Shown piece by piece: positions 1 through 37,024 of a stretch of DNA of 37,024 bases (the first letter of the stretch is position 1; every line of letters begins with the position of its first letter). The notes under the pieces are model-generated. The model made no database searches, was not told the DNA's origin, and worked only from the letters and a program-made list of their open reading frames with translations. The stretch covers positions 1 through 37,024 of the forward strand of contig QJYK01000297.1 in NCBI GenBank assembly GCA_003248075.1. The letters are read 5' to 3'. This stretch comes from Gemmatimonadota bacterium. Lineage in GTDB: Bacteria; Gemmatimonadota; Gemmatimonadetes; Longimicrobiales; Gaopeijiaceae. The position numbers and the translations under genes are program-made.

Positions 1-7
1 CCTCCGT

Positions 8-1198
8 ATGCACGCTCGGCGCTTTGCTCTCGCGCTCTTTCTGGGCCTGCTCGCGGCCGCTCCGCATGCGTCGGCCCAGCAGACCGTCACCGTTCTCGGC
101 CAGGTGCTCGACACCGAGCGCGGCACCGCGGTCGAGGGCGCGCTGGTGGAGGTGCCCGAGCTGGGCCTTCGTGTTGTGACCGACGCCGACGGGCGCTTCC
201 ACTTGAGCGATGTCGTGCCGGGCAGGTATGCGTTGCGCGTCGCGCATCTCGCGTACGGGACGCATACGGAGGACTTCGAGGTCGAGACCCATGACGTGGC
301 GGTCCTGCTCAGGCTGTCTCCGCGGGCGCTCGAGCTGGAGCCCATCGACGTGGAGGTCCTCCGGCCAGAGCCCACGTCCAGCACGCGCTCGAACGTGGTC
401 ACGCGGCGTCAGATCGAGGCGCTCGAGGGACGCGCGCGGCATGTGGGAGACGTGGTGCGTGCCTACATCCCGGGGGCGGCCGTGAGCGAGGCCAGGGGCG
501 GTTTTCTGTGCCTGGAGTTCAGGGGTGCGCGCGGCAGCCGCACGTCGGGGTGCAACTTCCCGCTGGTGGTGCTCGACGGGCTCACCGTCCCCCAGCCCGC
601 GTATTTCCTGCGTGATCTTCAGCTCGCCGACATCGAGCGTTTGGAGTACATCCCCGCGAGCGAAGGCGGCGTGCGCTACGGGATCGGGGCGACGCACGGT
701 GTGCTCGTCATCGAGACGCGTCGCTCGACGCTGACGCAGGACAAGCCGGTCTCCCAGGGGGGACGCTACCCCAGCTACCAGTGGTCGGCCGAGCCGGGGG
801 GTCACCGCACATGGCACGCCTTTGGCGGTGCGGCGCTGGGCGCTGCGGCGGGGACGCTGCTGGGTCTCGCGGCCATCGGCTGCACGCCCGGCAGCGATGG
901 CTCCGGTGGTGGGTGCATCGAAGGGGCCGGTGCGGGGGCGGGCCTGGCGGCGCTCCTCCTGCCAATCACCGGGTCGGTGGCGGGCGCACGGCTCCTCGGA
1001 CGGACGGACTACTCGCTCGGACGCGTGCTGCCCTCACTGGCCATGACCACGTTGCCGGCCGCGCTCGGCTATGCGGTATACGTGGAAGGGGTCAAGTCCG
1101 GCTTTCGGGGCGAGCGCCTCCTGGGAAGCGTCCTCGTCATCGTGGCCACACCGCTGGCGTCTACCCTGTCGGACCACCTCTTCCGGTACGGCCACTGA
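8..1198 (+). CDS. Exported plug-domain protein with carboxypeptidase-regulatory-like domain and hydrophobic C-terminus
   Basis: 396 aa. A signal peptide covers about residues 1-24 (cleavage near ASA-QQ). Residues 26-105 read as a carboxypeptidase-regulatory-like beta-sandwich (GQVLDTERGTAVEGALVEVP, then DGRFHLSDVVPGRYALRV). Residues 130-238 resemble a TonB-dependent-receptor plug (FPLVVLDGL and then IERLEYIPASEGGVRYG). A receptor would continue into a beta-barrel of several hundred residues. Here the tail has about four glycine/alanine-rich hydrophobic stretches (about 271-290, 305-325, 338-360 and 370-388) and then stops. It is therefore not a complete transporter and may be an envelope-anchored binding or scaffold protein. 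The first ATG, at base 8, is used; sequence further upstream is outside the window, so an earlier start cannot be excluded. Domain calls are fairly sure; the function is unknown. Confidence 0.75.
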   Translation: MHARRFALALFLGLLAAAPHASAQQTVTVLGQVLDTERGTAVEGALVEVPELGLRVVTDADGRFHLSDVVPGRYALRVAHLAYGTHTEDFEVETHDVAVLLRLSPRALELEPIDVEVLRPEPTSSTRSNVVTRRQIEALEGRARHVGDVVRAYIPGAAVSEARGGFLCLEFRGARGSRTSGCNFPLVVLDGLTVPQPAYFLRDLQLADIERLEYIPASEGGVRYGIGATHGVLVIETRRSTLTQDKPVSQGGRYPSYQWSAEPGGHRTWHAFGGAALGAAAGTLLGLAAIGCTPGSDGSGGGCIEGAGAGAGLAALLLPITGSVAGARLLGRTDYSLGRVLPSLAMTTLPAALGYAVYVEGVKSGFRGERLLGSVLVIVATPLASTLSDHLFRYGH

Positions 1199-1318
1199 GC
1201 CACGCCGATCGGGCGCCAGGGTAGGTAACACATCGCCCGTGGGCCCGTTCTCCGTTCCGCTGACAGCGAGCCATTGCCCACCGACCTCCCGCTTGAAACG
1301 GTTTCCCCGCTCGTGGTT

Positions 1319-1333
1319 TCTAACATTGTTAGA
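1319..1333. promoter_or_regulatory. Perfect 15-bp palindrome, likely PadR operator
   Basis: TCTAACA-T-TGTTAGA is a perfect inverted repeat with a one-base centre. It lies 34 bp before the PadR start chosen here. A -10-like hexamer, TAGAAT (1330-1335), overlaps its right arm, so a bound dimer would block the promoter. This is the expected place for autoregulation by the downstream PadR protein. The operator role is inferred from position and symmetry. No good -35 hexamer is visible at standard spacing. Confidence 0.55.
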
Positions 1334-1366
1334 ATCATGGTGACCTCGTTGCGGGAGGCGATCGGG

Positions 1367-1690
1367 ATGGGCCGGGACACGCTGGGCGAGCTGGAGCATC
1401 AGACCCTGTTGGCCGCGCTGCGCCTCGGTGACGGCGCCTACACCGCGCCGATCGTCACCGAGCTGGAGGAGCGGACCGGGCGTGCGCACACCCTGGCCGC
1501 GGTGTACATCGTCTTGAGGCGTCTCGAGGACAAGGGGCTGGTGCGTTCATCGCTCGAGGACACGCCCGGTGGCCGCGACAGGCGATACTTCGGCGTGACG
1601 CCCGCGGGGCTGGAGAGGCTGAGGGAAGCGCGTCTCGCATACGAGAACCTGTGGGCGGGGCTCGACGTGCTCGGCGAGCGACGCTCATGA
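1367..1690 (+). CDS. PadR-family transcriptional regulator
   Basis: 107 aa winged-helix regulator. The N-terminus (GRDTLGELEHQTLLAALRLG), the segment AVYIVLRRLEDKGLV and the wing region GGRDRRYFGVTPAG are the usual PadR signature. The ATG at 1367 was chosen because a GGGAGG ribosome site lies 8 bp upstream (1353-1358) and family members usually begin just before this LGELE-like motif. An in-frame ATG at 1337 is possible but has no such site. The stop overlaps the start of the next gene (ATGA), so the regulator and the permease are translationally coupled. PadR regulators of this type typically repress their own promoter and the adjoining ADOP permease; a palindrome at 1319-1333 fits that. Confidence 0.88.
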   Translation: MGRDTLGELEHQTLLAALRLGDGAYTAPIVTELEERTGRAHTLAAVYIVLRRLEDKGLVRSSLEDTPGGRDRRYFGVTPAGLERLREARLAYENLWAGLDVLGERRS

Positions 1691-4305
1691 CCGATCCACG
1701 ACAACGGCCACCGGCGCTCTGGTCCTGGCTGCTCGCGCGCGTGCTCCCGGAGGGTGAAGGACCGCGGCTCGCGCACGAGCTCGAGACGTTGTACGCGGCG
1801 CGCCTGGCGCGTTACGGTTCGGCGAAGGCGCTGGCGTGGTATCGGAGGCAGGTCGTCGCGTTCACCCTGGCGGCCACGAGTCGCTCACTGGTTGCCGCTC
1901 CCCGCCAGGCGCGGGCGGCCGTGGGAGACCTGCTCCTCGCGGCTAGGTCGCTGTCCCGCGCTCCGTTCCTCGGCGTCACGGCGCTGGCGACCCTCGCCAT
2001 CGGGATCGGGGCGAGCGCGCTGGTGTTCTCCCTGGTGGACGGCGTCCTGCTTCGCGCCCTCCCGTACCCCGACGCCGACCGTCTCGTCGCGGTGTGGGAC
2101 CATGTCACCCGGGGGGAGCTCGGCGTGATCCGGGAGGAGGCCCGCTCCCTGGACGCCGTCCGCGGGTACCTGGACGTCGACCTGGGCGTGAACCTCGAGC
2201 GCGACGGCGGCGCCCAGCGACTGGCGACCTCGTTGGTGGAGCCTGGCCTGTTCGACATGCTGGGGGCCAGCCCCCTGGTCGGTCGCCTGTTCCTGCCCGA
2301 GGAGGCCGCGCCCGGGCGAACCGAGGTCACGATCCTCGGCGAGGGCCTGTGGCGCGCGCGCTTCGGCGCCGATCCAGAGATCGTGGGCCGTACGATCGTT
2401 CTGGACGGGCGCGCCCATGAGGTGGTGGGCGTGCTCCCGGTCGAGTGGACGTTCCCGCGTCCCACCGACCAGCTCTGGCTCCCCCTGGGGTGGGACCCCA
2501 CCCAGGTCGGCCCCTTCTGGGGAGCGGGGGGTGTCCGGGCGGTGGCACGGCTGTCGTCGGGCGCCAAGCCGGCCTCGGCCCAGGAGGAGCTGCGTGCCCT
2601 CAGTCCGACGCTGTCTCGCCGGAACCCGCTTTGGTCACCGTCCCCCGACTATCGACGGCAGGCGGGGGTGGTCCCGCTCCGTGATGCCCTCACCGGCGAC
2701 GTGCGCGGAGCCCTGGGACTCCTTCTGGCCGCGGTCGCGGTCATGCTCCTCGCCGCGTGCGCGAACGTCGCGGGCCTGCTGATCACCCGCGCCGTCGACC
2801 GTCAGCCGCTGGTGGCGCTCAGGGCGGCGCTCGGCGCGGGTCGTGCCCGCCTGGCCCGGGAGTCGCTGGCCGAGGGTGCGCTGCTCGGCGTCGTCGGTGC
2901 GGCCGGTGGCGCCATCCTGGCGCGCGCCGGGCTGGCGGTGCTCAGGCCGACGCTGCTGGCGCGCATCCCCCGCGCCTCGGAGATCTCCGTGGACGGACGG
3001 GTCCTCGCCCTGGCCGCGGTCATGGGGGTGGTCACGGGCCTCGTGGCCGCGGCCGCACCGACGGTCCGCGGCCTGCGGGGCGACCCCGGCTCGATCCTGC
3101 GCGAGGGGGGTCGAGGGGCCGGGAGGGGCCGACGCCGCGCGGTGCTCACCCGGATTCTGGTGACCGGCCAGATCGCTGCCGCGGTGGTCCTGGTGGCGTC
3201 GACCGCGCTGCTGGCGCGTTCCCTGGCGGCCATCGGGCGCACGGATCCCGGCTTCTCGACCGAAGGCGTTCTCACGGCGGAGGTGACGTTCCCCTCGACG
3301 GCTGATCCCAGCGCGGCCACCGGAACCTATGCAGGCATCCTCGAGCGCGTGGGTGCGCTCCCGGGCGTGACCGGAGCTGCCCTGGCCGGCTCAATCCCCT
3401 TCGGTCGCCGAAACGAGTCGTACGCGACCTACGTGGACGAGGCGGACCTCGACCCGAACGCGCTTCCCATGATCGACAGCGACCGGGTGAGCCCCGCGTA
3501 CTTCGCCACGCTGGGCATCCCGCTGCTCGAGGGGCGGGTATTCGGCTCCGACGACCGGGCGGGCGGTGAGCGCGTGGCGATCGTCGACGAGATCATGGCC
3601 AGGACGTATTGGCCCGACCAGAGCCCGATCGGCGGCCGGATCCGTTACCCCTGGGTGGGCGCCCCCTGGTTCCAGATCGTGGGTGTCGTAGGCTCGGTGG
3701 CGGACGACCGCCTCGGCGAGGAGCGCCGCCCGCGCTGGTACGTGCCGCTCGATCAGAACCCGGCCGGGGAGGTCGTCCTGGTCGTGTCTACGGAAGGCGT
3801 CCCGACCGCGCTCGCTCCCGCCGTCCGGGCGGCGGTGGCCGAGGTCGACCCTGGCCTCCCCCTCTCGAGGGTCTCGCCCTACGGCCGGCTCATCGGAGCG
3901 TCGGAGGCGCGCACTCTGCTGACCACCCGGCTGCTGGCCGGCTTCGCGGTGGTCGCCCTCCTGCTCGGGTGTCTGGGCGTGTACGGGGTGGCGGCGCAGG
4001 CCGTCCGGGAGCGGACCCGGGAGATCGGGGTGCGCATGGCGCTTGGGGCGGGGTCCAACACGATCGCGTCGGACGTCCTGATCGACGGGCTGCGACTGGC
4101 GGTGCCGGGCGCGCTCGCGGGCCTCGCCGGAGCGTTGGCGGCGAAGCGTGTCCTGGAAGGGATGCTCACGGGGGTCCGCGCCCTCGATCCGCTCGTCCTC
4201 GCCGGCGTTCCATTGCTGGTGGGGATCGTGGCCGTAGCGGCGCTTTGGCTCCCGGCACGGAGGGCGGCCCGGGTCGACCCGGTCGAAGTGATGCGCCGCT
4301 CCTGA
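1687..4305 (+). CDS. ADOP-class FtsX/MacB-like ABC permease
   Basis: 872 aa inner-membrane protein. Residues 1-70 form the basic 'permease prefix' seen in this class. A first transmembrane helix (about 96-120) is followed by LLRALPYPDADRLVAVWD, the hallmark start of the MacB periplasmic core domain. A first FtsX transmembrane block starts near residue 341 (ACANVAGLLITRA). A second periplasmic domain and a second FtsX block (about 745-865, with VRERTREIGVRMALGAG) follow, so the protein is an internal duplication with two FtsX units. The start ATG at 1687 overlaps the PadR stop by ATGA. Family knowledge: such proteins are FtsX-type permeases that often lack a neighbouring ATPase, and none is encoded here. 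The substrate is unknown; export or envelope mechanotransmission is plausible. Confidence 0.9.
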   Translation: MTDPRQRPPALWSWLLARVLPEGEGPRLAHELETLYAARLARYGSAKALAWYRRQVVAFTLAATSRSLVAAPRQARAAVGDLLLAARSLSRAPFLGVTALATLAIGIGASALVFSLVDGVLLRALPYPDADRLVAVWDHVTRGELGVIREEARSLDAVRGYLDVDLGVNLERDGGAQRLATSLVEPGLFDMLGASPLVGRLFLPEEAAPGRTEVTILGEGLWRARFGADPEIVGRTIVLDGRAHEVVGVLPVEWTFPRPTDQLWLPLGWDPTQVGPFWGAGGVRAVARLSSGAKPASAQEELRALSPTLSRRNPLWSPSPDYRRQAGVVPLRDALTGDVRGALGLLLAAVAVMLLAACANVAGLLITRAVDRQPLVALRAALGAGRARLARESLAEGALLGVVGAAGGAILARAGLAVLRPTLLARIPRASEISVDGRVLALAAVMGVVTGLVAAAAPTVRGLRGDPGSILREGGRGAGRGRRRAVLTRILVTGQIAAAVVLVASTALLARSLAAIGRTDPGFSTEGVLTAEVTFPSTADPSAATGTYAGILERVGALPGVTGAALAGSIPFGRRNESYATYVDEADLDPNALPMIDSDRVSPAYFATLGIPLLEGRVFGSDDRAGGERVAIVDEIMARTYWPDQSPIGGRIRYPWVGAPWFQIVGVVGSVADDRLGEERRPRWYVPLDQNPAGEVVLVVSTEGVPTALAPAVRAAVAEVDPGLPLSRVSPYGRLIGASEARTLLTTRLLAGFAVVALLLGCLGVYGVAAQAVRERTREIGVRMALGAGSNTIASDVLIDGLRLAVPGALAGLAGALAAKRVLEGMLTGVRALDPLVLAGVPLLVGIVAVAALWLPARRAARVDPVEVMRRS

Positions 4306-4330
4306 GGCCGAACGGGCGACGGCTGCCCGC

Positions 4331-4360
4331 TTGGCACGGGCGCCGGCCCCTGCCTATGGT
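4331..4360 (+). promoter_or_regulatory. Candidate promoter for the M23 peptidase gene
   Basis: TTGGCA (4331-4336), an 18-bp spacer and TATGGT (4355-4360) resemble a sigma-70 promoter. The -10 box ends only 5 bp before the ATG at 4366, and no Shine-Dalgarno sequence is visible, so the transcript would be leaderless or nearly so. This is a weak motif match in a 60-bp gap; the gene could also be read through from the permease. Confidence 0.3.
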
Positions 4361-4365
4361 AGATC

Positions 4366-5247
4366 ATGGCACCATTCGCTTCGATCCTGCTGATGCTGAC
4401 CTGGCTGTCGATCCCTCGGCCCCCGACCGCGGGGGGCGACGCGGCGCCCGAGGTCACCTGGCGCCCCGAGCAGCCGGTCCAGGGACACCTGTTCGTTCTC
4501 CGGGTGACGGCGGGGCCGGGCGAGCGCCTGGCGGGCGTCGAGGGTCGCGCGGCCAATGAGGAGCTCCACTTCGACCGGGTCGCCGATGGGGCGTTCGAGA
4601 GCCTCGCGGCCGTGCCCATCGACGCGACTTCCGTGGAGGTGGCCCTGACCTATCGGTACGAGGACGGTGCCCAGGCGAGCGCTTCCCGTCGCGTGACGGT
4701 AGCGCCGGGCGACTATCGGCACGAGCGACTCACGGTTGCGCCACGGTTCGGAGCCCCACCCGACTCCGCGGACCAGGCGCGCATCGCGAGCGACAACGCC
4801 AAGGCGCGTCAGGTGTCTCGCCGGTCCCATCGGACCGCGCGGATCTGGGGGGGCGACGTGCGCCGCCCGCGCGAGTCTCGGGTGACCAGCGGCTTCGGCA
4901 ACGGTCGCGAGTTCAACGGGCAGATCTCGAGCCGCCACATGGGCCTCGACCTCGACGGCGACCCGGGCGACACGGTGGTCGCGGCTGCCCGGGGCGTGGT
5001 GGAGGTCGTGGACGCGTTCCTGCTCGCCGGCAACGTCGTCTACCTGAACCACGGCGGCGGGCTGCTCAGCGCCTATTTCCACCTGAGCGAGCAGCTGGTC
5101 CAGCCCGGGGACACCGTTGAGGCCGGGGCGCCCATCGGGCTCGTGGGCGCCACCGGCCGGGTCACGGGCCCCCACCTGCACTGGGTCGTCCGCTACGGAA
5201 CCACCAGCGTCGATCCGAGGAGCCTGCTCGAGCTCGTGGGCCGTTGA
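4366..5247 (+). CDS. Exported M23 (LytM-type) zinc metallopeptidase
   Basis: 293 aa. A short hydrophobic leader covers about residues 1-23. An N-terminal beta-rich region (about 28-115) precedes the C-terminal M23 domain (about 165-290). Zinc-site residues are visible: H191 and D195 in HMGLDLDG, then the GPHLHW motif with H270 and H272; H239 in YFHLS is the usual additional active-site histidine. With all ligands present, this is likely an active endopeptidase that cuts peptidoglycan cross-bridges or another periplasmic peptide, rather than a degenerate activator such as EnvC. It follows the ADOP permease by 60 bp on the same strand. FtsX-type permeases and M23 proteins are partners in cell-wall hydrolysis elsewhere (FtsEX-EnvC), but no direct link is shown here. 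Confidence 0.88.
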   Translation: MAPFASILLMLTWLSIPRPPTAGGDAAPEVTWRPEQPVQGHLFVLRVTAGPGERLAGVEGRAANEELHFDRVADGAFESLAAVPIDATSVEVALTYRYEDGAQASASRRVTVAPGDYRHERLTVAPRFGAPPDSADQARIASDNAKARQVSRRSHRTARIWGGDVRRPRESRVTSGFGNGREFNGQISSRHMGLDLDGDPGDTVVAAARGVVEVVDAFLLAGNVVYLNHGGGLLSAYFHLSEQLVQPGDTVEAGAPIGLVGATGRVTGPHLHWVVRYGTTSVDPRSLLELVGR

Positions 5248-5263
5248 CACGGGGCGCCGTGTC
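5246..5263. terminator. Hairpin between convergent genes
   Basis: GACACGG-GGCG-CCGTGTC forms a 7-bp perfect stem with a 4-base loop. It overlaps the stop codon of the M23 gene and lies 19 bp beyond the stop of the opposing amidohydrolase gene. There is no clear U-tract on either side, so termination is inferred only from its place between two convergent genes. Confidence 0.4.
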
Positions 5264-5281
5264 GTGCGGCGAAGCCCTCGT

Positions 5282-6694
5282 TCAGCGGATTCCGACGATG
5301 CCCCGCACCGAATCGAACAGCTTGGCCGAGTCCCAGCCGACGCCGTGCCTGAACACGATCCTGGTGGTCCGCAGGCTGCCGAGGTCCTCGAGGTCACCCT
5401 GGAGCACCACCAGGTCTGCGACCTTTCCGGCCTCGACCGTTCCGACCTCGTCGTCGATTCCCAGGACCTTGGCGCCGTTGGCGCTCATGATCTGGACGAC
5501 CTCGGGTGCGGTGAAGCCGGCCTCAAGAAGGAGCTCGTAGTTGCGTTGATCGCCCAGGCCGGGCGGCGCGGCGCCGTAGCCGGTCGGATCCACCCCCGCC
5601 GCGAGGAGCCCCCCGGCCTTCACGAACGCGCGCTCGTACTCGGTGGCCTTGGCGTAGACCTCCGGCGAGATCGCTCCCCGGCCGGCCCGCCGCGCCTCCG
5701 CGATCGCGCGCACCTCCTGGGCGATCTCCGGGGCCAGGACCTCGTAGACGCGCTCGTCGATCGGTGGGCGGCCGGCGACGCTGATCTCGTACACCACGAG
5801 GGTGGAGGTCATCGCCACCCCGTGGTCGATCATGTCCTTGAACGTGGCCTGAACCTCCGGACCGTTGACGTCGAGGCCCGCATAATCGCCCCGGAAGCCG
5901 GGTGGGCACTCGTCTGGCCGCTTGTCCGGATCGTACTCGCTGTTCGCCAACAGACCGTGCTCGAGGTTGTCGATGCCGAGCGCGACCGCTTCCCGGTATC
6001 CCACGGAGCAGAGGTGCGCCGTCACCTTGACGCCGTGCCGGTGGGCCTCCTCGATCGCGGCGCCGAGCTCGGCCCGGCTGATCCACGTGTACGCCTTGAA
6101 CCAGCTCACGCCCTCTTCGGACCAGTAGCGGACCACCCGCCGAGCCGCCTCCGGCCCGTCGAGGCGCGTCATCGACGCCGAGCCCTGTTCGCCGGTAAGG
6201 TACGGGCCGGTCGTGAAGATCGTCGGGCCGACCGCCCTGCCGGCCTCGATCTCGCTCTTGAGGTTCAGCTCCTCGTACGGCGCACGCGCGCCGGTGGTGC
6301 GAATGGTGGTGACGCCGGAGCCGAGATAGAGCCGGGGACCGCTGAACGAGAGCTGCGCGGCGCGGCCGTTTCCACCCGTGTAGTAGCTGTGGTCGTGGAG
6401 ACCCACCAGGCCCGGGATCACCGTGTGACCCGAGAGATCCATGACGCGCGCGCCCATCGGGGGACGCACGGACGCGCTGGGCCCCACCGCCGCGATGCGC
6501 CCTCCCTCGATCACCACGGTCTGGTCGGTCCGCGCCGGTGCGCCGGTGCCGTCGATCACCTTGACGTGGGTGAGCGCCACGGGGGTGGCATCGACCGCGA
6601 CGAGATCTGGAAAACGCTCGGCCGCGCTCTGGGCGGCGAGCGGAGTGGCGTTCAGCGCGAGCCAGGCGGCGGCGCCCAGGGGCAGGACTCTCAT
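5282..6694 (-). CDS. Exported metal-dependent amidohydrolase (imidazolonepropionase-like)
   Basis: 470 aa. A signal peptide (about 1-21, ending LAA-QS) sends it across the inner membrane. The amidohydrolase barrel shows the usual metal ligands: H100-D-H102 after VIPGLVGL, K200 in WFKAYTW (candidate carbamylated lysine), H227 in VTAHLCS, H246 in NLEHGLL and D369 in AAGVDPTG. The C-terminus carries VGTVEAGKVADLVVLQGD, closing the second beta-sandwich. The ATG at 6694 has a good AAGGAG site (6702-6707) and overlaps the stop of the multicopper oxidase gene by ATGA, so the two are co-translated. Family members hydrolyse cyclic amides, dipeptides or organophosphates; the substrate cannot be read from the sequence. 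Confidence 0.88.
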   Translation of the reverse strand: MRVLPLGAAAWLALNATPLAAQSAAERFPDLVAVDATPVALTHVKVIDGTGAPARTDQTVVIEGGRIAAVGPSASVRPPMGARVMDLSGHTVIPGLVGLHDHSYYTGGNGRAAQLSFSGPRLYLGSGVTTIRTTGARAPYEELNLKSEIEAGRAVGPTIFTTGPYLTGEQGSASMTRLDGPEAARRVVRYWSEEGVSWFKAYTWISRAELGAAIEEAHRHGVKVTAHLCSVGYREAVALGIDNLEHGLLANSEYDPDKRPDECPPGFRGDYAGLDVNGPEVQATFKDMIDHGVAMTSTLVVYEISVAGRPPIDERVYEVLAPEIAQEVRAIAEARRAGRGAISPEVYAKATEYERAFVKAGGLLAAGVDPTGYGAAPPGLGDQRNYELLLEAGFTAPEVVQIMSANGAKVLGIDDEVGTVEAGKVADLVVLQGDLEDLGSLRTTRIVFRHGVGWDSAKLFDSVRGIVGIR

Positions 6695-8958
6695 CGTCGA
6701 TCTCCTTCGACCTCGAAGACGAACTTCATTCCGGACTCCAGGTGCTCCGCGATGTGGCAGTGCACCATCCAGCGCCCGGGGTTCGAAAGCTCCAGCAGGA
6801 TGTCCGTGACCGACCCGGTGGGCAACAGGACCGTGTCCTTCCACGCGAGGTTCGTGCGCGCAACGTCGTCCTGAGCGAGGACCAGAAAGCGTTGTCCATG
6901 GATGTGTAGGGGATGCTGCATCGCATGGAAAGCGCCGCGATCGTTGTGCACGCGGATCTTCACGACGTCGCCGACGCGGAATCGCCAGTCGATATCCGAG
7001 TTGTCCCTGCCCGTGGACGGCTCGCGAATGATCCAGTGGACCTCGCGGCCGGTGGTGGCCCAGTTCATCATCGGCATCGTGCCGGTCCACTCCACGGGAT
7101 TGAAGTAGACCCAGTCGTAGCGGATGGACTGCTCGATCGGTAGCGCGAGGCCTTCGGTTTCGAGCGTCAGAACGATCTCGTGGTCCACGGGACGGTCGAA
7201 TTCCGGGCGCACCCGGTCGATGTCCGCCACCACGTCCCGATTCACCCGCAGCGTCTCGAAGGGCCCGCGATGGTCGGCCCCGGCTCGGACCGTGTCGACC
7301 AGCACCCGGCCGAGTTGGGAGAGCTCCTCGCGGAACACGCCCATGCGATGGTTGATTCCCTGGACCCGGTTGATCATCACGTATTCGCCGGGCTCCTCGA
7401 AGAGGACGTCGACCACGTAGCGCTCCGCCGGCGCGATGACGACGCTCGACGCCTGCTCCTCGCGCTCGAACTTGCCGACATCGGTCGCCACCACCTTCAT
7501 GGCGACCGGTGCCGCTCCGTACAGGTCGTCGGGGTCGCGCGTCCTCCGGAACGAGACGTTGAAGGTGCGGGTGTTGGATACGTTCGTGAAGAAGAACCGA
7601 ACGACCTCGCCGCGGCGCGTCTCGAGTCGGTACGTGGGCTCGCCGTTGACCAGCAGCACGTTGCCGAATCGGCCCATGAGGGAGTAGTTCGCCGCCTCCG
7701 CGCCGAAGGGGACCACCCCGGCATCGTCGAGCAGCAGGTCGTCGAGCACGACGACCTCCTCCCGGTTCGCAGGAGCGTAGTAGTCCGGGGCCAGCGGGTC
7801 CACGAGCATGTTGCCGTAAAGGCCCAGCTCCTGCTGAACGTCCTCACGATGGTGAGGGTGGTACCAGTAGATCCCCGCATCCGGGAATCGGACCTGGTAG
7901 CGGAAGGTGCCACCGGGCTGCACGGGGTCCTGGGTGACCCCCGGGACGCCGTCGAAGCGGTTGTCTAGCCTCACGCCGTGCCAGTGCACGGCGGTGGGGT
8001 AGGGCGTGTCGTTCGTGAAGTTCACGAAGATGGTCGTGCCGGCCGTCACCCGGATCCGAGGCCCCGGATGTTGGCCGTTGAAGGCGAGCATGAGGATGTC
8101 CCGGCCGGCGACCGTTCTGCGCACAAGCCCGGCGGTCAGGTCCAGAGTACCCCCGTCCGGAAGCGAGACGACCGTGGCGGGCAACGCCTCCGGGGGTGGG
8201 GCGTCCCCTGCCCATTCGAGCATCCGTGGCGACACGGACGGACGCACGCTCATCATGCCCGCCATCCTGGGTACGTCGGGATACTCCGGCGGCATCGCCC
8301 AGGCCCCGTCGTGGCGGTGTCCTTCGGGGCCGGCCTCCTCGGCGGACGGCGCCTGGGCCAGCATGTCGTGGGCTTCCATGCGGGCCGAGGGAGAGCGACC
8401 CCTCAGCACGATCGGTCCCGTGCGCTCCGAGACGTCCGGCGACGGCTCGGCGGTCACCAGGATGAGGTACTTGTTGAACGCGACCTCTCCGAGCTCGACC
8501 GTGCCGTTCCTCACCTCGCCGAGCCGGACGACCGGGTCGAGCTCGAGGGGCGAGACCCAGGCGACGTAGGCGGTGAAGGGTCCGAGGGACGACGGCGACG
8601 GAAGCCCCTCGACGTTGGCCCGGAGCGCCGAGCGGACGTGGCCGTCGGCCGTGACCGCGACCCCGAAAGGGGTTCGGGGCCGCTCGAGCTCGACCATGCC
8701 GCGGGCGCCCCCGACTCGCGGGGTTGGATGGAGCTGGATGCAGCGCAGGTCGAGCGCCGGTGGGGGCACAGCCGTGCTCCGCTCGGCCGGAGACGCCGCG
8801 AAGGCCGGGAGGTCCTGGGGGCAAGCGCTCCGCGAGCCGGAGCTCTGGCCGACGGACGTCGAGGGCTGCGCGACCTGCAGGAGCGCGAGGACGACGACGA
8901 GAAAGACCCCCCCCGGGAATCCTCGCGTGCGGTGTCGGCGTGTCGGGTCGGCGCTCAT
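6691..8958 (-). CDS. Multicopper oxidase with extra N-terminal domain
   Basis: 755 aa, with a hydrophobic leader at about residues 17-38. All four copper motifs are present: HWH (325-327), HPH (367-369), HPLHIHG (682-688) and HCHIAEHLESGM (733-744). The last gives type 1 copper ligands C734, H739 and M744, so a laccase-like, oxygen-reducing enzyme is expected. Upstream of the three cupredoxin domains is about 240 residues of unusual sequence. It contains a beta-rich segment (about 85-188) in the style of anti-sigma-factor C-terminal domains, and a Met/His-rich linker (about 193-246: EAHDM, GHRHD, RMAGMMS) that could bind copper. The gene overlaps the amidohydrolase downstream (ATGA) and follows an ADOP permease gene by 81 bp on the same strand. 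Likely roles are oxidation of phenolics, Cu(I) or Mn(II) in the periplasm. Confidence 0.9.
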   Translation of the reverse strand: MSADPTRRHRTRGFPGGVFLVVVLALLQVAQPSTSVGQSSGSRSACPQDLPAFAASPAERSTAVPPPALDLRCIQLHPTPRVGGARGMVELERPRTPFGVAVTADGHVRSALRANVEGLPSPSSLGPFTAYVAWVSPLELDPVVRLGEVRNGTVELGEVAFNKYLILVTAEPSPDVSERTGPIVLRGRSPSARMEAHDMLAQAPSAEEAGPEGHRHDGAWAMPPEYPDVPRMAGMMSVRPSVSPRMLEWAGDAPPPEALPATVVSLPDGGTLDLTAGLVRRTVAGRDILMLAFNGQHPGPRIRVTAGTTIFVNFTNDTPYPTAVHWHGVRLDNRFDGVPGVTQDPVQPGGTFRYQVRFPDAGIYWYHPHHREDVQQELGLYGNMLVDPLAPDYYAPANREEVVVLDDLLLDDAGVVPFGAEAANYSLMGRFGNVLLVNGEPTYRLETRRGEVVRFFFTNVSNTRTFNVSFRRTRDPDDLYGAAPVAMKVVATDVGKFEREEQASSVVIAPAERYVVDVLFEEPGEYVMINRVQGINHRMGVFREELSQLGRVLVDTVRAGADHRGPFETLRVNRDVVADIDRVRPEFDRPVDHEIVLTLETEGLALPIEQSIRYDWVYFNPVEWTGTMPMMNWATTGREVHWIIREPSTGRDNSDIDWRFRVGDVVKIRVHNDRGAFHAMQHPLHIHGQRFLVLAQDDVARTNLAWKDTVLLPTGSVTDILLELSNPGRWMVHCHIAEHLESGMKFVFEVEGDRR

Positions 8959-9039
8959 CGCCGGGAGGCTACCGCGCCATCCGGGATCGCGCCACGGGCG
9001 GGGCGCGCCGGGACCTACCGCCGACTGCTCCGGCGCGGA

Positions 9040-11685
9040 TCACTCCTCCCGGAGCGCCTCCACCGGGTCCACCACCGCGGCCCGCCAGGCAGGGACGACG
9101 CTCGCCAGCCCGGACACCGTGATCAGAACCAGCGCGATGCCCCCGTAGGTCGCGGGGTCGAACGGGGTGATCCCGAACAGGAGGGCTCGAGCCCATCGGG
9201 TGCCGAGGGGCGCGATCATCAGCCCGATGCCGAGACCGGCTCCGGACAGGAACAAGGCGCGACGTACCACGGCCCCGATCACTCCCCCGCGCGGCGCGCC
9301 GAGCGCCAGGCGCACCCCGATCTCCGCGCGCCGCCGGGTGACCCCGTAGGCGAGGGTCCCGTAGATGCCGAGCGAGGCGAGGAAGAGGGCGGCACCCCCA
9401 AAGAACCCCATGAGGAGCGCCAGGGAACGGGGGGCGGCGATCGCGCCGGCCACGCGCTCCTGCAGCGTCTGCACCGAGAACACGGGGAGCGCCGGATCCA
9501 CCTGCGCCACCACCTCACGGACCGTGGTGGCCAGTGCGGCGGCGTCGGCGCGGGTGCGCACGACGAAGTCCATTCCCCAATCGCCGAAATGACCGAACTG
9601 CGCCTGGGCGAAGGGCACGTAGACCGCGTTCCCCGGACCGTTGCCGATCCCGGTCTCTTCCACGTCGTCGACCACGCCCACGACACGATGCCAGTCGGCA
9701 CGTGCGTCGTCCGGGGAGAGCGACACGTCCGCCCCGAGGGCGTCGCCGTCCGGCCAGTAGGTATCGGCGGCGCTGCGGCTGACGACCACCACGGGCTCGG
9801 CTCCGGCGTCGTCGGTCGGCACCAGGCTCCTGCCCGCGACCAGCGGCAGTCCAAGGGTCTCGAAATAGCCCTCCAGCACGACGCGGGTATACGCCCGCAG
9901 CGGCGGCTCACCCGGGCGTCGCCGGTCGGTCCACGTGCTCCCCCACATCGAGCCGGTGAGCGGAAGCCGATTGACCGCAGAGACGCCGGTGACTTCGGGG
10001 CGAGCCGCGAGACCCACGCGGATGTCGTCGAGGACCCGCTGCGCCCCCTCGCGTCCCAGCTCCCAGGCCGGGGCGACGCGAAACACCAGCGCTCCGGCCG
10101 TCCTGTACCCGGGATCCACGGATCTCAGCCCGGCGAACGTCCGTGCCAGCAACCCGGCGCCCACCAGAATGACCGAGGTCAGCGCGACCTGGGCGACGAC
10201 CAGCGCCGCTCCCAGCCGCGCGCCCGAGGGGGCTGCCGCCCCCCGCGCCGCTCCGGCGGCTCCGCGCTCCACCGGTGAGGTCCGCAACGCCGGCAGGAGG
10301 CCGAAGGCCACGCCCGTGATCGCGGTCACGGCGAGGGTGTAGATCACGACCGACGGACTCAGCTCGACCGTGAGGCCGAAGGCCAGTCGCCCCGCCATGA
10401 GGGCCGCGATGCCCCGGGTCGCCGGGACGGCCAGAGCGAGCCCCGCGACGCCTCCGGCCGCGGCGAGGACCAGGGATTCGACCAACAGCTGCCGAAGCAG
10501 CGCTCCCCGTCCGGCGCCGATGGACGAGCGGATCAACATCTCCGTGGCCCTCGCCTCCCCCCGCGCGAGGAGCAGCGTCGCGACGTTGACCGACGCCACG
10601 ACCAGGAGAAGCCCGACCGCCGCCCAGAGGAGCAGCACCCCGAGTCGTGCGCTGCGCACGGCGACGTCCGCGAGGGGCTCCAGGAAGGGTCGGAAGCCGA
10701 CATTGGTCTCCGGGTGCGCCTCCTCCAGACCGCGGCCGATCGCGTCCATCTCGGTGCGTGCCTCTGCGAGGGTGACCCCCCGGGCCAGACGACCGATGGC
10801 GGACACCCAATAGGAATCCCGGGTCCCCCCGTCGTCCGGAGCCATGCCGAACGGTTTCCATACGTCGATGTCGGCGGCCGGGAAGCGGAAGGCTTCCGGC
10901 ATGACGCCCACGACCGTGAAGGCACGGTCCGAGAGCGTGATCCGCCGACCGATGACGCCCGGATCGGAGCCGTACGCCCGCGTCCACAGGCCATGGCTGA
11001 GAATCGCGACGCCGTCCCGACCCGGGTCGCCCTCCTCGGGCAGGAGGGCCCGCCCGAGCTCGGGGACGACCCCCAACACGCGGAAGAAGTCGGGCTCGAC
11101 GAGCGCGTATCGGATCCGTTCGGCCGCCGCGTCGGTTCGGAGGTTTCCTTCCCAGATGGTGTAGACGGCCAGGCTCTCCACCGTCCGTGAGGCGTCCCTC
11201 CAGTCACGGGCATCCTGCCAGGACGCGCTGGACCGGAGCCAACCGCGCTCGTCGTTCCGCTCCCAGATGCGGACGATGCGGTCCGGCTGGGGGAAGGGTA
11301 GATCCGGACGAACCACGGGGCGCACCGCCCCGAAGATCGCCGCATTGGCGCCGATCGCGATGGCGACCGTGCCGATCACCACGGCCGAGAATCCCTTGCC
11401 CCTCCAGGCCCGCCTGAAGGCGAACCCCAGGTCGCGCCTCCACCCGTCCATTCCGCCTCCCGATGTCGGTGATCGACGTGTTCGCCCCCACGATGCCGCC
11501 AAGTACCGCGCGGCCAGGCCGAGCGCCTCCCGCCAATACCAGGCCGCCGCCCTCCAACGTCCCCGGCGTCGACGCGCCGCGAGCTCCTCGTGCAGGTCGC
11601 CCAGGACGTCCTCGCGTCGCTCGTCCGGGAGGATGCGACGCAACAGGCGTGCTGCAAGTCGTGGAGGGCCGGGGGATGGATGCAT
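9040..11685 (-). CDS. ADOP-class FtsX/MacB-like ABC permease, no adjacent PadR
   Basis: 881 aa. The N-terminal prefix (AARLLRRILPDERREDVLGDLHEEL split at about 10-34) is typical of this permease class. A first helix (about 98-120, ending IGANAAIFGAV) is followed by the MacB core, a central FtsX block (around VNVATLLLARGEARATEM), a second periplasmic domain and a C-terminal FtsX block with RRAEIGVRLALGAPRGG. The ATG at 11685 was chosen because the only longer reading begins with TTG at 11715; neither start has a clear ribosome site. Unlike the other two permeases in this window, it has no PadR gene beside it. It is followed on the same strand by the multicopper oxidase after 81 bp and may share its transcript. 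The substrate is unknown. Confidence 0.88.
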   Translation of the reverse strand: MHPSPGPPRLAARLLRRILPDERREDVLGDLHEELAARRRRGRWRAAAWYWREALGLAARYLAASWGRTRRSPTSGGGMDGWRRDLGFAFRRAWRGKGFSAVVIGTVAIAIGANAAIFGAVRPVVRPDLPFPQPDRIVRIWERNDERGWLRSSASWQDARDWRDASRTVESLAVYTIWEGNLRTDAAAERIRYALVEPDFFRVLGVVPELGRALLPEEGDPGRDGVAILSHGLWTRAYGSDPGVIGRRITLSDRAFTVVGVMPEAFRFPAADIDVWKPFGMAPDDGGTRDSYWVSAIGRLARGVTLAEARTEMDAIGRGLEEAHPETNVGFRPFLEPLADVAVRSARLGVLLLWAAVGLLLVVASVNVATLLLARGEARATEMLIRSSIGAGRGALLRQLLVESLVLAAAGGVAGLALAVPATRGIAALMAGRLAFGLTVELSPSVVIYTLAVTAITGVAFGLLPALRTSPVERGAAGAARGAAAPSGARLGAALVVAQVALTSVILVGAGLLARTFAGLRSVDPGYRTAGALVFRVAPAWELGREGAQRVLDDIRVGLAARPEVTGVSAVNRLPLTGSMWGSTWTDRRRPGEPPLRAYTRVVLEGYFETLGLPLVAGRSLVPTDDAGAEPVVVVSRSAADTYWPDGDALGADVSLSPDDARADWHRVVGVVDDVEETGIGNGPGNAVYVPFAQAQFGHFGDWGMDFVVRTRADAAALATTVREVVAQVDPALPVFSVQTLQERVAGAIAAPRSLALLMGFFGGAALFLASLGIYGTLAYGVTRRRAEIGVRLALGAPRGGVIGAVVRRALFLSGAGLGIGLMIAPLGTRWARALLFGITPFDPATYGGIALVLITVSGLASVVPAWRAAVVDPVEALREE

Positions 11686-11708
11686 GGCCGGAGTCCGCGT
11701 CACGCAAG

Positions 11709-11725
11709 ATGACAATGTATGACAA
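11709..11725. promoter_or_regulatory. Tandem ATGACAA repeat in a divergent promoter region
   Basis: Two copies of ATGACAA (11709-11715 and 11719-11725) are separated by TGT, giving a 10-bp period, about one helical turn. They sit 24 bp upstream of the permease start and 196 bp before the divergent COG2403 gene. A second pair of short repeats, CACGCAA, lies at 11701 and 11741. Spacing on one face of the helix suggests a protein-binding site. No regulator gene is adjacent, so the assignment is tentative. The rest of the 235-bp gap 11686-11920 shows nothing I can name. Confidence 0.3.
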
Positions 11726-11920
11726 ATAGGACGGAGAACCCACGCAAAAGGTTTGGAAGTCCTTCTGTTCCGGAGGACGGAGGGTCGCCCGGGGTCTTGT
11801 CAGCCAGCCGGGGCTTGGGGAGCTTGAGATGGCCCGGCCGCGCTCGCGGACGCGTCGCCGCCAGGTCCGAGAGGGTCCTCCCACCCCCTTCCGATCACCC
11901 CTCTGGACCCGAATACCGCA

Positions 11921-13249
11921 ATGAACGCGCACCGGCCTGCCCGGATCGCGATCCTCGGCGCGGGGGGACGTGACTTCCACGTCTTCAACACGCGCTATAG
12001 ACACGACCCGGACGTCGAGGTGGTCACCTTCACGGCCACCCAGATCCCGAGCATCGACGACCGCACCTACCCTCCGGTCCTCGCCGGCCCCCTCTACCCG
12101 ATGGGGATCCCCATCCACCCCGAGGACGACCTGGAGCGCCTGGTCGCGGAGCTGAGGATCGACGAGGCGGTCTTCGCTTATTCGGACGTCCCCCTGGATC
12201 ACCTCCAGGAGGTCAGGCGGCGCGTGGAGGGCGCGGGCTCGCGCTTCCGCACCTTCGATCCGGTTGCGACGCAGCTGCCCGCCACCCGGCCGTGCATCGC
12301 GGTGTGCGCCGCGCGTACGGGCTGTGGTAAGAGCGGCGTATCCCGTTACCTGGCCCGCGCGCTGCGCGCGCGCGGGAGCCGCGTCGCCGTGCTGCGTCAT
12401 CCCATGCCGTACGGACACCTGGAGCGGCAGGTCGTGCAGCGGTTCGCGCGCATCGAGGACCTGGCGACGCAACAATGCACGATCGAGGAGATGGAGGAGT
12501 ACGAGCCGCATATCGCGGCAGGCGGCACCGTCTATGCCGGGGCCGACTACCTCAAGATCCTCGGCGCCGCCGAGACCGAGGCCGACGTCATTCTCTGGGA
12601 TGGCGGCAACAACGACACACCGTTCGTCCGGCCCGATGTCTGGATCACGCTCCTGGACCCGCTCCGTGCCGGCGACGAGCTCCGTTACTTCCCGTCCCTG
12701 CCGAACCTCGAGCGCGCCGACTTCCTCGTGATCGTCAAGAGCGACCAGGCCGAGCGCGGCCAGGTAGAGGCGGTCAGCTCCAGCGCGGCGTCGCACAACC
12801 CGGAAGCACGCGTGCTGCTCGGCCGCTCGCCGTACGCCCTCGCCCAGCCGGATGCGGTCCGGGGCCGACGAGTGCTGGTCGTCGAGGATGGCCCGACCAC
12901 GACCCATGGCGGGATGGGCTATGGAGCCGGGTGGCTCGCGGCGCGCGCGGGCGGTGCGGCGGAGATCGTCGACCCGCGACCCTGGGTCACCGGCGAGATC
13001 GCCGATGCGTTCAAGAAGTATCCCCACCTCCGCGACATCCTCCCGGCGCTGGGCTACGGAGTTCGCCAGCTGGCGGACCTGGAGAGGACGATTCGGGCCG
13101 TACCGTGCGACGCAGTGGTGGTGGGCACTCCGATCGACCTGTCTCGCGTCATCCGCATCGACCAGCCGGCGGTACGTGTGACCTACGGGTACGCGGACGG
13201 GTCCGAGCCGGGGCTCGCGGAGCTGGTGCTCGAGCGTCTGGGTCTGTGA
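11921..13249 (+). CDS. COG2403-type P-loop protein, cyclic 2,3-diphosphoglycerate synthetase-like
   Basis: 442 aa. An N-terminal Rossmann-like segment (residues 7-35, ARIAILGAGGRDFHVFNTRY) is followed by a P-loop NTPase domain with Walker A near 131-138 (ARTGCGKS), an acidic Walker-B-like strand ending at D227 (VILWDGGNND) and VIVKSD near 270-275 in the position of a base-recognition motif. Length and layout match proteins annotated either as 'predicted GTPase COG2403' or as cyclic 2,3-diphosphoglycerate synthetase, an ATP-using enzyme known from thermophilic methanogens. In bacteria the true reaction is not established to my knowledge. It is the first gene of a tight run: carbamate kinase starts 11 bp after its stop. 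No Shine-Dalgarno sequence is visible before this ATG. Confidence 0.75.
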   Translation: MNAHRPARIAILGAGGRDFHVFNTRYRHDPDVEVVTFTATQIPSIDDRTYPPVLAGPLYPMGIPIHPEDDLERLVAELRIDEAVFAYSDVPLDHLQEVRRRVEGAGSRFRTFDPVATQLPATRPCIAVCAARTGCGKSGVSRYLARALRARGSRVAVLRHPMPYGHLERQVVQRFARIEDLATQQCTIEEMEEYEPHIAAGGTVYAGADYLKILGAAETEADVILWDGGNNDTPFVRPDVWITLLDPLRAGDELRYFPSLPNLERADFLVIVKSDQAERGQVEAVSSSAASHNPEARVLLGRSPYALAQPDAVRGRRVLVVEDGPTTTHGGMGYGAGWLAARAGGAAEIVDPRPWVTGEIADAFKKYPHLRDILPALGYGVRQLADLERTIRAVPCDAVVVGTPIDLSRVIRIDQPAVRVTYGYADGSEPGLAELVLERLGL

Positions 13250-13259
13250 GCGTGCGGCG

Positions 13260-14162
13260 ATGGACCTGATCGTCCTGGCGCTCGGTGGCAACGCGCTCCT
13301 GCGCAGGGGTGAGCGACTCACGACCCGTGCCCAGCAGGACAACCTCGTTCGTGCCAGCCGCGCCATCGCCGAGGTGGCCCGCGCGCACCGCGTGGTGGTC
13401 ACCCACGGCTCCGGTCCGCAGGTGGGCATGCTGGCGCAGCGCGCGGAATCGGCGGAGGGGTCCTGGCACGAGTCCCTGGACGTGCTCGAGGCCGAGATCG
13501 AAGGGATGATCGGGTATCTCCTCCAACGCGAAATCCGGAACAGCGCTCCCGAGCTGCGCGTCGTCACGCTCCTGACCCAGGTCGTGGTCGATCCCGAGGA
13601 CCCCGCGTTCAAGGCGCCCTCCAAGCCGATCGGCGTGGTGTACACGCGCGAGACGGCCCAGCGCCTCGCACGGGAGCGGAGCTGGGCCGTCGCCCCGGAC
13701 AGCCAGGGATGGAGGCGCGTGGTCGCCTCTCCGGACCCCATCCGGATCGTGGAGATCGAGAGCATCAGAACCCTGGTCGACGCGGGGCACGTGGTGGTGT
13801 GCGGAGGTGGCGGAGGCGTGCCCGTTCGCGAAACGGACGGAGGAGCCCTGACCGGCGTGGAGGCCGTCGTGGACAAGGACCTGACGACTTCCCTACTGGC
13901 GGTGGGTCTCGAGGCCGACCTGCTGTGCCTGCTCACCGACGTGCGCGGCGTGCATCGGCGCTGGCCGGACGACGGGGAGCCCATCCCCGAGATCCGCGTT
14001 CCGGAGCTCCGGCAGCTCGATCTGGCCTCCGGATCGATGGGGCCCAAGGCGCTGGCCGCCACGCGCTTCGCGGAGGCGACCGGCCGCGCGGCGGTGGTAG
14101 GGGCCATGGAGGAGACGGTGGCCCTGGTCGCGGGCCTTGGGGGTACGCGGGTGCTGCCGTGA
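13260..14162 (+). CDS. arcC: Carbamate kinase
   Basis: 300 aa, normal family length. Recognisable amino-acid-kinase motifs are ALGGNAL (7-13), VTHGSGPQVG (47-56), CGGGGGVPV (181-189), EAVVDKDLT (201-209, with the D206/K207 pair), LCLLTDVRGVH (222-232) and SMGPK (259-263). The enzyme interconverts carbamoyl phosphate + ADP with carbamate + ATP in the cytoplasm; catabolically it makes ATP. Normally it sits with arginine deiminase (arcA) and ornithine carbamoyltransferase (arcB), or with allantoin or agmatine genes. None of these is present here, and it lies between a COG2403 gene and PFOR genes, so the carbamoyl phosphate source is unclear. The ribosome site is weak, which suggests coupling to the upstream gene 10 bp away. 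Confidence 0.93.
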   Translation: MDLIVLALGGNALLRRGERLTTRAQQDNLVRASRAIAEVARAHRVVVTHGSGPQVGMLAQRAESAEGSWHESLDVLEAEIEGMIGYLLQREIRNSAPELRVVTLLTQVVVDPEDPAFKAPSKPIGVVYTRETAQRLARERSWAVAPDSQGWRRVVASPDPIRIVEIESIRTLVDAGHVVVCGGGGGVPVRETDGGALTGVEAVVDKDLTTSLLAVGLEADLLCLLTDVRGVHRRWPDDGEPIPEIRVPELRQLDLASGSMGPKALAATRFAEATGRAAVVGAMEETVALVAGLGGTRVLP

Positions 14163-14249
14163 CGGTCGACGCGCCCGTCGCGATGCCCCATCTTTAAGTG
14201 TCGTCCGAAGAGGACGCAGCCGGGCCGACCTGCCACGCCCCGTGGTGAC

Positions 14250-14268
14250 CCTCCCGCCCGACGGGAGG
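14250..14268 (+). promoter_or_regulatory. Hairpin covering the ribosome binding site of the PFOR fusion gene
   Basis: CCTCCCG (14250-14256) pairs perfectly with CGGGAGG (14262-14268) across a CCCGA loop. The right arm contains the GGGAGG Shine-Dalgarno sequence (14263-14268) that serves the ATG at 14275. A folded mRNA would hide the site, so translation of this gene could be gated separately from the carbamate kinase gene upstream. The pairing is plain in the sequence; a regulatory role is inferred. Confidence 0.4.
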
Positions 14269-14274
14269 ACACAC

Positions 14275-16530
14275 ATGGTCGAGATCCGGATCCACGGGCG
14301 CGGCGGACAGGGGGGCGTCACCCTGGCCAAGCTCGTCGCCACGTCGCGGTTCCTGACGGGACAGTCCGTCCAGGCCTTCGGTCTCTACGCGGCGGAGCGA
14401 TCCGGGGCGCCGGTGCAGGCATTCTGTCGCTTCGACGACGCACCGATCACCAACCGGAATCTCATCTACGAGCCGGATCACGTGGTCGTCCTGGATCCGA
14501 CGCTGATCGGGCCGGGTGTCTCCACGGGGCTGAAGGCGGGAGGGTGGATCCTGCTGAACTCGGGCGACTCGCCCGAGCATTTCACCGGTCTCTTCCCACA
14601 CAACCGGGTCGCGACGGTGGACGCGACCGCGATCGCGCGCGAATACGGACTCGGGACACGCAGCGTGCCGATCGTGAACACGGCGCTGGCGGGTGCGGTC
14701 GCCCGTATGCTGAGCATTGCGCTGGAACAGATGCTCGCGGCGTTGGAGCATCTGGGGTTCGGTGGCGGCAATGTCGCCGCGGCATCCGACGCGTTTGAGG
14801 CGATGCTCGCTTCGGACCTCCCGGCACGGGGGCCCGACGGTCAGGGAGGCGCCCGAGTCGGTCCCGCGGTCCGCGCGCCGAGCTTCCTGGACGGTGCGGG
14901 CGTGGATGCCCCGACGATCCTGACGGGCGAGTGGGCCTCCGAGCAGCCGCGGCGGAGCCAGTTCGTGCCACCCTGCAACCACGTGTGTCCGGCGGGCAAC
15001 GACGTCCAGGGCTTCCTGCACGCGTTGGCCGACGACCGCGCGGACGACGCGCTCGAGATCCTGCTGCGCACCTCGCCCTTTCCAGCCACGTGCGGCCGGG
15101 TCTGTCCGGCTCCGTGCATGGCGTCGTGCAACCGCATCCAGCTGGACGGCGAGGTCAACGTGCGCGCGCTGGAGCGGTACGCCGGCGATCGTGGACGGGT
15201 GGCTCTCGTCCCCTCCGGGTCCCGCCCCGAGCGGGTCGCGGTCGTCGGATCCGGGCCCGCCGGCCTCGCCGCGGCCTATCACCTCGCGCTGCTGGGATAC
15301 GGCGTCATCGTCTACGAGGGCGGCTCCCAGCTCGGGGGGCTCCTACGAAGCGGCATCCCCCAGTTTCGGTTGCCGGCCGACGTGCTGGACCGGGAGATCG
15401 GCCGGATCCTGGATCTGGGCGTCGAGGTCGTGACCGGTGTCTTCGTGAACCGGGAGCGCCTGCTGGCCCTGGCGCGCGCACACGACACGGTGCTCGTGGC
15501 CACCGGACTGCAGGAGATGCGTGCCCTGCGCCTGGGCATCGGCGACGACGAGGAAGCGGTGGAGCAGGGCATCGACTTCCTCGACCGCGTGCGCAGCGGT
15601 GCGCAGGAACGGCTGGATGGTGAGGACGTCGTCGTGGTCGGTGGCGGCAACACCGCGATGGACGCGGCGCGCTCCGCGATGAGGCTGGGTGCGGAGTCCG
15701 TCCGTGTCGTTTACAGAAGGGCACGGGAGCAGATGCCCGCAATTCGGGAGGAGATCGACGAGGCCCTGGAGGAGGGCGTCGTCATGGACTTCCTGACACA
15801 GCCGGTCGCGATCCACCGCATGGCCCAGGCGGACGGGGATCTGGGAGAGCGACACCTCTTGTGCAGACGCATGGAGCTTCGGGGAACGGACGCCTCGGGG
15901 CGACCGAGCCCGATGGAGGTGGCCGGGTCCGATTTCTCGATCCCCTGCCAGCGCGTGATCCTCGCGCTCGGTCAGTCGCCCGACCTTTCCGTGTTTCCCG
16001 AGGGAACCGAGATCCGTGAAGGCGCAGCGCTGATCGGGTTGCTGGAGACGCCCGTGTTCGCGGTGGGTGACCTGGCCACGAGCGAGGGGACCGTGGCGGC
16101 CGCCATCGGCAGCGGACGCAGGGCCGCGCTGCATATCCACCAGACCCTCACCGGCGAGGTCGTCGAGGTGGGCGAACGCATGCGCGTGCGCTCCGACGTG
16201 GACGTGTGGCACGACGAGGTGATTCGTGCCGAAGCGCTTCGGCTCCACCTGTTCGAGCGCGCCGGCACCGACGTCCAGGGCGAGATCGGACTCGATCGCC
16301 GCGTCACAACCTTCGACGAGGTCCACTCGGGGCTGACCGATCCGCGCGAAGCGCGCCGCTGCCTGTCGTGCGGGGTGTGCAACGAATGTGATCTGTGCGT
16401 GACGTACTGCCCCGAGGGTGTCCTCAAGCGCGTCGGGCACGACCTCGTGTTCGACTACGCGCACTGCAAAGGGTGCGGCGTCTGCGTCACGGAGTGCCCC
16501 AGGAACGTGGTGTTCATGAGCCACCTCTGA
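14275..16530 (+). CDS. Fusion of PFOR gamma subunit, GltD-like NAD(P)/FAD oxidoreductase and 2[4Fe-4S] ferredoxin
   Basis: 751 aa. Residues 1-185 are a pyruvate:ferredoxin oxidoreductase gamma domain (IRIHGRGGQGGVTLAKLV). Residues about 233-690 are a glutamate-synthase small-subunit-like (GltD) module. It has Fe-S cysteines (CNHVCPAGNDVQ, CGRVCPAPCMASC), an FAD fold (VAVVGSGPAGLAAAYH, near 322), an NAD(P) fold (VVVVGGGNTAMDAARSA, near 453) and the FAD-closing motif FAVGDLATSEGTVAAA (near 596). From about 697 there are two CxxCxxCxxxCP motifs (CNECDLCVTYCP and CKGCGVCVTECP), equivalent to the delta ferredoxin subunit. Together with the alpha and beta genes that follow, it supplies a complete enzyme plus a built-in route from Fe-S clusters to NAD(P). 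The ATG at 14275 has GGGAGG 6 bp upstream; an earlier in-frame start would overlap carbamate kinase and lacks such a site. Confidence 0.9.
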   Translation: MVEIRIHGRGGQGGVTLAKLVATSRFLTGQSVQAFGLYAAERSGAPVQAFCRFDDAPITNRNLIYEPDHVVVLDPTLIGPGVSTGLKAGGWILLNSGDSPEHFTGLFPHNRVATVDATAIAREYGLGTRSVPIVNTALAGAVARMLSIALEQMLAALEHLGFGGGNVAAASDAFEAMLASDLPARGPDGQGGARVGPAVRAPSFLDGAGVDAPTILTGEWASEQPRRSQFVPPCNHVCPAGNDVQGFLHALADDRADDALEILLRTSPFPATCGRVCPAPCMASCNRIQLDGEVNVRALERYAGDRGRVALVPSGSRPERVAVVGSGPAGLAAAYHLALLGYGVIVYEGGSQLGGLLRSGIPQFRLPADVLDREIGRILDLGVEVVTGVFVNRERLLALARAHDTVLVATGLQEMRALRLGIGDDEEAVEQGIDFLDRVRSGAQERLDGEDVVVVGGGNTAMDAARSAMRLGAESVRVVYRRAREQMPAIREEIDEALEEGVVMDFLTQPVAIHRMAQADGDLGERHLLCRRMELRGTDASGRPSPMEVAGSDFSIPCQRVILALGQSPDLSVFPEGTEIREGAALIGLLETPVFAVGDLATSEGTVAAAIGSGRRAALHIHQTLTGEVVEVGERMRVRSDVDVWHDEVIRAEALRLHLFERAGTDVQGEIGLDRRVTTFDEVHSGLTDPREARRCLSCGVCNECDLCVTYCPEGVLKRVGHDLVFDYAHCKGCGVCVTECPRNVVFMSHL

Positions 16531-16551
16531 CCTGTAGGAGGAGCTGCACTC

Positions 16552-17754
16552 ATGGCTCTGGAAGTCGTAACCGGGAACCACGCGGCCGGATACGCCCTCG
16601 CGGTCGCGGGAGAAGCAAACCGGGGGGCCCGAGGCGCCGCGTGCGGCATCTACCCTATCACGCCGCAGACCGAGATCGTCGAGCGCGTCGCGGGCTTCCC
16701 CTTCACGAAGGGCAGGGTCGTGCCGGTCGAGAGCGAGCACTCGGCGATGGCGGTGTCCATGGGTGCCTCGCTGGCGGGTGCGCGAGCCTTCACCGCCAGC
16801 TCCTCGAACGGCCTCGCGTACATGGTCGAGAACATCATGACGGCGGGCTTCTATCGGCTCCCCATCGTGATGGTCGCGGTGAACCGCACGCTGGGCCCAC
16901 CGTGGAACATCTGGGCGGACCAGGGTGACTCGCTGATGCTCCGGGACTTCCCCTGGGTTCAGCTCTATTGCTCGGACAACCAGGAGGTCGCGGACCTCAC
17001 GCTCCTGGCCTTCCGGCTCGCGGAGGATCGACGGATCCTGCTTCCGGTCCTCGTGTGCATGGACGCCTTCATCGTGTCCCACACACAGGCGGAGACCGAC
17101 CTGCCGGAACAGGAGCGGGTCGACCGCTATCTGCCGGAGTTGGAGCTGCCCCACCGCATGCGTCACGACGTGCCGAGGACGCTGGGTGGGCTCATCTGGC
17201 CGGACGTCACCACATCTCAGCGCTTCGATGTCGACGAGGCCATGCGACGGGTCCCGGCCGTGTACCAGGAGTGCCGCGACGCCTTCAGGAACGTCTTCGG
17301 CCGCGACCCCGGGGGCGTCCTCGAGGCCTTCCGGACGGAGGATGCCGAGACCGTGCTGGTCGCGTCCGCGACGATCGCCACGACGGTCCGCGACGTGATC
17401 GAGGCGCGCCGGGCCCGCGGCGAGCGTCTCGGACTCGTCAAGATGCGGATGTACCGACCCTTCCCCGAGGGCGAGCTCCACCGCGCGTGCGCCAGTGCGC
17501 GTCGGGTGGGCGTGCTCGATCGCGACTACGCGGCTGGAATCGGCGGCGTGTGGGGGCAGGATGTCCGGGCCGCCTTCCAGGGACATCGCGACGACGTTCT
17601 GGTTCAGGACTACCTGCTGGGCATCGGCGGCGGCGACGTCACCGCCGAGTCGATCGACCGGGTCCTGGACGACCTGCGCGACCGGGATCGGGCTGGACCC
17701 GCCTCGTGGGTCGATCTGGCCGTGGGGGGCGCCGGTCGCGAGGAGGTCGCGTGA
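16552..17754 (+). CDS. porA: Pyruvate/2-oxoacid:ferredoxin oxidoreductase alpha subunit
   Basis: 400 aa. Family signatures include GNHAAGYALAVAGEANRG, YPITPQTEIVE, the conserved VESEHSAMAVSMGASLAGAR, SSSNGLAYMVENI, and NIWADQGDSLMLRD followed by QLYCSDNQEV. These are the features of the alpha chain of four-subunit pyruvate oxidoreductases, which binds the thiamine pyrophosphate pyrimidine side and the substrate. The substrate is probably pyruvate, but 2-oxoglutarate or another 2-oxoacid cannot be ruled out by eye. A strong GGAGGAG site precedes the ATG. It begins 22 bp after the fusion gene and its stop overlaps the beta gene start (GTGA), so subunit synthesis is coupled. Confidence 0.92.
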   Translation: MALEVVTGNHAAGYALAVAGEANRGARGAACGIYPITPQTEIVERVAGFPFTKGRVVPVESEHSAMAVSMGASLAGARAFTASSSNGLAYMVENIMTAGFYRLPIVMVAVNRTLGPPWNIWADQGDSLMLRDFPWVQLYCSDNQEVADLTLLAFRLAEDRRILLPVLVCMDAFIVSHTQAETDLPEQERVDRYLPELELPHRMRHDVPRTLGGLIWPDVTTSQRFDVDEAMRRVPAVYQECRDAFRNVFGRDPGGVLEAFRTEDAETVLVASATIATTVRDVIEARRARGERLGLVKMRMYRPFPEGELHRACASARRVGVLDRDYAAGIGGVWGQDVRAAFQGHRDDVLVQDYLLGIGGGDVTAESIDRVLDDLRDRDRAGPASWVDLAVGGAGREEVA

Positions 17755-18671
17755 GCGCCGTGACGGAGGGGGCGTTGGCAGCGGGCTTTCCGTCCATTCC
17801 CTGCAGTGAGGAGTGCCTCCTGCGCCCTGGCAACACCAACTGCGGTGGCTGCGGCATGAGCATCGGGCTCACGATGCTCGGGCGTGCGCTGGAGGAGGCG
17901 GGCGAGGCCTGCATGATGGCGATCCCCGCCTGCTGCGGCGCGGTGACCGCGGGGGCGTTCCCGACCACGAGCTACGGGGTTCCGGTCGTGAACACCACGT
18001 TCGCGTCGTCGGCGGCGGTCGCGTCGGGCCTCGCAGCAATACGGGACCTGAACGGTGAGTCCGGCCAGGTCGTGTGCTGGGCCGGCGACGGAGGCACCTA
18101 CGACATCGGCATGGCCACTCTCTCCGCGGCCGCCGAACGGGACGAGGACATCCTGTACATCTGCTACGACAACGAGATCTACGGGAACACCGGCGGCCAA
18201 CGCTCGTCGGCGACACCTGCCGGAGCCCGCACGACGACCACGCCCTCGGGCAAGCGCGAGGGCAAGAAGGACATCGTGGGCATCATGGCGGCGCACGGGA
18301 TCCCTTATACGGCCACGCTGTCGATCGCCCATCCGGAAGACTTCCGCGAGAAGCTCCTCCGTGCGTTCGGCATTCGGGGGATGCGATTCCTGCTCATCCA
18401 CTCGCCGTGCCCCACGGGCTGGAAGTCCGAGCCCGGTGACTCGGTGGCGCTGGTGCGTCTGGCCGTGCGCTCGGGGCTGTTCCCGCTCCTGGAGGTCTTC
18501 GACGGAGAACGTTGGCGCTTGAACGCGGAGCCCGACGGCTCCGATCCCGCGGAGTATTTCCGCCGTCAGCGACGCTTCCGCCCGGACGAGCTGGACCTGG
18601 ACGCGATCCGTGCCGCGTGCAGGGCTCGACACGAGCGGCTCCGGACGCTCGCCGCGACCTTCCCCGCGTGA
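17751..18671 (+). CDS. porB: Pyruvate/2-oxoacid:ferredoxin oxidoreductase beta subunit
   Basis: 306 aa. The thiamine pyrophosphate motif runs from AGDGGTYDIG (111-120) to DNEIYGNTGGQR (140-151), the standard GDGxx...NxxYxNTGGQ pattern that binds Mg-TPP. Cysteines C31 and C34 (NTNCGGCG), the ACC at 60-62 and a later cysteine in HSPCPTGW are the expected ligands of the proximal [4Fe-4S] cluster. The GTG start at 17751 overlaps the alpha stop and has AGGAGG at 17741-17746. The protein completes an alpha-beta-(gamma/GltD/delta) enzyme. Its gene ends 4 bp before the stop of the convergent LuxR-type gene. Confidence 0.92.
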   Translation: MSAVTEGALAAGFPSIPCSEECLLRPGNTNCGGCGMSIGLTMLGRALEEAGEACMMAIPACCGAVTAGAFPTTSYGVPVVNTTFASSAAVASGLAAIRDLNGESGQVVCWAGDGGTYDIGMATLSAAAERDEDILYICYDNEIYGNTGGQRSSATPAGARTTTTPSGKREGKKDIVGIMAAHGIPYTATLSIAHPEDFREKLLRAFGIRGMRFLLIHSPCPTGWKSEPGDSVALVRLAVRSGLFPLLEVFDGERWRLNAEPDGSDPAEYFRRQRRFRPDELDLDAIRAACRARHERLRTLAATFPA

Positions 18672-18675
18672 GGCG

Positions 18676-19263
18676 TCATGGAAGCTCGCGCCGCTGGGGC
18701 CCCGCTTCGACCTCGTCCTCGGGGAGCATGAGATGCTCGAGGAAGAATGCCGCCAGCTCCGCCCGACCGGAGACGGACGCCTTCCGGTAGGTGGAAGCGG
18801 CGTGTTGCCGGACCGTCTGGTCGGATCGGCCCGTGCGACGAGCGATGGCCTTGTGCGAGTGACCCTTCATGAGGAGCAGGGCCACCTCGCGCTCGGCCGG
18901 CGTGAGGCCCCAGGTATCGAACTGGTCGGCGATCGCGCGCCCCAGCCCCTCGAGGGCCGCCTGGGCGCTCGCGCGCCACGCGTCGCGCTCCTCGCGACGC
19001 ATTTCCAGGGAGCGGCGCAACGCGTCGACCGAGCGCGCGCTGTTCCGCCAACCCAACCAGAGCGCGGTGGCCATGACCAGGCCCCCCGCGATCAGCAGCA
19101 GCTCGAAGACGACGTGGAAGCTCAGCCAGCTCTGTGGGCGGTCGAGAAAGAGGTCCACGCTCCCGCCGACCACGATCGAGCCGAGAGCCAACGCCAATAC
19201 CAGACCGAGGCGGCCCGAGGCCAGCCGGGACTCCCATCCATCATCCGTTGGAGGTCCATCCAT
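18676..19263 (-). CDS. Membrane-anchored LuxR-family transcriptional regulator
   Basis: 195 aa. Two transmembrane helices (about 18-38 and 48-71) are followed by a charged, probably coiled-coil segment (about 75-105). A C-terminal LuxR/GerE helix-turn-helix occupies 119-180 (LTPAEREVALLLMKGHSHKA, then RSDQTVRQHAASTYRKA). There is no receiver or ligand-binding domain, so it would sense through the membrane segments or by association with another membrane protein. The ATG at 19263 was chosen over an upstream TTG at 19290. It is convergent with the PFOR beta gene and divergent from the DUF2231 gene 96 bp away. The latter suggests control of the electron-transfer genes to the right. Confidence 0.8.
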   Translation of the reverse strand: MDGPPTDDGWESRLASGRLGLVLALALGSIVVGGSVDLFLDRPQSWLSFHVVFELLLIAGGLVMATALWLGWRNSARSVDALRRSLEMRREERDAWRASAQAALEGLGRAIADQFDTWGLTPAEREVALLLMKGHSHKAIARRTGRSDQTVRQHAASTYRKASVSGRAELAAFFLEHLMLPEDEVEAGPQRRELP

Positions 19264-19359
19264 TCGCGGCCCTGCGTGCGGCGAAGACAACGTGTGCGGG
19301 ATAGCCGTCCGAGGAACGGGGATCGACGTTCATGCCATACACCAACGGAGCGTGTCCCG

Positions 19360-19887
19360 ATGATACCCGAGCCCCTGCATCCCGCCGTCATCCACTTTCC
19401 GCTGGTCCTCGCGTTCCTGGTGCCAATCTCCGCGGGCGGCGCGCTCTGGGCAATCCGGCGCGGCGTGGCGCCGGCCCGCGCGTGGGCCCTCCCGGTGGCG
19501 GTCGGAGCGGCGCTCGCCCTGTCGGCGTGGGTGGCGCTGCAGACCGGGCGCCGAGAAGAGGACCGGGTCGAGGCGGTGGTCGGAAGTACCCCGCTTCATG
19601 AGCACGAGGAGGATGCCGAGCGGTTCACGGTGCTGGCAGGGGTGCTGTTCCTGGTCGCCGGCGCCGGTCTGTTGCGCGGCACCCCCGGCCGGGCCGCACG
19701 GCTCGTGGCCACGGTGGGATCCCTCGTGGTGGCCGGGGCGGCCGTACAGGTGGGAGCCGCGGGCGGGTCTCTGGTCTACGAGCGCGGCGCGGCGCAGGCC
19801 TATGTGAGCGACGCGGGTTCTTCGCGGGTCGACGCCCCGGGAGGCGAGCGGGGTGAGCGGGAACGTGAGGAGCGTGAACGCCATTGA
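19360..19887 (+). CDS. DUF2231-like four-helix membrane protein
   Basis: 175 aa. The N-terminal motif LHPAVIHFPLVLAF (6-19) and four hydrophobic segments (about 13-33, 42-60, 90-106 and 115-135) fit the DUF2231 family. Conserved-looking histidines are H7, H12, and H80 and H82 in the loop. The last 30 residues are soluble and highly charged (repeated E/R). DUF2231 proteins often lie beside cytochromes and may bind haem b or pass electrons, but no biochemical role is settled. The ATG at 19360 has GGAG at 19347-19350. The cytochrome-porin gene follows 88 bp downstream. Confidence 0.72.
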   Translation: MIPEPLHPAVIHFPLVLAFLVPISAGGALWAIRRGVAPARAWALPVAVGAALALSAWVALQTGRREEDRVEAVVGSTPLHEHEEDAERFTVLAGVLFLVAGAGLLRGTPGRAARLVATVGSLVVAGAAVQVGAAGGSLVYERGAAQAYVSDAGSSRVDAPGGERGEREREERERH

Positions 19888-19937
19888 AGGAGGACGCAGG
19901 AGCTCGACGACTGCCCGAATCCCTCCCGATCCCCCGA

Positions 19938-19955
19938 CGCCGCGCCTGCGCGGCG
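19938..19955. other. GC-only hairpin before the cytochrome-porin gene
   Basis: CGCCGCG-CCTG-CGCGGCG makes a 7-bp perfect stem 6 bp before the AAGGAG ribosome site (19962-19967) of the next gene and about 50 bp after the DUF2231 stop. It could be an attenuator, a weak terminator or an mRNA-processing barrier. There is no U-tract. Confidence 0.35.
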
Positions 19956-19975
19956 CCTGACAAGGAGTGAAGATC

Positions 19976-21190
19976 GTGGCATCGAAGTCAGTCGGCCGGC
20001 TCCTCGTGTTGACGCCGCTCGCGCTCGGCGCGCTCGCCGTTCCCGTCGGAGACGCGAAGGCGATCCCGGCGTTCGCACGCAAGTACGGTGTGTCGTGCTC
20101 CCTTTGCCATCAGCCCACCCCCCGGCTGAACGCGGTGGGCGAGATGTTCGCCGCGAACGGCTTCCGACTCGCGCTCGGTGAGCCGGCCGTGGGAGCCGTC
20201 GACACCGGGGACGGGCTCCTGCGCCTGATGCAGGACGTGCCGTTGGCGATGCGGGTGGACGCGTACATGCGCTCCTTGTCCGGCTCGGCCACGCCGAAGG
20301 TCGACCTGCAGACGCCATGGGGTATCAAGCTGCTGTCCGGCGGCGAGATCACCGACAGGATCAGCTACTACATGTACTTCTTCCTCACCGAGCGCGGTGA
20401 GGTGGCCGGTCTCGAGGACGCCTTCGTCCAGGTGAGCGACGTCGCGGGCTCGGGGGTGGACCTCGTCGTCGGACAGTTCCAGGTGTCGGATCCGCTGTTC
20501 AAGCGTGAGCTGCGCCTCGAGTACGAGGACTATCAGGCCTACCGCGTCCGCGTCGGTGAAACCCAGGCGGACCTCACGTACGACCGCGGCTTGATGGCCC
20601 ACTACAGCCCGAGAGACGGGACCGACCTGTCCGTGCAGCTGCTCAACGGGCAGGGTCTGGGTCAGGCCAGCGAGGCGAAGGCATACGACCGGAACGACTG
20701 GAAGAGCTTCGTGGCGCGGGCGTCCCAGAGCGCGGGGCCGCTCCGCATCGGCGCGGTAGGGTACTGGGGCGTCGAGACCGCCAACGACCTCGACAGCGAG
20801 ATCAGGATCTACGGACCCGATCTCACTCTCGGGCTGGGTCCTCTGCTCGAGCTCAACGGCCAGTACCTCCGCCGCACCGACGAGCGACCGTTCTTCACGG
20901 ATCTGGACGAGCCGGGCACGAAGGTCGACATGGGCTTCGCCGAGCTCGTCTACTCGCCCCAGGGGGGCGCAGGCCGGTGGTTCTTCACCGCGCTCTACAA
21001 CCATGTCGAGGCGGACGACCCGATCTTCACGGTGCGTCAGGGCGAGGACGGACTGCTCGATCGGTACCGCTCGGTCGCGCTCGGGGCGAATTATCTGCTG
21101 GCGAGAAACATGCGCATGACCGGCGAGGTCCAGCGTGACCTGGAGCTGGATCGGACCCGGCTGGTGGTCGGGTTCATGACCGCGTTCTAG
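19976..21190 (+). CDS. Monohaem cytochrome c-porin fusion (Cyc2-like layout)
   Basis: 404 aa. A signal peptide (about 1-29, ending DAKA-IP) is followed by a short haem-binding segment: IPAFARKYGVSCSLCHQ, with CxxCH at 41-45, then PRLNAVGEMFAANGFRL. The rest (about 95-404) is a run of alternating, aromatic-rich beta-strands and ends in phenylalanine, as outer-membrane beta-barrels do. One CxxCH before a barrel of about 300 residues is the architecture of Cyc2, the outer-membrane cytochrome of iron oxidisers; related porin-cytochromes of unknown function also exist. The GTG at 19976 is preferred because AAGGAG lies 8 bp upstream; an earlier GTG at 19967 overlaps that site. Neighbouring DUF2231 and cytochrome c genes support a role in electron transfer across the outer membrane. 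Confidence 0.78.
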   Translation: MASKSVGRLLVLTPLALGALAVPVGDAKAIPAFARKYGVSCSLCHQPTPRLNAVGEMFAANGFRLALGEPAVGAVDTGDGLLRLMQDVPLAMRVDAYMRSLSGSATPKVDLQTPWGIKLLSGGEITDRISYYMYFFLTERGEVAGLEDAFVQVSDVAGSGVDLVVGQFQVSDPLFKRELRLEYEDYQAYRVRVGETQADLTYDRGLMAHYSPRDGTDLSVQLLNGQGLGQASEAKAYDRNDWKSFVARASQSAGPLRIGAVGYWGVETANDLDSEIRIYGPDLTLGLGPLLELNGQYLRRTDERPFFTDLDEPGTKVDMGFAELVYSPQGGAGRWFFTALYNHVEADDPIFTVRQGEDGLLDRYRSVALGANYLLARNMRMTGEVQRDLELDRTRLVVGFMTAF

Positions 21191-21201
21191 GGAAGCTTTG
21201 C

Positions 21202-21376
21202 ACGGGTATGGTACCCCGCGCACGGCGCTTTCGCGTGTTCAGGCAAGGAGAGACGACGAGTCGTAGCAGCGCTACGGCGAGGAGGAACGACGATGGATCA
21301 ACCGCGAAACCGCCATGCGCCCACCAGCATGGGGGAGACCGAGTTACATAGGCATCGGTTGGGGCACCATACCCGT
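21202..21376. repeat. 175-bp multi-stem structured element with 16-bp terminal inverted repeats
   Basis: The ends ACGGGTATGGTACCCC (21202-21217) and GGGGCACCATACCCGT (21361-21376) pair at 15 of 16 positions. Inside, 21224-21235 pairs with 21303-21314 (11 of 12), capped by the hairpin CGTAGC-AGC-GCTACG (21262-21276). Both strands of that arm are purine-rich and alike (GGCAAGGAGAGACGACGA and GGCGAGGAGGAACGACGA). Two further hairpins are CCATGC/GCATGG (21313-21318 with 21327-21332) and ACCGA/TCGGT (21338-21342 with 21355-21359). The whole folds as a multi-branch junction closed by one long helix. It fills most of the gap between two cytochrome genes and has no obvious ORF or target-site duplication. 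It could be a small non-autonomous mobile or palindromic repeat element, or a structured RNA. Confidence 0.65.
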
Positions 21377-21405
21377 CCAGAGCGTCCCTGGGGGATGACG
21401 GCACC

Positions 21406-21804
21406 ATGATCACGAGTCGGAAGGAAGGAAGCGGCCGCGTTCGCGCGACGTTCATCGGGATCGCCGGGGCGGTCCTGTGCACGATCGCGGCCGCTCGCCC
21501 GGCGCCGCCGTGGGCCCTGCAGGAATCCCCGGGGCAGGCCATCTTCAGGGGAAAGGGGAACTGTTTCTCTTGTCACGGGCCGGACGCCAAGGGGACGGTG
21601 CTCGCTCCGAATCTCACGGACGGGGAGTGGCTGAACTTCCCGTCTCGGCCCACGCCGGACCAGGTGAGACAGCTCGTCACCACCGGCGTCCCCAAGCCGA
21701 GGAAACATCCGGCGCCCATGCTTCCCATGGGGGGTGCGCGGCTCAGCGGTGAGGAGCTGGATCAGGTGGTCGCCTTCGTCCTGGGGCTCTCCGCGGCTTC
21801 TTGA
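21406..21804 (+). CDS. Small exported class I cytochrome c
   Basis: 132 aa. A hydrophobic leader covers about residues 14-37. The haem site CFSCH (53-57) comes early in the mature domain, and the sixth ligand is probably M105 or M108 in HPAPMLPMGG. The final helix (LSGEELDQVVAFVLGLS) is typical of class I cytochromes c. One haem and about 95 mature residues suit a soluble periplasmic electron shuttle. The gene follows the cytochrome-porin gene on the same strand, with the structured element in the 215-bp gap, and may accept electrons from it. The ATG at 21406 has a GGGGGA stretch about 10 bp upstream. Confidence 0.85.
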   Translation: MITSRKEGSGRVRATFIGIAGAVLCTIAAARPAPPWALQESPGQAIFRGKGNCFSCHGPDAKGTVLAPNLTDGEWLNFPSRPTPDQVRQLVTTGVPKPRKHPAPMLPMGGARLSGEELDQVVAFVLGLSAAS

Positions 21805-21867
21805 AGCGGCCCCACGGGGCTCCTACGTTCCTCCGCTTTCATCGGAACAGGAGGGCGTGATGACCCT

Positions 21868-24366
21868 GTGGCTCGACGGCCGCGGGCGACGTGGAGGCAG
21901 CCGTTGAAGTGGCTCGGGCGACATCCCGTGGCCGGCAACGTGGCGATGGCGGTCGCGTACGCCGCGATCGGGTACATGACGCTCGCCCTGGGAGGCACGG
22001 CGGGGGCCGAATTGCGCCGTGTGGTTTGGTTGAGCTCCGGCATGGCGCTCGCCGTCGGCCTCATCGTCCCGTTCCCGATCTGGCCCGGGGTCGGGGTCGG
22101 GAGCGCGGTGGCGACGGCCCTTGCCGGCGATCCCCCGCTCCACGTGTTCGCCACGGGGATCTCGAATGCGTTCGAGATCGGCTGGGCCGTCGTGCTCCTC
22201 CGGCGCCATCGCTTCCAGGGCTCCCTGCACCGTGTGCGCGACGTGGTTCTGCTCCTCTTCGTGGCGGCCACCACCATCACGCTTCTGGCAGCGCTCGTCT
22301 CCGTGACGTCCCTGGTCGCCACCGGCGGGGCACCGCGCAGCGCCTTCCTGCGCATCTGGTTGATGTGGTGGCTCACCCACGCGATGGGCATGCTCCTGGT
22401 CGTGCCGCCGGTGCTCACGCTCCGCGAGGGGTGGCGGGGGATCCCCTGGCGGCGCCTCGTCCGTCGCACGCTGGTGGTACTCGCGGTGGGGGCGTCCGCC
22501 TGGATCCCCTTCATGGCCCCGCCCAGCTCCATCATCGCCGAGCTGGTGTTCTTGCCTTTCCCGCTGCTCATCTGGGCGGCGGTCCGCCTCGGTATGGGGG
22601 GCGCGGCGCTGGCCACCGTCCCGGTCACCGCCGCGGCGCTCACGGCGGCCGTTCGCTCGGAGGGCCTCTTCATGGGCCGATCCGAGAACGAGGCGCTCTT
22701 TCTGACGTGGTGCTACACCTCGGTCGCCGTGGCCTCGACGCTCTTCGTCGCTGCCCTCGTGGTGGAGCGAGAGCGGGTCCGCAGCAGGCTCTCGCACGGA
22801 GAGCGGCGCCTGCGCGCAGTGCTGGACGCTACGGGCGACGGGATGCTCGTTGCAGACGGCGCGGGAACGATCACCGACGTCAACCGCGCTTTGAGCCAGA
22901 TGGCGGGAACCAGGGAGCCCGAGGTCGGGGAGTCGGCCCAGGCGTTTCTGGCACGCTGGGGCGCCACCGAGGAGATGAACGAGGGTCCGCTCCCCCTGAG
23001 CCACGTCCCTCCACTGGACCCCGTCCGCGTCCGCGCCCGCCTGCGGCTGGACGACGACCGCATCCTCGAGGCCGAGAGTGCGCCCCTGATGCGCTCCGAC
23101 GGGGTCGAGGGGCGGATCTGGTCGTTCCACGACATCACGCGCCGGGTTCGCGACGAGGAGGAACGTCAGAGGCTCCAGGCCAGGCTCCTGCAGGGCCAGA
23201 AGCTCGAGAGCCTCGGGGTGCTCGCGGGCGGCATCGCTCACGACTTCAACAACCTGCTCGCTGGCATCGTGGGGCACGCCGACCTGCTCCGGGAATCCGA
23301 CCGACTCGGTCCAAGTGAGCTGGCGGACGTGGAGGGCATCGTCGCCACCGTCGATCAAGCAGCCGGCCTGTGTCGGCAGATGCTCGCCTACACCGGCAAG
23401 CGACCGCTCCAGATCGGACCGGTGGACGTGGCCCGCTGTGCGCGCGAGATCGGTCAGCTGCTGCGGGTGTCGGTGTCCCGCGAGGTCGAGCTGGAGCTGA
23501 GCCTCGGACCCGAGCCCGCAGTCGCTGCCGTCGATGAGACCCAGGTGCGCCAGGTCATCCTGAATCTGGTGACCAACGCCTCCGAGGCTGTCCAGGCCGG
23601 CCCCGGCCACGGTACGGTCAGGGTGTCCGTGTCGCGACGCCATCTGGACGATGAGTCCCTGTCGGGAGCGCTTCTATCCGAGACGGCGGCGCCCGGAGAC
23701 CACGTCGTGGTCGTGGTCGAAGACGGAGGGATCGGGATGCGGCCCGGGACGATCGGGAGGATCTTCGACCCCTTCTACTCCTCGAAAGGGCCGGGACGGG
23801 GGTTGGGGCTCGCGGCGACCCTGGGCGTGGTGCGCGCCTACCATGGCGCCCTCTTCGTCGAGAGCGCGCCAGGGCTCGGCACGCGCTTCGAGGTCGCATT
23901 CCCGGCCTCGGACGCCACGCCGCTCGGCCTTCAGAAGACGCACGACCCGGTGATGCAGGGGCATGAACGGAGGGTCCTGGTCGTCGACGACGAGGAGCGG
24001 GTGCGCGAGGTCGTGACCCGAATCCTCGAGGCCGCCGGCTACCAGGTGCTGGTCGCGGTCGACGGGGACGATGCTTTGGCGGTCCTGGAGTCGGACCAGG
24101 GTCGCGTGGACGCGGTGCTCCTCGATCTCACCATGCCGCGGCGTGGCGGCGTCGCCACGCTCCGCGAGATGCGCGCGCGTGGCCACTCCATGCCCGTGCT
24201 GGTCGCGAGCGGCTACAGCGACCAGAGCACTCCGCCCGGTCTCGAGGTCGCGCGCTTCGTCCAGAAGCCGGTGCGGGCCGACGCGCTGAGGCGCGCCCTG
24301 GCGGACGTGCTCCGCGAGGTTGGCGACGGTCCGCCCAACGAGGTGGGCAGGAAAGACGTGGTTTGA
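21868..24366 (+). CDS. MASE1 hybrid sensor histidine kinase with PAS and receiver domains
   Basis: 832 aa. A multi-helix MASE1-type membrane sensor (about 20-305) is followed by a PAS-like domain (about 310-430, RLRAVLDATGDGMLVADGAG) and a HisKA domain with phospho-acceptor H458 in GGIAHDFNNLLAG. The ATPase domain contains NLVTNASEAV, VEDGGIGM and GRGLGLAATLGV. A C-terminal receiver (about 702-815) has D707/D708, phospho-acceptor D753 in LLDLTMP and K800 in QKPV. All key residues are present, so an internal phosphorelay is expected. No output regulator is adjacent, though the membrane LuxR protein lies 2.6 kb upstream. The GTG at 21868 is used; a TTG at 21904 with GGAGG at 21893-21897 is a real alternative. 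Confidence 0.87.
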   Translation: MARRPRATWRQPLKWLGRHPVAGNVAMAVAYAAIGYMTLALGGTAGAELRRVVWLSSGMALAVGLIVPFPIWPGVGVGSAVATALAGDPPLHVFATGISNAFEIGWAVVLLRRHRFQGSLHRVRDVVLLLFVAATTITLLAALVSVTSLVATGGAPRSAFLRIWLMWWLTHAMGMLLVVPPVLTLREGWRGIPWRRLVRRTLVVLAVGASAWIPFMAPPSSIIAELVFLPFPLLIWAAVRLGMGGAALATVPVTAAALTAAVRSEGLFMGRSENEALFLTWCYTSVAVASTLFVAALVVERERVRSRLSHGERRLRAVLDATGDGMLVADGAGTITDVNRALSQMAGTREPEVGESAQAFLARWGATEEMNEGPLPLSHVPPLDPVRVRARLRLDDDRILEAESAPLMRSDGVEGRIWSFHDITRRVRDEEERQRLQARLLQGQKLESLGVLAGGIAHDFNNLLAGIVGHADLLRESDRLGPSELADVEGIVATVDQAAGLCRQMLAYTGKRPLQIGPVDVARCAREIGQLLRVSVSREVELELSLGPEPAVAAVDETQVRQVILNLVTNASEAVQAGPGHGTVRVSVSRRHLDDESLSGALLSETAAPGDHVVVVVEDGGIGMRPGTIGRIFDPFYSSKGPGRGLGLAATLGVVRAYHGALFVESAPGLGTRFEVAFPASDATPLGLQKTHDPVMQGHERRVLVVDDEERVREVVTRILEAAGYQVLVAVDGDDALAVLESDQGRVDAVLLDLTMPRRGGVATLREMRARGHSMPVLVASGYSDQSTPPGLEVARFVQKPVRADALRRALADVLREVGDGPPNEVGRKDVV

Positions 24367-24478
24367 GGCGATTCGACGCGTGAAGCGGGGGACCTCCGTG
24401 CAACGCCCCGGAAACCGCGCGCGTCACACCTCGTAGTGGATTCGTGGGGCTACGCATACGCGAGGGTAGGGGGAGACG

Positions 24479-25708
24479 ATGATGACTCGGCAAACGAGAG
24501 AGGACGCGAAGAATCTGTCGTTGATCACCGGTGCGGCCCTCGTGGGCATCGCCCTGACCGCCGTCGCCGTCGCCCGATCTGCCGCACCGGTGCGGGTGAC
24601 CTCCCCGGTCGTCGTCCGCGTGGCCGAGCGGGTACATGCGGCGCCCATGTCCGCTGGCGATCGGCTCTACGGCTCCGTAACCACCCGCGACGGGGCCCGC
24701 TTCGAGGGCTTCCTGAGGTGGGACCGAAACGAGGGGAGCTGGACGGACGTGCTCGACGCCAACAAGGAACAGGATGGGCGGACGACCCAGTCGGGCATCC
24801 GATTCGGGAACGTTCGACTGATCGAGCGCCTGGGGCGCGGCGAGGCGATGCTGACCCTGCGGTCGGGCGAGCACGTCCGCATGAGCGGTCGGGCCACCGA
24901 CCTCGGAGACGGCCTTCGGGCGCTCCGCGTCGATCGTCCCGGGCTGGCCGAGGTCGAGCTCGGTTGGGGCGATCTGGACGTCGTGGAGCTGATGCCGGCA
25001 CCGGTCGAGGCGCATCCGACGGAAGGCCGCATCCGTGGTGTGCTCCGCACACGCTCGGGAGCCTCGTTTTCGGGCGCCGTCTCCTGGGACGTGGACGAGA
25101 TCTATTCCGGGGACCTGCTCGACGGCGACGTCGCCGGGGAGCGGGCGCGCATTCCGTTCGGGGAGATCGCCGCGATCGAGCGCTACAGCCGGCGGGCGGC
25201 GCGCGTCCTTCTCCGCTCGGGCGAGGAGCTGGTCCTCGAAGGCACCAACGACGTCGACGACTCCAACAGCGGTATCGCCGTCTCGGACCCCGAGCTAGGG
25301 GAGGTGAAGGTGTCGTGGGGCGAGTTCGACCGCGTCGACTTCGACGATGTCGAAGCGTCCGCGCCGGAAGTCTCCTTCGACGGTGGAAGGCGGATCCAGG
25401 GCACGGTCCTGACGTCGGCGGGAGAGCGCTTCAACGGGCTCGTTCGTTGGGATGCCGACGAGGCGAGCACCTGGGAGATGCTCAACGGAGAGCAGGACGG
25501 CGTCGCGTTCCAGGTCGAGTTCAGCCGCATCGCTCGGCTCGAGCGGACGGCGCGGGGTACACGGGTCGAGCTTCGCGACGGACGCTCGTTCGAGCTGTCC
25601 GGATCGAACGACGTCGACGACGGCAACCGGGGCATCTTGATCGATGTCGGAGGCCGCACGGTGCGCGTGTCGTGGGACGAGTTCGCGGAGCTGCGACTGG
25701 ACGGCTGA
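24479..25708 (+). CDS. Exported or membrane-anchored protein of three tandem ~100-residue repeats, unknown function
   Basis: 409 aa. A hydrophobic segment (about 13-33) is a signal or anchor. Three tandem repeats follow at about 63-171, 185-287 and 305-407. Each opens with a G-x-(V/L)-x-T-x-x-G-x-x-F-x-G strand ending in WD (for example GSVTTRDGARFEGFLRWD and GTVLTSAGERFNGLVRWD). Each has a middle I-x-x-(I/L)-E-R motif and closes with a V-x-(L/V)-x-W-(G/D)-(E/D)-(F/L) strand. Repeats 2 and 3 carry acidic loops NDVDDSNSG and NDVDDGNRG that could bind calcium; repeat 1 has a diverged version. I do not recognise the family. The beta-rich pattern suggests an envelope adhesion or scaffold protein. 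The ATG at 24479 follows a GGGGGAGA site. Confidence 0.75.
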   Translation: MMTRQTREDAKNLSLITGAALVGIALTAVAVARSAAPVRVTSPVVVRVAERVHAAPMSAGDRLYGSVTTRDGARFEGFLRWDRNEGSWTDVLDANKEQDGRTTQSGIRFGNVRLIERLGRGEAMLTLRSGEHVRMSGRATDLGDGLRALRVDRPGLAEVELGWGDLDVVELMPAPVEAHPTEGRIRGVLRTRSGASFSGAVSWDVDEIYSGDLLDGDVAGERARIPFGEIAAIERYSRRAARVLLRSGEELVLEGTNDVDDSNSGIAVSDPELGEVKVSWGEFDRVDFDDVEASAPEVSFDGGRRIQGTVLTSAGERFNGLVRWDADEASTWEMLNGEQDGVAFQVEFSRIARLERTARGTRVELRDGRSFELSGSNDVDDGNRGILIDVGGRTVRVSWDEFAELRLDG

Positions 25709-25739
25709 GCGTCGGGCGTCTCGCCGCGAGGGGGTGCTC

Positions 25740-25756
25740 GTGCCGGGTACCGGCGC
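25740..25756. terminator. Hairpin between convergent genes
   Basis: GCCGG-GTA-CCGGC (25742-25754), extended by a G-T wobble and a G-C pair, lies between the stops of the convergent triple-repeat and DinB-like genes. There is no U-tract, so its role as a bidirectional terminator is inferred from position. Confidence 0.33.
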
Positions 25757-25765
25757 AGAGCTTCC

Positions 25766-26290
25766 CTAGACCCGAAGCGGATGCCCCCGCTGGAGCACCG
25801 GGGGCTCGCACAGGGCCGGATCGAGCTGTCGCAGGTGGTGCCGCAGGTGCGCCACGTAATCGCGCATGAGGTAGTCGATCGAAGCCGCCTCCCCGGCGGG
25901 AACGACCTCCCACGCGATCTGGTCGAGGTTGTGGTCGCAGGTCTCGCGCAGGCGGAGCCGGTCCGGCACGTGATCCATCAGGCGAGCGAGGTGGAGGTTG
26001 AACGCCTCCCAGAGGTCGACGAGACCGATCCATGGCGCCTCGACGTGGCGCTGGACGGAGACCCATTCGTCCTGCTCGTAGCCGGGAAAACGGAGGTGCT
26101 CCTGCAGCTGGGCGCGGACGAACCGGTCGTGGTTGTTCGATGCCGAGTCGATGAGATGGCCCACGATCTGCTTCGGCGTCCACGCTCCCGGGCGCCGGGG
26201 GGTGGATGCACGCTGCTCGGACCAGCCCCTCAGGGAGGCAGCCGCGAAGGGCACCAACGTGCGAAGCTCGTCGGCAGCGGGGGCGCTCAT
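25766..26290 (-). CDS. DinB-like putative metalloprotein
   Basis: 174 aa, the normal length for the DinB/YfiT-type four-helix bundle. Likely metal ligands are H45 in KQIVGHLIDSASNN, H148 in YVAHLRHHL and H152 four residues later, the usual three-histidine arrangement. Family members include thiol-dependent transferases (bacillithiol or mycothiol S-transferases) and many uncharacterised proteins; the substrate cannot be inferred. The ATG at 26290 is preceded by AGGAGGG. It is divergent from the amidohydrolase gene (141 bp gap) and convergent with the repeat protein. Confidence 0.83.
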   Translation of the reverse strand: MSAPAADELRTLVPFAAASLRGWSEQRASTPRRPGAWTPKQIVGHLIDSASNNHDRFVRAQLQEHLRFPGYEQDEWVSVQRHVEAPWIGLVDLWEAFNLHLARLMDHVPDRLRLRETCDHNLDQIAWEVVPAGEAASIDYLMRDYVAHLRHHLRQLDPALCEPPVLQRGHPLRV

Positions 26291-26431
26291 TCCTGAACCC
26301 TCCTTCCTCGATCGGTGACGGCGATCGCCACCGGAATCGGCAGCGACCCTGAACGGTGGCGCCGTTGGGTCCCACGCGCCACACTTCCCGAAGCGAAACG
26401 GATCGCCCCCACGTTCGACCGGAGATGCCCG

Positions 26432-27703
26432 ATGCGTGCGACCGTCGTCACCCTCCTCGCGGTGGCCCCTGCCGCTGCCGCGCTGGCCACGTCCCCGGCA
26501 GCCCCGACCGCGACCGCCGCGAGCCAGGCCAGCGACGTCGTACTGAAGGCTGCGCTGGCGTACGACGGCGACGGACGCCGCGTCACGCCGGCCCAGGTTC
26601 AGGTCCGCGGCGAGCGCATCGTCGCGGTCGGAGCGGACGTCGCCGTCACCGCCGGGACGCGCGTGGTGGACCTCGGCACCGCGACCCTGGTCCCCGGGCT
26701 GATCGACGCGCACGTCCACATCACGAACCACTTCGATGGGGCGGGGGAGCGTCGCTCTGCGACCTCGCTGTTTGGCGCGCGCGCGGCTCGCGCTCTTCTC
26801 AACAGCGGATTCACGACCGTGCGTACCCTGGGCAGCCCGGATTTCGCGGACCTGGATCTCCGGGACGCGATCGAGCAAGGTCTGGTACCGGGGCCGCGCC
26901 TCCAGGTCTCCGGACAAGGCATCACGGACGGCGCCGGCGCCGTGGCGGCCGAGGGCACCCGGGCGGGACGCGGCGAACGGGCGTCGGGTGAGGAGGAAAT
27001 GAGACGCGCGGTCAGGGCGCGCACGTCGGAGGGCGTCGACTGGGTGAAGATCTTCGCGTCGCAGAGCTCTCGGGCGGGCGGGACGCCAACGTACTCCGAG
27101 GAGCAGCTGCGCTGGGTCGTGGACGAGGCGACGCGTGCCGGTGTGCCCGTGTCGGCACATGCCCACGCTGCTGAAGCGGTCCGGCGGGCGGTGGAGGCCG
27201 GTGCGCGCACGATCGAGCATGGCGCGCTGCTCGATGAGAAGACATTGGAGCTCATGAAGGAGCGCGGCGTCTACTATGCGCCCAATCTGTACCTGTCGGA
27301 GTACTACCTCGAGCACGGCGACGAGTTCGGTTACACCGAGGAGCAGCTGGACTGGACCCGCCGCCTGCTCCCACCACGCACGGAGATCTTCGGCCGGGCT
27401 GCTGCGATGGGCTTGAAGATCGTGTTCAGCACCGACGCCAACTCCGGATGGGTCTGGTCCGGTCAGACCGCCCTGGAGTTCGAGCGGCGGGTGGCCGCCG
27501 GACAGTCGACCGCCGACGCGTTGCGTAGCGCCACGAAGGTAGCGGCCGAGGCGTTGGGCGTGGCGGACCGGGTGGGCGACCTCCGCGCCGGGCTCCTCGC
27601 CGACGTCGTAGCGGTCGACGGCGACCCGATCCGTGACATCAGGGCGCTCGGGCGGGTCGTCTTCGTCATGAAGGGTGGGGAGGTGGTCAGCGCACGTCCC
27701 TGA
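26432..27703 (+). CDS. Exported amidohydrolase family protein
   Basis: 423 aa. A hydrophobic, alanine-rich leader (about 1-30) indicates export. Metal ligands are visible: H94-V-H96 after LVPGLIDA, K206 in DWVKIFAS, H243 and H245 in SAHAHAAEAV, H263 in TIEHGAL and D335 in VFSTDANSG. The closing motif GDLRAGLLADVVAVDGDP is typical of the imidazolonepropionase/prolidase-like branch. It is a paralogue in type, though not closely similar throughout, of the amidohydrolase at 5282-6694. Exported enzymes of this branch are often annotated as Xaa-Pro or cyclic-amide hydrolases; I cannot assign a substrate. The ATG at 26432 has GGAGA at 26421-26425. Confidence 0.87.
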   Translation: MRATVVTLLAVAPAAAALATSPAAPTATAASQASDVVLKAALAYDGDGRRVTPAQVQVRGERIVAVGADVAVTAGTRVVDLGTATLVPGLIDAHVHITNHFDGAGERRSATSLFGARAARALLNSGFTTVRTLGSPDFADLDLRDAIEQGLVPGPRLQVSGQGITDGAGAVAAEGTRAGRGERASGEEEMRRAVRARTSEGVDWVKIFASQSSRAGGTPTYSEEQLRWVVDEATRAGVPVSAHAHAAEAVRRAVEAGARTIEHGALLDEKTLELMKERGVYYAPNLYLSEYYLEHGDEFGYTEEQLDWTRRLLPPRTEIFGRAAAMGLKIVFSTDANSGWVWSGQTALEFERRVAAGQSTADALRSATKVAAEALGVADRVGDLRAGLLADVVAVDGDPIRDIRALGRVVFVMKGGEVVSARP

Positions 27704-27748
27704 TCGCGCCGAGGACCGGCGCGACGGCGGCGACCACCACGAGGGACT

Positions 27749-27782
27749 TGCGTCGAATATAGGGTGACACCATATAGTGTCA
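27749..27782 (+). promoter_or_regulatory. Promoter with overlapping PadR operator palindromes
   Basis: TTGCGT (27749-27754), an 18-bp spacer and TATAGT (27773-27778) form a good sigma-70 promoter. Two overlapping near-palindromes cover it: TATAGGGTGACACCATATA (27758-27776, 8 of 9 pairs) in the spacer and TGACACCATATAGTGTCA (27765-27782, 8 of 9 pairs) across the -10 box. Binding by a dimer would block polymerase. The PadR gene starts at 27808, so negative autoregulation of the PadR-permease pair is the natural reading. Confidence 0.65.
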
Positions 27783-27807
27783 GTCCCTGTATTCTCCGGG
27801 AGGCCTC

Positions 27808-28167
27808 GTGACCCCAACGCCGGCGACGTCGTTCCTGCCCCTCACACACGTCACGTACCACCTGCTCCTGTCCTTGGCCGGCGCGACGCGCCACGGGTAC
27901 GGGATCATCAAGGACGTGGAGGACCGGACCGGCGGACGACTGGTCCTGGAGGCGGGAACCCTCTATGCGGCCATCAAGCGCGCCCGCGACGACGGGCTCC
28001 TCCAGGAGCAGGCGCCGCCTGAAGGCGCAGACGCGCGGCGGCGCTACTACGGGCTGACGCGGGTGGGACGAGAGGTGCTGCGCCTGGAGTCTGAGCGGCT
28101 CGCCGAGCTCGTCGAGCTCGCGCGGAACGCGCGCGTCCTGCGCCCGGCCTCGGGCCGCGGAAGCTGA
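27808..28167 (+). CDS. PadR-family transcriptional regulator
   Basis: 119 aa winged-helix protein. HVTYHLLLSLAGATRHGYGI, then LEAGTLYAAIKRARDDGLL and the wing ARRRYYGLTRVGREVL are standard PadR features. The GTG start at 27808 has GGGAGG (27798-27803) just upstream. The stop is separated from the permease start by a single base, so the pair is one transcriptional unit. It belongs to a somewhat different subtype from the PadR at 1367-1690, and its operator sequence also differs. The inducing signal is unknown. Confidence 0.9.
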   Translation: MTPTPATSFLPLTHVTYHLLLSLAGATRHGYGIIKDVEDRTGGRLVLEAGTLYAAIKRARDDGLLQEQAPPEGADARRRYYGLTRVGREVLRLESERLAELVELARNARVLRPASGRGS

Positions 28168-28168
28168 C

Positions 28169-30811
28169 GTGCGCATCCTGTTCGAGGTCCTGCTCGCGCT
28201 GACGCCCCGCGACTTCCGCAGGGAATTCGGGGACGAGCTGCGCCGTGTGGCGGACGAGCGCTGTCGGGAGGCGCGGGAGCAGCGCGGTCGAATGGCCGCC
28301 GCCTCGGCCCGCGCGCGCGAGGTCCTCGCGCTCGGCCGCGTGGCGCTGGAGCTTCGGCGCGCCGCCACCCCCGCCGGCGCGGTGACCCTGGAGTCGGTGG
28401 CTCGGGACCTGGGGCTGGGCGCCCGCTCTCTGGCACGGCGACCCGGCTTCGCGTTGATCACGGCAGGAACTCTGGGACTCGGGATCGGGTCCGTGACGAC
28501 CATGTTCAGCGCCGTGAACACGGTGCTGCTCCGACCGCTCCCCTACGCCGATTCCGACCGCATCGTCACGCTGTTCCGGACCGACCTCGAGACGGGTGAG
28601 CGCGGCAACGGCATGTCTGCCGCCGACGTCGTCGACATTGGTGCGATCGCGACGCGCATGGAGTCGGTGGCGGTGGCCGAGCCGTGGAGCCTCGACTACC
28701 GGGTCGACGACCGAACCGAGAGCCTGCGCGCGTGGGCGGTCTCGAGCGCGTTCTTCGAGGCCCTCGGGGTGGAGCCGATCCTGGGCAGGACCTTCGTGCC
28801 CCTGGAATACGCGGACGGTGGCGACGCCGTCGCGATCCTCGGGCACGGGGCTTGGGTGAGCCGCTTCGGAGCGGATCCGGGCATCGTCGGGGGAACGCTG
28901 ACGCTGGACGCATCGCCCACGACCATCGTAGGAGTGCTCCCGCCGGAGTTCGGCTTTCCCAACCGGGCCGAGCTGTGGCTGCCGCGGCCGCCGCGGTCCT
29001 GGGACCAGGAGTCGCGCAGCCAGGATTTCATGGCCGGGGTGGCTCGGTTGGGCCCCGGCGCATCTCTGGCCGAGGCGCGGGCCGAGCTGGACCGGATCGG
29101 GACATCGTTGGCCGAAGACTACCCCGAATCGAATTGGGGGTCGGGCTTCACGGCCGTCCCGCTCAGGGATCATCTCTTCGGGGATGTGCGCACGCCCCTT
29201 CTGGTGATGCTCGTCGCCGTCGCGCTCGTGCTCTTGATCGCCTGCGCGAACGTGGCGGCGCTGGTGCTGTCCCGGGGCGCCCAGCGGGAGCGCGAGTACG
29301 CCCTTCGGGGCGCCATGGGTGCCGGCATCGGACGGATGATCGCGCATGTCGCGGCGGAGAGCGTCGTGCTGGCGGGTGCCGGATGCGTCTTGGGTATCGG
29401 GATGACCTATGGCGGCGTCGCCGCGCTCCGACGCCTCGGCCCGAGCCACCTACCGAGGATCGACGAGCTGCAGGTCGACGGGACAGTGCTCCTCTTCGGG
29501 ATCGCCCTGGGCGCGCTGAGCGCGTTGCTGGCCGGACTCACTCCATGCCTTCGCCTGGCCCGGCCCGACCTGGCGGGGGCCCTGTCCGACGGTGCTCGAG
29601 GGACCGGCGGCCTGCGTCACCGACGCCTGCGAGGCCGACTCGTGGTCGTGCAGGTCGCGTCCTCCATGGTTCTCCTGATCGGTGCGGGCCTGCTCCTTCG
29701 GAGCTTCCGGACCCTGGTGGGCCAGGAGCTCGGCTTCGATCCCCAGGACCGGCTGGCGGTACAACTGTTCGCGTACGACTACGCGAACCCTGGCGAGCGA
29801 TCTGCGTTCCTGTCGCGTGCGATCGAGAATGTCGAGGCCGTGCCAGGAGTCCGCGGCGTGGCGCTCACGTCCGAGGTGCCGGGCGCAACCGACGGCGTGA
29901 TCGCCCGCCTGGACATCGACTTGCCCTTCACGATCGCCGACCGCGCCGTTCCACCCGCCGGGCAGGAGCCGGTCGCTCGGGCGAACGCGGTCTCGCCCGA
30001 CTACTTCGAGCTGATGGGCATTCAGGTCCTCTCGGGGCGGGGCCCGGCGCGCTCGGACCTCCCGGAGACACCTCCGGTGATCGCGGTCAACGAGACCCTG
30101 TCGCGCCAGATCTCCGGCGACGGAAACCCCATCGGCGAACGGCTGCGCATCCGTTTCGGGCGGCGGGACGTGGACTGGGAGGTGGTGGGCGTCGTTCGCG
30201 ACATCAGGGCGCTGGGGCACGCCTCGGAGCCTCGCGCCGAGGTCTTCTTCCCCATGAGCCAGGTGGATGTCGGGAGCCTGGTGCTGGTGGCCAGAACCGA
30301 GGTCGATGCCGCAACGCTCACACGCGCCGTCATGGAGGCGATCTGGCGCGCCAATCCGGCGCAATCGATCTGGGGCGTCTCGACCGTGGACGGCCTGGTC
30401 GCAGATTGGCTCCGGGGACGTCGGTTCAACCTCTTGCTTCTCTCCGCTTTTGCGACCGTCTCGTTGGTGCTCGCCGCCGTGGGCATCTATGGGCTCGTGA
30501 GCTTCTCGGTCGAGCGACGCGTGGCGGAGCTCGGCATCCGTCGCGCGCTCGGTGGCGGGAGTGCCGCGCTGATGGGGATGGTGATCCGAGAAGGAGCCAC
30601 GCTGGCGGGAATCGGCGTCGCGCTGGGTGTCGTCATCGCGCTGGGACTGTCCCGCTTCATTCGCGGAATGCTCTATGGCGTGGAGCCCACCGATCCGCTG
30701 ACGGTCGGAGCTCTGGCCGCTTCGATGCTCGCGGTGGCCATGGCCGCTTCTCTGGTGCCCGCGCTGAGGGCGATGCGCGTCGATCCCGTCCGCGTGCTGC
30801 GTGGCGAGTGA
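28169..30811 (+). CDS. ADOP-class FtsX/MacB-like ABC permease
   Basis: 880 aa. The prefix domain (PRDFRREFGDELRRVADERC) is followed by a helix near 94-116, LLRPLPYADSDRIVTLF opening the MacB core, and a central FtsX block with LIACANVAALVLSRGAQRER. A second MacB-like core and a final FtsX block follow (ERRVAELGIRRALGGGSAAL); the last residues, MRVDPVRVLRGE, match the conserved C-terminus. The GTG at 28169 lies one base after the PadR stop. No ATPase or membrane-fusion protein is nearby, as is common for this class. It is the third such permease in the window, and the three are clearly diverged from each other rather than recent copies. Confidence 0.9.
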   Translation: MRILFEVLLALTPRDFRREFGDELRRVADERCREAREQRGRMAAASARAREVLALGRVALELRRAATPAGAVTLESVARDLGLGARSLARRPGFALITAGTLGLGIGSVTTMFSAVNTVLLRPLPYADSDRIVTLFRTDLETGERGNGMSAADVVDIGAIATRMESVAVAEPWSLDYRVDDRTESLRAWAVSSAFFEALGVEPILGRTFVPLEYADGGDAVAILGHGAWVSRFGADPGIVGGTLTLDASPTTIVGVLPPEFGFPNRAELWLPRPPRSWDQESRSQDFMAGVARLGPGASLAEARAELDRIGTSLAEDYPESNWGSGFTAVPLRDHLFGDVRTPLLVMLVAVALVLLIACANVAALVLSRGAQREREYALRGAMGAGIGRMIAHVAAESVVLAGAGCVLGIGMTYGGVAALRRLGPSHLPRIDELQVDGTVLLFGIALGALSALLAGLTPCLRLARPDLAGALSDGARGTGGLRHRRLRGRLVVVQVASSMVLLIGAGLLLRSFRTLVGQELGFDPQDRLAVQLFAYDYANPGERSAFLSRAIENVEAVPGVRGVALTSEVPGATDGVIARLDIDLPFTIADRAVPPAGQEPVARANAVSPDYFELMGIQVLSGRGPARSDLPETPPVIAVNETLSRQISGDGNPIGERLRIRFGRRDVDWEVVGVVRDIRALGHASEPRAEVFFPMSQVDVGSLVLVARTEVDAATLTRAVMEAIWRANPAQSIWGVSTVDGLVADWLRGRRFNLLLLSAFATVSLVLAAVGIYGLVSFSVERRVAELGIRRALGGGSAALMGMVIREGATLAGIGVALGVVIALGLSRFIRGMLYGVEPTDPLTVGALAASMLAVAMAASLVPALRAMRVDPVRVLRGE

Positions 30812-30819
30812 GCCCGCTC

Positions 30820-31638
30820 CTAGCCCGGGATGAACGCGACGATCCGCAGGGGCCCGCCGCTCCCGCCCCCGATCTTCATGGGGAGTGCCACGACGTAGGC
30901 GCCGGACTCCGGGAGGAGCCCGAGGGACGCCACGTTCTCGAATCCGGCGATGTTCTCCGCGTAGAGCGCGACGTGTGAGCCGAAGTCGGTGGACTGCCCG
31001 CGGTCGATGCTGGGCGTGTCGATCCCCAGCGCGACGATGCCCCGCTCGGCGACCAGCCAGCGTGCGGCCTCGGGGTCCAACCCGGGGAAGTGGAGCTCCG
31101 GCACGGCTTCCGGCCCCGTCAGATCCGTGCCGAGATACGTGAGCCGGTCGTTCCAGCGGTCGCCCCAGCCGGTGCGCAGCAGAAGGATGGCTCCGTCGGG
31201 GATGGGGCCGTGGCGCGACTCCCATTCGGTGAGGTCGGCCACGGATACGAGATAGTCGGCCGTGGCGTGGTCGGTGACGTCCACCACCGCCGCCGGGCCG
31301 ATCAGGCCCGAGAGGGGAATCTGGTCAGCGGTGAGCCTCCCTTCCGCGAAATGGATGGGGGCGTCCAGGTGGGTACCGCCGTGCTCGGCCGCTGCGAACG
31401 CGTAGGAGGCATAGAACCAACCCCCCTCGGTGGGCCCGTACGCCAACTGACTGAGCTGGAAGCCGGCCGTGTCGGTCGGCCAGTAGACGGTATTGTGGTC
31501 GAACGTGTGTGTGAGGTCCACCCAGCGACCCCCGCTCCCGTTGAAGACCCCGGCGACGGGGTCTCCCGCGGGAGCGCGCCCACAGGCGGCGAGGAGCAGG
31601 AGGGGTGTCAGGGCCAGGGCGACGGGACGGGCGGGCAT
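30820..31638 (-). CDS. Cyclase-family (kynurenine formamidase-like) lipoprotein
   Basis: 272 aa. A lipobox (TPLLLLAACG, with C19 as the lipidated residue) makes it a predicted envelope lipoprotein, unusual for this mostly cytosolic family. The metal-site motif HGGTHLDAPIHF gives H86, H90, D92 and H96, as in kynurenine formamidase (KynB) and isatin hydrolase. GTHLDAPIHF is intact, so activity on an amide, lactam or ester is likely. The typical family pattern DLTHTFD is at 41-47. It lies 81 bp downstream of the type III PKS stop on the same strand, beyond a hairpin, and ends 8 bp from the convergent permease gene. The substrate is unknown. Confidence 0.85.
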   Translation of the reverse strand: MPARPVALALTPLLLLAACGRAPAGDPVAGVFNGSGGRWVDLTHTFDHNTVYWPTDTAGFQLSQLAYGPTEGGWFYASYAFAAAEHGGTHLDAPIHFAEGRLTADQIPLSGLIGPAAVVDVTDHATADYLVSVADLTEWESRHGPIPDGAILLLRTGWGDRWNDRLTYLGTDLTGPEAVPELHFPGLDPEAARWLVAERGIVALGIDTPSIDRGQSTDFGSHVALYAENIAGFENVASLGLLPESGAYVVALPMKIGGGSGGPLRIVAFIPG

Positions 31639-31690
31639 GGGGCCTCTGTTCGTGCGAAGGAAGGTGCGGGCACAGTAGGCGGGGGTTACT

Positions 31691-31717
31691 CGGTCGGCCA
31701 GGAGCGGCCGGTCCGGA
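31691..31717 (-). terminator. Hairpin just after the type III PKS gene
   Basis: CGGCC (31695-31699) and GGCCG (31706-31710) form the core stem around AGGAGC; CGG (31691-31693) and CCG outside (near 31713-31715) can extend it. It sits immediately downstream of the PKS stop codon in the direction of transcription. This suggests it ends or attenuates the four-gene operon before the cyclase gene. No U-run is present. Confidence 0.38.
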
Positions 31718-31719
31718 GG

Positions 31720-32850
31720 CTATCCGATCAGTGTCGCTTCTGCGACCAGGCCGGGCCCGAAGGCCAAGGCCACGCAGGGGAGCCGGGCGCCCCTCCGGCG
31801 CATCTCCTCCAAGATGAACAGGATCGTCGCCGACGACATGTTCCCGTGACCGGCCAGCACCTCCTGACTCACCTCGGTCGCCGCGTCCGGCAGGTCGAGG
31901 GCTTCCCGGACGGCTTCGAGGATCCGCGGTCCCCCCGGATGCACCGCCCAGGAGCCCACGTCCGCCACGGTCAGACCGTTGCCCGCGAGCCACGCGCACA
32001 TCCAGGGTCCTAGACTGTCCCGGATCAGATCGGGCACACGCGCCGACAGGGTCATGTGGAAGCCGTGGTCACCGACGCGCCACGACATGGCGTCGTCGGC
32101 ATCGGGGAAGAGGCAGCCCCCGCTCGCAAGGACCCGCCACTCCTTCCCCCGTCGCGGGGTGGAGTCGGGCTGCCCGGCCCGGTCGTCCGGAGCCACCTCG
32201 TCGGACACCCCCACGAGCGCGCCCGCGCCGTCGGCGAAGAGCGCGTTGGCCACCATCCGGTCCGGATGCCACCCGTAGGCGAAGTGGAGGGAGCAGAGCT
32301 CCACCGAGCACACGAGGGCGCGAACTTGTGCATCGCGTGCATACGCTGCGGCGACGCGGAGGCCGTTCAGCGTTCCGTGGCACCCCATGAAGCCGACGTG
32401 CGTCCTCTCGACCTCGGGACGGAGCCCGAGCCCGTCGATGACGTGCGCATCGACGCCGGGCGAGAAGAAACCGGTGCAGGAGACGGTCACCAGGTGTGTC
32501 AGCTCTCCTCCCTGCACACCAGAGCGATCGAGCGCCGCCTCTGCCGCGGCCAGGGCCAGGCCAGGGGCCTCGCGTTCGTAGCGCTCCATGCGCGCAGCCG
32601 TCGGTGGCCCCCCGTCGTCCGGTCCGGCGGAGGGCGGGTAGAACGTCTGCCGCCTCTCGATCGGACCGTCGGAAACGTCCAGGATCGCGCTGTGGCGTGA
32701 GCGAACCCCGGTTCGGCGATAGAGGGCGCGCAGGAGTCGCGCCTGGCGCTCGTCGGTAGTGGTGAACGCAGCGTGCAGCGCGGCCGCGTCGTCCTGGAGG
32801 ATGGAGTGGCCGGGCGTCGCGGTACCGATGCCTACGATGCGGAGCGTCAT
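31720..32850 (-). CDS. Type III polyketide synthase (chalcone-synthase-like)
   Basis: 376 aa, typical length. The catalytic triad is present: C125 in VTVSCTGFFSPG, H304 in SWAVHPGGPRI and N337 in AGHGNMSSATI; the C-terminal family motif reads LAFGPGLVAEA. The thiolase-fold homodimer condenses an acyl-CoA starter with malonyl-CoA units and cyclises the chain to a resorcinol, pyrone or phloroglucinol. The ATG at 32850 overlaps the stop of the FAD oxidoreductase gene (ATGA). A bacterial type III PKS beside a methyltransferase and a flavoprotein resembles the srsABC-type clusters for methylated alkylresorcinols/alkylquinones. The starter preference (fatty acyl or short) cannot be read from sequence. 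Confidence 0.92.
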   Translation of the reverse strand: MTLRIVGIGTATPGHSILQDDAAALHAAFTTTDERQARLLRALYRRTGVRSRHSAILDVSDGPIERRQTFYPPSAGPDDGGPPTAARMERYEREAPGLALAAAEAALDRSGVQGGELTHLVTVSCTGFFSPGVDAHVIDGLGLRPEVERTHVGFMGCHGTLNGLRVAAAYARDAQVRALVCSVELCSLHFAYGWHPDRMVANALFADGAGALVGVSDEVAPDDRAGQPDSTPRRGKEWRVLASGGCLFPDADDAMSWRVGDHGFHMTLSARVPDLIRDSLGPWMCAWLAGNGLTVADVGSWAVHPGGPRILEAVREALDLPDAATEVSQEVLAGHGNMSSATILFILEEMRRRGARLPCVALAFGPGLVAEATLIG

Positions 32851-33998
32851 GCGGTGGGCCCGGGGAACGGTGTGGGAGGGGTCGACACCGCACGCACGAA
32901 GGGCGTGGCCAGCGCCGGGATGGTGCGCAGGGCGTCCAGCACGAGGCGGGTCAGAGGAGGACGGCGCAGCGCCCAGGCCGCGGCGCGACAATGGCGCTGG
33001 GCACGGCCGATGCTCCGGGCGCGCGCCTGCTGCCAGTGCACAAGCAGCCCGGGGTCCCACGAATGCGCGGCGGCCGCCGCGATGGGTGCGAGCGCGCGGG
33101 CGCCCGCGAGCGCCCAGCACATGCCCTCGCCGGTGAAGGGCTCCACGTAACCGGTGGCGTCCCCGACGCGGAACACCCGCTCAGCGCCGAGCGCGCCGGC
33201 GCTCCACGTCAGCGGCGGGGTTCCTCGCCAGGTTGCGTTCTCGAGACGGTCGGGAACGGCGAGGCCGGAGCCCTCGAGCAGCGCGGCTACGCAGCGGCCG
33301 GGGCCGCCGTGCCGTCGAAGGGTGGTGGCATCCACCGCGGCGGCAACGTTCAGCGAATCGCCCTCGACCCGCACCAGACCGACGTATCCTCCGTCCGCGA
33401 CCACCATGGTGATGGTCCCGGGCTCGAACGTTTCGGGAGCGTCGGGCAACCGGGTGCCGAGACCGATGCGCGCCGCCGGATCCGATCGGTCGCCGGGCCC
33501 GGACGTCCCCTGGCGCAGCAGCGCGCCGCCCAGGCCGTCGGCTGCCACGACGACACGAGCGTCGACCAGGGTCTCGCCGCTGCGTTCCACCAGGCCCAGG
33601 CGTCGTACGGGTCCTTCCGGAGGGTGCAGGCGCGCCTGTGCGCCTTCCCGGAGCGCCACGCCCTCCCGAACCGCGGCCGCCACCAGGGCGTGGTCCAGCG
33701 CATCGCGGGAGATCGCCCAGCCGCCGTCCAGCAGGACCTCGGCGCTCGTTCCCCAGCCCAACAGGCGGAGGCGCTTCAGGGGGTGTGCACCTTCTGCCGG
33801 AGCAATTCCGTCGAGGCCGGACGCGCGCAGGACCTCGACCGCGCCCGGACTGAGGCACCCGCCGCACACCTTGCGACGAGGGAAGCGAGCGCGGTCGACC
33901 AGAAGCACCTCGAGGCCGCGGCGGCGGAGCTCGAGGGCGGCGACCGACCCGGCGGGACCGGCCCCGACGACCACGGCGTCCCAGAGCGGCGCGCTCAC
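32847..33998 (-). CDS. FAD-dependent oxidoreductase (geranylgeranyl-reductase/hydroxylase-like)
   Basis: 383 aa. The dinucleotide fold DAVVVGAGPAGSVAALELRR is at the N-terminus, followed by RKVCGGCLSPGAVEVL, the Cys-Gly-Gly signature of geranylgeranyl-reductase-like flavoproteins. VVVAADGLGG and VGDATGYVEPFTGEGM are the later FAD-contacting motifs. The GTG at 33998 is chosen because it overlaps the methyltransferase stop (GTGA); an upstream TTG would extend well into that gene. In type III PKS clusters this enzyme type hydroxylates the phenolic ring, leading to quinones, or reduces a side chain. Either would modify the product of the PKS gene that overlaps its 3' end. Confidence 0.87.
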   Translation of the reverse strand: MSAPLWDAVVVGAGPAGSVAALELRRRGLEVLLVDRARFPRRKVCGGCLSPGAVEVLRASGLDGIAPAEGAHPLKRLRLLGWGTSAEVLLDGGWAISRDALDHALVAAAVREGVALREGAQARLHPPEGPVRRLGLVERSGETLVDARVVVAADGLGGALLRQGTSGPGDRSDPAARIGLGTRLPDAPETFEPGTITMVVADGGYVGLVRVEGDSLNVAAAVDATTLRRHGGPGRCVAALLEGSGLAVPDRLENATWRGTPPLTWSAGALGAERVFRVGDATGYVEPFTGEGMCWALAGARALAPIAAAAAHSWDPGLLVHWQQARARSIGRAQRHCRAAAWALRRPPLTRLVLDALRTIPALATPFVRAVSTPPTPFPGPTA

Positions 33999-34732
33999 GC
34001 GGGGTGCCGCTCCGGGGACGCGAGGGTCCAACGCAGCACCAGGCGCTCCGGCCAGGCCACCCCCACGGTGGGTGCCGGAAGCCCGGCGTCACGGGCCAGG
34101 CCCCGCAGCTCGGGTTCGGTGAACGCGGCTCGGACGGAACGCAGCCCGTCCACCCGGGCGATCTCCGATCGAGTGAGGATGCGCAATGCCGTCCAAGCAA
34201 GCGCATATCCGGCGCGTGTGCGCCTCAGGTCCTGGACGAGGCCCTCGCGTCCTGCGGCGGCCATGGCCTGAAGGAAGCGCACTGCCGACTGCTCGCTCAG
34301 GTGGTGGAGGAATAGCGAGCACGTCACCACGTCGTATCCCCCCGGGAGGGGCGCCGCCAGGACGTCGAGCTCGGTGAAGCGCGCGACCACCCCGGCCCGC
34401 TCGGCGTGCGCGCGCGCCCAAGAAACCGCGAAGGGGCTACGGTCGCAGCCGTGCACCTCCACCGGGAGGCCGGAGCGTGCCGCCCGCAGCGCGATCCCCA
34501 CCGCGACGTCGCCGCCCCCGCACGCGAGGTCGAGCACGCGCACCGGTGCGGTCACGAGCGCGTGCCGGTGAACGACGCGCCAGACCCTCGCGGTGGCCAG
34601 CGAGAGCGCGTTGACGCGTGCCAGGGCGCGGAGCGCCTGGCCATGAGGCCCTGCGTCGAGGTCGGGCTGGTCCATGAGCTCGGCTTCCCGCGACCGTCGC
34701 GTGACGTCGGGAACGAGCGAGAGGGGTGCCAT
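33995..34732 (-). CDS. Class I SAM-dependent methyltransferase
   Basis: 245 aa. Motif I is VLDLACGGGDVAVGIA, followed by an acidic residue in HGCDRSP, DVLAAPLPGGYDVVTCSLFLHH (motif II region) and a C-terminal extension of about 80 residues. This is a soluble small-molecule methyltransferase, consistent with O- or C-methylation of the polyketide phenol. The ATG at 34732 overlaps the dehydrogenase stop by one base (TGATG) and its own stop overlaps the flavoprotein start, placing it squarely inside the operon. The exact target is inferred from context only. Confidence 0.88.
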   Translation of the reverse strand: MAPLSLVPDVTRRSREAELMDQPDLDAGPHGQALRALARVNALSLATARVWRVVHRHALVTAPVRVLDLACGGGDVAVGIALRAARSGLPVEVHGCDRSPFAVSWARAHAERAGVVARFTELDVLAAPLPGGYDVVTCSLFLHHLSEQSAVRFLQAMAAAGREGLVQDLRRTRAGYALAWTALRILTRSEIARVDGLRSVRAAFTEPELRGLARDAGLPAPTVGVAWPERLVLRWTLASPERHPA

Positions 34733-35880
34733 CAGTAGAGACGCTCGGTGTCCAGGACGTTGAGCAACGACCGTCCGTCCTGCCAGCGGGCGAGGTTGTC
34801 GCAGAAGAGGTCCATGATGCGCGCGTTCTCCCGGTCGCTTGTGGATGCGGAGTGCGGGCTGACGAGCACGTTGGGTAGGTCCCACAAGGGGCTGTCGACG
34901 GGCAGGGGTTCGGTCTCGAAGACGTCCAGCCAAGCCGAAGCCAGGCGTCCCGAGCGCAAGACGTCGATGAGCGCCCGCTCGTCCACCAGCGCACCCCGGC
35001 CGATGTTCACCAGCACCGCACTCTCCTTTAGCGCCGCCAGCTCCTCGGCTCCGATCATACCTTCTGTCTCGTCGCTGTGCGGGGCCGCGAGCACGAGAAA
35101 ATCGGCCCGTGGCAGCAGCGCCGACAGCGCTTCCGGTCCGTGCAGCTCGTCAGCGTGCACGGTGCGAGGGTCCAGGCCGTCCGGAGTTCGGCGAATGCCG
35201 AGGACCTTCACCCCGAGCGGCCGGACCACGCGCCCCACCTCCGTTCCGATGCGCCCGTGTCCGACCACGAGCAGGGTGCGCCCCTCCAGGTCGGTTCCGG
35301 CGAAGCGCTCCCAACGGCCCTCGCGCTGGTCACGGGCCATCCGCAGAAGGCCGCGCGCATGCCCCGTGATGGCCATGAGCACGAACTCCGCGAGCGGGCG
35401 TGCGTGGACTCCGCTCGCGGTCGTGAAGACGGTCCCCGGCATCCTCTCCGCATAACGCATCCGGCGCACCAACTGTCCGATGCCCGCGCTCGTCGCCTGG
35501 ATCCAGCGGACATTGGGGGCGAGCTCCGGGAGATCCTCACGATGGGTGGGGTCGAAGTCGAACAGCACGGTGGCGCTGGCCAGGAGCGCCTGCCACCTCG
35601 CCTCCTGCGCATCCCCGCGCTGGACTGGATGGCCGCCGTGGTCGGCGGGGTAGCGTGGAGGGCGTAGCAGGTCGGGCTCGTGGATGACCGTCCAGGACGG
35701 CACCGACGCCCGGACGCGCTCCACCAGCTCCGACTCGATCCAGCTGGTGAAGAGCAGGGTCTCGTGGTCGCGGGGATTTCCGTCCATGCATCGGTGCGGG
35801 TCGAGGGTGGTCGGGCTCAATAGAAGGCGCGGCTGGGGGCCGCGCCACGCTGGCGCCGGCAGCCGCGGGCGCCTACTCAT
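34732..35880 (-). CDS. D-isomer-specific 2-hydroxyacid dehydrogenase
   Basis: 382 aa with the start chosen here. The NAD(P) fold is LLVVGHGRIGTEVGR; the catalytic arginine is in NIGRGALVDE, the glutamate follows in the DVFETEPLP segment and the histidine is in LVSPHSAS. It would interconvert a 2-oxoacid and a D-2-hydroxyacid. Start choice: the ATG at 35880 has a strong AAGGAGG (35887-35893) at ideal spacing. An ATG at 35787 gives the conventional 351-residue protein but has no ribosome site. The extra 31 residues are basic and proline-rich. It is the first gene of the operon with the methyltransferase, flavoprotein and type III PKS; its role there is not obvious and may be precursor supply. 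Confidence 0.87.
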   Translation of the reverse strand: MSRRPRLPAPAWRGPQPRLLLSPTTLDPHRCMDGNPRDHETLLFTSWIESELVERVRASVPSWTVIHEPDLLRPPRYPADHGGHPVQRGDAQEARWQALLASATVLFDFDPTHREDLPELAPNVRWIQATSAGIGQLVRRMRYAERMPGTVFTTASGVHARPLAEFVLMAITGHARGLLRMARDQREGRWERFAGTDLEGRTLLVVGHGRIGTEVGRVVRPLGVKVLGIRRTPDGLDPRTVHADELHGPEALSALLPRADFLVLAAPHSDETEGMIGAEELAALKESAVLVNIGRGALVDERALIDVLRSGRLASAWLDVFETEPLPVDSPLWDLPNVLVSPHSASTSDRENARIMDLFCDNLARWQDGRSLLNVLDTERLY

Positions 35881-35913
35881 TGCCCGCCTCCTTCCGACCC
35901 CCGTGCCGCCCTG

Positions 35914-37024
35914 ATGCATTCCACCCTCCCGACGCCACGCGAATGGCTCGCCCGGTTCTTTGCCTGGTACTACGCGCGCCATCCGGTCGGCGCGACGTTC
36001 ATCGGCGTTCACGAACACGACGGAGGCCTCCCCGACCTGTCCGAGTCCGGGGTCGGCGATACGCTGGCCGAGATGCGTGCGCTGCTCACCACCATCCCGG
36101 AGGAGGTGCCCGGGCGGACGCCGGAGCGACCCCTGGCTCAGGACGTGGACGCGCTGGATGTCCGCCTGGCTGTGGGCTTCTTGCGCACGGCGTCCTGGGA
36201 GCTGGAATCGGGTCACCAGCACCTGCGCAACCCGAGCCTCTACACGGGCGAGGCGGTGTTCGGGGTGATGTCGCTGTTCCTGACCGACCACGGATCGCTC
36301 GTCGACCGCGTCGACGCAGCCGTGTCGCGGATGTCCGCCATACCCGAGTTGCTGGGGCAGGGGAGGGACAACGTACGCCGGTCTCCCGCGGGCTGGATCG
36401 GGCGCGCCCTCCGCGAATGCGACGGGGGTGTGGCGCTCTTCACGGACGGGGTCGCCCGCCTGGCGGCTGACCGCGGGATCGACGACCGCCATTTCACTCG
36501 CGCGGCCGAGAAGGTGGCCCAGGCGTTCGCGGTGCACAAAGCCCATCTCGCGGCGGAGCTTCAGCACACGGCCAAGGACGATCCTGCATGCGGCGAGGAT
36601 GCCCTGGACCTTCACCTGAGGGAGGCGCACTTCCTGGAGGACGACGCGGAGGAGATCGCGCGCTACGCCGAGGAGGCGCTCGCGGAGGCTCGGTCGAACC
36701 TTCTGGGGAGCGCAAAGGCTCTGGGTGCCTCGTCCCCGGAAGAGGCACAGGCTCGCGTGGCGGACCTCCATCCGGACCTGGACCATTATCTGCCGTCCTA
36801 CCCGGAGACCTGGAATCGTATGCGCGCGGTGGCGGTGGAGCGGGACCTGGTCACATGGCCGGATGCGCCGATCCGCTACCTGCCGCGGCCTGGATGGACG
36901 CGCGCGGCGGCCCCGCACCTGTACTTCCTCTACTACCGCTCGCCGGCCGCCTTCGACCGACCCCCGGTGCACGACTACCTGGTCACGCCGATCGAGGCGT
37001 CCATGTCCGTGCCGGAGCGCGAGC
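35914..37024 (+). CDS. DUF885-family protein, truncated by the window end
   Basis: The first 370 residues are visible; the reading frame is open at the last base. The N-terminus (PREWLARFFAWYYARHPVGA, then GVHEHDGGLPD) and the later helical segments fit the DUF885 family, whose members are alpha-helical and carry a zinc-peptidase-like HExxxGH-type motif near the C-terminus. That part lies beyond the window, so activity cannot be judged. No signal peptide is evident, although many relatives are exported. It is divergent from the hydroxyacid dehydrogenase gene with only 33 bp between the chosen starts; no clear ribosome site precedes this ATG. Confidence 0.72.
   Translation, partial: MHSTLPTPREWLARFFAWYYARHPVGATFIGVHEHDGGLPDLSESGVGDTLAEMRALLTTIPEEVPGRTPERPLAQDVDALDVRLAVGFLRTASWELESGHQHLRNPSLYTGEAVFGVMSLFLTDHGSLVDRVDAAVSRMSAIPELLGQGRDNVRRSPAGWIGRALRECDGGVALFTDGVARLAADRGIDDRHFTRAAEKVAQAFAVHKAHLAAELQHTAKDDPACGEDALDLHLREAHFLEDDAEEIARYAEEALAEARSNLLGSAKALGASSPEEAQARVADLHPDLDHYLPSYPETWNRMRAVAVERDLVTWPDAPIRYLPRPGWTRAAAPHLYFLYYRSPAAFDRPPVHDYLVTPIEASMSVPERE

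Follow-up and report, generated by a model that had tools for sequence, protein, structure and literature searches.

The locus at positions 11921-18671 raises the question of whether five closely spaced genes serve one pathway or form two units placed side by side. The window is the whole stretch of Gemmatimonadota DNA that we analysed, 37,024 nucleotides long, and all coordinates refer to it. Open reading frame calls and a reading of the junctions place five genes on the plus strand, and agree with the gaps of 10, 112 and 21 bp and the one overlap described in an earlier note on this DNA. The first gene, g1 (11921-13249), encodes a 442-aa protein with an N-terminal Rossmann-like domain and a P-loop domain, of the cyclic-2,3-diphosphoglycerate synthetase/LpxK fold. 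It is followed after 10 bp by arcC (13260-14162), which encodes a carbamate kinase of 300 aa. The third gene, porGD (14275-16530), fuses the gamma part of pyruvate:ferredoxin oxidoreductase (PFOR), a GltD-like FAD/NAD(P)H and 4Fe-4S module, and a delta (4Fe-4S) part; it starts at ATG 14275, 112 bp after arcC, with GGGAGGA closely 5' of the start. After a further 21 bp comes porA (16552-17754), for the 2-oxoacid:acceptor oxidoreductase alpha subunit, and then porB (17751-18671), for the thiamine diphosphate-binding beta subunit, whose GTG start at 17751 gives a 4-base overlap with the porA stop. No known RNA families or tRNAs were found in the window.

On balance, we lean towards two modules placed end to end: g1 and arcC, of carbamoyl-phosphate/ornithine metabolism, and a separate PFOR with its own leader. 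The observed basis is gene content and order, the recurrence of g1-arcC, the non-recurrence of the PFOR link, a leader that is similar in two relatives, and the predicted fold of g1. The two modules would be transcribed separately. In the first, ArcC would convert carbamoyl phosphate and ADP to ATP, ammonia and CO2, or run in reverse, and g1 would serve the same metabolism as an NTP-dependent enzyme; a phosphotransferase or ligase acting on small molecules is most likely, with a Rossmann-like domain that may take substrate or cofactor. The second, porGD-porA-porB, would be a 2-oxoacid (probably pyruvate) oxidoreductase in which the GltD-like domain moves electrons to or from NAD(P).

The PFOR half is complete in its modules. 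The fusion carries POR gamma, Fer4_20, Pyr_redox_2 and C-terminal Fer4 domains, porA carries POR_N and PFOR_II, and porB carries TPP_enzyme_C; every module of a four-part PFOR (alpha, beta, gamma and delta) is therefore present, as had been claimed. The best model for porA is PorA_Arch, at 356 bits and under the cut-off of 550, and the match to the PFOR alpha chain 9bt4 reaches 3.3e-76. Eight genomes of the phylum have a related full-length fusion, 67-75% identical, and in none of them is g1 or arcC adjacent to the PFOR genes; in G287, of the same genus, the three lie on separate contigs (C7, C297 and C20). The earlier note had reasoned that its grouping would be accidental if relatives kept the PFOR genes with no recurrent link to g1 and arcC. 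For PFOR this is what the eight loci and G287 show.

The reading that note preferred, a single operon and pathway in which the turnover of carbamoyl phosphate and ATP is coupled to oxidation of 2-oxoacids and reduction of NAD(P), is thus mostly not borne out, and we consider it improbable. Such a pathway might, for instance, ferment amino acids and draw ATP from carbamoyl phosphate and from acyl-CoA. Gene order, the common strand and the short gaps argue for it, as do 2-oxoacid oxidoreductase genes near g1 in some other genomes: at L043, IOR-like subunits and an acetate-CoA-ligase-like protein are encoded after g1, at L195 and L207, sucCD and a 2-oxoacid:acceptor oxidoreductase lie downstream of g1-arcC, and L047, L049 and L050 have weak matches farther away. 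However, such families stand outside the 25 commonest next to g1 (POR_N numbers 2 of 124 proteins in the far control described below). POR-type matches occur at 5 of 80 g1 loci, at 132-209 bits in L221 and more weakly in the others. At four of 26 loci surveyed in the phylum (L047, L049, L050 and L051), POR or GltD-like genes were matched weakly, at 26-39% identity and a distance of 3-9 kb; the probes used did not pick up the IOR genes that adjoin g1 in L043. Together, the locus surveys and neighbour-family counts speak against a recurrent partnership of PFOR with g1.

The separate leader of the PFOR genes also speaks against one pathway. This leader (14187-14270, plus strand) is similar in G190 and G287, at local alignment scores of 47 and 41 that 0 of 500 single-base shuffles reached; the leader of G167 is not alike. 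Within it lie CCATCTTTA (14188-14196) and, at 14250-14268, a hairpin over the Shine-Dalgarno sequence. A further inverted repeat (14233-14245) is predicted to fold into a hairpin in G190 and in G287, whereas the minimum-energy fold of the window lacks it. A scan for promoters and terminators gave nothing above shuffles, and a gap of 112 bp still allows read-through from arcC.

A gap short enough for read-through is also what a lineage-specific regulon would use. Here the two halves would be chemically unrelated and both useful at low oxygen, and the position of PFOR behind arcC would give them shared expression. In support of this, g1, arcC and the fusion co-occur at the genome level without adjacency. 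The leader before PFOR again weighs against it, and we regard such a regulon as unlikely, if less so than a single pathway. The association of g1 with the fusion speaks for both ideas, since g1 is found somewhere in seven of the eight phylum genomes with the fusion (4/5 in the family), a count that becomes 7/10 once the 37-38% fusions of G007 and G003, both without g1, are included. Two unrelated modules leave this co-occurrence unexplained, unless lifestyle explains it.

The pairing of g1 with arcC is of a different kind. Among the 69 testable g1 loci, defined by at least 1 kb of downstream sequence, 20 have an arcC start less than 300 bp downstream on the same strand, across many bacterial phyla; a binomial calculation with an assumed chance of 1 in 1500 rules out chance adjacency. 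With the starts chosen, some of these pairs overlap by 4 bases. Carbamate kinase is the commonest near-downstream family of g1, followed by CoA ligases and carbamoyltransferases: among 124 same-strand proteins at positions +1 and +2 (position +1 is filled by such a protein at 75 of 125 loci), Pfam counts are 23 for AA_kinase, 9 for CoA ligase and 8 for OTCase. All three lie outside the 25 families listed for the far control, a random 124 of 298 proteins, where the last rows have 2 members. Some loci combine g1, arcC and a carbamoyltransferase, and one adds an ornithine aminotransferase. Genes outside the window were called with simple open reading frame pickers that misplaced some of them; the picker missed g1 itself at 6 of 80 loci, and g1 was therefore forced as a seed for the neighbour calls. 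Against the pairing, arcC lies beside g1 at just 3 of 45 other loci in the phylum and family (0/26 and 3/19, many on short contigs), and nearby at 0 of the 13 archaeal loci among the 80.

The closest relative, G273, belongs to the same family, and its g1 is 69-70% identical to that of the window. There, g1 overlaps arcC and a transporter-like gene follows, with no PFOR at that place. The g1 tree (100/100) and the arcC tree (96/88) both place the window with G273, which indicates that the pair was inherited in at least two genera. The first trees included 104 of the 107 rows for g1 and 35 of the 37 for arcC; a later set, to which G273 and others were added, drew on 38 rows for arcC and 42 for g1, the latter picked by hand. 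The arcC tree requires three or more changes of the g1-linked label on starred branches, for which gain and loss are indistinguishable. Since g1-arcC recurs and its link to PFOR does not, the five-gene grouping is half meaningful, and the other half looks like juxtaposition in this genome.

The two genes also keep company at the level of whole genomes. With kinship uncorrected, g1 and arcC co-occur in 22/26 against 74/222 genomes of the phylum and in 17/24 against 12/96 of the family; at genus level, p is 0.0026. A general co-occurrence bias is rejected by two other window genes used as controls, a multicopper oxidase (11/26 against 112/222) and an amidohydrolase (3/26 against 105/222, depleted). 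At E 1e-25, arcC is missing from four of the 26 g1 genomes, among them G097, which has the fusion and whose g1 falls within the wider clade of the window. G265, the neighbour of G273 in the tree, is likewise without arcC.

The identity of arcC as a carbamate kinase was correctly assigned from the start. It matches curated models over its full length, with 377.5 bits against NF009008 (NCBIfam cut-off 361) and 322.1 bits against TIGR00746 (under the cut-off of 358.25), and its match to 8crv, a carbamate kinase of solved structure, reaches 3.7e-83. In the trees it is paired with the G273 arcC that is linked to g1, within a clade of arcC sequences from its own family; copies beside arcA (L132, L133) or beside arcA and OTC (L136) fall in that clade too. 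The absence of arcA and arcB partners held up as well: no match to arginine deiminase (PF02274) or carbamoyltransferase (PF00185) was found on the contig of the window, so neither adjoins arcC. The rest of the genome (96% complete) encodes two carbamoyltransferases and one 297-aa, DDAH-like protein of the ADI family. A search of this genome found no full-length arcA, which rules out a canonical ADI operon at the locus.

The g1 protein probably belongs to COG2403; Pfam and NCBIfam searches gave no hit to it at E 0.001. Its likeness to cyclic-2,3-diphosphoglycerate synthetase, already seen in the earlier note, is real: profile searches find solved synthetases at 6.8e-12 (9sxb, the best solved sequence match) and 5e-6, and the predicted model shares their overall two-domain fold, with 8oru as its best solved match (Z 22.4 over 370 residues). 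The whole-length rmsd of 12.3, at 14% identity in the structural alignment, suggests that the domains are placed differently from those of 8oru. DUF1611/DgcN was set aside, its fold matches being weaker (2obn 5.7e-05, 7xrj 5.6e-04).

That g1 is a true synthetase producing an osmolyte nevertheless seems very improbable. Beyond the structural and sequence matches, a phosphoglycerate mutase, encoded two genes before g1 in four genomes from a single family, would fit such a role, but among the neighbours counted (4/117) this gene adjoins g1 in that family only, and the apparent difference in domain placement also argues against it. The P-loop of g1 is RTGCGKS (residues 132-138). In the M. fervidus synthetase, as described in PMC10690619, the P-loop residues K145 and R146 contact 2,3-DPG. 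Aligned by P-loop, T133 and G134 of g1 take these positions, and both are invariant across 68 g1 relatives (68 of 104 g1 sequences entered the fold prediction and residue conservation); g1 lacks the binding pair, and we set the candidate aside. Of the 68, 63 retain the NK of an NKxD-like motif, which likewise speaks against a synthetase; g1 also has WDGGNND.

A single scan of genome contigs yielded at least 586 relatives of g1, which represents a strongly conserved P-loop family that Pfam and NCBIfam models leave unmatched. Our literature search found nothing on a g1-type protein with carbamate kinase, and no tested function for the family. We tentatively suggest, as a possibility short of an even chance, that g1 represents a widespread bacterial and archaeal enzyme family whose substrate is carbamoyl phosphate or carbamate and which acts alongside carbamate kinase and ornithine carbamoyltransferase. 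This would be an unrecognised energy step of citrulline/ornithine metabolism, able to replace an absent arginine deiminase. The recurrent pairing with carbamate kinase and carbamoyltransferases makes this hypothesis specific and cheaply testable. More broadly, a tight gene run can be two units, as the retention of a leader by the PFOR half illustrates.

Both halves have known counterparts. PadEFGHI is an NADH-dependent phenylglyoxylate dehydrogenase. It and four-subunit PFOR share with the second module the alpha, beta, gamma and delta parts and a GltD-like NAD(P) module, as NCBIfam Pad and Por matches indicate; here, however, gamma, GltD-like and delta parts form one chain of ~750 aa, and scores fall under the Pad and Por equivalog cut-offs, with the PorC_KorC subfamily cut-off passed. 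The P-loop domain of g1 superposes on LpxK, the tetraacyldisaccharide 4'-kinase (4ehy, Z 19.4, rmsd 3.3 over 281), and on the SIMIBI GTPases HypB/UreG (2hf8, Z 18.2, rmsd 3.0 over 183), from which g1 differs by its extra N-terminal Rossmann-like domain. A few genomes of the phylum have NiFe hydrogenase genes in the vicinity of g1. Like the cyclic-2,3-diphosphoglycerate synthetase of Methanothermus fervidus (8ork/8oru), g1 joins an N-terminal domain to an LpxK-like P-loop domain; unlike it, g1 has an invariant T and G in place of the 2,3-DPG-binding K145/R146, and its recurrent neighbours are carbamoyl-phosphate enzymes. The arginine deiminase pathway consists of arcA-arcB-arcC. The first module resembles it in its carbamate kinase, which groups with arcA-linked copies of the family, and departs from it in that arcA is missing from the window and g1 occupies the neighbouring place.

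The five plus-strand genes described in the earlier note are borne out by reading of open frames and by domain and family matches. They comprise g1 (11921-13249), an open frame for a COG2403-like two-domain P-loop protein, and four genes with domain and family matches: the carbamate kinase gene arcC (13260-14162), a gamma-GltD-delta fusion of a 2-oxoacid oxidoreductase (PFOR; 14275-16530), porA (16552-17754) and porB (17751-18671). The PFOR module set in the block is complete. In the ORF listing g1, arcC, the fusion and porA are long open frames of coding-type composition; the porB frame opens at an upstream start overlapping porA. A convergent LuxR-type regulator gene on the minus strand (18676-19290) ends 4 bases from the porB stop. 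Elsewhere in the 37-kb window, three long genes of one similarity cluster (1651-4305, 9040-11715 and 28169-30811) are permease-like by reading only.

Our phylum sample of 249 genomes, the window's own included, contains g1 in 27 and arcC in 97 (E 1e-25), and eight genomes besides the window's carry a related full fusion (67-75% identity). At these eight fusion loci porA always follows (truncated where the contig stops in L125) and porB is present at six, the exceptions being L125 (contig end) and L127 (a fragment). The L127 porB (genome G125) matches residues 12-43 only; it may be a damaged or frameshifted copy, or else reflect misassembly. In-frame stops interrupt the gamma and GltD-like parts at G007:C107:97423-99678 and G003:C4:83895-86141 (L130, L131), consistent with separate genes, and at L139 these parts match as two adjoining genes. 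Up to 20 kb was read at the g1 loci of the 26 other g1 genomes, several on short contigs: arcC or the fusion lies beside g1 in none, and four have weak POR or GltD-like matches at a distance of 3-9 kb. Among 121 family genomes searched for closer relatives, G273 (g1 69-70%) has g1 overlapping arcC, then a transporter-like gene, with no PFOR behind the pair. arcC directly follows g1 in G269, directly precedes it in G263, and is absent beside g1 from the other 16 of 19 family loci. In the same-genus genome G287, g1, arcC and PFOR occupy three separate contigs.

A contig scan with the g1 alignment returned at least 586 relatives, and 80 loci from many bacterial and archaeal phyla were retained. 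Of these 80, 28 have arcC in the flanking sequence retrieved (up to 10 kb per side), and none of the 28 is among the 13 archaeal ones. At least 1 kb of downstream sequence was available at 69 loci; in 20 of these the arcC start lies no more than 300 bp downstream of g1. Same-strand neighbours were counted by Pfam family at 125 g1 loci, window excluded. Near-downstream proteins (n=124) include AA_kinase (23), CoA ligase (9), OTCase (8) and ATP-grasp_2 (7); upstream families (n=117) are mixed, with two OTCase and four phosphoglycerate mutase, the latter all from one family. Among far neighbours (n=124), AA_kinase, OTCase and CoA ligase fall outside the 25 families listed, whose last rows have two members, and POR_N numbers two. 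By these near and far counts, g1 is linked with carbamate kinase and carbamoyltransferase and, in certain phyla, with succinyl-CoA synthetase; no comparable tie to PFOR was seen at the 125 loci. Typical gene sets are g1-arcC-carbamoyltransferase (L191, L208, L215), OTC-arcC-carbamoyltransferase-ornithine aminotransferase-g1 (L181) and g1-arcC-(tRNA nucleotidyltransferase-like)-sucCD-2-oxoacid oxidoreductase-ndk (L195, L207). The L181 OTC and aminotransferase and the L195 oxidoreductase were checked with NCBIfam, and the rest assigned by similarity clusters. The g1-arcC association is real, undescribed as far as our literature search shows, and worth an enzyme assay. Of the five-gene grouping, the g1-arcC pair recurs, in three family genomes and the wider loci, but g1 or arcC near PFOR does not (0 of 8 fusion loci). 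For the same reason, and given the missing g1-PFOR tie, a single pathway coupling carbamoyl phosphate turnover to 2-oxoacid oxidation is mostly unsupported.

The 112-base gap before the fusion aligns with sequence upstream of PFOR in G190, G287 and G075 (scores 47, 41 and 33), each alignment beating 500 of 500 single-base shuffles; the G167 upstream sequence is not alike (score 15). The window, G190 and G287 have in common CCATCTTTA and a hairpin covering the Shine-Dalgarno sequence of the fusion (window 14233-14268), whose stems are altered yet pair in the two relatives (L122, L283). For G190 and G287 folding also predicts a second hairpin, which in the window is no more than possible. Folding z-scores are -1.3, -2.0 and -3.2 for the window, G190 and G287, 0.6 for G075 and -0.6 for G167. 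Since G190 and G287, which share this sequence, showed no arcC upstream of PFOR, we take the gap for a leader of the PFOR unit, and the hairpin is possibly a regulatory element of it. The leader suggests separate control of PFOR and is not proof of a promoter; a promoter scan found none. A lineage-specific regulon, in which chemically unrelated g1-arcC and PFOR modules, both useful at low oxygen, share read-through expression, seems to us rather unlikely. PFOR behind the pair is seen in the window only; g1 occurs in 7 of 8 fusion genomes versus 19 of 240 others in the phylum, with kinship ignored and the G007 and G003 fusions (37-38%), from genomes without g1, omitted. This co-occurrence is not separable from shared lifestyle in these data.

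The window g1 groups with those of G273 and G265 (100/100), then L142, a Planctomycetota contig, and G097 (100/99), away from the majority of g1 sequences in the phylum. In the arcC tree the window copy is paired with the G273 one (96/88), within the arcC clade of the family, which also includes arcA-adjacent copies (L132, L133, L136) and others not beside g1. As the window and G273 group in both trees, the pair was inherited in at least two genera. The wider arcC tree has at least three changes of g1-linked state on starred branches, gain and loss being indistinguishable; a repeated independent origin of the pair is not certain. arcC is present in 22 of 26 g1 genomes versus 74 of 222 others in the phylum, and in 17 of 24 versus 12 of 96 in the family, kinship ignored in both; by genus the figures are 19 of 23 versus 43 of 89 (p 0.0026). 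Neither of two control genes is enriched in this way in g1 genomes of the phylum, and presence across genomes agrees with the link. Separately, many genomes of genus g59 (G042, G046, G054, G056, G060, G149, G163, G201, G210) have multicopper oxidase homologues that contain a single in-frame stop.

The explanation we somewhat favour is two modules end to end, g1-arcC and a separate PFOR. Carbamate kinase would exchange carbamoyl phosphate and ATP, and g1 would act in the same carbamoyl-phosphate pool. In the window's genome a DDAH-like protein is present, as is an OTC-family gene between hslU-like and gcvT-like genes (names by reading), and a full arginine deiminase was not found there; citrulline could therefore supply carbamoyl phosphate to arcC. 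PFOR would oxidise a 2-oxoacid separately; electrons would reach NAD(P) by way of 4Fe-4S clusters and FAD, with cofactor and substrate as its family suggests.

Within about 9 kb of g1, several genomes of the phylum have NiFe hydrogenase large subunits (L043:14153-17473, L050:12257-18543), HypB (L043), an HdrA-like/GltD protein (L050) and HybA/HybB-like proteins (L061:2567-4722); the cluster is present in L051 and L055 too. Because hydrogenase maturation uses carbamoyl phosphate, these genes may bear on the role of g1. In four genomes of one family (L046, L048, L052, L056), g1 comes after genes for a phosphoglycerate mutase of the apgM type and a HAD hydrolase and is followed by a peptidase M19 gene. 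L047 and L049 have phosphofructokinase directly before g1, and at L043:4819-10667 g1 precedes same-strand genes for IOR-like subunits (alpha and beta) and for an acetate-CoA-ligase-like protein.

Beyond its pairing with arcC, g1 is characterized by its motifs and predicted fold. It has no match among Pfam or NCBIfam models, and its profile retrieves only cyclic-2,3-diphosphoglycerate synthetases among solved structures at E < 1e-4. An AlphaFold2 model from 68 sequences (mean pLDDT 94.9) likewise has this synthetase as its best solved fold match; LpxK, HypB and UreG come next for the P-loop domain, and the N-terminal region is Rossmann-like (3nkl, Z 13.7; a Rex-family repressor, Z 13.2). Relatives keep RTG.GKS and WDGGNND with little or no variation, and the NK of an NKxD-like motif is retained in 63 of 68 sequences, the window copy differing (VKSD). 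We conclude that g1 probably encodes an NTP-dependent enzyme of this fold class acting on another substrate: it shares the fold class of cyclic-2,3-diphosphoglycerate synthetase, but the lysine and arginine that contact substrate in the M. fervidus enzyme, as described in PMC10690619, are not retained in g1.

Follow-up and report, generated by a model that had tools for sequence, protein, structure and literature searches.

What kind of element fills the intergenic gap next to the cytochrome genes of this Gemmatimonadota contig, and is its elaborate fold kept for the host, for the element itself or for nothing at all? The first-pass annotation had placed a structured element of 175 bp at positions 21202-21376 of the window (the whole stretch of 37,024 nucleotides that was analysed) and judged its organisation to be beyond chance. 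The structure is real. The plus strand of 21190-21390 folds with −102.1 kcal/mol and a z-score of −7.16, the minus strand with a z-score of −6.07, and on either strand none of 200 dinucleotide shuffles was as good. The 16-bp closing helix was recovered between 21202-21217 and 21361-21376, with 15 of the 16 positions paired, and the limits of the element moved outward by 11 nt on each side, giving a total length of 197 bp (21191-21387).

The element lies behind a CTAG insertion target (21187-21190, plus strand), whose last three letters, TAG, terminate the upstream ORF 19967-21190, and is flanked on the other side by CTGG (21388-21391, plus strand), a decayed copy of the same target. The left terminal inverted repeat, GGAAGCTTTGCACGGGTATGGTACCCC (21191-21217, plus strand), pairs with the right terminal inverted repeat (21361-21387, minus strand), and the same outer ends were found on many other copies and on an IS5-family element (L088:638-1808). 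Inward from the left end, the 5' side of a Watson-Crick stem, beginning with GCGCACGGCGCTTTCGCG (21218-21241, plus strand), and its 3' side, ATCAACCGCGAAACCGCCATGCGCCC (21297-21322, plus strand), both recognised from the fold and from comparison of copies, carry a conserved purine-rich folded module at 21242-21296 (plus strand), delimited by the match to covariance model R1 and by covariation. On the same strand, the module fold places a hairpin stem at 21260-21267/21271-21278 with the loop at 21268-21270, a proximal tandem G.A at 21258-21259/21279-21280, and a distal G.A-type step at 21246-21249/21289-21292. The hairpin, described earlier as a perfect one of 6 bp, is in fact an 8-pair stem, GTCGTAGC-AGC-GCTACGGC, with one T.G wobble. 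The two matching purine-rich strands are indeed opposed, not by Watson-Crick pairing alone but through tandem G.A pairs with intervening C-G/G-C pairs, which covary across relatives. Compared with the full-length copies L002, L005 and L012, the window copy is a deletion derivative, which lacks the 3' hairpin and, with it, a second module in inverted orientation; comparison with L002 and L005 locates the deletion scar, GGTTGGGGC, at 21357-21365 (plus strand), and the loss probably took place between GGGGC repeats. Elsewhere in the window, just past the stop of ORF 24479-25708, there is a solo end of the same class without module (CTAGGGAAGCTCTGCGCCGGT, 25749-25769, minus strand), probably the remnant of another copy.

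The element is not unique. The DNA search of its own genome, proposed in the first-pass annotation as a check, returned 47 matches at E up to 10, with at least 20 clear copies or copy pieces dispersed over the genome, and the search of relatives added many further copies, with matches in 20 of 39 genomes, the window's own included. Full-length copies are about 300 bp and form two hairpins, the two modules of such copies being inverted relative to each other; element lengths elsewhere range from about 150 to 430 bp. Several copies start at the preceding gene's stop codon, and some copies in the same genome carry the same core between different ends, such as GGAGCCTGTCCGAGTAATAC. The purine-rich arm of the module in one copy of the window genome (contig C113, 50277-51937; L018/L019) has received an IS110-family element with a 354-aa transposase, so that the folded module can itself be a target of insertion. 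What looked like a single 2.2-kb element in L209 proved to be a pair of inverted copies separated by an ordinary gene. On contig 1 of genome G054, five module-bearing elements are aligned in tandem with a 171-bp period (L428, around 3738500-3739300), and further tandem arrays are located around 207200 and 4079400 of the same contig.

The ends of the window copy belong to the GGAAGCTCTGCAC class, common to many copies. These ends pair at a spacing of 200-400 bp, except for one pair 1171 bp apart, which encloses a 333-aa transposase of the IS5 family (NCBIfam NF033581, E 8.4e-97). This autonomous element, L088:638-1808, is present in a genome of the same family (G008); none with matching ends was seen in the window genome. 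The autonomous element has no module; IS5 transposition as such therefore does not require one. The transposase is tied to this one end class only. Nine end classes are represented by 96 copies with both ends; of the 192 ends, 105 are at CTAG and 122 at YTAR. In the class of the window copy, 5 of 17 copies are flanked by CTAG on both sides, the window copy itself by CTAG and CTGG; CTAG being palindromic, perfect copies do not reveal whether the target was duplicated or the inverted repeat is simply longer. Empty sites were found for one module-bearing insertion of Pseudomonas, filled in P. soli and P. mosselii and cleanly empty in three other Pseudomonas genomes. For the window locus no empty site was found, the sole ortholog being distant (57% identity) and sharing no visible downstream gene. 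The element is thus shorter than 500 bp, free of a transposase gene, bounded by terminal inverted repeats and a target-site duplication, dispersed in many copies and matched in its ends by an autonomous element. On these sequence features its identification as a MITE is well supported, and the earlier proposal of a non-autonomous palindromic mobile element is borne out by the dispersed copies, the terminal inverted repeats, the CTAG target, the IS5-family element with the same ends and the empty sites of the Pseudomonas relative.

The module, of about 55 nt, consists of an 8-bp hairpin, a tandem G.A step, eight covarying pairs, either Watson-Crick or tandem G.A, and a second G.A-type step. For the analysis of covariation, 107 modules were collected, corresponding to 65 distinct rows. 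Since the rows were selected by the stem and by parts of both G.A steps (positions 1-2 and 12-13), conservation there is partly by construction, while positions 3-10 were free. At these free positions, a Watson-Crick, G.T or G.A pair is formed in 90.8% of the cells of the 65 distinct rows, against 74.5% (sd 1.3) in shuffles, which ignore relatedness. In the 31-row alignment the covariation score was 0.228, against 0.072 for shuffled alignments and at most 0.070 for slid structures, the latter control correcting for relatedness and the former not. The covariation sought as a check through a covariance model of the matches is thus present at positions 3-10. In the 31-row alignment, 13 pairs showed changes on both sides. 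Position 3 is C-G, G-C or T-A; positions 7-8 are A.G/G.A, G-C/C-G, A-T or T-A; the C-G pair between the G.A steps flips to G-C; and in other taxa Watson-Crick pairs replace the G.A steps. At the second stem pair, Watson-Crick pairing is rare and a G.T wobble is common in both orientations. Model R1, built from the 31-row alignment, scored the window copy, itself among the rows, with 72.3 bits (E 4.8e-16). The purine-rich strand outfolds its complement in 94 of 97 modules when folded as RNA and in 81 of 97 when folded as DNA. With both further copies and covariation in hand, a merely fortuitous fold, as would have been left by the lack of both, is clearly contradicted. Protein coding was considered for the module and rejected, because no reading frame is kept: the loop varies between 2 and 7 nt, and some copies have an inserted base. 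Outside the module, the Pseudomonas elements L304, L164, L169 and L352, belonging to several classes, appear to share a recurrent internal loop with GAGTG opposite GCGCC or ACGCC.

The module is not confined to the Gemmatimonadota. An exact-pattern scan of genome contigs detected it, among the matches listed, in Gemmatimonadota, Pseudomonas, Burkholderiales, Myxococcota and one record of Ca. Staskawiczbacteria; altogether it is present in at least four bacterial phyla, Betaproteobacteria, Myxococcota and Patescibacteria being represented. With model R1 the module was recovered at E 1e-4 in 34 of the 150 Gemmatimonadota genomes sampled. In the class to which Pseudomonas soli belongs, 17 of 274 genomes were positive at E 1e-6, and in the phylum of the Staskawiczbacteria genome 4 of 287. 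These counts are lower bounds, since large searches evaluate a restricted number of candidates in each genome. The 13 genomes that had supplied modules were matched without exception, and do not form an independent sample. Nearly all matches inspected lie in palindromic elements with differing ends, many of them at CTAG; the surrounding stems and ends vary between element classes, including the module-bearing CTAGTGTGGTGTTTCACAA class of Pseudomonas, while the module is kept. On large plasmids of Cupriavidus and Comamonas (L432, L433 and L434), the module was found between genes, the three loci matching the model and one of the plasmids being typed as conjugative; carriage on plasmids is a possible route of its spread. 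The exact pattern gave no match in viral contigs, and an unannotated gut phage contig (MT835554.1; L273) contains a weak match of 38 bits with CTAG-flanked ends. No module was found in E. coli genomes.

Whether the fold serves the host can be judged from its position relative to genes. Single-module elements lie in the same orientation as the upstream gene in 30 cases and in the opposite one in 32, with pairs equally divided between ++ (16) and −− (16), the strand of flanking genes being assigned from codon-position GC, a rough method. With orientation random in this way, a folded hairpin acting in cis for the element is favoured over one useful to the host. With respect to replication, the GC skew of the one-contig genome was too weak to define replichores. 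In the window copy, searches revealed neither a promoter nor a Rho-independent terminator, in which a hairpin would precede a run of T. Of the structured non-coding RNA suggested earlier, the structure is supported by covariation and strand-specific folding, and action as a non-coding RNA is a candidate role at most, the gene orientation being random and single-stranded DNA a possible alternative. Taken together, the orientation, promoter and terminator, and strand-fold results speak for a function that benefits the element and not the genes beside it, be it exerted as RNA or as single-stranded DNA.

These results bear directly on other explanations. If the module were an RNA element useful to the host at the 3' ends of genes, as transcript stabiliser, terminator or regulator, and the elements were kept for it, then the copies beginning at upstream stop codons, the very stable fold and the G.T wobble at the second stem pair would fit, as would the small RNAs produced from MITEs of Coxiella (PMC5896051). 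The random orientation and the lack of a promoter or terminator-like site in the window copy speak against such a role, the TAG stop codons are explained by CTAG targeting alone, and we regard it as distinctly improbable. Constraint on a DNA palindrome only, as the site of a protein dimer or as a cruciform in which mismatches avoid a perfect palindrome, would agree with the long palindromic elements, the inverted modules of two-module copies and the non-Watson-Crick second stem pair. A palindrome, however, should set TC opposite GA, whereas in the module GA faces GA within one strand from phylum to phylum, and eight covarying pairs lie between the two G.A steps, making an explanation by DNA symmetry alone highly improbable.

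It could also be argued that a single ancient MITE lineage was spread horizontally and changed its ends with new transposases, the core only looking conserved and having no function. The CTAG target common to many classes, the occurrence on plasmids and the sporadic presence, as in the phylum of the Staskawiczbacteria record, are in agreement with common descent of this kind. Without selection on the fold, however, one would not expect, at constant spacing, compensatory changes and the exchange of G.A for Watson-Crick pairs, and the module is kept where stems and ends differ between classes, so that we consider descent without function unlikely. Palindromes of REP/BIME type moved by a RAYT (TnpA-REP) transposase come to mind from the inverted module pairs and tandem arrays, which resemble BIMEs; with terminal inverted repeats, a CTAG target and an IS5 element bearing the same ends, this origin is hardly conceivable.

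The explanation that we prefer, and hold to be probable, is that of a MITE moved in trans by an IS5-family transposase, with the module as a structural signal acting in cis to the benefit of the element. The transposase, supplied in trans, would recognise the terminal inverted repeats and direct the element to CTAG sites, in this case the one that supplies the upstream gene with its stop codon. The module would fold on the purine-rich strand when this is single-stranded, either as DNA or in a transcript, and might then be recognised by a widely conserved factor, aiding the element in excision, in replication or in survival as a palindrome. More tentatively, and with appreciable doubt, the module may be a previously undescribed structured motif, selected in at least four phyla through the transposable element and not through the host, and acting as a general cis signal for palindromic mini-transposons whatever their transposase. 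MITEs are usually viewed as decayed transposons, of which the ends are the sole working parts; if the general reading is true, a core that retains its shape through compensatory changes in several phyla, with the ends being swapped around it, would mean that MITEs share an internal working part. The covariance model of the module also offers a means to find and classify mini-transposons.

Among known repeats, the REP, BIME and REPIN sequences resemble the present family in their inverted hairpin pairs and tandem arrays, but differ in ends, target and type of transposase, the marks of REP/BIME being a RAYT-type transposase and a GTAG-type hairpin. At the gathering threshold Rfam gave no match in the window and only two flanking tRNAs in 19 element loci, and at permissive thresholds only chance-level matches, so that the module matches no RNA family known to Rfam. 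No match to module fragments was found in the open-access literature, an absence that is no proof of an undescribed motif. QMITE1 and QMITE2 of Coxiella burnetii are, like the present elements, long palindromic MITEs, the comparison being by description and not by sequence; some of their copies yield small RNAs, QMITE1 was reported to be without orthologues in other genomes, and IS1111 inserts into a palindromic repeat of the same organism (PMC5896051). The intergenic repeats R0, R2, R6 and R178 of P. fluorescens, likewise similar by description rather than sequence, are hairpin-forming, and the ends of R0 and R2 match IS elements (PMC2718517). The closest parallel in ends and target is with IS5-derived MITEs such as MITEPsy1 of Pseudomonas syringae, an element of 100 bp shown to transpose (PMC3189936): both are short and gene-free, with terminal inverted repeats, IS-like ends and a CTAG or YTAA target with a 4-nt duplication. 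Membership of the present family rests on a folded core that elements with different ends have in common.
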